Shown here in pieces: positions 1 through 64,000 of a stretch of 64,000 nucleotides of DNA; position 1 is the stretch's first letter, and every line of letters begins with the position of its first letter. Below the pieces are notes generated by a model. It worked only from the letters and a program-made list of their open reading frames with translations. It made no database searches and had not been told where the DNA came from. Source of the DNA: Parietichytrium sp. I65-24A (lineage: Eukaryota; Sar; Bigyra; Thraustochytrida; Thraustochytriidae); NCBI GenBank assembly GCA_012862575.1, contig BLSF01000045.1, positions 238,154-302,153 of the forward strand. The letters are read 5' to 3'. Both the position numbers and the translations under genes were made by a program.

Positions 1-2952
1 GAAAGGAGGAATCGAAACGAGCATACGTGAATAAAATAGCTTCCATTTTGTTCATTTTTGAAGCGCCTCGATGCCAACCCTGAAATAGGTGGCGGACGAA
101 CGAGGTGAGCGCGGACTTGTGAGGGAGTGAAAGACGCAACCTGGTGGGCCTTGTCTGTTTATCGAAGCTCGTCCTATCCCCAGCTTTTCATGTAACTGGG
201 TTTGGAGAAGCAAGGAGCTGGTGCAGCAGAAATTCTTGCAGAGGGCGAATGTGTCAATGGGAACGGCTTGCACCTAAGAGCAACTTACCTCAAACACCAG
301 TACGCAGACTGTGCATCTGCTGTTCTCGGGACTCTCGAGACACGTAAACGATACGTAACTCGCACCAACCAGTTACGCATTGAGCGCGTCTGAAGTTTCG
401 ATGGATGTGGAAATTGTGGAATGATCTCAATGATGTGCCACAGTGAAATCGGGTTTGAACTGTTTGAACGATCATACAAGAGCATTAGGCAAAGCATTTC
501 TTCTGTACTGTTACCGTTACTAGTGGTCTTAGCTTACAACGGTCACCTAGGTTGCTTCGCCCTTTTTCTATGATGATGATGATGATGATGATGATGACTT
601 CAACAAAACAACAGTTCAACCGTGGTTCAACCAACGCTTTATTTTCTTGCACCTGTAAAAGGGAGATCTCAAACTCACTGTCAAATTACAAAGTTGGTGA
701 TTCTACTGCAGACGCAACCATTTCATTAAAATCTTGGCCTTTGAAAACTCAACATCATCTGCATGTAAGTAATCGCCATCTAAAAGCTAAGTTTGGAGTG
801 AGATGGGTTGGAAAAGGAAAAATCAGGGAGGAAGGGAAACTGACGAGCATAGCCTCCCTGAGTGGCGCAATACGCGCGCGGGGCGGCGCACGCTTCGGTT
901 GGAAGACCGACTCGAACCTCGCATTACTGGTCGCTTGGCCAATGTTTGCCGAAAAAGCTTATTGCTTTTACCCGATATGTTTGTACGAGTTATCAAAATG
1001 GTTGGAATCAGTAGGATCCAACCTTCGCTCAAGTGTGACTGACGTTGGAGAGTGATTCACTTGAAGAGAGATTATTTCAGCCGACGACACTTTCGACCTT
1101 GCTCAACCGTTTTCTACGCATGCGTGCACTTCTGAATATTGATTTAAACATTTAGTAATCAATCGACAGACAGGTGAAAGTAAATAAACACTTTCGAGTT
1201 GCGAGCGGAACCCCAGAAAAGCTAAATTTAGAGTTCTCTAAAATTTTTGAATTTTGAATTTTGATGGCCCTTGTGGTGCACAACTTGGGAAGACCCTCCT
1301 CACACACCGCCCCCCCTCGCCCCCTTTTCCAGCTTACAGACAGACCTCATGATTGAAAAATGTGAGGATCTTACCGTGACAGTGTTAATCTCAACATTAA
1401 AATCACTTCTCGCACTCAAGGAGGCACTCTCAGAGGAGACGATGAATGCTGACGACGAAATGCGAGGAAGCTCGAGATCCACTTTAGCATGTCTTCTGAA
1501 TTCGAAATGTTCTATCTCTTGCACGTCTGAGTCCATTCAGCATTTCTTCTTCTGAATTCAAATTTTCATGCTCTAACGCTTGTACGTCCGAATCCATTCT
1601 TCGTTCCATTTCCAGGTTGATTCTCTTGACTTTCCCTAGCAGAGATAGACCGCTCAAAAGAGGTAAATCTCAGCATTTCGCACACTAACCTCGGTTTTCC
1701 AAAAGTTCACACGTTTCTACGCATCGATAAAAATGTCCTACCAACGCATAGGTCTACTCGTGCTAAAGAGTTTGTACTTCTTGTAACTTGGAACACAGCC
1801 TACTTGCTCTAATAGCCAGGACCACCACTTCGAGTTGTTCGGAAGTCGCTAGTCCTTTCCTTTCTACGACTAGTCTAGCTTACACCTTGAAAGAAAGTTG
1901 CCATGGTGTGTCATTGCAAGAGTAGAGCAGAATCACTGTCTCGCGTAAGATTGCGCCCTCACAGTACTCTCCTCACTCAAAAGAGGTGTGAAACGTCAGG
2001 ACACATCGCGTGATCCTTGACTTCTTCCGTGCTTTTTTTCTTAATTCTTAACTTTTGCTTTGAGCGATCAGCCTTTGCGGTCAAGACTTGGCAAGCGGGA
2101 CACTGACTGCGTCTCCGAGAGTGGCTGAGAGCGTAACTTTCGTAAGAGAGTAGACTCTGAAAGTTTCTAACACTCCAGTTTCCGTCAAGGGGTCCGTCGG
2201 TCCTGCCGATGTGATGGTGCGGGAGAGCAAGAATTGGCATTGACTACAGCAGCAAGCCAAGCTCTATTAGCCAACTAGCTATAGCAGCGAGTTATTGCTT
2301 TCTATTGCAATTATACGCCTCGCGTTGATGGTGTGGGGGTCTTTCCCGCCCGGAGAATACATTTCTTTGCAAGAGGGTGCACAGGTGGATCATTCCGTCT
2401 CCTACAGAGTCGCGTAGGACGAAAATAAGCTTTGTTGGGGAGACGTTGAGATTATATTCTCTTGAAAGACTGACTTTACTCACAGCTGACCTTATAAGTT
2501 GACTCTGCTTGCTTGCTCGGGAAGTTTGACCCGAGTAGTCGTTCCAGACCCTTGGCTTGACGAACTCTAGCGTCTGAAAACGTCCCATTATATATTCGCT
2601 GCCTGCCAGTTTCATCCGTCTCCTCCACCCGCTCGCGCCCTCTCGCAACGCCCCTGCTACAGTCCAGAAGAGAAGAACCTGTTTTATAGGGTTTCTACCA
2701 ACAACTGTAGCCAAGGTGGAGGAGCTTGTGCAGTCAATTTCGAACTCTGGCAGCTCTCAGCAGACTCCTAGCGATTTCCCTTTTGCGTGCAGTGCAATTT
2801 CAGAGTTGCCCTTCGTTTTGTGAGCAATCCCAAATCAGGTTCACAGCACGACCCAAGCTGCCAAGGTCTGCTGCCGTGCGAATTGACTTGTGCTGCATTA
2901 TCTCGCCACGACCGTGCAAGTGCCGTGAGTGCAGGATCAAATCAAATTGAAG
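1..2952. other. Intergenic or unresolved, no supported gene
   Basis: No convincing gene was found on either strand. Reading frames are short and mostly lack an ATG. A nine-copy ATG trinucleotide tract lies at about 570-596 and gives a spurious poly-Met frame. A short frame at about 200-350 (+) has protein-like composition and could be an internal exon of a gene running in from the left edge, but no start or matching partner exon could be fixed. The last 250 bp are the probable promoter and 5' leader of the ankyrin gene. Confidence 0.5.
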
Positions 2953-4602
2953 ATGGCCGCCGAAGTGCTTGATGCGTTTCACATGCGAAACGTCGCAATG
3001 CTTCAGATGGAAATCGATCTGGCGGAGGGTCAAGACGTTGTCAACATGAGGCTTCAAGAAGGCGAGCGGAACAACAGTATGCTGATTGAAGCCTGCGAGA
3101 ATTGGCCGGAAGGAGCCGAGCTTCTTATTGCGAACGGCGCAGACTTGAACGCCCAGAACGCTTCTGGATGCTCCGCTTTGATGGTCGCATCAATGTTTCA
3201 ACCAGAACTTGCTTCTCTTCTCATAAGCAGTGGGGCAGACCTCAATTTGCAGACCACCGGAGGTCAAACCGCGCTGATGTTCTCGTGTCTTCTGAAGCCG
3301 GAGTCGGCCAGGCTGCTTGTACAAGCCGGGGCCGACCTCAACATTCAAGACCAAGGCGGACGATCTGCTTTGATGCTCGCTTCCCTCGGCGAAGAGCATT
3401 GGAGGTCTAAGGACGGCACTGTCGATGATTCTATCGCACACAAGTCGAGGCCCGAGATCGTTCGTCTCCTCGCTGAGAATGGGGCAAACCTCGACCTTCA
3501 GAGTTTAGATGGAAGCACTGCTCTTATGATAGCCAGCTTGTCAGAGCCTGATGTCGCGAAGATTCTAATCGAAAGAGGTGCCAACGTCAACATGCAAAAC
3601 AGCGAGGGTCAGTCAGCTTTGATGTTTGCATGCTGCAAATCAGCAGACACTGCCCGCCTTCTCATTGAGCATGGTGCACAAGTGAACATGCAAGCAAGCG
3701 ATGGATTCACTGCGCTCATGTCTGCAGCGCAATACCAGCCCAAAGTTGTCGATTTCCTGCTCGGTAACGGCGCAAACGTAAATACCCAGAGCACTGGTGG
3801 TCAGACAGCTCTTGTGCTGGCTTGCCAGTATCAACCTCAAGTGGTTGAGATGCTATTAAACAGTGGCGCCGACATCAACCGGCCTGGCCCGAAAGGGCTC
3901 ACGCCTTTGATGATTGCCACCAAACACCATCCCGAGCTAATCCGGGCCCTTCTCGTCCGAGGGGCGGCGGTGAACAGCAAGTCTGAGGATGGAAGCTCTG
4001 CACTCTTGATCGCCTGCAGAAGTCAGCCTACTGCTGTTGAGACCTTGGTGGAGTTCGGCGCGGATCTCGAAGCTCGCGATAACTCGGGCTGCACACCGCT
4101 GACACTTGCTTGCGAATTCGATGTGCGCGCTGCATCTTTTCTCATTGAAAAGGGCGCCCTGGTAAAGTCAACAGGGAAAGACGGCTGCACTCCTCTCATG
4201 GTTGCATGCAAGTCAAGCCCTGCACTTGCGCAGGCTTTGATGCCGGTGTCAAACTTGAATGACCAGGATCGTACGGGGAAAACTGCCCTTATGGTGGCGT
4301 GTGAGCATCAGACTGATATCGCGATCAAATTGGTATTGCAAGGTGCGGATCTCCGCCTCACAGATAGCAACGGGGCAAACGCACTAGCTTTTTCGCCTGA
4401 TGAGTCCATAAGGCAGCAACTCAAGGACCTGTGGCTCAACAGGACTTTGTCACTGTGCAAGTTGTGGCAAAAGAGCCCTTTACCAGACGATATCATCGTA
4501 GTTATCTCGGCGCTGGCTGACAGTCAACCAGCTTTGTATCTTCAGAGTCGGGCGAGTGAGGATGTCCATAGACAAACAAAACGCAGAGCCCTTGTTCAGT
4601 AA
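2953..4602 (+). CDS. Ankyrin-repeat protein, 549 aa
   Basis: A soluble protein built almost entirely of ankyrin repeats, so probably a protein-interaction scaffold; the partner is unknown. The ATG at 2953 (context AAGATGGCC) is preferred because the frame's earlier opening codon is GTG. About 12 repeats follow one another from roughly residue 45 to 480. Most units are 32 residues rather than the usual 33: the turn between helices is one residue shorter, and the canonical TPLH is replaced by TALM or TPLM. The GADLN/GANVN turn is well kept. One repeat near residues 145-185 carries an extra loop of about 15 residues. The C-terminal 70 residues are non-repeat. There is no signal peptide or membrane segment. 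The single exon is open throughout. Identification as ankyrin is firm; cellular role is not known. Confidence 0.93.
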   Translation: MAAEVLDAFHMRNVAMLQMEIDLAEGQDVVNMRLQEGERNNSMLIEACENWPEGAELLIANGADLNAQNASGCSALMVASMFQPELASLLISSGADLNLQTTGGQTALMFSCLLKPESARLLVQAGADLNIQDQGGRSALMLASLGEEHWRSKDGTVDDSIAHKSRPEIVRLLAENGANLDLQSLDGSTALMIASLSEPDVAKILIERGANVNMQNSEGQSALMFACCKSADTARLLIEHGAQVNMQASDGFTALMSAAQYQPKVVDFLLGNGANVNTQSTGGQTALVLACQYQPQVVEMLLNSGADINRPGPKGLTPLMIATKHHPELIRALLVRGAAVNSKSEDGSSALLIACRSQPTAVETLVEFGADLEARDNSGCTPLTLACEFDVRAASFLIEKGALVKSTGKDGCTPLMVACKSSPALAQALMPVSNLNDQDRTGKTALMVACEHQTDIAIKLVLQGADLRLTDSNGANALAFSPDESIRQQLKDLWLNRTLSLCKLWQKSPLPDDIIVVISALADSQPALYLQSRASEDVHRQTKRRALVQ

Positions 4603-4796
4603 TATTATTATTTTGTAAATTCAATACCTTTAGAAAAATTGTGTATAAAAATCCAGATTTCGGAACATCGCCCCTAATTTTCATTGTCGGCAGACTGGAA
4701 GTGTTCCACACCTTCCCTCCCCAGCAAATCCCATTGTTGCCACATCGCCCAGCGCAACCTGACAAGTAGTTATCTCTCGGTTCCCTTTTAGATGCG

Positions 4797-5729
4797 CTAC
4801 GAAGTATCCGCCGAAGGGCGTTGAATGTCGCGATGACTGGGATCCACGACGGATAATGCGTAAATAGGAAGTGCAGGAACCCTCTGTCGAAGCCGCACAA
4901 GAACCGTTGCCGCCACGATGAGACACGCTGCAAGGGACGAGATGACAGCAAGCCAAGTCAGGTTCTTGGCCACGAGTTCCGGGTTTCCCGAGCGTCCTGG
5001 CGTTGGCGCGGAAGTGGGAACCACTTTCCTGCTATCTAATACTAAAGGTTGTGATGGAACAAGCCCTGCCGCTAGAAAGTGTAGCGGATAAACCTGTGCA
5101 AGGTGGTTTTTGCCTTCAAACACGTGGCACGACGTGTACAAGCGCGGGGACCCTGTGCAGTCTGCTCGATCGTAAACATTCAACTCGCCGTTCTCACTGA
5201 CCTGAAATCCAAGCGTTCTGCTATTCCCTTTCACCAATATATTCTTAGCAAAGCATGCCTCTTTCCGCACTATTGTCACACCAGTCTCGAAAACCGGAAA
5301 CATATCACCTTCGCTGACATAATTGCACTCGTCTACCCGGAAGCCAGACAGAGAGGCTTTGAACAGGAGGGCAAAGTAGCTGCCGTCATCCAAAGGAAGC
5401 ACCGTCTCGGCCCTGCTCCTGTTCAGCAATAGGCCGACGCACATCCCAAACGCCAAGGGCTCTGTAATTTTCGTCATGGATGCCTCCTCGCACGTGTCCG
5501 AGGAGAACCATGCCTCCGCAAGGTGCGTCTTGTTCCCGGAAACAACGAACCATTGCCCATTGCGAGGGTGGCAAATGTCGAGTAGCCTGTTGGCGGGCAA
5601 AAGCAAACTGTCGGAGTCGCCGGCGCAATTGGCGCCATTGAAGTACGAAGTCGCAAGTGCGGTCAGGTTTAGCGACACGCACGTCAGTATGCACTGACCA
5701 ACAACGAAGACGAGGAACAGAAGCAACAT
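4797..5729 (-). CDS. Cys-rich type I membrane protein, 310 aa
   Basis: No family is recognised. The chain starts at a true ATG with a hydrophobic signal peptide (about residues 1-19). A luminal or extracellular part of some 235 residues follows, with about a dozen cysteines and several N-x-S/T sites. A Pro/Ser/Thr linker near residue 240 leads to one transmembrane helix (about 257-279, after NLTWLAVISS) ending in a basic RLRQR stop-transfer sequence. The cytosolic tail is about 30 residues. This is the layout of a surface receptor or adhesin-like protein. An ATAAATAG TATA-like box lies at 5795-5802, about 70 bp upstream of the start. Its 3' end faces the ankyrin gene (stop at 4602). Function unknown. 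Confidence 0.8.
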   Translation of the reverse strand: MLLLFLVFVVGQCILTCVSLNLTALATSYFNGANCAGDSDSLLLPANRLLDICHPRNGQWFVVSGNKTHLAEAWFSSDTCEEASMTKITEPLAFGMCVGLLLNRSRAETVLPLDDGSYFALLFKASLSGFRVDECNYVSEGDMFPVFETGVTIVRKEACFAKNILVKGNSRTLGFQVSENGELNVYDRADCTGSPRLYTSCHVFEGKNHLAQVYPLHFLAAGLVPSQPLVLDSRKVVPTSAPTPGRSGNPELVAKNLTWLAVISSLAACLIVAATVLVRLRQRVPALPIYALSVVDPSHRDIQRPSADTS

Positions 5730-6663
5730 GGCAGTCCCCTGGCCCCCAGCCTCTGCGCTTCCATCCGATCTCCTCCTGCCGTTGCCAAGATGGGCTATTT
5801 ATGGTACTGCCGAACCTGCCGGGCAAGCGGTGTGGGGTTGCTGGCTCCGCTCACTGGCAGTTAGTTAGTGTTTGCCAAGTGGACGACCACGAAGACTTCA
5901 CTCACACCCTTGTGTCGAGGTAATGGCTTTGGATGTGCTTGGTTTACTTGTTAGTTGAGTTTTACTTTACACTGCCTTCACAGCCAGTTCGTGTAGAAAG
6001 TGTGCGAAACAGTTCCATTGTGAAATTTTTCAACTTCTTAGGACTGCAAGTGTCTGCAAGTGTGGAACTGTAATGTACTGCACGAAACTCTCAAGTTTCG
6101 GCTCTATTTCACGCTCTACGCTTGACGGGCCCGAACTTGAAGGTACTCGTACGTCCAGAGTAGGAACCTAATAGTTCTCCACTAAGACCGCAGGAGCGCA
6201 GGAAATTTGGACAGACAAGCAAGACAAGCAGCTAGCCAGTACCTTAGTACTCCACACCAATAGGTGTATCCCGAGTCTTTTCATTTCTGGTTGAAAATGA
6301 AAATGTTGTTTTGAAACAATGACAATGACAATGCGATGTGATGTCTCGCTGGGCTCTACTCAGAAATTCGAGTCAGAATTCATTTTGAACTAGTAATTCA
6401 GAATTCAGAAGATTTGAAACGGGGTGGTTGTGTTGCGACTCGCCACTCACAGAACTCACAGACTGACTACAGCCAGTCAGGAGCAATTCGCTGTTCATGA
6501 ACAACAGAGCAACTTAGATTTTTCATGAGCTGTTGGGTCTCTGGATGTCTCTTGGGAGGAATCTCAGTGAGGGAGCTCCTTCCTGTACACATGCACATGT
6601 ACTGACTCACTTGAACACTGACAGTCGGTGAGCGTGCTCGAGTGGATTCGTGGACTGTCAAAC
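5730..6663. other. Intergenic, divergent promoters
   Basis: The space between the divergently read Cys-rich membrane protein and the aldo-keto reductase. No gene seen. It contains a TATA-like box (5795-5802) and a cluster of GAATTC-centred motifs near 6365-6410. Confidence 0.5.
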
Positions 6664-7719
6664 ATGCAGGCTGAAGCAGCCGAGCCTGTATTCGAGGGCG
6701 TGCCAGAGCTCGGCATTCGCGTCCCACTGGCTTTTGGTACATTGCAGTGGGGCAGCACCTGGCTCGATGACAAATTCGTGAACCCCAAAGGGAATATAAA
6801 CGACACCGTTGCGGCTGAGATCTGTGCTCTAGCCTCGAGCTCAGGGGTAACTTTGTGGGATACTGCAGAAGGCTATGGGGGGGGCACAAGCGAAGCAAGA
6901 ATTGGTCGCGTCTTGCGAAATCCCTCTGCGATTGTCATGACCAAGTTCTTGCCCGCGCCATGGCGTTGCACCGTATCAAGCTTTGAGAGCGCCCTGAGAG
7001 CTTCGCTGGCTCGTCTCAACATCGCAAAGTGTGAACTTTATCTTCTTCACTCCCCGGTGCACTGGAGGTCAATCGAGTTTTGGGTGTACGCAGCTGCTGA
7101 GTGTAGAAAAAAGGGTCTCCTGGAATCTTTTGGGTTATCGAATTGCAACGCCAATCAAGTCCGCCGAGCTGTTGCAGCTGGTAAACAGTACGGTATACGA
7201 ATCGCTGTGAACCAGATTATGTACAACCTCCTGGATTATAATAGCAAAGAGCTTCGCGAGACGGAACGTGCATGCAGAGAGTACGGTGTCTGCATCGTGG
7301 CTTACTCGCCTATTGGGCAAGGTCTCTTGTGCGATGGACTCACTCCGGAAACCTTCTCAAGAAATCGACCAGCGCGCATGACAGGCATCAAGTGGAGTGA
7401 CTTGCACCCACTTCGCAGCAAAATAGCAGAGATAGCCAGCCAGGAGCACAAGTCCATGGCACAGGTGGTGTTAAATTGGACGTTATGCAAAGGAGTCGTA
7501 CCTCTCATTGGCTGTAGGAATGTGAACCAGGCAAAGGATACTTTGAAATCTTTACACTGGCGGCTGACAGAGAAGCAAGTCAAGGACCTTGATGAGCTCG
7601 CTCTGTCCCGAAGTACGTTGGATGGCCCACCATGGCGTCGAGCTATTTTTGTATCCCTTGCTGCAGTCCTGATGATGTCGTGCCGAGCCCTTGCGTGGTT
7701 AGGTTGGGCGAAGAGGTGA
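6664..7719 (+). CDS. Aldo-keto reductase with C-terminal membrane anchor
   Basis: A 351-residue NADPH-dependent aldo-keto reductase, a TIM-barrel enzyme reducing aldehydes or ketones. The ATG at 6664 is chosen because the frame further upstream begins only with GTG. The catalytic tetrad is complete: Asp66 and Tyr71 (WDTAEGYGGG), Lys94 (VMTKF) and His129 (LLHSP). Later landmarks are GLSNCN, the AYSPIGQGLL strand/loop and the cofactor-binding PLIGCRN. The arrangement resembles the plant/algal pyridoxal-reductase and perakine-reductase-like group; the exact substrate cannot be read from sequence. Unusually, residues 327-346 form a hydrophobic helix followed by a short basic end, suggesting a tail anchor facing the cytosol. 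Two overlapping AATAAA signals lie at 7798-7809, about 80 bp after the stop. Confidence 0.92.
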   Translation: MQAEAAEPVFEGVPELGIRVPLAFGTLQWGSTWLDDKFVNPKGNINDTVAAEICALASSSGVTLWDTAEGYGGGTSEARIGRVLRNPSAIVMTKFLPAPWRCTVSSFESALRASLARLNIAKCELYLLHSPVHWRSIEFWVYAAAECRKKGLLESFGLSNCNANQVRRAVAAGKQYGIRIAVNQIMYNLLDYNSKELRETERACREYGVCIVAYSPIGQGLLCDGLTPETFSRNRPARMTGIKWSDLHPLRSKIAEIASQEHKSMAQVVLNWTLCKGVVPLIGCRNVNQAKDTLKSLHWRLTEKQVKDLDELALSRSTLDGPPWRRAIFVSLAAVLMMSCRALAWLGWAKR

Positions 7720-8028
7720 AGCTGCTCTCACTCACAACCTGTCAATGACAGCGGAACTCCCGTGGTTCTCTGATGCGCGGCGCGCTGTGCCTCCGAAAAT
7801 AAAATAAAAGTGCAAGCACATCACGGGATAAAGTACAATACGTCGAAAAATTGCGCAAAAATATATGTTGATTTTGGACCTACGTGCTATGGGGGACTAT
7901 TGATTTTGACCGGCTGGAAGCTCCCTTCAGAAGCTTTCCTCTGTGCGCAAGGGAATGGGCATATATATATATATAACGATATATCTGATAAGTGCGTGCG
8001 ACGGCAGGGTAGGCCCGAGCCGAGAGAA
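7720..8028. other. Convergent 3' spacer
   Basis: Spacer between the tail-to-tail aldo-keto reductase and MetAP2 genes. It holds the overlapping AATAAA signals of the reductase (7798-7809) and a short AT dinucleotide run at 7961-7975. No gene seen. Confidence 0.6.
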
Positions 8029-9573
8029 TCAATAGTCTTCGCCGCGAGTAAGAATTTCCTTGCAGGTCGGGCGCATAAGAATCGTGTGTTCATACTGCGC
8101 GACATAGCTTCCGCGCACATCAACGAGTGGAGGGCAAGCGTCGACGAGGCCGACGTCGCAAAGATTCTTCAGTGCACCGAGATACCTGACCTGCTTACCA
8201 TTGTTCTGGTTGACCGTAAAGGATCCGCCGTCCTCGCGATCCAGCCATCGACGGCAAAAAGGCAAAGATCCAAATGTTCGGTTGATGTGAGCAAGAAGCT
8301 TCTTCGCAGAAGCCATGCGCAGCGGTACGTGAGGTGCATCAAAAGCTTTCATGTAATGACTGCATTCCATATCGTCGACCACGTAGCCACGTCCAGTGCT
8401 CCCAAACGTTTCAATGGCATACAGCTCACCTTCTTCCATCTTGGTGGTATCTCCATTCTTGACAGTAGGAATGCATTTCTTGCCATGGATCCGATACGGC
8501 CAGATCTCATGACCTTGCAAGTTCCTGCAGCACTTTACCGGGTAGCTTTTGCCGTTAAGCTCCACTTCGTAAGACTCCATTGTCTCTTGGATTGCTTCGC
8601 CAATTTCTGTCATCTGAACGTCGATTCCTGCGGTTCGCAGACCAGTGTTGGTCGCATCCTTGACAGCACAAAGCAAATCGTCATAGATCGGATTGAACGA
8701 CACGGTCCAAGCGCAATCCACGATCCGGCCGTGAATTTGAGTTCCAAAGTCTACTTTGAGCACATTGTCCGCGCCGAGGCGGGTGTTGTCGCCAGTATTC
8801 GGCGTGTAGTGAGCCGCAACATGATCAAGAGAGCAGCCCGTCGGGAAGCCAATACCAGCATCAAGCCCGGCTTCCCCAACTAGCTCTCGATTCTTGTTTT
8901 CGATCCGCTCGCAGAGATCTGCAAGTTCAATGCCTGGTTGTATCCAAGTGTGGGCCCAAGCCCGGACTTGCCGATGGCACTCGCTAGCAATCCGTAGATC
9001 TCGATAAGAGTCCTCAGAAATCTTTTCGCGATCACGGGCCTCAGCATCAGTGATCCGGTAACGGTTGTGGTCGCCGGGATGCTCCACAAGTTCACCAGTC
9101 GGAGCATCCCGTCCTTTGAACAGGCCTGCCACAACCTTGGTCGGCGGCCACGCTTGCCCGCTCTTTGCGAGGAAAGAAGCCGGAGAAAAATCGGAACTCA
9201 CGCCACGATGCGTCACCGCAGATAGCTCTGCGCCTGGAAAGTCGACATCGGCACCGGCATCGGCAACACAGGTGCCCGCATCGGCACCGGCGCCATTTGC
9301 GTCGGAGCTAGAGTGCTTCTTCTTGCTCCTGTTCTTCCTGTTCTTTTTCCGCTTCTTCTTCTCATGAGGGGCAACGTCAGGCGCAGTATCCGAGGCACAT
9401 GACACTGACAGCTCAAGAAGTTGTTGCGCAGCGTCGTCCCCGTCCTCGTCCCCACCGCCCGAGTCGTCCGAGCCCGCAGAGGCCGAGCCTGCGGAGTGCC
9501 CTGCGCTCGCTCCCTTGCTCTTGCTCGCACTCGACGAGCGATGCTGCTTGCTGGCCCCACGCAATTCCGCCAT
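8029..9573 (-). CDS. METAP2: Methionine aminopeptidase 2
   Basis: Removes the initiator methionine from nascent cytosolic proteins using a two-metal centre. The 514-residue chain starts at a true ATG. It has an N-terminal low-complexity Ser/Gly/acidic region, then a Lys/Arg block (residues 72-86) typical of MetAP2, where it contacts the ribosome. The catalytic domain is complete: His255 (AAHYTPN), the metal ligands Asp275 and Asp286 (KVDFGT and IVDCAWT, 11 apart as in the human enzyme), His355 (LQGHEI), Glu388 (ETFGSTG) and Glu495 (QYEHT). The type 2 insertion helical domain lies between Glu388 and Glu495. Length slightly exceeds the human enzyme (478). No intron is needed. A full reading on the opposite strand is only a shadow. 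Confidence 0.98.
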   Translation of the reverse strand: MAELRGASKQHRSSSASKSKGASAGHSAGSASAGSDDSGGGDEDGDDAAQQLLELSVSCASDTAPDVAPHEKKKRKKNRKNRSKKKHSSSDANGAGADAGTCVADAGADVDFPGAELSAVTHRGVSSDFSPASFLAKSGQAWPPTKVVAGLFKGRDAPTGELVEHPGDHNRYRITDAEARDREKISEDSYRDLRIASECHRQVRAWAHTWIQPGIELADLCERIENKNRELVGEAGLDAGIGFPTGCSLDHVAAHYTPNTGDNTRLGADNVLKVDFGTQIHGRIVDCAWTVSFNPIYDDLLCAVKDATNTGLRTAGIDVQMTEIGEAIQETMESYEVELNGKSYPVKCCRNLQGHEIWPYRIHGKKCIPTVKNGDTTKMEEGELYAIETFGSTGRGYVVDDMECSHYMKAFDAPHVPLRMASAKKLLAHINRTFGSLPFCRRWLDREDGGSFTVNQNNGKQVRYLGALKNLCDVGLVDACPPLVDVRGSYVAQYEHTILMRPTCKEILTRGEDY

Positions 9574-10157
9574 TTCTCATTCGGCGCGCAAAACCCACTG
9601 TCCAGAAACGATCCCTTTTTGAAGCGCTCGCTGTGTTTCGCTGTGTCTCGCTCCCTCCGTCAGATTCCCTCGCAGTCGCCCTAGTCGCTCGCTCACACGC
9701 CCTCGTGCGCACATTCCACCACCACATCAACCACATCAACCACATCGCCTTAGAAATTCTTCTTAGGTTTGGTTAACTGCCTAGGGATAGGTCTTTTCCT
9801 AGACTCATGCTCATGCAAAAAAAGATAGGTTAGATTAGGTTAGCGAACGATAGTAGACAGCGGTGAGTAGTGCTATTATCAGTGGGTTTACTAAGGTGCT
9901 CTCTATAGTAGAGGCTAGAGCTAGCTAGAGAGCGCAATCCCACACACAGAGACTTCGAAGAGTGAGACTCGAAAGAGAAAGAAGGAGCCTGACTGTGAAC
10001 TTTATCTCCACGCGAAGAAAAACAGAGAGGCGATTGCAGTTTATAAAGATGGAATTTTTATTCTAAAGAATTTACATGTATGTACGAATCAAGCGTACTA
10101 ATAAACATCCTGCCCGCACTTGTTGCCGCGCGTTGAGAACCTGATTTTGAAATGCGA
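9574..10157. other. Intergenic between two minus-strand genes
   Basis: Promoter side of MetAP2 and 3' side of the secreted Cys-rich gene. An AATAAA signal for the latter reads on the minus strand at 10057-10062, about 95 bp after its stop. The rest is AT-rich with CTAGCTAG-type short palindromes. No gene seen. Confidence 0.55.
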
Positions 10158-10985
10158 TTAGTAAACCTGCTGGTAAAAGTCGTTAAGAGTGTCGGACCCA
10201 GAACCAGAAAGCGTCGCGCACAGTGCGAAAGAATTGCTGCATTGGCAGTTGCCATTCTCGGCGGCGACGAAAGAGTTTGTAGTAGGATCTGTGATTCCGC
10301 GCATGAGAACACTAGATTTATCTACGAGACCGGCTTTCACTGCATCGCTGTTGGTGGCGCACTCTGCATCCGGGCCACCGACGTCAGTCATCTGGCAACC
10401 CATTCCTTGACCCTTAATTTTGCACCAGGTGCACTCGTACAGTCCAGGAACGGAAAGGCTGGAGCATACACTGGCAGCATTCTTTGGCTTGCCATATCCG
10501 GCCATGTTGCAAGGGTTTCTGTAGCATCCTTTGCCTGGGAGAACGTCTTTGGCGTACTGCAGATCCTGATTGTCCTCCCAGAAAGCATTGTAGGTCTTGT
10601 AGGTTGTCTCCGTGAACCACGTGCACTCGCCATGGGTGCTTTCCAGATTGCAGCTTCCATCGTTCAACTGATTGCATGGATTTCCACGGCAGAGGTGACT
10701 GTGGGCTCCAACAACTTCGCAACGCACATTCTTACCATCGACGGTTCGCACAGCCTTGCACTCTTCGACTTGGTTGTTGAAAGCGCTGCAAGCCTCGTCC
10801 ATGGCATTCACCCTGAGAAGAGTGGGGTCCTTGCGTTGAAGACGTGCTGCCCACCATCCGGAATTCTTGATTTCGTTGCAAACTGCGTGATTTTTCAGCC
10901 GTCTTCCGATGTAGAGCTCATCGTCGTCGGTAGCACTTGCAGAGCAGATCGCTGCGAGAGCTACGGTTGCGGAAAGGAGCTTCAT
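10158..10985 (-). CDS. Secreted Cys-rich protein, two-module, 275 aa
   Basis: No known family is recognised. The ATG at 10985 opens directly into a clean signal peptide (MKLLSATVALAAICSASA, residues 1-18); codons further upstream in frame offer only TTG. The mature chain has more than 20 cysteines. Its centre contains two copies of a Cys module: each begins with a C-x-x-N-P-C-N motif and ends in ECTW, separated by about 20-30 residues with one internal cysteine. This suggests an internal duplication of a disulphide-bonded domain. A downstream module contains KIKGQGMGCQM, and the tail ends in a CQCSN and CATLSG region. No membrane anchor is present, so it is probably secreted or sits in the cell wall or matrix. 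Substrate or partner unknown. Confidence 0.85.
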   Translation of the reverse strand: MKLLSATVALAAICSASATDDDELYIGRRLKNHAVCNEIKNSGWWAARLQRKDPTLLRVNAMDEACSAFNNQVEECKAVRTVDGKNVRCEVVGAHSHLCRGNPCNQLNDGSCNLESTHGECTWFTETTYKTYNAFWEDNQDLQYAKDVLPGKGCYRNPCNMAGYGKPKNAASVCSSLSVPGLYECTWCKIKGQGMGCQMTDVGGPDAECATNSDAVKAGLVDKSSVLMRGITDPTTNSFVAAENGNCQCSNSFALCATLSGSGSDTLNDFYQQVY

Positions 10986-13900
10986 TTGTCTGATGCAGAC
11001 GACGGGCGTACTAGTCAAGGCTCGTGAGGAGTTCTCTTGTGATCAACTTTGTTGCTTGCTGTTTTGGGTCTGCTGCATATGCGCTCGAGCCTCTTTGGTC
11101 TGTGAGCAAAACTGTAAGGTATGTGGTAAACGAGGATACAATGACTCTTCCACGTGTGTGGTTGGTTGCCAGATGGTTTCCCTAACCCCAGGATATCTTC
11201 AGCTCTCTTTTGTGAGGGTGCTCTTATCCTGAGAGAGAAGAGCAACAAAGGGGAAACACTAGGGAACTCCACATGACTCCACCTCACTATCAACACTTTT
11301 TTAGCACTCGCTGCCTGCCATTACATCAGTTCTGAAGAGAGAGAGAGAGAGAGAGAGAAACGTTCTCTCCCTTTGACGATTTTGCTGCAAGCGCAGAGAG
11401 GTTCTAAAAGCAATTAAGTATAAGTATGGCCGAACATGGATGAGAGAGCAGATGAGGCTTTTGTTCAGTGTTCGTGTTCGATGCTTCCTCAAAGTCAGTT
11501 TCCTTCGAAATTGCGAATGGAAAGCTCCCGGCTTGGTTCAGCACAAAAAAGACAAAGACATACAGCCACTGCATACAGCACTCAGTCTCTGAGCATTTCC
11601 AACCGAGCAAACAGCGTTGGTTGCGCGTGATTCGTAAAAAGCTCTTGTTTCTGATGCCACTACTATGGTCGCAGCTTTGCTGAAGTTGTCTTGACTGTGA
11701 ATACTGGGGTTTGAACGAGAATAGACTTGAGCCTATGAACACCATTCTCTTTTCCTCCTCCTAAGTGATAGTGTCCTTTCAAAATGGAGCACTCTCAATC
11801 GCTACCATTCTAAGTTGTTTCGTTCCACTGTCTTCAAGTTGTTTGGATGAAAGTGTCTGTCTATCTTCCCTCACATCCCTCACACTTTCATGGGTTGAAT
11901 TGATTTGTAGAAGCAGCTATAAGCTGCAGTGCACAGAGGTGCAGCTGCCGGGAGAAAATGCTGAATCAGAAACTTCGGAGGTTTGACAACTTCGCAAGCT
12001 GACTTGGTTTCCAGAAGCTTCGCTCAGCTGATGACTGGTTAGACAATTTGTTGAGAACTCGCAAGTCAGCAAAAGATGGAATCTTCCATGAATGTCGCAA
12101 GTCCGTACCCAGTACTGTACCAGTACTCTCTTCTTCCAGACTGAAGTTCACCGCCAGCACTCTGCCAACGAAGGCATTTGCGCGCGACGTTTCGCCAACT
12201 TTACAACGAAGGGGGAAGTAGAGCAAGTCAGAGCGCTGTAAAGTCGAATCGTCAAGACTCGTGGCGCTCACGGCGGACACGGGCTCTGGCTCGGACCACT
12301 CTATTTTGTCCACGGCATATGCATCCGTAGTTTACAGCATGAAACTCTGATATAAACCTGCACTGCGGCGAATCAAAAGCCAACTGACCACACTCTCAGC
12401 CACGCTCCGTACAAACAACTTCAAAGAATTCGATAGTATTGGAGGTCTCCAATTTGTACTCTTTCCATTCGAATACCCATTGCTTATGGAGAAAACCTTA
12501 CAACTGTGAATCGAAGACAGAGCAGGAGCACCCTTAAAAACAAGGTTGACTGGGTCTTAAAACACGATAACAATAAAAGCTATGTATCTGAACATGTAAT
12601 TGATTTTTCAGGATTCAGCAATAAGCTTAGTTCAGCAAAGGCGTATCGGTACGAGTATTGTCGACTCCCTTCTTTTCGTTCTACTTTCTCTCGAATTTTC
12701 CCCTGCCCCAACATTCGAATTACTGTGCAGGCATGTGCAGGCTTTGCTCTCTCCCTTTCTCATCTAATCAAGCGCATGGAAATGGAATGGACAAGTACTT
12801 CGCGGTGCTTTGAGACGGGAATGCCTCGTGTTCCTGGCTCGGGTCCGCCGCAAGGACATGCTCTCTTTCATTTAAATCGCAAATTTTCGGGTTTCTGGCC
12901 CTGTCCAATTGTCGCATGTGCTTTTGGCCTTGACGCACGTGGCTCCACGTGGTTTTGATTTGGCATGAATGGGAGTCGTGTTAGTAAGACTCACAGCTCG
13001 AGCACTAAAGTGTAGAGAGGCATTACAGCTCTCCACATGTGATTCTCGGGAGGGGGTCAAAAGAGACTTACTACAACAGTTGAGAGGTAAAAACGCTAAA
13101 GATCGCTACCGAAAATAATACCAGACTCTCAATACCCACTACAAGGTCCAAGTGGGACCATCAACACCTGCATTAGAATACAGTCTACAGGACCAAAACC
13201 CTTCCTACGCCACCTACTGTACCACAGCATGCATACCTCAGCCTAGCCACTATTCTTCCCTTTCTTGAAACGCTTACTGTCAGAACTAGTATCACTACCT
13301 GTTTAATTCAATTTTAGGATGCACTGTAAGATACAATACCCCTGGAGATAACCTGCCAACACTACCAACTAGCTATTAGCTATAATAGAACAATGTGCTG
13401 GAACCATAGCAATCTGAAGCACTTGAAACAAGAGCAGCTACGACGAGGCACTGAAAAGGACGGAGACGAACAAAGTTACAAAACCTCAATAAAATAGAGA
13501 GCGTCCAAAGCGCGCGTTTTCGTACGCGAGCAACGACCGAGTACCAACAGTTCACTCGATAACTTAGTCCGGAATCTGTCCCGCCTTCGCTTCCTGACAC
13601 TATAACTCAAGTGCTGGGTTACTAGCTACTAGCTAGCTGGCTCGCACAAGAATGGCAGCCTCATCAAGTGACGACCACCAGCTCTGCAAATGTAGTACAA
13701 CTTGAGCAGACCGGCTCTTCGCTGTCGCACATTTTTCTGAATTCCGAGTAACTTGAGTCTTCCACATTTTTGCTGAGCTGACCAGGATCACATATTCTGG
13801 ATCGTCAGAATGAACTAGATCGTCAGAATGAACCAATTATGTGGATCTGATACTCAGGATGACATTGAGAGCTATGCTTCAATTTGCTTTTCTTGAGCGT

Positions 13901-16649
13901 GCTGAGGACTAATACTGGTTCCACATGATCCCCCCAATCTCTGAAGGCAAAATCAAATCCAGCCTTCATTGTGAGACTCATGAACATGCTCGATCGGCTA
14001 TTGCTAGAATTTAGTAAACAGTTTGTGAGTTCGCGTGAGTTCCGAGATCCCGGCCGAGGGAGTCTCAGGCCTCCTGGCTCGGATACTGACTGACATTCGC
14101 TGGAGAGTCAGTCCACTGCGCGACCCGCTCGCGGGGAACTGTAAGCACTGCAAACTGAATTTTGCTCGTGATTCTGTATCACTCGCGAAGGAGCAGCGAG
14201 ACCTGTGCCATAGTGGGTTGAAAAATTGCATCTCCTGTACAGAAGTGTAGACAGAAATCTGCGATGCGTACGCATTGTCGAAAAACAAATTGAGCGAATA
14301 ACGATGAGTTTTAAGATTTTGAGTTTAGATTTTTCTGAAGTCTTGTCAGAAAAGCAAGACAAGTTTTCAGTTCTGACGTCTCACAGGGGTTTGCCATGTT
14401 TTGCCGGATTCTGATATCGCATAAATACAGCCAGAGTCTTCTTAATTGGCTGGCATTGTACTAGCTAGCTAGAGAGTGACGAGAGTCGCAAGATACTTTT
14501 GATTGTGAGCAATTTCAACAAGCCCGCACCGCTCGCACAAATTTGGTACCCAGGACGGTAAGTTACTGGTACCTTTAACTGCTGGTACATGCTTACTAAT
14601 TGAAACCGTAAAATCGGCCCGTGCATTTGAGCCAGGCCGACTCTCGAATGAGACATCTTGTGTCAGTATAGGGCTGGCTCTTCCAAGGCCACTCACCGCG
14701 ACCCACCTTCCTCGCGGACTCAAATTCAGCCCATTTCAGCCCAGCCCTCCGAGAGACTCACTATCGCTGCCAGATCAGAGCAGACTGACAACGAGTAGCG
14801 AGTGCGGCGCATGGTTTGCCACAAGAAACTGTCCGGCTCGCACAGTTTCAATCAAATCTCTTGGAGAAACCAGGGGTCCTATTCGGACTCCCCAGACTCC
14901 CCAGCTCGAATGTTCCAAATTCCAAAAATTAGACCTTGAGTGCCTGTAAACGAAACAATACGTATCCAAGCGAGGTAATATTTTGCAATGGATTTTCCTC
15001 GGCAACGCGACAGCGCGGACAACCAGTTCAGGCTACACGCCACAGACGCCGAAAGACGCCACAGGGCGGGCCTGACTCAAGAGATTGGATTCTGCATTGA
15101 AAACGCTGGTGCACGCTCGAAGTTCGTGTACTAGTACAGCAAGCATTCCGCGTAGCTTTTGGACAACGAAATCGTTTCCACCGTGGTGACCGTTCGCAGT
15201 TGTCAAGTCACTGAACCCCAAACTTGGGACTCTGGTGAGTGGACATTGAGACCTATGACGAAGAATCGATACTTACAAGTTGGACTTCTCCCCCCATGTC
15301 ATCACGAAATTTTTCGAGGTTCATTAATTGAATAATTATAATTGATTTTGATAGAGAAAGAAAGACTTCACAGCGCTGATTCTTCTTTCCCAAAGTTTGC
15401 TGAGCACATTGTATACTGACCCAAACTCGGATGTAATTGGAGAACGTGTCTTTCAGCAAGCGCAAATTAACTAAGGGATACAAAGTGCTCCAGATCGACG
15501 CAAGATGTAAACAGGATACCCAGGATACTGTTTCAACTTGAAAATTAAAAAAGCAAGAGGTTGAGGTTAGGTCGTAATAGTTGTTCACAGTGCACTCCAA
15601 ATTCTCAATTATTGGCGACCCAGCAAAGATAGTCTCATGAGATGACTTCTTCAATTATTGGCTACCACGTACATATTTATCAAATTTCCTTTTCAATCGG
15701 ATCCGATATCTGCAAGGTTGAGCCCGGGGCTGAATTCATCTTCGCGAATTGAGGCGATGTATGGTTTAAAAAAAAATTAACAAAGAAAGGGCACGTGAGA
15801 AAGGGTGAACAAATTTGGTGAGCAACAACGCTTGTTGTAAAAGATGACTGTTTTGGCAGCGTTCGTTCGAATCGGGCCGTGGAAGATTCTGAATTTGATT
15901 ACATTGAAGCGCGAGTACGAGCACTACTAGTTCGCGCATTCTGGTCCAGGAGTTACACATATCTGCACAACTGGCACGAAAAGCCTTTCATCACCACATA
16001 CTCAGGCTAAAACAGAATTTGGAAAATGAAGTGAATTGAAGATTTTCTCTCTCCAATTTCATTCTCAAATTATGGGAAAGAAAAATTAATGGGAATCATC
16101 CATCCATCACCCAATAGTATTTCACTTTTGGTTTACAGGGAAGTCGATTCTGTGAATGCGTGATGGTGTTGTTTGCTCAACATTTCAGAATTTCAGAAGT
16201 TCAGAATTCGAATAACGAATTCACCGTTACAAGCTTATACAGATGACTAGTGTCTACTAAAAGATTGGATCGTAAAGCAAATGACATCTCAAATCATTTT
16301 TAAAAAGAGAGTTTTGCCTCGGTTATTCTTTTCACGAGCACTCACATTTGCGGAGGCTACGAGTACTCGTATAGATCGAGTATGAAGCGAGAAGATACCG
16401 GTGCTACGTGTGGATAGACGAGGAGTCCTATCATACAGACGTTATTCCGAGAAGACTCGAGTTGGAAGTGGAGACGAGGGCATCCAAAGTGGTCGTTCGG
16501 ACGCAGAGAGCGCGTGGCCGACCTTGCGACAAGCTGACATTGTGGAGGATTTGCATTGCGCAAGCTTGCAGTGCCTGGAGCTTTCCACCGGAGGTTGTGC
16601 GGTTCTTCAGTTGATGTGAAATTGTTTTCCCGAAGAGCAGCGACTCAAG
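10986..16649. other. 5.7-kb stretch without a supported gene
   Basis: Both strands were read for long frames and for splice-flanked exons; none assembled into a credible protein. Frames are short, usually lack ATG and are full of stops. Visible content: a GA dinucleotide tract at about 11336-11358, many short CTAGCTAG runs, a tandem duplicate GATCGTCAGAATGAAC at about 13800-13835, and GAATTC-centred motifs near 16190. The last few hundred bases should hold the condensin H2 promoter. A non-coding RNA or heavily split gene cannot be excluded. Confidence 0.45.
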
Positions 16650-18725
16650 ATGGAGCTGTCCGAAGACGATCGCGAGGCAAGATTCGAGCACCTGCTGAAA
16701 CCCATCAAGGACCTCGCGGAAAATTTTGATGTGGACATTGCTCACGAGCTCGTGGAATACCTTGAAGAGCTGGACCAGATCGTCATTAATTTCGAGGGCG
16801 GAGAGCTGAACCTCAACTTTGCAGAAGCCGCTCTGGTAATTCAAGGCTCAACAGCTGTCTACAGCAAGAAAGTTGAGTACTTGTACAAGCTGGTTTATGC
16901 AGTGCTTGACCAACTCTGTGATACGAAGACCGCCCAAAACAACAATGTCAGCAATGGCAAGCGCCGGAAAAGCGTTGCCGACAATGCGAGCGCCGAGAAG
17001 GATCTCTTCCTGCTGCTTGATGACGTAATTGCGGTGGGAGAGAACACCACGCTCAAGCACGAGTCACTAGAGGATACGCAAGGCTTGCGTGAGCGCATTC
17101 CGATGGCACTTGTGGTAGGACAATCTGGTGCTGCTGAGCCGACCGGCACTTTCAAAATGATGAGCTGTGGAGTTGACTCTGCCGGAGCGTTTATCCTGGA
17201 GCGCAAACGTGCTACTTGTGTCGAGGCTGACTCAAAAGAGGAGTATGGAGATGCCGGATTTGCGTCCCAGAACGACGACGATGATGATGATGATGACGAC
17301 GGTTTCGGATTACACTTTCAAGATGTTGACGAGCAAGCCTCGCTTGATGGAGAGGCAGACGCTGCTTTCAACGCTGCCGTTCCTGGAAGCGCCGTGAAAC
17401 TAGTTTCAGCGGATGGTTCTGACACTGTGAGAGAATCAGACGCGAAAGGAGAATCTGCCTCGGTTGGAGGAGACGAAGTTGGGTGGGGAAACGAGGACGA
17501 TGAGGAGGACGATGTGACCAGTCGTTGGGAGCATCTCGATCCCCATTCGGCGGATGAGGACTCTTGTTACAACACGCCCTTACAAATCGGAAAGACATGG
17601 GAGGTGCCAAAGTCCTTGCTCATTGGCAAGGAGACGCAGGAGAAGAAGCCTTTTACTAGCTTAATCACAAACCAGCTGGTTAGCGTCGCTTTGCATCCGA
17701 GCCTCTGCAGCAAGATTCCGCGAAGATCAAATGTCGTCATGTACCCTGAGTTTCGGGGCTACTCAAGCGAATTGCGGCGCCGTGCCAAGAAGCAACAGCA
17801 CCCTCGCGGGAGAAATTCTCGCCAGGCGATCTCTCGCCCGACAGACTACGAGGACCTGGAAGACGCAGAAGACAGGCTGGCTCGAGAGATCATGGAGCGA
17901 GATGGGCACCAAGAAGACGTGCAGCCTGGTAATAACGGGTACGGCGAGGATGACGAGAGTGAGGAGGGGCAGGATTTCTACCACGACTATGGCGGCGACG
18001 ACTTTGTTGGCTTTGATGGCGCAAGTGATGATGAAGGCGATGGGGATCGCCGTCTTGCTCTGAGCTCGAATGCATTCGAGAAAAACCTTGACAACTACGT
18101 TGACATGGTAAAACAGCACTTGCAAAAGTACCTGGAGGCTGCAAATAAGTGGGCTTCTGAATCCAACCTTCACGCTAGGGTGCGAAAATGGGAAGAGCGT
18201 ATCGAGCCGATCCTTGAGGAGCAGAATAAACGTCCACCTTTCGACATCCACCAGTATGGAGGTAAAATCCTATCCACTCTCGCGTCAGAGGGTTCTGCCG
18301 AGAACGGCGAGCAACAAAAAGAGCAACAAATATACTTTGAGGAACTGGCAGACTCATTTTCGCGATTATGTAATTATCAGGCAGGACTTGCTGACGAGAG
18401 CTCTCCTGAAACGGAAACCGAAACTGTCGAGGAAGCAGGCCGTGGGCTCAACCAGTACGAGGTTTGCCGCATGTTTTTGGCTTCTTTGCAGCTTGCAAAT
18501 AACGGCAACGTTGAACTGATTCACGAGGACAACACTTCCCCTCTTCGGCTTCGCCTCTTGGACAATGTCCTTGCAAACGAAAAGCTCGAAGGTTATCTGG
18601 CGCCTTCGGTGGAGGGTCGCGCGGATGAGTCGGAAGCACTCCCGTCCAAAAAGCGCCAAAAGATGGGGAAACTGAAGCCATCAAATCGTGGAAACGTTCA
18701 GTCGACAGCAGTAGAGAATATTTGA
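16650..18725 (+). CDS. NCAPH2: Condensin-2 complex subunit H2 (kleisin-beta)
   Basis: The kleisin of condensin II, which bridges the SMC2-SMC4 heads and recruits the HEAT subunits for chromosome compaction in the nucleus. The 691-residue chain starts at a true ATG. The N-terminal kleisin segment (about residues 10-90) matches animal CAP-H2 closely, with ARFEHLLKPIKDL, EYLEELDQI, NFAEAAL and VYSKKVEYLYKLVY. The IPMALV and GAFILE motifs follow. The middle is long and acidic, with a run of nine Asp residues near 210-220. The C-terminal region has the hallmark RVRKWEERIEP, PFDIHQYG and EVCRMFLASLQLAN blocks that form the winged helix contacting the SMC. All in one exon. It converges with the APP1 gene. 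Identification is strong. Confidence 0.97.
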   Translation: MELSEDDREARFEHLLKPIKDLAENFDVDIAHELVEYLEELDQIVINFEGGELNLNFAEAALVIQGSTAVYSKKVEYLYKLVYAVLDQLCDTKTAQNNNVSNGKRRKSVADNASAEKDLFLLLDDVIAVGENTTLKHESLEDTQGLRERIPMALVVGQSGAAEPTGTFKMMSCGVDSAGAFILERKRATCVEADSKEEYGDAGFASQNDDDDDDDDDGFGLHFQDVDEQASLDGEADAAFNAAVPGSAVKLVSADGSDTVRESDAKGESASVGGDEVGWGNEDDEEDDVTSRWEHLDPHSADEDSCYNTPLQIGKTWEVPKSLLIGKETQEKKPFTSLITNQLVSVALHPSLCSKIPRRSNVVMYPEFRGYSSELRRRAKKQQHPRGRNSRQAISRPTDYEDLEDAEDRLAREIMERDGHQEDVQPGNNGYGEDDESEEGQDFYHDYGGDDFVGFDGASDDEGDGDRRLALSSNAFEKNLDNYVDMVKQHLQKYLEAANKWASESNLHARVRKWEERIEPILEEQNKRPPFDIHQYGGKILSTLASEGSAENGEQQKEQQIYFEELADSFSRLCNYQAGLADESSPETETETVEEAGRGLNQYEVCRMFLASLQLANNGNVELIHEDNTSPLRLRLLDNVLANEKLEGYLAPSVEGRADESEALPSKKRQKMGKLKPSNRGNVQSTAVENI

Positions 18726-19140
18726 GGGATTACCCCGTTGGAACCCGCCCTTCTTGTTTGACGTAAGCTACCTTGCCCTGTAAAACTTATAGATTAATGT
18801 ACCCGATTCTCATGTCGACCATCTTAAACCTCGAAAAGACGTCTCTCAAACGGAATGCAAAACTTTTCTTGATTAACTGTAAAATATTGTTCTGACCTGA
18901 TTTCTAATTAATGGCGCTGCAACTCTCTCAATCACTTTCTCTGACGGGTCAAGCAGAACTCTTGCTGGGAATGAACACTTTCCAGGCCTTCCATCCTTGT
19001 TTTGCAAATACATTCCTACAATCTGAGGAACTTCAACGTAGCAGGGTTTCCCGCGTTGCCGAATGCCATCAGTTGTGAGCTTGAGCCTGTTCAGTTCTGC
19101 AGTAAACAACGCCCAGAAGAAGCACTGGCAGATATATCTA
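18726..19140. other. Convergent 3' spacer, may include an APP1 terminal exon
   Basis: Spacer between the condensin H2 stop and the APP1 frame. On the minus strand, 18873-19086 stays open for 70 codons in an otherwise stop-rich stretch and could be a last exon of the APP1 gene (entered separately). Confidence 0.5.
18873..19086 (-). CDS. Possible terminal exon of the APP1 gene
   Basis: A 70-codon open stretch with protein-like composition (CYVEVPQIVGMY, CSFPARVLLDP) and no start codon of its own. It can be joined to the upstream APP1 frame through a putative 58-bp intron: donor GGCAA|GTAATA with exon 1 ending at 19145, acceptor GAACAG|GCTC with exon 2 starting at 19086. The phase is exact (exon 1 has 533 codons plus two bases, exon 2 supplies one base). 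The product would be 604 rather than 534 residues. The donor is not the usual GTAAGT and the acceptor has a weak pyrimidine tract, so this is an inference that competes with simple termination at 19141. Confidence 0.4.
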
Positions 19141-19153
19141 TTACTTGCCAGTG
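19123..19153. repeat. 8-bp inverted repeat around the APP1 stop
   Basis: CACTGGCA at 19123-19130 and TGCCAGTG at 19146-19153 form a perfect 8-bp stem with a 15-base loop. The TAA stop of the unspliced APP1 frame (19141-19143) falls within the loop and the putative splice donor straddles loop and stem. It could be chance or an RNA structure influencing splicing versus termination. Confidence 0.5.
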
Positions 19154-20745
19154 AGATTTGAGTGAACAGTTTTCAGAAAATGAACCCTTTCGTGATCATC
19201 TGAAAATTTGCTTGCGAGGCGCGCAATGTCACGCAAAAACACATCCTGCTGTCGCTGCCGACTCTTCTCCGTGGCGAATATTATTCGAGAAAAATCCCTT
19301 GCGCTCGCTATTGCAACGCTGAGCAGCGACCGATTTTGAGCTCCGAACAAGCCCATCTTTGAAGCCGCAAACGCTGCTCCAGCAAAACTTTGAAATAGTA
19401 CAATGCCATGCATATCACATTCAGATTGCCTGTAACCGCTTGGGTGACCGGGCAAGATATCTATTATATACGAATCCTCTGTGACGTGCTGTGGTCTAAT
19501 CTGTTCTCTCTTGATCGCTTGGTGGTGGGCATCGCCTATTGGATCGCACATATTTACAGCCTCATCCAGCATAAGAGCACGAGTTTCCAGACTCGCAAGA
19601 CTGTTGAGTTCATGCAAAGGCTGGTCCACCCATCCGTTGTCTCCGTCTTCTCGAAACATATTTTTTGAGCTGCCGCCCTCTGGTTTCTCACCTATTTGTG
19701 CGCTGCCAGTGGCGCTCCGCTTCATGAATTGGGGCGCGCCAAAACTGAGCGGCTCGAATATGTCGTGAATGAAAACTGCTCGTACAAGGCCGCGCTGGAG
19801 CAGTTCCTTGCCGAGATCAATGTCCATCTGACCATTATCTCCGACAAGATAGAAGACACCCTCAGGATAGAGATCTACCATCTGTTTACACTGCTTGACC
19901 TTCCTAGCCAGCATCGAAGACGGTGTGATGAAGCTGGTGGACGACCCGGCCAACGCAACCGATGTTTCGAATCCGTGCCGAACGAGCTCGTTCCGCGTCC
20001 AAGCCTGAAGCCAACTTGGCCTTGCAGTCACGAAAGTGACTTGCTGTTTGGCTTGTGACCATTCGCTGAATCTGCTCCCAGCGCCAGAAAACTGAGCCGA
20101 CGAAGATGATCTTATCAGCTCGTGATAAAACTGCTGCACACCAGGATACAGTGTATTCCAAGGAAACCTTCTGTCTTTGAAAGTCGAGACAAGAGTGTCA
20201 TCCATGTCACTAAGCACGAACACTAGTCCAGCTCGTTCTCTGAAACATCCCAGAACCGTAGTGTTGTGTTGAAGGAGCTGTGCTCTATTGACAGGTGACA
20301 GCTTGCGAAACACAAGCCAAAAGAGAGATACACCGATTTCCCGCAACACCTTGTCTAGATCAAGCTTAAACTCCAGCAGCGCCTCTGGGCTGTCGAGGCT
20401 TTGGAATACGCTCACCACAGCCTCTTCGAAAAACGGATTCCCATGGCCGCTTCTCTCTGCCCGGATCTGCAACAATACAAAGTCCACTTTTTCTTGGATC
20501 GAAGCTTCCATCGGGGAGCCAAGAGGTACATATCTGTTCAACGAGCCAGGTCGGGAGAAGAGTGTCCTGCGGCACACGAGTGCAACCAGAGCAATCAGGG
20601 CCAGAGCAGCAACTAGCAGCGTAAGCGCCACGGCTCTGAGTTCCGCCGGCGTCGCAGCGGGCCGCATGGCGCCGTAAACTGCGGTGAGCGTGGTACTTGC
20701 AGCCACGCAGCTTACCAAGACGCCGCATAACCGCTGCGTGGCCAT
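19141..20745 (-). CDS. APP1-domain phosphatase, membrane-anchored
   Basis: A HAD-superfamily lipid phosphatase of the APP1 type (the yeast member dephosphorylates phosphatidate to diacylglycerol). The chain has 534 residues in this frame, from a true ATG. Two N-terminal hydrophobic segments (about residues 8-27 and 38-59) suggest membrane insertion. The catalytic domain has the nucleophile motif DMDDT (Asp180, Asp182), the Thr240 motif FVTARP, a Lys near 282-287 and the metal motif VGDNGQMD (Asp303, Asp308), all in the expected order. The C-terminal 200 residues are not assigned. The gene is convergent with condensin H2. The end is uncertain: an intron may remove the stop and add a 70-residue exon (see 18873-19086). 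Domain identification is firm; lipid substrate is inferred from the family. Confidence 0.9.
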   Translation of the reverse strand: MATQRLCGVLVSCVAASTTLTAVYGAMRPAATPAELRAVALTLLVAALALIALVALVCRRTLFSRPGSLNRYVPLGSPMEASIQEKVDFVLLQIRAERSGHGNPFFEEAVVSVFQSLDSPEALLEFKLDLDKVLREIGVSLFWLVFRKLSPVNRAQLLQHNTTVLGCFRERAGLVFVLSDMDDTLVSTFKDRRFPWNTLYPGVQQFYHELIRSSSSAQFSGAGSRFSEWSQAKQQVTFVTARPSWLQAWTRNELVRHGFETSVALAGSSTSFITPSSMLARKVKQCKQMVDLYPEGVFYLVGDNGQMDIDLGKELLQRGLVRAVFIHDIFEPLSFGAPQFMKRSATGSAQIGEKPEGGSSKNMFREDGDNGWVDQPLHELNSLASLETRALMLDEAVNMCDPIGDAHHQAIKREQIRPQHVTEDSYIIDILPGHPSGYRQSECDMHGIVLFQSFAGAAFAASKMGLFGAQNRSLLSVAIASARDFSRIIFATEKSRQRQQDVFLRDIARLASKFSDDHERVHFLKTVHSNLTGK

Positions 20746-21718
20746 TTTCCCAGCGACAGACCACCTACTCAGCCAGAGCCTGAGGCGTCAAGGAACACCG
20801 GCACAAAGCCGGGAGTGAATCAATGATTAGTGACGAGCGATGAACGGGGACGCAGCAAACACGTTATACCATTAAAGAACCAATGCTCACTGTCAGAAAG
20901 CAGCGAACCCCCGAGCGCACCGCTGGGCCGAGAGCAGACTAAGACGAAAAAGAAAGAGAGAAAGAAAGAAAGAAATCAAAGCGCGCAAGTTCCAACGCAG
21001 TCAACAAGTCCTCCTTGCGCCGAATTTGAAGCCCGAACTCCGACCAGCCTTCCAGCGCCTCACAGTACCGCGAGTTGCTCAGTTGCCCAACTACTCATTT
21101 CGCGCTCCTTGGCTTGAAGCGTATTGGGCCAGCTCGTGACGCTCGCCGTCTCTCCGTCCCTCGCATTCACTCTATTCACTCTATTCACTCTATTCACTCT
21201 ATTCACTCTATTCACTCTATTCACTCATCAGCGTTCCACTCTTACGGCCCCGGCTAGTCTAGCTAAACTCCGAATAACAGCACCTCCTAATTAATTCTTC
21301 AACTAACACTGTAAGTTATCTCATTTATTTTAGAAGTGAGAGTTGTCTAAAGCACGCTGTTCCGGCATACTCAGTTCCGGCATTGACTGTTGTAGGACAC
21401 TGTACCGGTACTCGAATACCCTTCACGATGCAGCGTCTTTGGGCCCAGTGGCACACAGTGCAAAATGAGACGTCAGAGTTCAAAAGTTGGAGAAATTGAC
21501 AATGGCTTGCAAGACTGGCGCACTGTGCTTTTTCAAGCCTGCCAACCGCCAAATCTATCAGTGTCTCAGATTTTATCATTTCGGTTCTGACAAATTCCGT
21601 CGAAAAGCATGCCAAAGTACCTCGGAGAGCGCTTGCAAATTTAGAAATCCTCCGGCCAACTGTATATCAAATCATATATGGCAACTTGCAAATTCTGCGC
21701 AGAGGCGCGAGGATGGAC
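20746..21718. other. Intergenic with 9-bp minisatellite
   Basis: Promoter side of the APP1 gene and 3' side of B9D1. It contains an A/G-rich patch near 20940-20980 and a 9-bp ATTCACTCT minisatellite. No gene seen. Confidence 0.55.
21165..21227. repeat. 9-bp minisatellite, seven copies
   Basis: Seven head-to-tail copies of ATTCACTCT, the last ending in A. Because the unit is a multiple of three it gives a spurious Ile-His-Ser frame. Intergenic. Confidence 0.9.
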
Positions 21719-22614
21719 TCAAACATATCCAAGGGCTTCCTTCCCGGCCACGTAGGTGGTGAATGATATTTTCACGACGCCTTTGGACACCACACGGGTG
21801 GCTAGCACATCACAAAAACAGGCACACTCTAGTTAGCAACCGTCTCTGCAACGAGGGCGGATTGGCGAAGAAGCCGCAAACTCGGCTTGACTTACCTTCT
21901 CTCCCTTGGCTTGCTGTAGTGAATCGTGAGTCGTAAAACTCCGGCAAATCGGAGGTCAAATGGGCGATAGAGTCTCCCAGCGAGGTACTCGCGATCGGAG
22001 CAAAGAGCTTGCAATACTTCGTGCACGTTCCACTGGAGGTCGGCACGAAGCATGTGCCATAGCCGACGAGATTTCGATTGCTGTCCCGGACGCAGATGGA
22101 AAGGCGAGGCCAGCCAGAAACGTTGGTACTTATCAAGGCTGTGTCGAGAGGAAAGTTCCATGCAACAGATGGCCTATCTTCGCTGACGATTTGATTCCTT
22201 GAGAGCTGCGTTTCACCTGATTCGTGACCCTGTTTCGTTCTAAAAGTGTCAGGTCTGCACAAAGAGCGGCCCGGGCAAGAGATTCTTTTTTTTGCAAGGA
22301 AACCCAAACTTACGCCAAAAAACTGCCAATCCTGGCCAACCACAAATTCATACGCACATGCAATACTGTCAACCCCGGCAAACTGCGGGAGGAAAGAGCA
22401 GACGGAGCAAGGACACCCGAATCAGACTACGCCTTCCAACATGACATTCGAAATCCGCATTCAGATTGGCAACACTTACCTGGCCACTCTCTATGCGCCC
22501 GTTCACTGTCACCTGAAGGCCCTTGACTTTAGTGGCATGTCCTGCACCGCCTCGGGGAGAGCTGGCGACTGAGCCAATCGCCCCAGGGATCGCAGTCAGG
22601 CGCGTGTTCGCCAT
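21719..22614 (-). CDS. B9D1: B9 domain-containing protein 1, four exons
   Basis: A component of the ciliary transition-zone MKS/B9 module that gates protein entry into the cilium. The model was built by splicing the minus strand: exons 22480-22614, 22314-22382, 21896-22229 and 21719-21801. All three donors are GTAAGT; acceptors are CCCGCAG, GAAACAG and GTGCTAG. Phases close exactly to 206 residues (human B9D1 has 204). Family landmarks appear in order: VTVNGRIESGQ near residue 37, VVGQDWQFFG at the exon 2 end, the core VAWNFPLDTA, STNVSGWPRLSI and GYGTCFVP in exon 3, then the C-terminal TRVVSKGVVKISF and LGYV. Related B9D2 fits less well, since VNGRIESGQ and GQDW are B9D1-type. It implies a ciliated life stage. 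Introns are 94, 84 and 97 bp from 3' to 5' exon. Confidence 0.95.
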
Positions 22615-25600
22615 ACCTCCGGCGCACCCCGAAGGCTACCCACACCCTCCAGCAACAAACTTTTCACAATCACAGTCACAGTCGAAGCCAGAAAGACAAA
22701 CGATAAGAGTAAAGAGGACCTTGTGCCGTGCCGATCCCGTCGCTCTGCTGTTCCGATGCCTGAGGAATGGAATACAATTTCCGATATCTGAACGACACCA
22801 ACGCCCACTTATGCTGCCCCGACAGCCGTCGCTCGCGCCATGTCCGTGACTCTGACTCCGACTCTGACTCTGACTCTGCCTAGCACTATCATGATGCCAT
22901 TGACTGCCACCGTGAACATGAGAGTGATGGAAGTGCGTGAACGTGCGTACCAGTGTTGTGTTCTGTCTAATGGATATAGTAATGCGACTAGCACTGTCGA
23001 AACGGTCACCCACCACTCTATGCATCGGTTACGGACGGTTACCTGGCACTCCGGGCACAGCTGAAACTCTATTAGTTGCAACCATCTTATTATTCTTTAG
23101 GACAAAAGTGTTCTTCTGAATTCTGAATTCTGCAAAAAGAGAAAAGGACCAAGCACAATGACCCAGCTCAGCTATTCCCATCCGTTCTTGCTCTTGTGAT
23201 GCCATCATCCTCTTGACTCAGGACAAATGACTGACACTCCAACAGCTTCAAAATTGTTTGGAGAAGAACAAGTCGCAATTTTCGGAGCATGGTGTGCAGA
23301 ACTCATCTGAATTCGGAAGAATTCGGAAGCTGCGGCAAAGAGAATGAGCGAAGAGCCCGAACGAATCCAGACGACATTATTCTTCGCCCGCATTTAGCTG
23401 CGGATCATCTGTGACTGTGGCAGTAAGTCAGCACCCGCAGGACTAGGACCGAAAACCGAAGGACGGTACTCACAGTGAGTACTGACTGCGAGTACAGAAC
23501 TGGCAGTGAGTCCACAAGAAAAGAAACAGGAGCTCCTCCCTTTGGCTTCTCCGGCTCTTTCGCCAAAGCTTACCCGTAGGGCAAAGAGGTAATGTGGCGG
23601 TACAACATGAGCACAAACAAGCGACGACGGCCGATCGACCTGCAGCAAGGTTTCGATGTCTTTTTCGAAACTTTTTGATCGTAGCGATTCGACTCTTTGT
23701 CTGTGAACACCGGCTCATGTCGATAATCACAGATAGAAGGGTTCTTTTGCGCTTGACTCAGTAGCTCTGGAATGCTTTGGAGCGCTGGCCGCCAACTGGA
23801 ATGATAACCGCTACACCCGGAGACCCGGTTCTTGTGAGTCTGGTGCCTGTACAGCGCTAGAAGTGTTTACTTCTGTTTGGCACAACGGCGGAAGCGGACG
23901 GTAAATGCATCGGCAGACTCGCTCCTGGCTTCTGGTCTCAAACTTCTCAAGGTTCTCGAGGCAAGACTTTCCCGGCACGTCTCCAAGGATGCTGTGAACA
24001 CAAGTTTGGAAGAAATGCCCAAGCTGTCTCCAACCGCACAAAAACCTAAATAGGTAAATTCTAATCTTCCAGCATGTAGCCCATCCTAGACGATTTTGGT
24101 AGATGGTCAAAGCAGCTGGTAGGTGGCGACGTGTGCGCCAAACGAGCTCCCGGGTTGGTTGGGAAGGAAGGGTCTAGCCTAGTAGGTACTCAAACATCCC
24201 AGACCGGGACTTTTCAAACAATCACATCGCGCACAAAGAAATTTTGGCGCACAAAAGCCGCCGCACTGCGGACTAGGCGGTCAGGTAGGCCTTGAAAACA
24301 TCCAGACTTGATGCTGATGAAATCGTTGAATTTGGGAGCTAGCCACAAAGTGTGCGGGGTGTGTCAGCAATGCCAGCACTGGCATTGCATTACCACTTCA
24401 CTAAGAGGGCAGAAGAACGTAAGGAACAGAGAAAACGCCTACGACGCTCACAGTGAAGTTCTAAAACAACCCAGTAGGCCTTCCGGTAGAAAATAAGTGC
24501 ACTAAGTCGATCGCCACGTGATAAGACTCGAACCACTTGATACAATAGAGTTATTTCCCAGCTCTAGGACTCACTACTGGTAGGGAAGTGAAGGAGATGA
24601 GGCCCGTTTTATCCCGTAAAACAATTAACTTTTGGTTCAGGTGGAGTGGATTACTACTGCTGTTGAGCTTTACATGTTTTACATGGCACGAATTGCGCAT
24701 AAGCACGTCTCCGTCACATCATTGCAGGGTCAAAGCATTTCAGAATCGTGGCTTGAAGTTGCCAGATGGCGCGACGGTTCGACGGTCCGAAAGTGACTGG
24801 GTTGACTGGGGTGGCTTTAATAAGAGCGAGGCATAGGGGTATTTAGCGGTACCGTAGCACCCATGACCGCAATGCTGTGAAAGTCGTGAGTGTCGTGAGT
24901 TCTGAGTACTCGCTGCCAGTGGCCCTGTATATCCCTAGATGCCGGAATGGCCTGGCCCAGTAGATCCCATTAGACCCCAGTAGAAAGCACCATTTGAGCG
25001 AGCGCAAGTGATTGATTGTGAACGTGAAACCTGTCAAACCTGTCAGGGCTGTCGTATTCCAGAGGCTCCAGAATGCTCCAGACGCCTTAGTGCAGCTCAC
25101 CGAGCGGCCTCACTTAGCCTTCGCTAACTTCGGCTTACAGTACGGTGCTGGAAGTGCAGTTGCCAGAGGTGTTGTTTCTCCCTTTGCGTGTGAAAAACCT
25201 AATGCCATCTAATGCAAGAGCCTCCTGGGGATGAGAGTTCGCGTAGGCTGGCGCCTCTGAGAAGGAGGGAGACGTAGAGTACGTAGAGCTCTACGTAGAG
25301 GGCGTAGAGGGGTGGCAGGCGAGGGAGCTGGGGAGAAGGAAAGAGGAAGAGGAAATGTCAAGACATCGTGCATGCATGATCTCGTCCAGCTGGTAATCAC
25401 TCCTACCGAGACTAGCGAGTCAGCGTGTATGCAAAAAGGCCAGCCACGCTATGCCCAGCGCGTGACGAAGACTAAGACGCAGCAACTGCAGACTCGCTCT
25501 CAGCAACCCATGGACACTGAACATCCTCTCAATCCTCTCGCACACTGCACTGCACTGACAGAGACAGAGACAGAGACAGCCCCAACAGCCCCGACAGCCT

Positions 25601-25933
25601 TGAGACTCGAGACCTCTGCCATCCCCAGTGCTGTACCAGCCAGCATTGACCTTTCAGACCTTTCAGACCATTCCCTCATACCTTCCGTCCAAGGCTCCAG
25701 ATGCCACGAGTGCCCGACGCTCAATAAACGAACAATTGCACAGACACACAAGGTCCTTTCGCCATTTCGTCATTTCGCCACTTGCCGTCTTCCGCTCACG
25801 ACTCGCGCTCGCCGATAAGCTGTTGCTGCATCACCGTTAAGCTCAAGCTCCTGCGCACTCAGCTCGCGGGGTATTCAGCGAGGTGGGGCACAGGAGTAAA
25901 AGTGCAGAGAACGCCATCTCGCTTCTCTTCATC
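22615..25933. other. 3.3-kb intergenic region, low-complexity patches
   Basis: No gene is supported. There is a degenerate GACTCTG hexamer-like run near 22850-22880. An 80-codon frame from an ATG at 24597 (+) has one hydrophobic helix (GLLLLLSFTCFTW) but no other support. ACAGAG-type short repeats and CTACGTAGAG palindromes occur around 25270-25300. The last 100-150 bp should hold the promoter of the small gene at 25934. Confidence 0.45.
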
Positions 25934-26431
25934 ATGGTGCCTGCTCACGACTCTCACGTGTTCAAGTTGGAAGAGCCGGAAACAGAAGTCATCAAAGTTA
26001 TCAAAAAACGCCCTTCGCGGTTCCGGCTACCGGTAGTTTTGGAGGACGAGCCTTTGCGGGCTAGTTTTTATGAGGCCCGTCCTCGACGTGGTTTGCTGTT
26101 TCAACGCTCAGAATCCATCAAACCAAGGGAGCTTCGAGAAATGATCAAGGAGAATCCTTGCCCGGAGGAAGCCATGAACAAATGTGAGAAAACAGATAAA
26201 ACCCCATGCTGGGTCGTTGGGCAGGAAGGAGACTTTGGTGAGCACGTAGAGGAGCAAGCCGAAGAAGCCAGCGCGCCTTCGGGCTCGGGACAGAGAAGGA
26301 GGAGAGGAGGGGCCGAGGTGAAAATTTTCATGCCCTTGATCCGCCTGTTAAAAGACTTTGGTAAATGCAAATTGCACCCAGCATCCCCCTTTGCGCTTGT
26401 GAAACCAGCCCTTGGCAGGAGGGATCGTTAG
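25934..26431 (+). CDS. Small uncharacterised protein, 165 aa
   Basis: Not recognised. The ATG at 25934 is used because the open frame upstream begins with GTG. The N-terminal half is acidic/basic mixed (EEPETEVIKVIKKRPSRFR), with a FYEARPRRGLLF segment. An Arg-rich block (GQRRRRGG) sits near residue 125, followed by a short hydrophobic patch (FMPLIRLLKDF). There is no signal peptide and no clear transmembrane span. Codon choice resembles the neighbouring genes. It is followed by a 750-bp spacer and then the MCTP-like gene on the opposite strand. It may be a lineage-specific nuclear or cytosolic protein; a GTGAGC near residue 108 leaves open a small intron. Confidence 0.5.
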   Translation: MVPAHDSHVFKLEEPETEVIKVIKKRPSRFRLPVVLEDEPLRASFYEARPRRGLLFQRSESIKPRELREMIKENPCPEEAMNKCEKTDKTPCWVVGQEGDFGEHVEEQAEEASAPSGSGQRRRRGGAEVKIFMPLIRLLKDFGKCKLHPASPFALVKPALGRRDR

Positions 26432-27183
26432 AATCGACACTTATTTATTTCGGCCGCAGCCTTTGCTGGGCGATAGACACACTGAACGTTATAGAGGTTA
26501 GACGGCGGAGCAGTTTTGCATAGAGGTAGACTTTTATGAAATGGCGGCTTCCGCCACGAGCCGCATTTCATACGGAGGGATCCGAAATCAGCATGATGCG
26601 TTGATGATATTTTAGGCAGCTTGACACTTCGGCTGCGCGGCATGCATGTTCAGTTCCAGTCCATCCTTGCTGACATTGTACAAAGGTTGACTGCACGTTC
26701 CCTCTCATTGAACCCGAGAATTCTCGGGCTACATCCTGATTATTACACAATTTCCTTTTTCCCAACTGACTTTTGGTGAATGAACCGTCAGAAGCGTTGG
26801 ACAATTTTGCAGTTAATTGACTAAAAAAACTCTTTTCTTTAGCTCCATGCATCTTGACTTTTCGTTTTCTGCCCCCACAAAAACAGTCTATGTACATTTC
26901 TAAATTGTGAATCTGTAAAATGCAAGGCATGGTTTAGAAAAAAAAATTAAATTTTATAAATTTTATCCAGTACACGAGGCACATCTTGGCCAAAGCTTTG
27001 GGCACATGTATTCCAAACGTCCTTCAACCGAATTGGATAGGCCAGTATGTTCATCTCCTTGAAAGTTACAGTTTTGAGTGGTCGTCGGCTGTCTGGAGGG
27101 AGGCTCATGGACTTTGGGGCGCCCTTTCTGGCGCTAACATATCTACAATTGGAGCGACAAACAGGAGAATCCAGCCACTCGCA
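26432..27183. other. Convergent spacer
   Basis: Lies between the ends of the 165-residue gene and the MCTP-like gene. AT-rich, with A and T runs near 26820-26970. A 120-codon frame on the minus strand here is Lys/Ser-rich, matches nothing recognised and is treated as chance. Confidence 0.5.
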
Positions 27184-28884
27184 TCATTCTAGCTCCTGGA
27201 TCAATTGCTTCTTTGCAATCCAGATTCGGCCGAGATCGTCATGCGTGGGAATTCGGTCAAACACCGCGAGGAGCCTCTGTAGTATGATCGCAAGGAACCC
27301 GCTCGATGTTGGAACAGGAAAGATCAATACGCCCACAAAAAGTGGCCCAAGAATGGACATCCCGAACGCGTCAGCGATGCACAGGGAAACCGCCCACCCA
27401 CAACAAGTGAAGAATAACACTTGAAGGACTATTGTGGTCGCTATCGGATCGGAAAAGTTCCAAGCATTCACCACTTTCTCCAGTAGCGTGGCGACCATCC
27501 CGACAAGATCAGCGGCCTGGTCAAACTTGCGGGCGAGCTTTGCGAGTCTTTGTATGGTACTTAGCTTGGCGTCTGGATCTCTGTCGATCTCATCATTGAA
27601 CACGACCCAGTTTTCGTTCTCGTGCGCCACCTTTTTAGAGAGAACACAAAGCACGGCAACCAAAGCAAAGAAGCAGAATGGAATCGCAAAGCTCGGAATG
27701 TACTTGGCTGCGACCAGGGTGAGGGCGCAGACGCCACCAGAGAGCCACGGCTTCTCCCACGTCCTGAGGTAGAAGAGCATTACCACCGGAAGGCTGCAAA
27801 GCATTTCCATCAGTGCGGTCTCAATGCGAGCAGCATTTCTCTTGAGCTCGTTCACGCTTTGAAGAATTTCCTGTGGCGCGCTCAAGCTTCGGACCGTGCT
27901 CTCCTTATCAGGTTTATGACGCATATGCTTGGAAATGAACCTTCGGTTCTCTAAGTACAAAGGCCAGATCAGCTTCGAAGATTCGAAGAGCTCCACTTCG
28001 TGTCTCATGGTCAAGAATGCAGCCTCGTCAAAGAATTCTCTGTCAAAGCCTGTTCCCATGGATTTCCGATGCCCTGGCACACCCTTCTGGACCAAAGATG
28101 GGTATAGAACGTAGACTCCCGTCCGAGCCGATCTCCCCCCGCGATCCAGCATCGCAAAGTACGGCACAACAACGCCTCCCATGGACTTGTCCTTGTGAGA
28201 CAGCAGCGACGAGCTGAAAACTTCGATGCAGAACGTTCCCGTAATATCGGTGATGGGTAAGCGGACCTCCATCTCCCAAACAAATGCACTCCCCCCTTGT
28301 TGAAACGCCACGGGCGAACGGATCGTTTCGTCCTCCACGGTCAGCTCAAAGTAAGCCTTTGTCAGTGCTTCGCAAGTGAGCGCCTTTACCCTGACCTTGA
28401 GCTGTCCGATTCTTTTCCTCTTCAAAAGCCCGAGCTGTTCGTCTGTTTCGCCGCACAGGCCAAGACGAGCCAGGTGTCCGCCAAGCAGCGGATGAGACTT
28501 GCTGGAGTCCTCCGCATCCTTCGGCTCCTCCTGCTCCTCGCCCTCCTCGGCTTGCTCGCGAAAGTACCTATTGTAGGCCTTGTCCAGTACGCTGCTCTCC
28601 ACGCTCTTGAGCCCCTGCTTGAGCCGCGACCGCCACTTGTCCCGCGTGTCGGTCCAGTCGAGCTCAAACTTTTGCCGCAGCCGCTCCCGTCCGAACTCAT
28701 CCTGATCCTGATCCTGATCCTGATCCTGATCCTGATCCTGATCCTGATCCTGATCCTGATCCTGATCCTGATCCTGATCCTGATCCTGATCCTGATCCTG
28801 ATCCTGATCCTGCGCTGGACTTGCTATCCACAGACAGCCCTCACTGCCAGTGGCTTCGACAGCTCGAAAGCACGACAGTACCAC
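27184..28884 (-). CDS. MCTP-like C2 and multi-pass membrane protein
   Basis: Resembles multiple C2 and transmembrane region proteins, ER-anchored tethers at membrane contact sites. From the visible 5' edge, a (Asp-Gln)19 tract encoded by a CAGGAT hexamer is followed by a charged helical segment. A C2-like beta-sandwich comes next (GQLKVRVKALT, AYFELTVEDE, WEMEVRLP, GTFCIEVF). The C-terminal half has two hydrophobic hairpins (after EMLCSLPVVMLF and around TTIVLQVLFFTCCGW), separated by a LARKFDQAADLVGMVATLL helix. This arrangement matches the MCTP C-terminal (PRT_C) region. Only one C2 domain is seen and its calcium-binding Asp loops are not evident. The first in-frame codon is GTG at 28884, after a stop. 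No ATG precedes the C2 domain, so a 5' exon is probably missing from this model. Confidence 0.8.
   Translation of the reverse strand: MVLSCFRAVEATGSEGCLWIASPAQDQDQDQDQDQDQDQDQDQDQDQDQDQDQDQDQDQDQDEFGRERLRQKFELDWTDTRDKWRSRLKQGLKSVESSVLDKAYNRYFREQAEEGEEQEEPKDAEDSSKSHPLLGGHLARLGLCGETDEQLGLLKRKRIGQLKVRVKALTCEALTKAYFELTVEDETIRSPVAFQQGGSAFVWEMEVRLPITDITGTFCIEVFSSSLLSHKDKSMGGVVVPYFAMLDRGGRSARTGVYVLYPSLVQKGVPGHRKSMGTGFDREFFDEAAFLTMRHEVELFESSKLIWPLYLENRRFISKHMRHKPDKESTVRSLSAPQEILQSVNELKRNAARIETALMEMLCSLPVVMLFYLRTWEKPWLSGGVCALTLVAAKYIPSFAIPFCFFALVAVLCVLSKKVAHENENWVVFNDEIDRDPDAKLSTIQRLAKLARKFDQAADLVGMVATLLEKVVNAWNFSDPIATTIVLQVLFFTCCGWAVSLCIADAFGMSILGPLFVGVLIFPVPTSSGFLAIILQRLLAVFDRIPTHDDLGRIWIAKKQLIQELE
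28699..28812. repeat. Hexanucleotide repeat (ATCCTG)19
   Basis: Nineteen perfect copies of ATCCTG (CAGGAT on the minus strand). Read on the minus strand it encodes a poly(Asp-Gln) tract at the N-terminal side of the MCTP-like protein. The perfect uniformity suggests recent slippage; each unit also contains a CAG that could serve as a splice acceptor. Confidence 0.95.
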
Positions 28885-29807
28885 CTATTACCCAACGTCC
28901 ACGAGCGCAACGCACCTCTCCGCCTCCACCTCCGCCTTTCAGTTCGGCAAGCGCGCGCCTACGTTTGTCTGGTGGACTCCCTGTACCCAAGCACTATGGT
29001 CACCCGCTGCGAGAAGTTCGTACTCCCCGAGATCCCCGAGTGTCGAGTATGTTGCGGTCACTCGTCTCAGAAGTCTCAGGATGTCTCAGGTGTCTTAGAC
29101 TGTCTTAGGCTCCGAGTGCTTGTGTTGTGGGATAGTGGGAATTAGTGGGATAGTGGGATGTGGAATGTGGAATATGTGGAATGTGGAATGTGGTGAGAGT
29201 CAGATGATTTCGCGATGATAGGAAATAGGTTTGCGAGCAAGTGGACTGTGAGATGCTGAGATGCTGAGATGCTGAGATGCTGAGATGCAGAGATGCGATG
29301 GGAGTCTGCCTATCCACGAGGATCTGCTTGTGCTATCGCTCGGCCAAGTCGCACGAATTGATTATTCCACTCTCGGAGTTGACGGATTGTTTGAGTCGTG
29401 GGAGTTCGCGAGAGTTAGGTAGAGTTTGCGATAGATTTCAAGGAGTTTCCAGGACATATGCGACAGTCCAGTGCTCACAGCGAGTAGCGCATCACATCGC
29501 TCGGCGCCCTGATCACTGACATATGACATCGCTTGCCGTGGTCAGCAGCAGGTTTCCGGATGGCGGTGTTGAGAACCCACCTGCACAAGAGAAAGGCCAG
29601 CAAGGAGAGAGGCTCACTCACATCAGGAACCAGAAAAGAAAGAGAAAGAGAAAAAGGAAATGAGACTCGTTCTATTTCGTAAATATTATAAATGATCAGA
29701 CTCTTTGGGTTGCAAATGCACATCACTGTCCCCTGGAGCAACACCACGTGGAAGAACTTATCTCTTCTCAAATGAAGCCATGACTTGCGCATCACGACAT
29801 GTCATAT
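28885..29807. other. 5' region of the MCTP-like gene, short tandem repeats
   Basis: Should hold the promoter and probably the missing first exon of the MCTP-like gene, but no ATG occurs on the minus strand between 28885 and about 29453. It carries a GTGGAAT-type run at about 29157-29195 and an 8-bp AGATGCTG repeat (about five copies) at 29251-29290. The last part is the 3' flank of the LPMO gene. Confidence 0.5.
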
Positions 29808-30962
29808 TTAAACGTACATTGGGTTCTGGTTGCTCACTACGGAAGCGGGCTGGGCAACCATGGCCCTCTGCTGCTGGCGCTTCTTGTACATGGTTGCAAG
29901 CAAAGCTGCACCGATGACGCCTCCGGCGATTCCCACACCCGCACCAACTCCAGCAGGAACCGAGGAGGTGGAGGTGCTGTCGAGATCTGTGTCTACTTCG
30001 TCACCTGCAGCGTAGGTTCCGCTGGAAGGGATGCACTGAGAGTACCACTCGCTCTGGTAGTTACATGTGTTTCCTGCAGGGCAGCAAGTAGCTCCGCTGT
30101 GAGACTTGCCTCCGCACTGGTTCCAGACCTTGTTCGGGCAGTTCGCCACAGGAGCCGGGGTTGGGGTTGCGCCGCCAGTCACTGGAGCCGGGGTTGGCTG
30201 TGAAACTGGGCTGCCGCCGCCTCCGGTGCTTCCCCCTCCGACACATCCGTCAGTTCCAGCAGTGCACGTAGTGTAGGTAGCCTCAGATGGTCCAACGAGG
30301 TACTGGGTTGATGGCATTTGTCCGGCATACACTTGACGGTATTGGGCCGCAGACGAAGGCAAATGGCTGATGCCCGAAATAGCAACGAGAGGGCTTGGGC
30401 GGGTTGGAGCAGCGCTGGACTGGATCTTGACGTCTGCACATTGGACGTAGAACTCAATGTTGCTCACCTGCTGGTGAGCGGTCCACTCCCAGCGGAGAAC
30501 GCAGTGGTCGCAAGCTGGAAGGTTTGCAGGGATGAGAGCTTGGAGAGTCGACTCATTTGGTGGAGAGATAGCGTTGGCGGCAGCTCCGCATCCTGGAAAG
30601 GAAGCAATCTTGAAAAATGCAGAAGGATCGCAAGCTTCGTTGGCCGACTTTCCTTCGCACGAGTAACTGATGTAAAGATAGCAGTCTCCTGGATGGGCGG
30701 CGGCGAGGCGGACCTGCACAGGGAGAGTTTGCCCTGCGGTGATGGTGGTGTACTGCCCAGGAGTGGTGTAGTCGTGGCACCTCATGGAGTTTGCCGAGTA
30801 GCTTCCCGCAGGTCCGTTGATGGTGTAAACCGGCTCGCGCTGCCTGTAGCTGATGGTGTTCCCGTCCACATCTGCGCGCGGCACAGGCGAAATAAGCTGG
30901 CCGTGGCCATTTACCTCGGCGAGAAGGGCAAAGCCCAGAACGGCGACAAGCTTGCTGAGCAT
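29808..30962 (-). CDS. Membrane-tethered LPMO-like protein with CBM1
   Basis: A putative copper-dependent lytic polysaccharide monooxygenase acting outside the cell on cellulose or chitin. 384 residues from a true ATG. The signal peptide (residues 1-19) ends just before His20-Gly (GHGQLISPVPRA), so the mature N-terminus would be the histidine-brace His. His90 (AAAHPGDCYLYISY) is the likely second brace ligand. Phe171/Tyr172 lie in the family-typical end motif NIEFYVQCAD. A Gly/Ser/Pro/Thr linker leads to a CBM1 cellulose-binding module (about 275-311: NQCGG, CCPAGNTC, YSQC). Unlike fungal LPMOs, a transmembrane helix follows (about 337-358, VGAGVGIAGGVIGAALLATM) with a basic cytosolic tail ending in NPMYV. 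The CAZy family was not resolved (AA16/AA11/AA15-like). Confidence 0.88.
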   Translation of the reverse strand: MLSKLVAVLGFALLAEVNGHGQLISPVPRADVDGNTISYRQREPVYTINGPAGSYSANSMRCHDYTTPGQYTTITAGQTLPVQVRLAAAHPGDCYLYISYSCEGKSANEACDPSAFFKIASFPGCGAAANAISPPNESTLQALIPANLPACDHCVLRWEWTAHQQVSNIEFYVQCADVKIQSSAAPTRPSPLVAISGISHLPSSAAQYRQVYAGQMPSTQYLVGPSEATYTTCTAGTDGCVGGGSTGGGGSPVSQPTPAPVTGGATPTPAPVANCPNKVWNQCGGKSHSGATCCPAGNTCNYQSEWYSQCIPSSGTYAAGDEVDTDLDSTSTSSVPAGVGAGVGIAGGVIGAALLATMYKKRQQQRAMVAQPASVVSNQNPMYV

Positions 30963-33702
30963 CGTCTTACAAACTGTGTGGTTGCGAATGTATGGAGCTG
31001 GTTTTGACTTCCTTTGTTCGTCTCAAGTTCAAGTTCGTGTCTTGCTGTTTGGTGTTTGTCGATGATCCTTTTTTGACCAACCTTGGCAGGACTCAAACAT
31101 GTCATCGGAAGGATGAAGTGTGAACTGACAGCACATAGGACATGCTATTGGAGCAACAAATCGTGCCACAGTGCAAAGTCATGATCTGATATCCTTTTCT
31201 TTACGCCCGGTCATTGATCAATGATGTTTAATGGCACAGCTCTGTATAGGTCGACTTGACAGGTCCAGGATGTGCTCCACAAATTCCCCCCCGTTTCGGC
31301 ATCAGGGTTGGTTTGCACATTCACCGCCGACTCTCGCTGCTCCACACAAGAAATCAGTTTTTGCGGGATGGTGGGGTTGATTGGACGTCACCGGATGAGG
31401 GGGAAGTTGCTCATTTGTAGTTGCGATCCCAGAGAAATATTGCGCAACCTTTGCGAATGCACTCTTCCGCTCAGGTCCACCTTTCCTGTCCCTTTAGCGC
31501 ATTTATAGCGAGATGGGTACGACGAAAGGTCATTCAGAGAAAACGGTCACGCATCGCCACCTTGGAAGGTTGTTTCGAATTTTCGAAATTGAACGTGCGC
31601 ATCTCTTTTGGCACACAAATCCCGTTTCCGGGCAATGCATGGTATGCATGGGTTCATGGCTCACGCCAACTTTTTCACTCGCTCGAAGCGTTCCGCACCT
31701 CCTAACCCGTCCGTCTAGATACCGGTAGGCCCCGAAGGTGCACACTGCCTGCGTGCACATCTCGACGGAATGAGACCAACCTTACAAGGACGCTTAGCAG
31801 ATCCTACGCAACGCAATCGTCTCCTAACCATTTGGGATGCTAATAGTCGCTACCGCACGAGTATAGGCAAGTGAGCCTGCGAGTGTCTTCGAGTTGGACT
31901 CACCGATTCATCTTACGATTATAATAATCCATCGACGACTGTTGTGGAATGAATTGTGCCGAGGCCTTGCGAGGGAGGGATTCAAACCAATCTTGGCTCG
32001 TCTCAGGAGCTTTATCGCCCGCCACGCGGATCTTAGACAGGGATTGACTCTTGGGTGTGCATCTGGCTCGTGGAATTGAACACCACGATGTGCGCGGGAC
32101 ACGAAACATTTAGAGCGAATTCGCATAACTTTGCCCTCAGCCTAGGCTCTGACTGTTAAAATAGCGAGGCATGAAGGCACTCACAGTCAATCTTCATACC
32201 AGGCATCGGAGATATGAGTGCCTCAGGCAAGACAAACTCTCGCAATCGGCGGAAGACTTGTTTGGCGTTCGCTTTCTTGTTGGTCGTTATTTGGTGTTCG
32301 GGCATGCCAACATGTGAACTCGCGCGAACTGCTCTCTTGAATGGTTGATTGGCGCCTCACTCACTCCGGCCTCTACACGACCCTACGATTATCCATTTCG
32401 TTCGTTGCTCCTCGCTCCAGCAACTGTTCTCAGGAGTAGCTGGTGGCACGACACTCGATATCAAAACCAACCACGACGTTGCATACTCCCTAAGCCCCTC
32501 CAGTCCGTCGCGTCCCCCTTTTCGATACGCAACGAAAAAGGCTTCTTCACTCACCCCCGAACCGGCGCTCCAGAGGCCGTGCCCATGATGGGCTTGCGCG
32601 GAACTAAGGCACAATGCTAATTGTGCGCGCTCACATCTTCTCGCATGCAAATCACAACTTGCCAAGGTAGTGCTGAAAGATCGCTGGCACAAGCTTGTGC
32701 CACTTTAACGCCGCGCGCGACGGCTCAATTGCGCTGACTTGATTCAATGCCGCCATGCCATCGTGAAAATCCGTCACTCACTCTCGAGCCAATGGCCTCT
32801 GTGAAATCTGCGGAATCTGTGGACGTTCATGCTCATCGAGTTATGTGTCTCGCGCTAGCTCGACGCTACTACCCTACTCTACTGGCTAGCTGATCTAGTA
32901 GAGCTTGGAACCGGATCTTTTAGATGCAAACAAATAGCGACGGAGCTAGCGTGGCAGCTAAGGGAGGGTGTAACCAACCCCCTCCTTCTCGCCAACAGAG
33001 CGAGCATTGATCGCGCCAAGTCTCAAAAGTAGGGAATGATGATAATCAGATAAAGATAAAGATCGCCGATGGTTGGCGCAGGTATCTTGACGCGTTCTGA
33101 ATTCTGCAAATGAAGCGTTGTGACAGCGGACAGAATCCCTGGCTTAGATCCAGTGATGTGGAAGGTAAGCCTGGGCGACGACACAAAAAAGACAATTTAG
33201 AGTTTTAGGGTACGAGCAGTTGGTTTTGCAATAAGATGGAAAGGAAAGGAAAGATCCGGCTTGAGGTTGAGATCGTTGCGAGCACTATAGCGAAAGTTTG
33301 CGCGCTCCACCATCGCGTGACAAATGGACGACATGGCAGTGCTTTCTCACTTGAGCTTAACGACAGACATTGCTGCTAGCAAATTACACGAGTTCTGCTC
33401 TGAGAAAAGAGCGACACGAGTACACAATTCCATAATGGGCAGAGAGAAGAGCCCCAAACAGAAAAACTGCGTGTGAATGACATTTTTTTCGCTTTTGCTT
33501 AGAAGGGCTCTTTTTTCAAACAAATAAGCTCTCTTTATGGTATCTCAGCTGTGGATCAAAGGCAACGTGAACGGAAAATTTGGGAGGGGGGGGGGGGAGG
33601 GGGTTGGAAGAGTAGAAGTTGTTGGGGTGGAAGAAGCCGGGGTGGTCGAAGGAAATGTTGAAAGCGCAGAGGATGAAGATATAGAATAGACGATCCAAGC
33701 AC
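30963..33702. other. 2.7-kb intergenic region
   Basis: No gene supported on either strand. The left end is the LPMO promoter side and the right end the 3' flank of the Rho GTPase, which holds a near-pure G run at about 33583-33603 on the plus strand. A GAATTC-centred motif lies near 33097. Confidence 0.5.
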
Positions 33703-34647
33703 TCAAAGAAGAGCGCAGCCACTGTCTTTCTTCGTCCGAGGCTTACTGGCTTTGAATCCTCTAATGGCGATGCGGATGGCTGTGTCAAATACGTCTTTAA
33801 GGCCTTGACCAGTGAGCGCCGAGCATTCAAGATATTGCAGTGCACCAATATTGTTCTTCATTCTCTCTCCGTCGAGATTGTTCAAAGGCTGCTGCCCAGA
33901 TGCCACTAGCCGTTGTATGGTTTCCGCATCGTTTCTCAAGTCGATCTTGGTTCCAACCAAAATGAATGGCGTGCCTTTGCAGTGCTGCTGGATTTCCGGG
34001 AACCACTTTGATGTTATGTTTTGAAACGATGACCTGCTCACCACAGAAAAGCACATGATGAAGACATGGGTGTCTGGGTAGCTAAGAGGACGCAATCTGT
34101 CGTAATCCTCCTGACCAGCAGTATCCCAGAGACCTGAACCGATGAACATCGCCAACAAGAATTTCACAAATAACACACAAAATTACTGTGTCAGCACGCC
34201 GCGCAAGGCATAAAAGCCAACCCTCTCTGCCGTTCTTTCATCCGTTAACAAATAAGGACTCGAGACGATAATGGTCATCACTTTCTTCCAAAGGCGGTGC
34301 CTCGCAATCCCCGAGCGCGCCGAGGATCTCCTTCCCGCAGCTCCAAGATGAGACGCTACAAGCCACACCCTTGAAGCTACCTAGCAAGACCGCGACCCAA
34401 CCCAGCACCTGGGCAGCGACAACCACGACACCTCTCCCTCTCTATCTCTATCTCTTCTCCCGCGCGCCAGAGGCAGCAACTTACCTAGGTTGACAGGCTG
34501 ACTATTCACGTCGATGAGCGCGCTATAGTTGTCAAATACTGTTGGGACATACTCGGTCGGGAACGAGCCTGTGGTATACGAAATAAGCATGGACGTCTTG
34601 CCCACCGCACCGTCACCCACGATCACGCATTTTATGTGTTTCTGCAT
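33703..34647 (-). CDS. Rho/Rac-family small GTPase, two exons
   Basis: A GTP-switched regulator of actin and polarity at membranes. Exons 34485-34647 and 33703-34133 are joined across a 351-bp intron (donor CTAG|GTAAGT, acceptor TTCAG|GTCTC) that splits a Gly codon. The product is 197 residues. G1 is GDGAVGKT (11-18), the switch I Thr is residue 36 (VPTVFDNY), switch II is DTAGQE (58-63), G4 is TKID (116-119) and G5 is ECSAL (157-161). A Rho insert helix (about 121-145) is present. The C-terminus is basic and ends in CALL, a geranylgeranylation box. The intact Gly and Gln of the active site mean a normal, hydrolysing GTPase. Closest in feel to Rac/Cdc42; the subfamily cannot be settled by eye. 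Confidence 0.96.
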
Positions 34648-34739
34648 GGTACTGAACTCGGCCTCCCACTCTCCGACGGACTCTCTCGCTCCCTCTCTCT
34701 CTCGCTCTCTCGCTCTCTCTCTCTCTTCACTGCGCTCGG

Positions 34740-34773
<34 letters not shown>

Positions 34774-34823
34774 CACGCTCCCACGCACACGCAGACCCTT
34801 TCTCTCGCACCTCTGTCAGTCAA

Positions 34824-34863
<40 letters not shown>

Positions 34864-36095
34864 TCCCTCCCTCTGTCTTACTCACAGGAAAGGAGGAAGC
34901 TGTTGTTTCGTGTTGCTTGTTATTGTGCCCCTCTACTCGCTCCTCTCTCTCTCCCCTCTCGCTTGGCCATAGTAGTGGATACGGGAATCCGTGAGACTCG
35001 CTCCATTCGCTCGCCCTCCCTGCCCTGTTGGAGTAAAGGGTGCTACCGCTGCTTACCATACCCCCCGCTCAGCACTCGCTGCACTCTCAGCACTCTCTCG
35101 GCCCGGATAGAGGAAATTAGTAGTGCAGTCTACCCGACTCCTCGCTCACTTCTAGTGGTCTCAAGGTTTGTGAATAGCTTTGAGGGTAGGAGTTTGGAGG
35201 AATGAAGGATTTGCTTGTAGTTTGCGAAACTTCCTCCGCGTAGGACTTTGCTATCGCACACTAAAGAATCGGTACGTACATGGTAGAACTTGCATAGTAA
35301 CTACTACCATTACCAGCTACGAAGAACTTTGCTGACACTTAGCCGCCGTTAACGATGCAGTAACACTCCTACATATTATGCTAAGAGAGCAGCACAATCC
35401 TGACGCGTAGGCGTAATTACTATTCTGCTAGCACACCAACCCACCCACCCCTGCCTGGCTTCTGAAGGCTACCCCAGAGTAAAGTTTCTTAAAGGTATTT
35501 CCAGTACCATCTATATACCCTCGGCGTAGGCAGCTGAAGGATACCGCACCATTGAGTATTCTTAGGCGATTTCGTGGAAGAATTCTGCACCTCTCGGTGT
35601 GCACGGAAGTGCTCCTTTATTCTCTACCGCTTTTCTTCGCGAGGAAACTAAGAAAATAAGTCCTTGCATCTAGGTTATACTTTAATTATTCCGTATCATA
35701 GGACTAGTCCTTGTACTCTTTTTCCACTTCTACAATTTCCACACTTCCTCCCTCTCACTCTTTGCGCAGGTGTCTAAACTCTGAGTTGCACTCTCAGCAC
35801 ACTCAGCATCTAGCTCAGAAGACTTCCTCAGTCATTCTCACCTGCGCAAAGTCCTAGCCAGAACGCACTTTCACTTAAGCCTATCTGGAGTGCCAGTACC
35901 TACCATTAACGGTTATAGTACTCAGTCAAGCCTACCGTTATTTACCGATGCGTCCGCATTAGCATACAGTACCTTCTATTCGGACATAGTAATAAACACT
36001 CCGTCTTTACGTAGCGCGGTTTCTAGTAACAGTAAATGTGAAAACCTTGTCAACTCAAAAGTGACCATTGGAACCCGCGGGTTCAGTAAAACACT
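34648..36095. other. Rho GTPase 5' flank with CT-rich tract
   Basis: Upstream of the Rho start, about 34680-34870 is dominated by CT dinucleotides (GA on the gene's strand), likely leader or promoter. The rest, to 36095, shows no gene; frames are short and AT-rich with many CTAG and GGTAC-type short palindromes. Confidence 0.5.
34680..34870. repeat. CT/GA-rich microsatellite
   Basis: Interrupted CT dinucleotide repeat directly upstream of the Rho GTPase start. On the gene's strand it is a GA-rich polypurine tract that could act as a GAGA-type promoter element or be simple slippage. Confidence 0.85.
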
Positions 36096-38735
36096 TCAGA
36101 CTTCGTAACCGAGTCGTCTGGGATACAATTGGTCCAAGTTGTCCGCCAAAGCGCTCTCGAGCTCCGCTGGAAACTGCTGCGCCACGTCGTTGATGCAGAA
36201 CCAGCGGTAATCGCCTTCACGAAGGCGAGCAAACGCCTCGTGTATAGCCGTCACCCCACCGCCGGATGTCAGGGCGAAGTAAAGCGCAGATTCCTTCTCC
36301 ACATTCACATCGAAATGCCAGGCCAACCAATTCATATACACAAAGGGGAGCCACACACTTTTAGAGGTTCTCCAGCGTTCCTCCGCCGTCCGTTCAAATT
36401 CCGCGCGCATGGGACCTTCCACTAGTTGTCTAACAAGTTCTTTGTTCAAAAATACCCCGTGGTGACCCACCATGTAAATAAAGTCAAATCGGATCCCATA
36501 CGTGTCGTGAATCATATTTGCAACGTTCGCGACTTTGCGCTCCCAAGTTCCGTGACCTGCCCGCGGCGCTCTGGTCCCACTCAGATGTACCTTGGGGGAC
36601 CACACCTCGTTCCCCTTACGGTCTATTCGGTCCATCAGATCCTCCACCCGGAGATCCTTCGTAAGCAGAAAATCGTCATTCAAGTACAGATAACATTTCG
36701 ACAAACCTGGAATGCGGTGCAGCTGAGATTCGATGGCGCACGAATTTGCCGTTGGAAGCTGTGTAGATGGAGATGAAAAGATAGTCCGATGAGACACAAA
36801 TTCGACTTCAAACTCGCCTTGCGGCGAGTTTCCGAACCAAGAGGGCACCTGATCAGCTGTCACAATCCACACCTTACGGATCCACGGCGCGTGTTTGGCC
36901 AAGCTCCGAAGGGAGTACCGCAAGGTGGACGCACGGCCAAAATCGCGAAACCGGCTATCCTGCCGGCCTCCGCTTTTCCCGCGAGATTCTTCGGGAATCA
37001 CCTCAGCCTGGATCTCCTGGTGGGCAGGATCAGAGCCATTTACCCACGTGTAGACAACGTCGATCCGTACTTCTCCGGAGCTCTCGTCCACGCACGACGT
37101 CACTGCTGGGTCCAGTTTGGGCCGTTGGCCAGCTTTCGCGCGATCTTTTAGGGTATCAAGATACAGCTTGAAGTGAAGCTCTTCTCGTGCGTCAGCAGCT
37201 TCCTGCCTCGCAATTTTTCGCGATTGGTTCAGCTCTACGGCACGATTCGACTTTGGTTTAGATGCCCCATGTCGCGCGCCGTGTCCGAGGCGCTCTTGAC
37301 AGACGCGGTGACACCCGACACCTCGCAGATCGCAGCGCTCCCAATCCTCCGGCGCGCACTCTACGCCGTACTTTTGCGAGATCCTTTGCCTCACCTTCAC
37401 AAATAGCTCCTTGTTTTCCTGAATTCCCACGGCGCTGGCAGACCAGGACTCATGGTCGTGTGGTTGGTCGATAGTGAAGCAAGGGCCGCGCAGCACCACG
37501 TACTCCATGCCAGCACAGAAGAGCTCAAAGTGCAACGTCTGCTTGTTGAACCCCCTCCCTTGAAATTCTTCGGGAAAGGAGAACCTGCTACTCTCGTCGC
37601 TGCGGATTATAAAGTATGGCTCGAACATCACCTCGTACTGCAAGAGGTATGGTTCTTTCCCACGAACCCAATCGTTGTGCCGGAAAGGGCCGCTATAACT
37701 TCTCTTCCCCTCATGCATTGGCCTAGCATCTCCGTGTTGAAAAGCGTGAACGATTTTCTCAAAGGACGAGGGATACTCTACTGCGCTCGACCTCGCCATT
37801 TCGAAAGAAGCCAGGCAAAACACTATACCTGCTCCACGATTGTTGTTTCCCCCAAACCCAAAGTCGACGATTGCCGTGCGCAACTCGTCCGCCATCTCTG
37901 ACATGGTGCCTCCGAGCCAGGCGTCAACATCCACGTGCAACTGAAACTCGCAGTCTTCCCTCGCCCCATTCTTCGCTACGTTCCTCATCACGTTGATGGG
38001 GTAGGCGATGGACGAGGCGCTTTTCACCACATGTATGTCAGCCCACTTTAACACGTTTGCGCCTCCCCCTTGAACCCAAATTTGCAGAGCGGAATACTCA
38101 TCCGCCGAAGAAACAAAAATGGCAGCAGACACTGGGCCACTCCAACGGCCCACCATTTTCTCGAGCCGTGCGAGGCGATTTATTCCAAGCTGGGTGATCA
38201 GGCAAATGGGAAACGCCATCTCGCTACGCGCCCTCTGAGATCGTCTCCAATTGTTCTGCACGTCAAACTGATTGCCTTCGCGCGACTGCTGGGAAGGAAT
38301 CACGTTTGCCGCCTGCACGTGCTCGGTGGTTTCATGAACTTTTTCCAAAACCAAGTCCGAGTGTTTGGGCCCCGAAATCACGTCTTCTTGATGCACCTGA
38401 TGCCGATTGCCTTTTTGGCTAATAGAAGTCTTTCCCGCCACATCATCAGTTTGTTCGATAGCAATTTCAGCGATTTCATCGCCATTGCTGAGTCCTCCCT
38501 GGTCCAACAGAAACTGGTTGCTCTCATCAAATGAATACGCCTCAAGCTCGGGAGTCGCGTTCCGGCAGCTGACTTCACGGTCAAAATTATATAATACAAC
38601 CCCAGCGGCGCCAACAAAAAAGCACGCCCAAAACACAAACCGCTGGCACTGAACCTGTCCACAACGAGTCAGCATCGCCCTCCCGGCACCGCCGCGCCCA
38701 GCCAAATCCCAACTTACCTTCCGCCTATGCTTCAT
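36096..38735 (-). CDS. GT49-Stealth fusion, type II membrane enzyme
   Basis: A two-domain Golgi-type glycan enzyme. Exon 38718-38735 (MKHRRK) is spliced to 36096-38654; the 63-bp intron (GTAAGT..GGACAG) is in frame, so the unspliced reading stays open. The 858-residue product has a signal anchor at about 11-28. Residues about 153-415 match GT49 (LARGE/B4GAT1-like glucuronyltransferase): FPICLITQLG, RWSGPVSAAIFVS, YPINVMRNVA and a DVD metal motif (248-250). Residues about 535-858 are a Stealth domain, the family of GlcNAc-1-phosphotransferase and microbial capsule phosphotransferases: IDVVYTWVNGSD (537-548), RFRDFGRASTLRYSLRSL (574-591), YLNDDFLL (663-670) and a VGHHGVFLNKE block. The joining of both is unusual. 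It may both extend and phosphorylate a surface or lysosomal glycan; this is inference. Confidence 0.92.
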   Translation of the reverse strand: MKHRRKVSWDLAGRGGAGRAMLTRCGQVQCQRFVFWACFFVGAAGVVLYNFDREVSCRNATPELEAYSFDESNQFLLDQGGLSNGDEIAEIAIEQTDDVAGKTSISQKGNRHQVHQEDVISGPKHSDLVLEKVHETTEHVQAANVIPSQQSREGNQFDVQNNWRRSQRARSEMAFPICLITQLGINRLARLEKMVGRWSGPVSAAIFVSSADEYSALQIWVQGGGANVLKWADIHVVKSASSIAYPINVMRNVAKNGAREDCEFQLHVDVDAWLGGTMSEMADELRTAIVDFGFGGNNNRGAGIVFCLASFEMARSSAVEYPSSFEKIVHAFQHGDARPMHEGKRSYSGPFRHNDWVRGKEPYLLQYEVMFEPYFIIRSDESSRFSFPEEFQGRGFNKQTLHFELFCAGMEYVVLRGPCFTIDQPHDHESWSASAVGIQENKELFVKVRQRISQKYGVECAPEDWERCDLRGVGCHRVCQERLGHGARHGASKPKSNRAVELNQSRKIARQEAADAREELHFKLYLDTLKDRAKAGQRPKLDPAVTSCVDESSGEVRIDVVYTWVNGSDPAHQEIQAEVIPEESRGKSGGRQDSRFRDFGRASTLRYSLRSLAKHAPWIRKVWIVTADQVPSWFGNSPQGEFEVEFVSHRTIFSSPSTQLPTANSCAIESQLHRIPGLSKCYLYLNDDFLLTKDLRVEDLMDRIDRKGNEVWSPKVHLSGTRAPRAGHGTWERKVANVANMIHDTYGIRFDFIYMVGHHGVFLNKELVRQLVEGPMRAEFERTAEERWRTSKSVWLPFVYMNWLAWHFDVNVEKESALYFALTSGGGVTAIHEAFARLREGDYRWFCINDVAQQFPAELESALADNLDQLYPRRLGYEV

Positions 38736-39875
38736 TTTGCGGCGCTTCCCTCATCACTCGCGAGTCCCAGCGTGAGCTCGCTGACTGTGAGCAACCAACT
38801 CCCGAAAGCACTCGAGGAAGATACTGAGCACAGCGTCTGAAAGCGCAAGTAGCTTTACTCCTCTGCCACTTGTAGAAACAAGACCCCTTTTCTTTCTTAC
38901 TTTTTCTTTCTTTCTTTTTATACACACGTATCACGAGGTCTGGTCTCCCAACCTTTCCACCCGAACGTTCGGAGGTCCAAAACGCAGAGAGAGAAACGCG
39001 TCTTTGCTTGGACTTTACTGTTCAAAACAAGTGATGTTTGCAAGACGCTCTTGTGAGGCGGGCTGAGCTCTTGCCCAGTTCTCCTATTGAGGGACACTGA
39101 CTGTGAGTCAGAGTGTTCGCGGGTTCTTCGATCGCTTTGTCACGCGTCCTTTCTCTCTCTCTCTCTCTCTCTCTCTGTGTCTATTCTGTATCTCTCTCTA
39201 TCTCCTCTACCTCTCTCATCCTCTCTCTCTTCTCACACGCCCTTCTTTCCCTACGCACCACTACCCCGTTTTACCAGCAGTCACTATCGATTCGCTAGAG
39301 GGTTCTACATGGATCGCTCGCAGAAAGTTTCTTCGGAATAATAAAGATTCGCGAACAATATTGAATTCGTTTGTTCATTGGGCCTCCCGACATTGCCGAA
39401 ATTGCCGAAATTGTACTACTATCCTTTCCGCTGGATGAAGTGTAGGCATGACCGTTCAGGAGAGCAAAAGTCACTTGCAATAGTGACGGTGAGTGAGTGA
39501 GTGAGTGAGTGAGTGAGCGTGGACAGCGGAGAGCTATGCAAGCTGAAGAGAAGTGAGTGCGTTTTGCATTGTGACAAACAGTCTGAGAAAGAGTTTGCTT
39601 TTGAACTCGTTTGCTTGGCGACTCTCGAATACTTGGTTGACGGCTGTCACCACTGTGCCACTTTGCCACTGTGCCACTTTGCCGCTGTGCCACTTGCAGC
39701 CCAGAAGAGTTACTTGGAGCCTCGCGAAGAAGTGCTCAAGTACGCTGCAACTTCGGAGGAGACGGGTATACTCGCTGCACTGACAAGCAGCGCGAAGGTG
39801 GTCAGAAAGTCGCCGCGAGCTGGGGTGTCTTTTGGCTTGAACGGTGCTACGTGGCTGACTCGGTAAAGTAGCAAG
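38736..39875. other. Divergent promoter region
   Basis: Between the Stealth fusion gene (-) and the three-pass membrane gene (+). It holds a CT run at about 39151-39178, a GAGT tetranucleotide run at about 39488-39517 and a CCACTTTGCCACTGTG-type short repeat near 39655-39690. No gene seen. Confidence 0.5.
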
Positions 39876-40646
39876 ATGGACCTTAGACGGGAACTGGAGG
39901 TGTAAGTTGCGCAAAAGCGGGAGATGAGCACACAGGCGTTGAGCTCACTAAACGATGACGATTTTTTTTTCTCTTAAAAGGTACACATCGGAAGATGCAA
40001 GAATAGGGAACATTGGGCCTGCCCTGTTTTTTGTGATTGTGGTTTGCGTTGCTTCTGTACTGCTTTGCACTGCATCCTCGTAAGTTCTTCAGCTTCTTAC
40101 ACCTCGCAACGGCTGCCTGACTCGCTTTTTTTTTGCATCACTAATCTCTCGCTTTCTTTCTTTCCTCCATCAAGTTTTATTGACCAGGACAAAACCAGGA
40201 ACACTCTTCGGTACGGACCCTTCTCCTTGATTTCCAGTTGTTTTTCTTGATCATCGGTGTGCTCACAAATGTTTTACACTTTTTAGGATTGTTGCGGTCG
40301 CTCTTGTTGTTTTACCAGGAGTGTTTTTCCTGTCCGCCACATATGTAAACGACACTGCTCAGATCATTACAAATCGAGTAAGTGCTGTGAGCCAGCAAGA
40401 GGAACTAGCATGTGGAAGGGAATTGTGCCTCTGACAATTGTAAATCGGCCTTTGTGTAATGAAATATTGTCTGATGTTTAGAAAACCGATAGCACACACA
40501 AACCTAGAACAGTGTGCTTTGCGATTGCACTTGCTTTCTTCATCCTCTCGATCATAAGTCTATTCGTAGGACCCACGTCGCCCTTTCTTATGCATAGGCA
40601 AGGAAGGAATGTTCACACCCAAGGAGCAGGGGCTCCGCTCAAGTAA
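39876..40646 (+). CDS. Small three-pass membrane protein, five exons
   Basis: The model was assembled by eye: exons 39876-39901, 39981-40079, 40175-40210, 40287-40377 and 40482-40646, giving 138 residues. Donors are GTAAGT three times and GTACGG once. Acceptors are TTAAAAG, ATCAAG, TTTTTAG and GTTTAG. All phases close and every intron contains stops. Three hydrophobic helices lie at about residues 20-42, 55-75 and 95-118, one per main exon, which supports the model. The N-terminus is MDLRRELEVYTSED. The second helix (VALVVLPGVFFLSATYV) faintly recalls the TMEM230/TMEM134 family, but those have two helices, so this is only a hint. The stop lies 45 bp from the SYS1 stop on the other strand. A TAATAAAAC polyadenylation signal is near 40662. 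Confidence 0.85.
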
Positions 40647-40691
40647 ACAAGTGCGAAGCTGTAATAAAACTGTGTAGGGTACGGGCGCTGC

Positions 40692-41593
40692 TCAAACCGC
40701 AGAGCTGCCTGTTCTCACGCTCAAAAAATCGCTGATTCGGATTTCACGAAGCTCCCGTCTCATGCAAAGATATTCTCCTGGGCACGATGTTAGACCAGCC
40801 ACGAACTGGATTTGTCACATTCCGAATTAGAACTTACCGACAACTGCCATAATAATCATGGATGCTATGTTCAGAATCCACCACTCCCAATTGCTTGGAA
40901 AGCTCTTCAAAAATCGAGATTTAACACACCCGTTTCTTGGACGTCAGTGCTCAATCTATCTTCTTGCACGGTACCAAGCCTAAGCTTACCTCATACATCG
41001 TGCACGCCATGAGGTGGAAAAAGTGACTCGTGAAGGCAAAATCCAGACATTTCTTTGCGCGCTCAACGACAGCCATGAGGTATACAGCACTAATTCATCA
41101 TCGATCCAAAAAGCATAAAAACTACTCAGCTGCTGTCCATTCGCCCACGTGCGATCATCTGCGCACAAACTCACCTAATAATTGCATTCAGAAGAGTGGA
41201 GAGAATGATCACCCACCCGGTAGGCGCGCCCGTGTCGACCGCCGAAGAAGAGAAGAACTACTTGCCCCCACATCGCCACAATCGCCACAATCGCCACAGC
41301 CCAAAACCCCGAATGCACAGGCCGTCAGACACTTTATATCCACAGAAACCCAACCTTCATCTCTTCGCACTCACCTGTGCCAACGTGAGCGAGCTCCCGA
41401 ACAGTGAATGGAACACGCTCAGCAGGAGCCCTAACGACACATACGACAAGCACTACGCACGGATTTCTTCGTCAGTCTCGCGCCGCAACTCGATCACTCA
41501 CACCTCCGCCGCACTTTTTCAACGTACCTGTATGGAGGTGATCTGCGCGCAGATGAGCTTCGGATCCCACTCTTGCGCGCCATAGAAAGGCAT
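40692..41593 (-). CDS. SYS1: SYS1 Golgi trafficking protein, six exons
   Basis: A four-pass Golgi membrane protein that recruits ARFRP1/Arl3 to the trans-Golgi. Exons, 5' to 3': 41528-41593, 41375-41452, 41175-41257, 40990-41089, 40838-40904 and 40692-40777. Donors are GTACGT, GTGAGT, GTGAGT, GTAAGC and GTAAGT; all acceptors end in AG. Phases close to 159 residues (human SYS1 156). Landmarks appear in order: MPFYGAQEWDPKLICAQI at the N-terminus, YVSLGLLL, TGWVIILSTLLNA, AVVERAKKCLDFAFTSHFFH with the SYS1-typical R-x-K-x-CLDF, and GEYLCMRRELREI. The C-terminus differs from animals after REI. The 3' end nearly touches the three-pass membrane gene, so the two mRNAs probably overlap. The fourth helix (WEWWILNIASMIIMAVVGE) is intact. 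Confidence 0.96.
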
Positions 41594-42624
41594 CCTTCCT
41601 CCTCCTCCTCCTCTCTTCTTGCGCAAAACTTTATACGGTGGCTCGCTACGACCACTGTACGCTCGCTGTTCTACTCACAATGCGGCTCAACGCCTTCCCT
41701 CGCGGACACTCTCTCTTTTCCTCTTTTTCTCTCTTTCTCTCACTTTTTATTTCTCGCTCTCTCTCTCTCTTGTGATCGACTGTATGTTCTGAAATGAGAA
41801 TGTCCAAAATCATGTGTGGGAGGGATGTTCCGTGCTGGCGTAAGATGACGCAAGTGGTGGAGAGAACAAGGATTGGTTCTCTGTGATCGTGCATGGTGCC
41901 GCTAACGCTGTCTACCGGCGTCGCATAGTCTTGCGGTAGTCGCTCTTATCTCTCCGCGGCTGTCACGGTGGCGGCGGCGTTACGGTTATCTGGAAACGTG
42001 TAACGGACACAATTTCTGTTTTGTATTGTAATTGCACACGTTGGTCATTGATTTTTGTATTTGTTGATCGAGATTGACTGTGAACAAACACCATTCATCG
42101 CCATTCAAAAGTACCAATTCGAAAATGTGACGTGCTTCGTTTCAGCCAATTTTTAAATTAAAAAAGGAGACAAGAAAGCCTGGGAGCCCAAGGCCCCAGC
42201 ACATAAGTTATGACAAAGTAGACTATACACATATTCACTCAGAGTTCTCAATCAAAAGGAGGAAGGAACGGAGCATGTTGTGTTGCCAGGTCCACGGTTA
42301 CGACCTTCTCTCGCTTTCTTTTCCCTTTCTCTCTCCTTTCCAGACAGGTCAGTCACGGCACTGTACCAGGTACGCTTTCCTTGTTGATTGATTGATTGAT
42401 TGACTGATTGACTGATTGACTGATTGGCTGATATAGTGGAGCAGGCGATTGGGTCTCTCGCTCCAACTCTAACGTTCTGCTCTGCGCTGTTCTGTTCAGC
42501 TCTTCTCTTCGTTCACCCACCTTTCTTTCATCCTTGCGTCCACGGCGTCGTTGTCGTTGAAGTCGAAGTTCAAGTTGGGGCAAGTGCGCAGTCCGCAGCG
42601 CGCTGGTGACCAGGCAAAGCGGAT
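41594..42624. other. Divergent promoter region
   Basis: Between SYS1 (-) and the NHL gene (+). It contains a CT-rich tract (about 41703-41772) and a TGATTGAT/TGACTGAT run at about 42383-42430. No gene seen. Confidence 0.55.
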
Positions 42625-45069
42625 ATGTTTGTCCAGAAATGGGGCCAAGATGAGCGCCCCGCTGCAACGACAGGGTCGTTTGGCGAGATCTTCCGCGTGA
42701 GAGGCAACGCTCTGGTGAAGCTGGACGCTGCGGGCAAGGAGATAGTTGCGCTGGCTGATGAGAGATTTTGCCTGCCCGTTGCGATCAAGTGCAGGAGGCG
42801 GGACGAGTCCTCGGAGCACGTTGTCCTGCTCGACCCTGGGGCAGAAGCCGTTTTCGCAGTGGTAAGCAAGGGAAAGACGCTGGAGGTGGAGCGAGTTATC
42901 GAAGGGGCGTTTGCCAATTGCGCTGATCTGGATCTGCTCGGAAACTTCATCTACGCCACAGATTTTGTTGAGCACTGCGTGCGCATTGTACCGCTGGACG
43001 GAAGCTGTCCTGAAGTAAAGGCAGGGCGTCCGGGGGATGGCGTTCAGGAGCTCATACGGCCGTGGGGCATTGCCGCAGACGCAGAACGAAATGAACTGGT
43101 CATATCTGATAGCGGAAATCATCGTATTCAAACAATGGACCCCAAAGGACACTTCATTCGGTCGTGGGGATCCCAAGGCTCCGGTCGCGGCGAGTTTCAA
43201 TCGCCAAAGGGCGTAGCCATCAATTCCTCTCTTGGCGTTCTAGCTATTGCCGATTCAGAAAACAATCGAATTCAGGGATTTGATCTGGTAATGATGGGTC
43301 GCTTGGTTTGGGAGATTGAAGAAGACTTGGAGCAACCGTATGGGGTTGCCTTCGACAAAGATGACGATGTTCTCATCATCGATTCGAACGGTGCACAATG
43401 GTTTGCCCCACCAAATTCCGACGACGAAGACGAAGAAGATTCCGATGAAACGGACGGGGAAGGCGAAGAACAGAATTATGAGAATATCTACCGCGGCTCC
43501 AGCAATCAAAGCCTCCAAGAAGCAGAGAACGAAGACGATGATGATGCTGACGAGGAGGAGGAGGAGGATGACGACGAGGAGGACGAGGACCATATGGATG
43601 GGGATGGAGATGGAGATGGAGATGGAGATGGAGATGGAGATGGAGATGGAGATGGAGAGAACGAAGAGGAGGACGAACTGTCCGACTCAGACGGGGCAAA
43701 TCAAGAAAAGGAGGAGGCACGCGCTTTCAGAAACCTACCTCGTCATAGCGCTGGAGAGTCGGAGAAAAGCGCTGACGAATATGATGACTCAGAGCATCAA
43801 TTTGATTCCGATGATTCGGACGCAGCGCCGGTGGAAAGAAATATCGTTCAAAACGCAGATCTCTACGAGGGCTTTGAGGAAGGAAAGAGTTTGGAACGAA
43901 ATGAGCTCCAGGATTTCATATCTTCTGCTCTATCTCCAACGCCGAGTAAACCTCAACGCGCTTGGCCAGAAGTCCCTAACGGCGATCTAGATGGTTTCGG
44001 GGACCAAACACACGAAGGATTGCACGACTCCGGAAATGAGAATTGTCATGGAAACATAGCAAACAAAGCTAAAAGCCGGAGTGTCAAAGGGAAACAGCCA
44101 GGTCGCCGTGTTCGTCAACAATATCTTAAAGAACTCCTCGAAGCTCGAAATCAGCACGTGGATGTCTCAAAACGTGTGGATACTCTTCGTCGAGAAAAAG
44201 AGCGCTTGGCCAAAATCAGAGAGAAGCAACAAGCTCAGATTGAATCACAGCCGAACGTGCACGGCGACAATCTTGACGTAGTCAGCATCGCCCTAAGGCT
44301 GGAAGAGTCAACATCTAATCAAGGACAATTTTTGCTTGATTCAACCCGCAAGATCGAGGAATGTACGGATCCTCTTCAACTGGAGGAGCAAATACTAGAG
44401 TACCAGATTCTGCGACGTGACTTGAAAAAGTCAATCCCGACACTAGAAGCCAACGCAGTGGCAGCGGAAAAAGCGGCCAGGGAGAAAGATGTTAGAGTTT
44501 ATAGCGCAGAAAATAAGCTCAGCAAGCAGGATCCTCTTCTTCGAAACTCGGCAGAGGTCGCGAGGTCAGAACTTGAAGCGCTCATGCAGCAGGGTGCTTC
44601 GCTCGAGCTTAACCTGGAGAAAAAAAAGCTGCTGGCTGAAAAGGCAATTCTTAGTCTGGAAACAGAAAAGGTGCAGGCTGAGAAGGCTTTGAGGAAGCTA
44701 AAAAATCAGATGGCGGACGTCAAGCTACACAATAACTCCTTAGAAGAGATGTTGCACGGGCTATCAGTGCGAAAACAAACGGCTCAGGCAAAGCTTCAAA
44801 GAGCTTTCAAAGCTTTTGATACAAGTGGTGGATTCGAGTCGTTTGCGCAATCCATTTTCCGTGAATTTTCGGACCGGGAGATGAGCTTTGACGCTAATTG
44901 CGCGCGCAAAGCCCTTCAGGAGCTTGCGCATGCTGAACCAAAAGCTTACATTTCTGCAAGTAGGTTGTTAGTAAGTGACGTTGAACAATACATGGCGCTA
45001 AATTCCATTGATGAGTTCGAGCAGAATTCATTTCGAAAGGCTTTCGACGATCTGCTACTTTCAAAATAG
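42625..45069 (+). CDS. NHL-repeat, acidic and coiled-coil protein, 814 aa
   Basis: Starts at a true ATG. Residues about 140-260 contain NHL beta-propeller repeats: IRPWGIAADAERNELVISD, GNHRIQTMD, FQSPKGVAINS, LAIADSENNRIQGFD and QPYGVAFDKDDDVLIID. Earlier residues may supply further, weaker blades. A very acidic linker follows (about 264-400), including a (Asp-Gly)10 tract from a GATGGA hexamer. From about 480 to 800 the chain is a long coiled coil (REKERLAKIREKQQAQIE, LEKKKLLAEKAIL). No signal peptide or membrane helix is seen. The design of an NHL propeller with acidic tract and coil suggests a scaffold, possibly centrosomal or flagellar, but nothing proves this. An AATAAA signal lies at 45105-45110, 36 bp after the stop. 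It converges with the giant coiled-coil gene. Confidence 0.88.
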   Translation: MFVQKWGQDERPAATTGSFGEIFRVRGNALVKLDAAGKEIVALADERFCLPVAIKCRRRDESSEHVVLLDPGAEAVFAVVSKGKTLEVERVIEGAFANCADLDLLGNFIYATDFVEHCVRIVPLDGSCPEVKAGRPGDGVQELIRPWGIAADAERNELVISDSGNHRIQTMDPKGHFIRSWGSQGSGRGEFQSPKGVAINSSLGVLAIADSENNRIQGFDLVMMGRLVWEIEEDLEQPYGVAFDKDDDVLIIDSNGAQWFAPPNSDDEDEEDSDETDGEGEEQNYENIYRGSSNQSLQEAENEDDDDADEEEEEDDDEEDEDHMDGDGDGDGDGDGDGDGDGDGENEEEDELSDSDGANQEKEEARAFRNLPRHSAGESEKSADEYDDSEHQFDSDDSDAAPVERNIVQNADLYEGFEEGKSLERNELQDFISSALSPTPSKPQRAWPEVPNGDLDGFGDQTHEGLHDSGNENCHGNIANKAKSRSVKGKQPGRRVRQQYLKELLEARNQHVDVSKRVDTLRREKERLAKIREKQQAQIESQPNVHGDNLDVVSIALRLEESTSNQGQFLLDSTRKIEECTDPLQLEEQILEYQILRRDLKKSIPTLEANAVAAEKAAREKDVRVYSAENKLSKQDPLLRNSAEVARSELEALMQQGASLELNLEKKKLLAEKAILSLETEKVQAEKALRKLKNQMADVKLHNNSLEEMLHGLSVRKQTAQAKLQRAFKAFDTSGGFESFAQSIFREFSDREMSFDANCARKALQELAHAEPKAYISASRLLVSDVEQYMALNSIDEFEQNSFRKAFDDLLLSK
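43602..43657. repeat. GATGGA hexanucleotide repeat in the NHL gene
   Basis: About nine copies of GATGGA, encoding poly(Asp-Gly) in the acidic linker. Unit length keeps the frame, so length changes would be tolerated. Confidence 0.9.
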
Positions 45070-45191
45070 CGCCTTCTGTGTATGAATATATGTTTTAAGC
45101 AGAAAATAAAGTTTACCTTGAAAAGGATTTCTACAAAAATTATGTCTACAAGAATTCTTTTGTTCATTCAAAGGCTGCAAGATCGCGAAAT

Positions 45192-48100
45192 TTAGGCCAC
45201 GCTGGCAAGGGCCGCCTCTGCCTCGTCCTGAGCGGAATGCATCTTTGCCGCCCAGCGCTGTTGCCACCAGAGTAGCTGCTTCTCGTACTGCAGGACTCGG
45301 CTTTCCAAATCGAGCTCTTCGTCATCTTTTTCGATATCGACAATGGCATTTGTAGCATCATCGCCTGCCCCTGCGCTTGCTTTCGAGGCGTTGGCCTGCT
45401 TCCTCCGATGCCCAACCTTTCGCTCTAACTCTTCGATGCTCTTCTCCATTTTGTCGCGCTCATCTCTAATCTGTTGAATTCTACCTTTGTGTGCTAACGA
45501 GGCTGAGTCCAAAGTCATCTTGTTAAGTTGCTTCCACTCCTCTTTGAGCTCGGCATTCTCCTTCCTCATCGCGCTTGCACGCTGCAACAACAACGGACCT
45601 CGATCATCAGCCTCTAATTTGGCTTGCTTGTTTTTCATCTCGGACTTGAGATAAGAAATTGCTTCCACAACTTTTTCGTGTTGAGCCCTCACCATTTTGA
45701 GCTTTCCAGCACTAGAGTCTGTGCTGGACTCGAACGTCTCGAGAGAGCCCAAGTCGTCTATCTGCTTTAAGAGCTTTTCACATTTTCTTGCCGTACTTGA
45801 GCCCAGCTCTTCCAATTCCAGCATTTTTTTGAAGGACTTCATGTTTTCAGGCAAAATACTGTCAATCGAAACGGAGAACCCTTCTTCAATAGATTCCAGC
45901 TCACGCAATTCCATTGCCAACTCCTCATTTTCGATTTCGAGATTGGCTATTGCCAGTGCAGTGTTGTAGATCTTCTCTTTCAGCTCAGAAATTGTCTTCA
46001 ACTGCTCCTTGTCCTCGCTGTTAATGAGCTCCAATACCTTCTTAGCGTCGTTTTGCTGTGTTGAAATCTCGCTGACGCGCTCTTCTGCTTCAGCCAAGAC
46101 ACTTTCAACGTCTAAGCGCTTGTCGTTGAGAACCTTGACGTGAGTGCGCAACTCGCGAATTTTTTCTAGTCTCATCATCAATCCCCAATCCCCAGATTTA
46201 CTATTGTTAGTAAGACTGTCCGCACGATCGCTTATTGAATCCCTCCCTTCCAAATCGTCGAGTCTCGGGATAGATTTGCTACTTTGCGCAATCGTGTCCT
46301 GAAAGTGCACTAGAAATCCGGCTCGAGCGCCAAAACATCCACGGAACCCGGAAAACAAATCTTTTTTGGACGCACTGCTGTCTTCCCCGGTCAACCGAGG
46401 CCCAAAAAAATGGTTGTCTGCAGCCTTCGCACTTTCTTCCGGGGACTCCTGAAGGCCTGAGGTGGCGACACCCTCTTTGCGAGATTGGTGGAGCACACCT
46501 TTTTGCGCCACACTCCTGCACTCGGCGAAAGTCTTAGACAGAGATGCTTTAATCGCGTCTGCTCGATCTACGGGGTCTTCAGCGAGTAAACTTCCAGCGA
46601 TGATAGCGCTAAGCACCGCGGGAACTGGTGCAGCCTGTGCAGTCAATTTCCCTGCAGGTTTGGTCGTCTTGATTTCTTGGACCTCATCCGCATTCGGAAA
46701 ATGTTGAGCCTTTTCCTCTGTGTTTTTATGGCTTTCAGCGATCACTTCATTCGCTGCCACCTCTGGTTTGTGGGAAGATTCTTGGGTGGACTCCGAGCTG
46801 GCGATTTGTTCTGGCTTAAAATTCGTCTCTGTACCACTCACTTCCCCGGGACTTTGGATGTCACCCAAGGCGCCTTTGTTAGATTCTGTTGAACTTTCTC
46901 TCGAAGCATCCCCTGTCACAGTCGAAACGCTGCCTTCATCTTGCGCCAGGTCATCGGCTCGCATTTCGGGTGATTCCTCCACAGGCTTCACCACGTTGCT
47001 CGAATCATGGCCGGGAGCACTTGCGCTTGACGTGGGTGGCAAAGTTTCCGGCTGAATTGGAAGGCTCTCAGATACGCCGTGATTTTCATTTGCAAGATCA
47101 TGAGACGGCGAAGCTCCGTCTGCTATTTTTGCCCCTTCGCCAATCACAGCGGACGAATCCTTTCGACTTAGCGGCTCTTGCGCTGGCTGAGTGACATCTA
47201 GAACAGGGACGGATCTTCCAGGACGAGAGATGGCAATATCGGCTATCCGGGCCAACGTTAACGCTTGGATGGCGTATTGATTCAGATTTGTGTAAACGGT
47301 GGATAGTCGCTCTGCATGCGACTCGCACTCTTTCTCGCTCTTTGCGTTCTCGACACTCGAGCCGACCTCTTCCAAAATTGTTAGCATCATTGCGAGGCTA
47401 CTATTTAGCCCTTCACGCAAGTGCAAGGAGCATCTCTCATATTCTTTTTGTTGCAGAATAGAAACGAATAGATTCTCGATCGATTGAGATTTGAGCAGAT
47501 TGAAGACGTGAAGCGTTTTCTCGCGCATGTTTTCGATCTGCTGTAGCCCCACTTTTAAAAAAGCTGAATCGCGAACCACCAGCGCCTTGCTAAGCTCCAA
47601 ACGTCGAACCTCCATGTGCGCCGCGTTTTCGTCTGCAGCAGCCGCACCACCAAGGCCTTCTACAACGGCGCGTAGACAAGCAACCTGCTCCTCGAGGCCT
47701 TCCTTCAGGCTGGTGTAATTCTGGAGTTGCCCTCTTGTATCCGCCAGGAGTTCAGTGACAAGCAGCTTCTCCTCCTTCAAGCTCTCAATTCGAGCCTGAG
47801 ACTCGCAAGAATCGATAGCGTAAGCGAGTAAATTTTCTAGCTTCTCGCCCCTAACAACTAGTTCGTCAATTTCCTTGCGAGTTTGAGAGACATTACCCGC
47901 AACTAGCTCAAGACGAGAATTGGCCTCTTCAAGTTCCTGTTCTGGACCTCTGGACATTTGCTCCATCAACGTCTCAACCTGCTGTTTGGCTTCGTTTGCG
48001 ATCATACGCAGCACCTGTATCCTCTCTTCGCGCACGATGTCGTCCTTGTTGGGAGCATCCAGACCAAGTATTGATGCATCTGCGACAAAAGGGCAAACAC

Positions 48101-51100
48101 GGCAGAGTGATTCGGTTGTGCCTTGGTCACCGATTGCGCGTGAAAGGTCTCCGCTCGCTTGCTCAAGTCTAGTTTTGAGAGTAGTGGAGATGCTCTTTAG
48201 CACCCCATTCAGCAGATCTTGTATCTGCCCGACATCTTCAGTCGCCACTTTCCGGGCTTCCACTGCGAGCGAGACAGTAGAGCTCAAGCATGGATCTGGA
48301 TTGACAGTAGTGCTGTCAAACAGCCACAATCGAGACGTATTTGTGGACGAATCCTGAAATGCGATACGTAGAGCAGACTGACTCTCCAATGCTGCCACCC
48401 CGACCTCCCGCTTTTTGTCTTTCAGTAGGCTGATGATGGTCATTTCTGACTTTTGCAGGCGCTCCCAATCTGCATATCGCTTACTACACTCTTCTTCAGC
48501 TCGGCGCAGCTTTTCTTCGACAGTAGCTTCCGAACTACTAAGGGACTTGCGGAACTCCGTTAGGGCACCAAACGTTTTGGAGGAGACGAGAAACCTATGC
48601 TGTTGCTTTATTTCTTCAAACGTGGCCAAAATCGTGTCTTGGGTGGAGAAATGGCTCTCAAGAGCAGCATTGATTGTGGCAGACGGTTGAAGTTCGCTCA
48701 TCGCCAGAACCGAGTCAAAAAGGTATTCCAGGGTCCGCAGTTCTGATTTAACAAGCGTCTGTTCAGCGCTAAGGATGGCAAAGCTGATCAGAGACAAATC
48801 TTGCTCACAAATGATCCGATTCACAGAGAGCTCGTCGAGGTAAAGCTTTTCAGCATCTTTCCTCCAGATCTTGCGTTTTGTTCGAGCCTCTTCTTGAAGG
48901 GCCGCAATTGCTTCTAGCTGCGTAGCAAAATTATCAAACACCTCTGGTTTGAATCGGCCGGATTTGAGACGAATGCGCTCCCAAGCATCAAAATAGCTCT
49001 CTAAATCCCGCTTGGATTGCGCATCAAGGTCTTCTAGCGCTTTGTGGTTCTCGAGTACAGTGATTCTCGCAGCGCTAATAGCTCTATCCAGGTTCCTTTG
49101 TTGTCCACTTAAACCTTTTAAAGAGGTTTGCACCCCTTCTATCTTCGCCGCAATGTCTTTGAGCAGCGCGTTTTTGTGTTCGATCTGGGCCCGAAGCGTC
49201 GACTTCACCTTGTTAGCTAGCTTTAGTGTCCGAAACCGGTACTGCGCTTCTTTCTCGCATTCTGCGAGAAACAAATCATCTTTTCCTTGGCGAGCGACTT
49301 CTTTGATTGGCTTCAGTGCAGAGTAACTCTCAAAAATTGCGGATACAGACGAGAGCAATACCCTAATGTCAATCGAGAGTAAATCCCACTCTTTTGGCTG
49401 CACTTTGTCAGTGTCAGACTGTTCAGATTCTCTCTGTCCCGGCAACTTCTGGTCGGCGTTTAGATTGTTGCCTTGCTCTTGGATTGTCTCACCATTGCCC
49501 GCAAGGTACTCTTTCTGCTCTTCCTCGCACCTCTTTGCCAGCTCGTTCAGATCCGCCACTGCCAATATACTTAGTTCTTGCTCGGCAATCCTGAGCTCTT
49601 CCTTTGCTGCGTTAATTTGTTGGTCGTGAAGCCCAATTTCATCCCGTATTCTCGCCACATAGGCGAGCTCTTGCTCCATCTCTTGTTCGAGTTCAAGGTA
49701 CTCCGCCATAAGATTTGAGTGGTGCTCGATTTCACCCTTTTCGGCCAAGAAATTATTGTTGAGGGCAGAGTCGAATTTGCCCTCCCGGTCAGTCTTGGCG
49801 TTTTTCTTCTCTTCTAGAGAAGCCTTAGACTGTTGAACTCTCGAAAGAGCTCTCTCTAAATCTTCCTTGAGCGATGCGATTTCTTTCTCCAACGTCTGAA
49901 TTCGTCGCCGTGCAGAGTCATGCTGTTGCTGAAGTTCCCCAAGTTTGCTGCTATTGTCCCTGGACTCCTGCCCTGCCGCATGTGCTGCAAGCGATGCCTC
50001 CAATTTCTTCAGGTCCCCTTGTTGCTGGATTTCGCGCCTTGACTTCCTTGCCTGTTGTCTGATCTCCTTTTCCTTCTCGCTCACCTTCTTGGCCAGATTT
50101 CGGTTTCTCGTTAATAGGATGGCCACCTCGTCTTCTATAGCTTGTGCTTCAGCAGAAAGCTTCCGTCTTTCCTTGGCTCTTCGGAGCTTCTCCTTGTGCC
50201 TAGCCCTCTTCAATTTCAAAGCTTCTTGCCGAGCGATCTTGTCCTCAATGTTCCCGTCTGCCGCTGCTTCCTCGGTGTGGGGGTGGTCGCCATTCTCCTC
50301 GGCAGCAGCCTTATTCTGAGTCTTTGCTTCATGCGCCAATCTGATGGCAGCTTCCACTTGGGCGGGGTCCTTCCCTGCCAAGATGGCGTCCAGCCGCCGC
50401 ATCTCAGTTTTGCAAGCTTTGAGAAGCTCCCTGTCCCCAGTGGCTTGGATCGTAATGATACAATTGTTCATCTCCTTTTTATTGTTGCGAAGCACAGACT
50501 TGAGATCTGTAAGCTCTTGTTGCCTCTGATTCATAATCTCGAGAAATTTGGTGGTCTTCCTTTCATATGCTGCCTGGATGCTCTTCACGACGGCCTCCAC
50601 GGCCTCGTCGTCGTCATCGGCCTTTTCTTCCTCCCCAGAGAGCTGGTCCAGTCGCTTGAGCCTAATGTCAAGCATCGCCTGCTTCTCCTCAAGCTGGCTG
50701 ACCAAAATCTCATTTTGAACTTGGAGTTCGTGCTTTTTTACTTCCGAGTCCATGAGCTGGTAGCCACGGAGGCCCCCTTGTTTTTTGGTCACGCCGCTGT
50801 GCTTTGCAGCGTTGGCATCGGCGCTGGCGTCGTCCTCACCGGCGATGGACAGCGCAGCGTGGGCCATGGCTCGAGACTTGGCCTTGAGCTCCTCGTAAAA
50901 GCTGTTAAGCGCGTTAAATTCGCGCAATTCCGCGTCCAGAATCTGTCCCTCGACTCCTTCGCGAATCTGCTCGAACTCCTCCTCGGCCTCCTCGGTCTTC
51001 TCCAAATGGGCATTGAGCGTGTCAATCTCGTAGCCAATCTCGCCGCTCTTCCGCTTGATCCAATTCCCGAACCCGCGGAACGCCGTCTGCCGCGACAGCT

Positions 51101-51749
51101 CCGTGAACTTGGCCACAAGCTTGTGCAAAGTGCCTCGCGACTCCTCGATCAGCTGCTCGCGCTCCTGCAGCGAGTATCGCGCGGAGAATTGCACGCCATC
51201 GGCCAGCGACTCCATCAGCGCCTGCAGAGCCGCATCGGCGTCCATCTCGCTCTGGTCCAGCGACTGGTATGTCTGTGCGCCCGATGTGCCAGCCAACCCC
51301 ATCGCACTGCGCTCGTCGCCCCACGTCGCAGCCAGCGCAGCTAGCCGGTCTGAAGCTGCCACGAGCGCCTGCTCTGACTCCTGCACGCGGCCATAGTGCT
51401 CCTGCATGCTGGCCCTCTGTTTCCTGCCCCTTCTGCCCGTCCCATTCGCATTGCCGTTGTTGTTATTATTGTCGGAGCCGGCATTGCCATCGTCGTTTTC
51501 GCCGTCGCTGTCGTCGTCCGCGAAGAGCTTGGCGTGGATGGCGGAGCGGTGGATGCGCTGGCGGAAGCGGTCCAGTCGGCGCGCGCGAGCTTGTTGCACG
51601 AAGTTTGTTCTCTTTCTCACGGACTCCAGAACGGCCAGGCGGCCAGAAACCTCGCCGAGCCCTGCATGCTTCCTGCCCTTTGCACTGAGGTATCTGCTAC
51701 CTTTTGAGCTGGAGAAACTGCGATTGCGAGACCCAAAGCGATCCGACAT
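45192..51749 (-). CDS. Giant coiled-coil protein, 2185 aa
   Basis: One uninterrupted exon of 6.6 kb. The ATG at 51749 is chosen (MSDRFGSRNRSF); the frame further upstream opens only at GTG. The N-terminus is Ser/Arg/Lys-rich (about 1-60), then an acidic and Asn-rich patch (NNNNNGNANGTG) near residue 100. Heptad-rich, Glu/Lys/Leu-rich coiled coil runs for most of the chain, broken by a Ser/Pro/Glu-rich disordered section near 1480-1700. Coils resume to the C-terminus, which ends LLWWQQRWAAKMHSAQDEA. No motor, kinase, SMC or membrane domain was seen. It is probably a structural protein of centrosome, basal body, flagellar rootlet, Golgi or nuclear matrix, but no family is recognised. Its end is 122 bp from the NHL gene stop. 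Confidence 0.88.
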   Translation of the reverse strand: MSDRFGSRNRSFSSSKGSRYLSAKGRKHAGLGEVSGRLAVLESVRKRTNFVQQARARRLDRFRQRIHRSAIHAKLFADDDSDGENDDGNAGSDNNNNNGNANGTGRRGRKQRASMQEHYGRVQESEQALVAASDRLAALAATWGDERSAMGLAGTSGAQTYQSLDQSEMDADAALQALMESLADGVQFSARYSLQEREQLIEESRGTLHKLVAKFTELSRQTAFRGFGNWIKRKSGEIGYEIDTLNAHLEKTEEAEEEFEQIREGVEGQILDAELREFNALNSFYEELKAKSRAMAHAALSIAGEDDASADANAAKHSGVTKKQGGLRGYQLMDSEVKKHELQVQNEILVSQLEEKQAMLDIRLKRLDQLSGEEEKADDDDEAVEAVVKSIQAAYERKTTKFLEIMNQRQQELTDLKSVLRNNKKEMNNCIITIQATGDRELLKACKTEMRRLDAILAGKDPAQVEAAIRLAHEAKTQNKAAAEENGDHPHTEEAAADGNIEDKIARQEALKLKRARHKEKLRRAKERRKLSAEAQAIEDEVAILLTRNRNLAKKVSEKEKEIRQQARKSRREIQQQGDLKKLEASLAAHAAGQESRDNSSKLGELQQQHDSARRRIQTLEKEIASLKEDLERALSRVQQSKASLEEKKNAKTDREGKFDSALNNNFLAEKGEIEHHSNLMAEYLELEQEMEQELAYVARIRDEIGLHDQQINAAKEELRIAEQELSILAVADLNELAKRCEEEQKEYLAGNGETIQEQGNNLNADQKLPGQRESEQSDTDKVQPKEWDLLSIDIRVLLSSVSAIFESYSALKPIKEVARQGKDDLFLAECEKEAQYRFRTLKLANKVKSTLRAQIEHKNALLKDIAAKIEGVQTSLKGLSGQQRNLDRAISAARITVLENHKALEDLDAQSKRDLESYFDAWERIRLKSGRFKPEVFDNFATQLEAIAALQEEARTKRKIWRKDAEKLYLDELSVNRIICEQDLSLISFAILSAEQTLVKSELRTLEYLFDSVLAMSELQPSATINAALESHFSTQDTILATFEEIKQQHRFLVSSKTFGALTEFRKSLSSSEATVEEKLRRAEEECSKRYADWERLQKSEMTIISLLKDKKREVGVAALESQSALRIAFQDSSTNTSRLWLFDSTTVNPDPCLSSTVSLAVEARKVATEDVGQIQDLLNGVLKSISTTLKTRLEQASGDLSRAIGDQGTTESLCRVCPFVADASILGLDAPNKDDIVREERIQVLRMIANEAKQQVETLMEQMSRGPEQELEEANSRLELVAGNVSQTRKEIDELVVRGEKLENLLAYAIDSCESQARIESLKEEKLLVTELLADTRGQLQNYTSLKEGLEEQVACLRAVVEGLGGAAAADENAAHMEVRRLELSKALVVRDSAFLKVGLQQIENMREKTLHVFNLLKSQSIENLFVSILQQKEYERCSLHLREGLNSSLAMMLTILEEVGSSVENAKSEKECESHAERLSTVYTNLNQYAIQALTLARIADIAISRPGRSVPVLDVTQPAQEPLSRKDSSAVIGEGAKIADGASPSHDLANENHGVSESLPIQPETLPPTSSASAPGHDSSNVVKPVEESPEMRADDLAQDEGSVSTVTGDASRESSTESNKGALGDIQSPGEVSGTETNFKPEQIASSESTQESSHKPEVAANEVIAESHKNTEEKAQHFPNADEVQEIKTTKPAGKLTAQAAPVPAVLSAIIAGSLLAEDPVDRADAIKASLSKTFAECRSVAQKGVLHQSRKEGVATSGLQESPEESAKAADNHFFGPRLTGEDSSASKKDLFSGFRGCFGARAGFLVHFQDTIAQSSKSIPRLDDLEGRDSISDRADSLTNNSKSGDWGLMMRLEKIRELRTHVKVLNDKRLDVESVLAEAEERVSEISTQQNDAKKVLELINSEDKEQLKTISELKEKIYNTALAIANLEIENEELAMELRELESIEEGFSVSIDSILPENMKSFKKMLELEELGSSTARKCEKLLKQIDDLGSLETFESSTDSSAGKLKMVRAQHEKVVEAISYLKSEMKNKQAKLEADDRGPLLLQRASAMRKENAELKEEWKQLNKMTLDSASLAHKGRIQQIRDERDKMEKSIEELERKVGHRRKQANASKASAGAGDDATNAIVDIEKDDEELDLESRVLQYEKQLLWWQQRWAAKMHSAQDEAEAALASVA

Positions 51750-54700
51750 GGCGTGCACCTTGGGTTCCGGTTGCGGAGACTGTTCCCGGTCTCAAGTCCA
51801 ATCTGCTCGAGCTGCGCGGGTATGCAGCTTTGTCGGAATGCGGTTTGGTGAGGTTGTGGTCGGGTATGAGCGTGGATTGGACGCAATCGTCGTCCGATGT
51901 GTTTAATGCGATTTGGCTGCGCAGATAAAATAAGATAAGATAAAATGAAATGTGGCCGAATGCAATTCGATTCAATGCGATCGCGATCTGTGAGATCCGT
52001 GGGATCCGTGGGAGAGGCTTGTGATGTCCAATTGAGAGGGCTAGTTTCTTCCTCTCACCCTCTCACACTCTCACCCTCTCCCTCACACGGGCGACCGATA
52101 CAAAACTCAGGCTCAGCTTATGCGCGCGGCAACGGCTCCTGTTCTGGTACTAGTACCACACTCGCCTCGTGCCGTCTTGTCCCGTTGACTGACACGCAAC
52201 TGTTCACCGCTCCGATCACTAACAGACTCTGCAAATGCGTCGGCCCGAGAGCAGCCACATGCCGCCCCGGGGAGGAGGAAGGAGGAAGGAAGAAGGAGGA
52301 AGAAGGAGGGAGGGATGGTACAAGGACGCTACGCGATGGCGTACGCCAAGGTGTACGCGCGGACTCTTTCGGGTGGAAGTGACGTGCTCGAGAGTTGTCC
52401 GGTGGGAGGCTATGTAAGTGCTAGGTTACCTACCGGTACAGTTTTCCGGCTCAGAGATACTGGGCCATAAGCTTACGTGTGCAGCTCTCTCGATCGTTTT
52501 GATTGTGAATGAATTGTTTCGACAGGCCGCGAAGGATGTGGAGCCCAGGTTTGGAAGTAAAGCAGGAGGAGTTTAGGATTGGGAGCGAGAGAGAAAGTCG
52601 ATTAGCGAGGCGATCCGACTTGCAATGCTGCAATTATATGAGTGTGATACCGCAGTTCCCACCGGAAGCGACCCAGTACTAGTACTTGTGATTCACTCTC
52701 ACTCAGTGTTTCGGGTTGTCGTCATGATAGATATGTAAAGGACCTGCATATTGCAGGTAAATCTTATTCATCTCGAATGATTTGGTAGTTTTTTTGCCCA
52801 AATTGGTCCAAATTGTTGCAAACCCTTCCACTTTAGTATTTCAGGCTGTCATTCTAATAATTACACAAAAGACCTGTATTGTGCAGGTAAATCTTATTCA
52901 TCTCGAATGATTTGGTAGCTTTTTTGCCCAAATAGTCGCAACAGCAAGAACCTTTACTATTTCGGGCTGTCATTCTGATAAGTACACAAAAGACCTGTAT
53001 TGTGCAGGTAAATCTTATTCATCTCGAATGATTTGGTAGCTTTTTTGCCCAAATAGTTGCAACAGCAAGAACCTTTACTATTTCGGGCTGTCATTCTGAT
53101 AAGTACACAAAAGACCTGTATTGTGCAGGTAAATCTTATTCATCTCGAATGATTTGGTAGCTTTTTTGCCCAAATAGTTGCAACAGCAAGAACCTTTACT
53201 ATTTCGGGCTGTCATCCTGATAAGTACACAAAAGACCTGTATTGTGCAGGTAAATCTTATTCATCTCGAATGATTTGGTAGCTTTTTTGCCCAAATAGTT
53301 GCAACAGCAAGAACCTTTACTATTTCGGGCTGTCATTCTGATAAGTACACAAAAGACCTGTATTGTGCAGGTAAATCTTATTCATCTCGAATGATTTGGT
53401 AGCTTTTTTGCCCAAATAGTTGCAACAGCAAGAACCTTTACTATTTCGGGCTGTCATCCTGATAAGTACACAAAAGACCTGTATTGTGCAGGTAAATCTT
53501 ATTCATCTCGAATGATTGGTAGCTTTTTTGCCCAAATAGTTGCAACAGCAAGAACCTTTACTATTTCGGGCTATCATTCTGATAAGTACACAAAAGACCT
53601 GTATTGTGCAGGTAAATCTTATTCATCTCGAATGATTTGGCACTATTTTGGACCAAATAGTTGCAACTCTTCTTCCTTCCACTTTAGTTGTTGGCTAACA
53701 GTGGTGGAGTATTTCTGGAGGGACCCATGGATTTTGCTTCATTCCGGGACCTACCGGTGAGCAGTTAGTTGGCTCAGAGGCTCACTCACACTTTCAGTCT
53801 CAGTGTGTGGCGAAATGGCGTGTGCATGATGACGGAACACGCCTTCGAAAGGACAGAGCCGCAGGAGAGCTGCTGCCAGGAATGGACTTCCTGTTAAAAT
53901 AAGACTTGGAGCCGGGCGGCACTCGTTTCAGAAACGTTCGGCTGCGAAGGACCTGGACCTTGGAGAAAGAGAGAGTCTCGCGACTGTTCATGGAACAGAC
54001 AGTCGCTGTCAATCAAAGCATTCAGCTGACCGCCTTGCACAGGAAAAACGGCCTCGCGTGGCATTTAGAGCTTGGAATCTGAAATTCAGAATGTCTCATC
54101 AAGAGCTTGTGGTGCCCGTGCCAACGCCTCTGAAAACATCGACGATCATGAGCCTTCCTGATATCCCTCGGTTGATTGGTTTCAATGCGAAGACCACCCA
54201 CGTTCCAAGCACGTTGCGTCCAGAGAAACTCTACCCTTTCGTCACTATCGAACCTAGCGCATCGTGACGATTATGAGCAATTTGAAGCAGCAATCGCGTC
54301 TCCGGCTACTGTTTCTGTATTTCCTGGACCGCAACTAGGTATCGAAACAGAAGAGGAAACGAGTCAACGCAGCTCCTTAAGATACGCTTGAAGAAATCGA
54401 TAAAGGAAACGCGCGCTCGTGCAATTTTTCGCAAGGCCCAACCCCAGCATGTGACGTGCTTGGTTCCCTCCACAATGATTTCGATAAACTCTTTGTTGTT
54501 TCGACAAAATACGATGGTCAAAATACCAGACCATCGTCACTCCTAGGCAGGCATAGGAGATTCCAAAGCCAGCAACCATTATGTAATTCATACCAATCAA
54601 TACCACTCCTAAGCAAACCCTACGGCGATGCTTCTAATCACCAGAATAGGCGTACTCTCAGCAAATACAATAATACCCGCTACCGGTACTGTACTCGAGG

Positions 54701-55026
54701 GAGCGAGTGGCTGGCTGTGAGGGCTGAACAACAACAGTAAGTCACCAAGTCCTCGGGCACAGTCACTGTTGCGCATCTGAGAGTCGGACAGCGAGTACCC
54801 TAGTACCGCAAGAACAGCGAGTGAGTAAACATCGCAGTGAGTGCGTGCGTGCGTGCGTGCATCGAAGACTGTCTTTTTATTATATTTGGCAGCCTCACAG
54901 TCAGCCAAGTTTTCACTGTGTCGGCAGTCCCCAAACGCAGAAACGCAGAAACGCAGGGAGAGGTCGCTTCGCAGAGAGCAGCGGAGGGTCGAGCTGTGTT
55001 GTTGGCGCCCGAGGGAGTAAGAGACG
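51750..55026. other. 3.3-kb intergenic region with satellite
   Basis: Promoter side of the giant coiled-coil gene, then AG-rich low-complexity sequence (about 52260-52310), the 121-bp tandem array (about 52,707-53,690) and a stretch to 55026 with no supported gene. In the last part, a 58-codon frame from 54091 (+) and a minus-strand segment near 54300-54680 with hydrophobic, helix-like frames may be decayed or split coding sequence. Confidence 0.5.
52707..53690. repeat. 121-bp tandem repeat, eight copies
   Basis: Eight head-to-tail copies, marked by a GACCTG at 52741, 52871, 52992, 53113, 53234, 53355, 53476 and 53596. Spacing is 130, then 121 five times, then 120. Inner copies differ by only a few bases; the outer two are divergent and share a CCTTCCACTTTAG variant. 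Each unit has an inverted repeat at its centre: ACCTGCA-TAT-TGCAGGT in the first copy and ACCTGTA-TTG-TGCAGGT in the rest. No coding potential, no known mobile element features and no target-site duplication were noticed. The pattern suggests unequal exchange amplifying inner copies. Confidence 0.95.
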
Positions 55027-56133
55027 ATGTCGGATTCCAGCAGCAAAGTGGAGCGAATGCAGGCTCTGGTGGAGCAGGTGAGGAAACTGCAAACAGTGGC
55101 GAGCGGGTTGGGCAACTCCAACTCCGATGATGCAGGTGCAGGTGCAGGTGCAGTGAGCGATGATAATGGGTCGGGGGGTGACTACTCGAGCTTTCAGAAG
55201 CTGCTGGAGGATTCGGCAAAGGTTGTGGAAAATGAGGTGAATAAACTGGTCCTCGGATGGCCGAGTATGAGCACTGCAGCGCAAGTGGACTCGCTGCTGG
55301 AGAGCTTTCTGAAGAGGCTAGAGACCTTGGTGACTAGCGCTTATTTGGTGGTCTCCAACCCCGCAAAGTGCTGCGCGGCCGCCAAAAGTGAGTCGTCTAC
55401 GGCGGTGAGCAATTTAGTTGCTTCAGTCTTGAATGTGCTAGACTTTCTTGCCAGCGATCCCAGTGTCACAAAGATTCAAGAGCAAGGCGCTCCGCTCGCA
55501 GGGGCTGTGTGGGAGGCGTGCAAAGCGATCCGACTTGTGCCCAAATCAAATGCTGCGGCGGCCAAAAGGGTTTTGCTTCGCCACACATTGACCGTCAAAG
55601 ACATCCACTCCGAGTTTAGCAAAATCGCTTCTCAGGAAGCCTCTCCCAGTACAGATAATGACATAGTTGACGAGGGAAACACTACAATCGATATCGCCGC
55701 AGACGAGCCTGAGGTTGGGAGCGATGCGTGGTACGAGATGATGGACGAATTGCAGGATGATGACTCTGTGGACGAGGAGGATCAACTGCGTTTGGACGCG
55801 ATTTTACAATTCATCGCCCAGGTCGGCCGCATCTTCCAGTTGGTGACCCTTACCACCGGGGCCAGTAACGAGTGGGACAACGCAAGCGACTACGTCCGGT
55901 GGTTGAATGAGGTCACTTCTCAGAGTGATCTCGCCTTGGCAAGAACCAATGCACTTGGAGAGCAGCTCTATCCACCGCACGACCCCAACAGGGTTCTCGC
56001 TGCAATTGAGGCTCTGAAAGGGGAAGTGGCCGCACTTTCCGAAAAGCTTCTTGCAGGTAAGGAAGCAATTTCAGACGTCACGGCTGGACGAATCTCTGAA
56101 CTGGCTGCAGCTGTGGAGCTCTTTCAGATGTAA
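55027..56133 (+). CDS. Cyclin-D1-binding protein 1-like (GCIP family)
   Basis: 368 residues from a true ATG, single exon. It aligns in pattern with human CCNDBP1/GCIP, a helical protein that binds cyclin D1 and bHLH factors and restrains cell-cycle progress. Matching stretches are VWEACKAIRLVPKSNAAAAK followed by HTLTVKDIHSEF (human VWVACQQMPQIPRDNKAAA and VKDAHEEM), then a SDLALARTNALGEQLYPP block (human VDDLALSIYPP) and a final ALKGEVAALSEKLL helix. An acidic loop (about residues 220-260) separates the two halves, as in the human protein. An Ala/Gly stretch near residue 35 is encoded by a GGTGCA repeat. No membrane or signal sequence. The family assignment rests on spaced motifs and overall helical layout, so is likely but not certain. 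Confidence 0.78.
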   Translation: MSDSSSKVERMQALVEQVRKLQTVASGLGNSNSDDAGAGAGAVSDDNGSGGDYSSFQKLLEDSAKVVENEVNKLVLGWPSMSTAAQVDSLLESFLKRLETLVTSAYLVVSNPAKCCAAAKSESSTAVSNLVASVLNVLDFLASDPSVTKIQEQGAPLAGAVWEACKAIRLVPKSNAAAAKRVLLRHTLTVKDIHSEFSKIASQEASPSTDNDIVDEGNTTIDIAADEPEVGSDAWYEMMDELQDDDSVDEEDQLRLDAILQFIAQVGRIFQLVTLTTGASNEWDNASDYVRWLNEVTSQSDLALARTNALGEQLYPPHDPNRVLAAIEALKGEVAALSEKLLAGKEAISDVTAGRISELAAAVELFQM

Positions 56134-56287
56134 AGCATATATGTACACTCGCGAGGCGATTTTCTTTACTCGTTTCGGGACGCCGGGAAAAACATAAAGT
56201 CAGGTTAATGGTTGCAAGTGCATTCGCCACCGATGGATGGCCGGTTTTTCGATTGTGTTTTATTTTAAAGGAACATTTGGTGTGGTG

Positions 56288-57691
56288 TTAGTGTGTCGAC
56301 TTGTTTGGAAACATGAAAGAGGTGGAACTCAAGGTGTCTGGCAAACTCATCACGGCAGCTTGATCCAGCTGAGCTTGTGCTTGCTGTAGCCTGGCCGGCC
56401 TGGAACTTGTGAAAAGTGACTTTGTTGGTGAGAATCGGACTTTGGCGGAAGCTGCCAAAGGCGAACTGCGTACAACTGGGGAAGCTAGACCTTGCGCTCC
56501 GGTCTGCTCTGCTGTGGACACTCGAACTGCGACAGGCTTTGAGTTACGAGTGATAGAATGGTCGTCGTGCTGAAGGGGCAATGACGCAGATGGGAGTAGC
56601 GGGGCGGACTTTGTGTTGTCTGAGGATCTTAGTGCGGAGCGATTTGACAAAGGAATAGTGCCATACGCAGATTTGAACTCGGACGAATGGACATGGCTCG
56701 TGCTTGGCCGCGCGGAGCCCACCGGCAATGCTGCAGCCGATGCTGCGTGAGGAGCACTCCCGCTGCCAAGCGACCTTCTTTCCCGGCGATCCTTTTTGCA
56801 TGTCCGGCCCGTAATATCACCACCATCTAGCGCTCGGTATCGCGGGTTGAGAGGATTGGAGGGCTCTCTTTTGGATTGAATGCCACGGTGTAATGTATCT
56901 GCAGTCGCGCCCTCAATGTCTCCAGGTATGTATGTCTCTCTGGCCCTACAAGCATTGATGGCTGTGACAGAGTCTGCTTGCGCACCGACGATATCTTGTG
57001 TCATGAGGGAATAATCTACCCGCCGAGACCGCTTGCCAGGTTCCGCAGTGAATGCGCGCGGCTTGGCGAGAAAGTCGTCGTGGATCTTCATTTCGTTAAT
57101 GACATAGCTGGGATTCTGAGGGTCGCTGTGGCGGTTGGAATATTTCTTGGACCTTACAATGTCTGCCACGTCGAGAGCATCCGTGAATCTCCCCTCAGCG
57201 CGATTTCGCGAGAATGTTCTTGGCCTTGGTTTCGTGCCGTCAATGTCGGTGGTGTCCAGCTGGTCGCAGACTTCCGCTCTGTGTTTCCGGAGCACGACTT
57301 CCGCGCCTTCAATGTCACTCACATCGAGGGTGTCTCGCTTGAACTTGACTTCCTCAGGTTGCACATGCACATAGCTGGGCAGCTCATATTTTGGATTGAG
57401 AGGGTCCACAACCCGCTGTGTCCGGAAGACTTTGATTTTCGGCTGTGCGCTATCGATATCGAGCGTTGTCATACCGTCAGGTTTGTTGTTCCAGTGCCAG
57501 TTTCTCCTGTGACGCGGTTGCGCGCCATCGATGTCATGCGTCAAGTAGAGATTGGGCCTGTTCCTCGTCTTGTTCCACCGCTGCGCTGGTCTTGCACCTT
57601 CAATGTCTTCGAGATAGTTTGTTCGTCGATAGGACGGCTCCTCGTTCACCTCCTGTGTTTCCAGGCGCTGCGTTTCCATTACTTGAGCCAT
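56288..57691 (-). CDS. DI-[ED]-G-A repeat protein, 467 aa
   Basis: Starts at a true ATG. The first 300 residues hold about nine spaced copies of a short motif: DIEGARP, DIDGAQP, DIDSAQP, DIEGAEV, DIDGTKP, DIVRSKK, DIVGAQA, DIEGATA and DITGRTC. They are separated by 20-45 basic residues. Two copies of a DPLNPKY/NPLNPRY motif and one DPQNPSY are interleaved. The C-terminal third is Ser/Ala-rich and disordered. Evenly spaced short motifs with basic spacers suggest a filament- or microtubule-binding protein. I recall similar D-I-x-G-A-x-P motifs in flagellar proteins of ciliated protists, but that is memory, not a search. No signal or membrane segment. Convergent with the cyclin-D1-binding-like gene (154 bp between stops). 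Confidence 0.85.
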   Translation of the reverse strand: MAQVMETQRLETQEVNEEPSYRRTNYLEDIEGARPAQRWNKTRNRPNLYLTHDIDGAQPRHRRNWHWNNKPDGMTTLDIDSAQPKIKVFRTQRVVDPLNPKYELPSYVHVQPEEVKFKRDTLDVSDIEGAEVVLRKHRAEVCDQLDTTDIDGTKPRPRTFSRNRAEGRFTDALDVADIVRSKKYSNRHSDPQNPSYVINEMKIHDDFLAKPRAFTAEPGKRSRRVDYSLMTQDIVGAQADSVTAINACRARETYIPGDIEGATADTLHRGIQSKREPSNPLNPRYRALDGGDITGRTCKKDRRERRSLGSGSAPHAASAAALPVGSARPSTSHVHSSEFKSAYGTIPLSNRSALRSSDNTKSAPLLPSASLPLQHDDHSITRNSKPVAVRVSTAEQTGAQGLASPVVRSSPLAASAKVRFSPTKSLFTSSRPARLQQAQAQLDQAAVMSLPDTLSSTSFMFPNKSTH

Positions 57692-59136
57692 CGTCCCTTG
57701 CGATGCGCGAGTCTGCGACCTTTCGTCTGGTCCTTCCGATCGAAACGCGCTACCGCCGCGCGTCTTATCACTGACTCGCTGCTTTGCTCCGAGTTCACCT
57801 TGCCAGATACCACCCAGGCTTTCGCGCCGTGAAATAGTGAAATAGGCGGATTTTGGTACGCTGCCGGATAGCCACTAGCTCTCTCTTATAATAAAAAGAA
57901 AAGCCTCTGCTATTGTTCTCCTACGACAACGACAGGCAGTGTTCACTGAAGAAAACAAATACATTGTCTCAGGTTGCGCGAAAAGCTTCGCGCTGCCTTT
58001 TATCGTGCATAATCAATGGCTGGCTAGCTGCAACTTGTGAAGTAGAAAGGGGACTCCAAATCGGAACGATTATCACGTGTCACATTCCTCTCTTGTTGCA
58101 AGCTGGCAGGCGCTTTGGCAGAGCTGTCGTCACCCATTCCTCCTTTTTCAAAACCTGATTGACTGTGTAAACAGTGTATTTGCGATCAATGAGCCATTCG
58201 GCTTTAAAATCTTTCTCAAGACGGAAAGACATTCCCATTCCGACTTCGCAAAATCAATTGATGGCACACCACGTGCCGCAAAAATACATGCACACTTATG
58301 TGTAATTCCAAACAATTCGCGAGCTTACCCCTCCCTACTGCAAGCCATAGCAGTCAATTCCACTTCCTAACGACATTCCTAACAATATCACTAATCGCTC
58401 CGCGGTGCGAACGGATCATCTTGAAACCCAAGACTCGGGAAACCTGTCGCCCGAAATTCGTCCCTCTTGTGGGCCACATCTCCCAACACTATAGTATCCG
58501 ATATGTCCATCGCTAATACCGGGGCAAACGTTGAGCGCAGGGATTGGACTAGCGCCTCTTACCAGAGACTAGTGCACTCACCTCTCACTCCCCACGAAGA
58601 GCCCGTAGGGACCATCAAGAGACGCTAACAACCCTACCGATCCCGCACTAGGCGCCAAGGTAGAGTCCGGGCACTCCTAGCGCAGCCTAATACGAGCATC
58701 TACGAGCACAGCGGTCCGCAGTTCTAGCAGTTCTAGTCCTCACAGTTGTGTTGGAACTGATAGAACTGATAGAACTGAGCCAACTGTGCAAGTGGCACGG
58801 GTACTCACAGACCGGCAGCGTACTCAGCGTACTCAACATACTAAGCGTACTCGTAACTGGTGGACTACGAAGGCAGCGAACGCAGCGAAACGTTCCCGCG
58901 TCAACGCAAGCGCGTGAGGGTCGATCGAGAGAACGCAGTTGAGACTTGGTTGAAACGCGGTTGAAACGCGGGCACGACCGCGTGTTTTGCGGTGGTCAGC
59001 GACCGAGTTCAGTTCAGTTCAGTTCAGTTCGGTTCGGTTCGGTTGGTCTTGTTGCCGCTGGTTCCGGTAATTAGATTCGTAGGTTTGGCGGATTGCGCAC
59101 GTCCACGGGGACGGGGACTGAGAGCTGCCTCGCAAG
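57692..59136. other. Divergent promoter region
   Basis: Between the DI-x-GA gene (-) and the LamG/TIG gene (+). It contains an AGTTC/GGTTC pentamer run at about 59005-59045 just before the LamG/TIG start, and short CTGATAGAA and GTACTCA repeats near 58755-58855. No gene seen. Confidence 0.55.
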
Positions 59137-62100
59137 ATGCGGTCGTTTGCTTTGCGGTGGTTCGCTGGCGCGCTAGCCCTTTGCCAGGGCGGAGCTAGCA
59201 CTTCAGAGTCTTTGCGGATGCTCTCGCACGTCAAGTCAGGCGCCGCGGACAAGAGCCTGGTGGTTCAAGATGACACAGCGCTGGACGCGGACTGGTGCCA
59301 GCTGAATGCTTTCACAGTCGGTGCATGGGTGTCCATTGATTCGCGGACCGCGCCCGGCGTACTTTCCCGGGTGCTTGTATTAGCGTCCGCCGACTTTTCT
59401 GGGCAGGAAGGAACAGCTATTTATCTTGCGCGACAAAGAGATGGGTCCGCGAGCTGGCATGCCATGATCAATGGCCAGGAACTGGCCAGCAACGCGCCTC
59501 CGGCGCTCCCAGGAGTGTTCACTATGGTCGCTCTAAGCGGAGAGCGAACCGGAAATATTACCCTTTACGTTGATGGGGAGTCTGTCTTCTCGACATCAGC
59601 AGCTGAAGTAAACCCGACTGGGGAGTGGTGCCACAGAGACTCGGAAAAGGCTGGCAGAAGGATGGAGGTGCTGGGGGCGTCTCCTCTCGCACAGTCACGT
59701 GAGGCTTTTCTTCTGGGCCAGTCAATACGAAAAACTGAAGCCGCTCTATTAGCAGCGCAGGGCGCTCTCTTACAAGAGGCCACTGATAGTATTCCGCTCG
59801 GGCCGGGGAGCGCCGGTTACGCAGCGAGATTTTCAGGGAAGAACTTGGTAGTATTTAAGGCCGATTCCTCGGCACAACTTGCAGCGAGCGGTCAAGGGCT
59901 CCGTGCCGCATCCGTTTGTGCCTGGGTAAAGCTAGAAGGAGCGACTGCTTTTACAAATGGCCAAACGTCGTCAGGCGATTATCACACGGCTGAAAAGGCA
60001 GTAATAGCCTCATTGTTGATCGGAAACGGGGCGTTTCGATTGGCTGCCTCGCATGAGACCAATAAAAATTCTAGTGACATCCGGGTGGAACTAGTCGCCG
60101 AGAACGGCAAAAAGTTCGCGTGGAACACATATGAAAGCCTTCCTCTTGGAGACTGGGCGCACGTGTGTGTAGTCTGGCAGGACAACCTCATTACTCTGTA
60201 TGTGGACGGTGCAGCCACCGCAGACACGAAAGTACCCTTTCTTCCAGTTCTGCAAGGGTTTGGTAATGGTCAAGCCGAGCTCACCCTTGGCGGGCTTTCA
60301 TCGGAGGGTGAATTGGAGAATATTATGTGGCCCTTTAGGGGCCAGCTGGACGCTGTACAGGTGTGGGACGTTGCAATGACTGCCGAGCAAGTTACTTACG
60401 TAGCTTCTCACTCTAGCACTGGGTTGGAGACTGGACTTCAGATTCACCTGACTTTCGACGCCTGGAACGGAGCCACTAGAACCCGCAACTCTGTGGTTGG
60501 TCAGGATGCCTGGGCGTCTCACTTTTACGGCTCTGATGCGAGTGGCTTAAGCGAGATGATTGTGCCCTCTACAGTGCCGAGGTACGATGACAGAATCGTC
60601 ACCTTGGAAAATGAACCCGTGCTCTTCATGCTAAACGCAACGGACTTGCGACGAAGAGCTTTCAGGCTGGAGATCTTATCGATTTGCCCAGACTCAGCTG
60701 GTACTTTGTACACCGGTTTGTTTTCGCGCAAGGTCACCAACGCAGACCTACCATTGCAAATCGAGCAGAATGACCTCCTGACCTTTAACCCAAATACCGC
60801 CGTTTCCGGGGATCCCATTTGTTCAATTGGTTACAGAGTGTTGCTTGACTCTGTGCAGGGAGCGAGCGCCGAGGATCGCGCCCAAATGGCGAGAGTCATC
60901 CAGGCTACGGTTGTCGTAACGCCGGTAAATAACCCGCCTGGATTGGAAGCTTTGGCAGAAGGCAACATCGCAATTTCCCTAATGGACTACCAGATCTCCG
61001 ACATAGACTCCTGGGAAAGTGAAACCGGGCATGCGCTCACAGCTACCATCCGCGTGGACGACGCCAAGTACACACCATTTGTGTCTATTGCGTCCAAGGA
61101 TGGCGTGTCTCTCAGCACCCCTGTTGGAGCGGCCACAGTTTCACGGAGTAGAACCCCCCTCTCGGTGTCTGGGGTTGAGAGCAGTTTAAACCATGCACTC
61201 TCAACCTTCACCCTTCATCAGCCACTCTCTTTCGGTAGGGAAGATGAGGTGTCGATCGTAGTCAACGACAACGGGAACTCAGGCAAAGGTGGGGCTCTTT
61301 CCGTGGAGCACTCCGTGAAAGTGGCAGCCAGGGTAGCCGCTGTTCCGCTGATTTTGCGTACTTCCGTCAGAGAAATTAATCACGAAGGCGGACTTAGTAT
61401 CACCTTGTATGGCTTGAACTTTCTAGATTCAGCAGAATGCCTTTTCAAGTCGATTGATGGTGTTGTGCTGGGCAAGGCAAACGCGACATTTGGCAACATT
61501 GTACAAAGCCGCTCGGAGCGAGCTGAATGCTTAACTCCGACATTGGATGGTGCAACGGTGCTCGCTCGCGATGTCGTGTCCGTGTCTATCTTAAACGGAG
61601 ATCTGTTTGAAAGTAATGCCGTGCCGCTAAAGCTTCGACAGCCTTTTCTTCTTCGTGATATAGTGCCAGCAGGGGGTTCGGTTCTAGGTGGAACAAAAGT
61701 AGTGATTAGCGTGTCCTGCTGCGAGTCTTGTGACGAGTGCTCCCCGATTTTCACGCAAGAGGATGTGGTGCTATGTTATTTCGGACCGGGGTCTGATGTA
61801 TTCTCACGCGGCGATGTACTCGGCGCAGACTCAGTGGCGTGCCGCATGCCTCTCCTCGACGTTGGGCAGTCCCAAAGCGGTTCCGAACTGCAGGTCTCCA
61901 TTCGGAGAAATGGTGTTCGCAGTGACCCTGGCTATCTTTCATATGCAATACTTCCAGATGCCAGGATACATACCGTGCTTCCTAAGGCTATTTCAGAGCT
62001 CGGAGGTGCTTACGTCGATCTCTACGGAAGTGGATTCATTGATTCTCCGGAAGCAGTATGTGCATTTTACATGCTACAATCCAGCCCATATCTCGTGCGG

Positions 62101-64000
62101 GAGAGCGAAGCCTTCCAATTTGTATCTTCTTCGCACGTGCGCTGCAAGGTGCCCTCTCGGTTGGCACTTCTCACATCGAGCCCAGGTGCACAAGCAACTG
62201 CCACGAATTCGTACAAGATGTGGGTGCAGGTTTCGAACAATGGTGTTGATGTGAATACTCACACAGAAAACGAAAACTTGATTGAGATTCGTCGTGCCCC
62301 TAAAGTGTTCCGCATCGAACCAACGGCCGTTTCATCTTCTGGCGGCACGACCATCACTGTGGTGGGAACAAACTACGAGTCCGAGGAGACAATGCTTTGC
62401 GTTTTCAACGGAACCATTTCAACGCCAGCTACACTAGTGTCAGACGCTGTCGCCACCTGCTTGTCACCACCATTTGAAAAGGCGACAGAAATCACTTTTG
62501 CTTTGGTGGCAAGCGCAGATGCAAGACTGGGACTCCATACAGTCCCTGAGCGCTCAACAAAGAAATTGTCCATTTTGGAGCCCCTTTCCATCATAACCAC
62601 GAGCCCCAACTTTGCTGTTTCCGGTGCAAGTTTTCATATTTCTCTTGGACTTCACCCGGAGACGCAGGTTGCTTTGTGGGACAGCTTAAGTCGTGTATAC
62701 TGTGTTTTAGAGAGCAGATTGACCGGAGATATCGTGACTGTCCAGCGCGCCCATAGTGAGTCTGAGGGCCATCTGCTCTGCGAGTTCCCGGCGTTGAATC
62801 TGGATCCACAGACGCTTAGCCTTTGCGTAGCTTGGAGCACTGATGTGGCTACTCCATGTTCCATGCGCCCAGAGTCAGAATATGCTTCGATTCAGCTTGT
62901 GGGTTCACTATCGATGACTCTGTCCACAGCCTCGAGAACTCTTTCCAGTCGGGTTGGTAGCCTAGTGGTGGTGGAGTGGGACGGGGAAGAGGCGGGTGCG
63001 CTCGCTCAAATTAGTACAGTGGTTTGTCGGTTCACTGCCCTCCGTACCGGCCAGGTTGCATTGTTTGCAGCGAGCTCCATCTCGAGCTCTTCGATTACTT
63101 GCAGCAGTGTCGCGCTTGCCGAGGATGGAGAGCATCAGCTTTCAGTGTCTCTAGATGGCGGCCACAATTGGTTTGCTGTGAAAGGCTCTGCACAAGCAAT
63201 CACGAAGCCAGAGCTCGTGAGGGTGTGGCCATTACGGGTGCCGTTCGATGTCGACGTACCAATTCTTCTGGAAGCCACACATGATGTCACGCACTTCAAG
63301 AAATTGCGTTGCGTCTACATGGACAAAGACAGCAAAAATGAAATTGCGAGCGCTGCGGTGCAGCTTGGGGCAGATGGGTATTTGACGTGCTCTTCAAGAG
63401 CAACTTCAATTAAGGCAGAGCGTGTTGTACTTGTGGGACTTGGAGACGATCAAAGTGGCCCACGGGAATCGGCCACTGCTTTGCTAACATATGCTCGGAG
63501 CCCCGTTGCGGTGTCTGCATCGCCTTCCATTGGCTTGCCTGGACTCACAATTGCACTCAGTTTGGACAGTCCTCTCTCTGAAGCAGATTTTCGGCTTTGG
63601 GGAGCGTCTTGCTACGATGCCTCTCGCAATGTTGCTTTGGAAACAACCTGGATTAACAGTTTTAAAGTACACTGCGAGGTTGGAAATGTCAAAGTACGCA
63701 CAATCGCGATCAAGTACGACGATATGCCGATAGCTACTTTGCCGATTGAGCTGGAAAGCAGCTTCTCGAGCGAATTGGTCGCGCCGCTGACGATGCAAGT
63801 GTTGCAGCCAACGCTCTTACTCTTGGGCGCAGGTGGACAAAGTCTGGAGCTCAAGACGATTACGAACGTACCAGATGGGAATTATGTATGCTCATTTTCG
63901 GTTTCTACGGAAGATATGGCATCTGAGAATTTTCAATCAACTGCCAAACTCGATGTGGTCAACCAGGTCTGGAAATGTACTTTAGCAAGCTCCCTCCCCT
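59137..64000 (+). CDS. LamG-like and TIG-repeat surface protein, 3' end outside window
   Basis: A very large secreted or surface protein; 1621 codons are open and the frame is still open at the window edge. The ATG at 59137 leads into a short hydrophobic stretch (FAGALALCQGGAS) that may be a signal peptide. Two concanavalin/LamG-like domains follow: about 45-190 (FTVGAWVSID, TLYVDGE) and 225-440 (ASVCAWVKLEG, WAHVCVVWQDNLITLYVDG, FRGQLDAVQVWD). A region of about 300 residues precedes several IPT/TIG domains, such as those starting REINHEGGLSITLYGLNF, DIVPAGGSVLGGTKVVISV, PKAISELGGAYVDLYGSGF and RIEPTAVSSSGGTTITVVG. Later repeats are weaker. The composition recalls fibrocystin-like or protist adhesion proteins. 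No membrane anchor is seen yet; it may lie beyond the edge. No intron is needed in the visible part. Confidence 0.9.
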   Translation, partial: MRSFALRWFAGALALCQGGASTSESLRMLSHVKSGAADKSLVVQDDTALDADWCQLNAFTVGAWVSIDSRTAPGVLSRVLVLASADFSGQEGTAIYLARQRDGSASWHAMINGQELASNAPPALPGVFTMVALSGERTGNITLYVDGESVFSTSAAEVNPTGEWCHRDSEKAGRRMEVLGASPLAQSREAFLLGQSIRKTEAALLAAQGALLQEATDSIPLGPGSAGYAARFSGKNLVVFKADSSAQLAASGQGLRAASVCAWVKLEGATAFTNGQTSSGDYHTAEKAVIASLLIGNGAFRLAASHETNKNSSDIRVELVAENGKKFAWNTYESLPLGDWAHVCVVWQDNLITLYVDGAATADTKVPFLPVLQGFGNGQAELTLGGLSSEGELENIMWPFRGQLDAVQVWDVAMTAEQVTYVASHSSTGLETGLQIHLTFDAWNGATRTRNSVVGQDAWASHFYGSDASGLSEMIVPSTVPRYDDRIVTLENEPVLFMLNATDLRRRAFRLEILSICPDSAGTLYTGLFSRKVTNADLPLQIEQNDLLTFNPNTAVSGDPICSIGYRVLLDSVQGASAEDRAQMARVIQATVVVTPVNNPPGLEALAEGNIAISLMDYQISDIDSWESETGHALTATIRVDDAKYTPFVSIASKDGVSLSTPVGAATVSRSRTPLSVSGVESSLNHALSTFTLHQPLSFGREDEVSIVVNDNGNSGKGGALSVEHSVKVAARVAAVPLILRTSVREINHEGGLSITLYGLNFLDSAECLFKSIDGVVLGKANATFGNIVQSRSERAECLTPTLDGATVLARDVVSVSILNGDLFESNAVPLKLRQPFLLRDIVPAGGSVLGGTKVVISVSCCESCDECSPIFTQEDVVLCYFGPGSDVFSRGDVLGADSVACRMPLLDVGQSQSGSELQVSIRRNGVRSDPGYLSYAILPDARIHTVLPKAISELGGAYVDLYGSGFIDSPEAVCAFYMLQSSPYLVRESEAFQFVSSSHVRCKVPSRLALLTSSPGAQATATNSYKMWVQVSNNGVDVNTHTENENLIEIRRAPKVFRIEPTAVSSSGGTTITVVGTNYESEETMLCVFNGTISTPATLVSDAVATCLSPPFEKATEITFALVASADARLGLHTVPERSTKKLSILEPLSIITTSPNFAVSGASFHISLGLHPETQVALWDSLSRVYCVLESRLTGDIVTVQRAHSESEGHLLCEFPALNLDPQTLSLCVAWSTDVATPCSMRPESEYASIQLVGSLSMTLSTASRTLSSRVGSLVVVEWDGEEAGALAQISTVVCRFTALRTGQVALFAASSISSSSITCSSVALAEDGEHQLSVSLDGGHNWFAVKGSAQAITKPELVRVWPLRVPFDVDVPILLEATHDVTHFKKLRCVYMDKDSKNEIASAAVQLGADGYLTCSSRATSIKAERVVLVGLGDDQSGPRESATALLTYARSPVAVSASPSIGLPGLTIALSLDSPLSEADFRLWGASCYDASRNVALETTWINSFKVHCEVGNVKVRTIAIKYDDMPIATLPIELESSFSSELVAPLTMQVLQPTLLLLGAGGQSLELKTITNVPDGNYVCSFSVSTEDMASENFQSTAKLDVVNQVWKCTLASSLP

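Follow-up and report, generated by a model that had tools for sequence, protein, structure and literature searches.

Does a single gene of this thraustochytrid encode both a GT49 glycosyltransferase and a Stealth phosphotransferase and, if so, might the two halves act on one and the same glycan? The question concerns a frame in the window, i.e., the whole 64,000-nucleotide stretch of Parietichytrium sp. I65-24A DNA analysed here, for which a preliminary description had proposed a GT49-Stealth fusion in that order. The coding sequence occupies positions 36096-38735 on the minus strand (879 codons plus stop), and is a single frame without internal stops encoding 879 residues. In a Pfam search, the product matched Glyco_transf_49 with 98.6 bits (cut-off 27, E = 5.9e-28) in two stretches, the better being residues 237-456, as well as Stealth_CR1 with 41.5 bits (cut-off 27.2, E = 1.1e-10) and Stealth_CR2 with 111.9 bits (cut-off 39.4, E = 2.2e-32). 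The two families are thus in one frame, and the proposed fusion and domain order were borne out. Matches to Stealth CR3 (12.5 bits, cut-off 24.2) and CR4 (16.8 bits, cut-off 27.4) were below the cut-offs. The Pfam list, which extended to E values up to 1, contained no GT8, Notch, DMAP-binding or EF-hand domain, and a search of NCBIfam yielded one match, far under its cut-off.

Near the 5' end of the frame is a putative 63-nt intron (GTAAGT...GACAG, 38655-38717, minus strand). Taking it out leaves the 858-residue "spliced" product of the preliminary description; because removal of 63 nt stays in frame, the fusion is independent of splicing. The two halves might instead belong to separate genes or transcripts, or have been brought together by misassembly, and be joined in one frame by chance; the single transcript spanning both halves is predicted from the DNA sequence. 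Against this, the stop-to-stop frames of 100 order-1 random windows reached 361 codons at most, compared with 879 here. Codon use, scored as the shift of synonymous choice towards that of seven further long frames in the window, was displaced from that of random synonymous codons both in the GT49 part (0.034 versus -0.032, sd 0.014) and in the Stealth part (0.030 versus -0.032, sd 0.016), and weakly so in the 100-residue linker (0.018 versus -0.030, sd 0.026). Moreover, the 879-residue product is devoid of methionine between residues 410 and 701, which leaves the CR1-CR2 part without a separate ATG start, and the 64-kb window contains no N. Separate genes or a misassembly are, we believe, very improbable; a chance frame or a pair of genes was rejected on the basis of frame length, codon use and the missing methionines.

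The domains are laid out as follows, all on the minus strand. The strongest hydrophobic stretch by hydropathy, residues 33-51 (38583-38639), comes after a short basic N-terminus, an arrangement found in type II Golgi enzymes. It is probably a single-pass type II signal anchor, which fits the earlier assignment as a type II protein, and the remainder of the chain would then face the lumen, presumably that of the Golgi. The GT49 domain extends over residues 176-456 or thereabouts (37368-38210). The linker (residues 457-556, 37068-37367) contains four cysteines (C460, C468, C475 and C479) and no methionine, and continues into a predicted long helix at 498-534, for which AlphaFold gave pLDDT blocks of 62-84. 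In the Stealth half, CR1 covers residues 557-574 (37014-37067) and contains IDVVYTWVNGSD (residues 558-569), while CR2 covers residues 602-702 (36630-36932), with R595 just upstream and the NDD motif at 686-688 within YLNDDFLL (684-691). The subthreshold CR3 (residues 759-804, 36324-36461) has H758/H759 at its start and R789 inside, and the subthreshold CR4 (residues 838-878, 36102-36224) includes CIND at 847-850, with N849.

In a search against solved structures, the GT49 half matched LARGE1 over residues 176-427 (E = 1.7e-14), with 29% identity over the GT49 part. A GT49 match had been anticipated within residues 150-415 of the 858-residue form, i.e., about 171-436 in our numbering, and this match, together with the Pfam match at 237-456, agreed with that expectation. 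The DVD motif that had been picked out previously is at residues 269-271 (37923-37931, minus strand), and HMMER, run with each half searched separately, aligned D269 and D271 with D563 and D565 in the DID of LARGE1; a MAFFT alignment was offset by two residues. These aspartates form the DxD motif of LARGE1 (PMC9746966), and mutants are reported to show that they are required for glucuronate transfer (PMC12514197). LARGE1 H708 was aligned with H426. The histidine three residues earlier, H705 (numbered by offset within the HMMER alignment), presumably a second metal ligand, was aligned with D423, and the aspartate of the LARGE1 sequence EADFEPY with a methionine. Because of these two changes the activity of the GT49 half, or its donor, may differ; that it is an active enzyme is plausible, and less certain than for the Stealth half. 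With AlphaFold, the GT49 half alone gave an unusable model (mean pLDDT 32.8), and in a larger construct, where the GT49 part was modelled without alignment depth, every block was below 65. LARGE1 did appear in the Foldseek list, at rank 26 (E = 1.6e-3) among other GT-A enzymes, which does not constitute independent proof.

Among solved structures, the Stealth half matched zebrafish GNPTAB (E = 1.4e-31), the fly homologue, human GNPTAB and CpsY. Key residues of human GNPTAB are described as R322, D408, H956, R986 and N1151, with H956 as the base (PMC11418123). In our alignments, D408 (of NDD) corresponded to D688 and R986 to R789. When full-length human GNPTAB or the fly homologue was aligned, R322 fell opposite R595; with zebrafish 7s6n and human 9bgg it did not, HMMER having put the gap at another place. 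H956 was paired with H759 in the GNPTAB alignments and in one further alignment, and the base histidine with H758 in the CpsY alignment and in larger alignments, so the likely general base is H758 or H759. These disagreements leave our confidence in the various explanations as it was, since a histidine and an arginine are present at the two sites whichever alignment is followed. A CIND motif was visible in the alignment to the fly homologue, and through it N849 would be the counterpart of N1151. Among 74 rows of bacterial Stealth sequences (74 of 95 segments passing a length filter, of 119), the residue of the window protein was kept in 73 at column 595, in all 74 at columns 688, 758 and 789, and in 58 at column 849. 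At the column of V761, by comparison, 49 of the 74 rows had histidine. The Stealth catalytic set of R, NDD, H, R and N is thus present as R595, N686-D688, H758/H759, R789 and N849.

An AlphaFold model of the Stealth half, built on 75 rows from an alignment of bacterial Stealth sequences, had pLDDT values of 70-97 in 29 of the 33 ten-residue blocks from residue 551 onwards. When this model was compared with the PDB using Foldseek, GNPTAB (E = 4.8e-19) and CpsY (E = 8.4e-19, target TM 0.84) were matched, and the model thus points to a Stealth fold. The Stealth domain had been called complete-looking; the catalytic residues and the modelled fold uphold this, whereas CR3 and CR4, being under the Pfam cut-offs, do not. 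What such a domain would add to a glycan also has to be restated. Stealth enzymes are described as using a UDP-sugar to donate sugar-1-phosphate, which creates a phosphodiester (PMC11418123), and by homology the product here would be a phosphodiester rather than the bare phosphate implied by the earlier suggestion that the protein phosphorylates its glycan.

We searched prokaryote genomes, viral contigs, phages and plasmids for relatives. The Stealth alignment matched many prokaryote loci, the best 80 of which were kept (79 distinct), and three viral records. Plasmids gave 47 records; among the 20 matches listed, all started at residue 502 at the earliest, so that only the linker and Stealth half were covered. 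The best-listed prokaryote loci, the viral loci and four plasmid loci, 86 in all, contained 126 Stealth-like frames, 27 of them at least 800 residues long. We scanned 54 proteins with Pfam, i.e., 53 chosen frames (including 22 of the 27 long ones) and the window protein. At a threshold of 0.001, CR3 was found in 48 and CR4 in 41 of the 54. Glycos_transf_1 (GT4) was present in 20 of the 54, which is not a natural frequency because the choice favoured long proteins, and GT49 in none of the other 53, the window protein alone having it.

A GT49 profile gave no match over the cut-off in any of four sets of prokaryote genomes (0/41, 0/398, 0/395 and 0/232; 1066 genome searches, with three genomes counted in two of the sets), an absence that is weak evidence because the 14 control genomes were likewise negative (0/14) and the sensitivity is unproven. 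Four weak partial matches (E up to 0.001) in prokaryote genomes were below the cut-off, and none of the three viral records had a match over it. Searches with the GT49 alignment produced 66 pattern matches in viral contigs and 73 in genome contigs, none of which was confirmed; the full protein gave no pattern match in viral contigs, and the phage collection contained no match to it. No relative with the same GT49-Stealth architecture was therefore found among the prokaryote, viral, phage and plasmid collections, and within these the pairing is new. In a tree of Stealth sequences, the end branch of the window protein (3.14) was too long for it to be placed, either as a bacterial transfer or in the GNPTAB lineage; of the sequences in the tree, the fly homologue was the most similar, at 54% identity over 136 columns.

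How does this architecture compare with known systems? In LARGE1 a GT8 and a GT49 domain are combined, and the enzyme synthesizes an alternating polymer (PMC9746966, PMC12514197). Like the protein described here, LARGE1 and LARGE2 have a GT49 domain with a DxD motif, and their two catalytic domains reside in one membrane-anchored Golgi chain (PMC9746966, PMC8478517), as may be the case in ours. They differ in that GT8 is N-terminal to GT49, whereas in the window protein Stealth is C-terminal to it. GNPTAB shares the Stealth catalytic core, with counterparts of the five key residues, but it also has Notch, DMAP and EF-hand domains and long spacers, all of which the window protein lacks, and it has no GT49 domain. 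CpsY and other single-domain Stealth polymerases have a similarly compact core, with a fold match to our model, but are bacterial and without a GT49 partner.

A likeness in domain order was found in actinobacteria (so identified from their record titles), where GT4 came first and Stealth last, in one chain, in all eight long proteins scanned singly, although these fusions are bacterial and have GT4 (Glycos_transf_1) in place of GT49. Because of them, a chain joining a glycosyltransferase to Stealth is already familiar from bacterial genomes. The capsule polymerases CslB and Cps1B are described as single chains in which a glycosyltransferase is combined with a TagF-like phosphotransferase (PMC5974469). 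They would resemble the window protein, for which this is a proposal by analogy, in making glycosidic and phosphodiester bonds with one polypeptide; they differ in being bacterial and in using a TagF-like domain instead of Stealth. Stealth itself is not new in protists, because a Phytophthora protein with all four Stealth regions (PMC6168125) and two Leishmania proteins with CR2 (PMC5498541) are on record. Among the papers listed in searches of the open-access literature, none was, judging by title and opening abstract, about a GT49-Stealth protein.

We propose that the product spans the membrane once in type II orientation, probably in the Golgi, and exposes two catalytic domains to the lumen. 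By analogy with LARGE1 and B4GAT1, the GT49 half would transfer one sugar, perhaps glucuronic acid or something similar, from a nucleotide-sugar in an inverting, metal-dependent reaction. The Stealth half would take hexose-1-phosphate from a UDP-sugar and attach it to a hydroxyl of the same glycan, creating a phosphodiester. If the halves acted in turn on one chain, a single round would leave a phosphodiester-linked cap or branch, while repeated action could yield an alternating phosphoglycan polymer, much as LARGE1 alternates two sugars. Our confidence in a bifunctional Golgi enzyme of this kind, from which one glycan would receive both a sugar and a sugar-1-phosphate, once or repeatedly, is evenly balanced; the idea is supported because both families are in one frame, the key residues are kept, a Stealth fold was modelled and precedents exist. 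Speaking against it are the two substitutions in the GT49 half, the subthreshold scores of CR3 and CR4, V761, the differing alignments at the base histidine and R595, the poor models of the GT49 half, and the failure to find a relative of the same architecture in the prokaryote, viral, phage and plasmid collections. The activity, the substrates, the action on the same chain and any polymerization are what we infer from these lines of evidence. Its stronger form, a Golgi polymerase of the type [sugar-hexose-1-phosphate]n in which Stealth would replace the GT8 half of a LARGE-type machine, is put forward only tentatively, as is the corollary that such an enzyme might be convergent with those capsule polymerases of bacteria in which a glycosyltransferase and a phosphotransferase share one chain.

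It is also conceivable that only one half is catalytic and that the other is a module for binding glycan or nucleotide-sugar, or for dimerization, e.g., an acceptor-binding domain derived from GT49, or the reverse. The replacement of H705 by D423 and of the EADFEPY aspartate by methionine would suit a GT49 half of that sort, and the divergence of CR3 and CR4 a Stealth half, but the DxD motif and PH histidine of GT49 and the key residues of Stealth have all been kept, and we regard this explanation as unlikely. Less likely still is that the protein tags glycoproteins with GlcNAc-1-phosphate for sorting to lysosomes in the manner of GNPTAB, with GT49 as an accessory. By E value GNPTAB proteins are the nearest solved Stealth relatives, and the best identity in the tree set was to the fly homologue, but the tree failed to place the window protein, whose spacers are short, as in bacterial Stealth proteins, and whose Pfam list lacks the Notch, DMAP-binding and EF-hand domains. 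The fly homologue, which has no DMAP domain, is reported to work on alpha-methylmannoside in vitro and yet to be inactive on the two lysosomal hydrolases tested (PMC11418123). The "lysosome-like" pathway suggested previously is thus poorly supported, and a plain lysosomal tagging enzyme was rejected on the basis of the missing domains and the result with the fly homologue.

If the bifunctional reading is right and both halves are active, a single eukaryotic polypeptide would form both phosphodiester and glycosidic bonds on the same glycan, extending the dual-enzyme principle of LARGE to a phosphotransferase. It would then be a testable candidate route to phosphoglycan synthesis in a protist, and could serve as a natural two-enzyme tool in the production of phosphodiester-linked oligosaccharides.

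Several other genes were seen in the window. The frame at 29811-31022 (minus strand) encodes an AA9/LPMO_10-like domain, then CBM1 and, by eye, a C-terminal hydrophobic stretch, and resembles a lytic polysaccharide monooxygenase anchored in the membrane. A large frame running to the window end (59122-63999, plus strand) has Laminin_G_3 and IPT/TIG domains and probably encodes a large protein that is secreted or displayed at the surface. Two frames on the minus strand had no Pfam match at 0.001: one of 2199 residues (45195-51791), charged and coiled-coil-like by eye, and one (27187-28884) that has hydrophobic stretches and, close to the N-terminus, a long repeat of the dipeptide DQ. At about 33703-34815 (minus strand), a Ras-family GTPase, which from its motifs we take to be Rac/Rho-like, is spread over two frames with an intron-like gap between them, and a condensin II CAP-H2 gene is also present.

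Among the bacterial and viral Stealth loci, a gene on an 8.6-kb plasmid of Halioglobus japonicus (L003, 2725-3653) was annotated as two overlapping frames and is located inside a small glycosyltransferase cluster, and a Stealth-like frame was found on a 230-kb IMG/VR contig (L086, 5992-6789). In L010, L012, L014, L016 and other actinobacteria, a Stealth protein of about 600 residues adjoins one of about 1000-1150 residues, and the long form of such pairs contained GT4 in 8/8 scanned singly.
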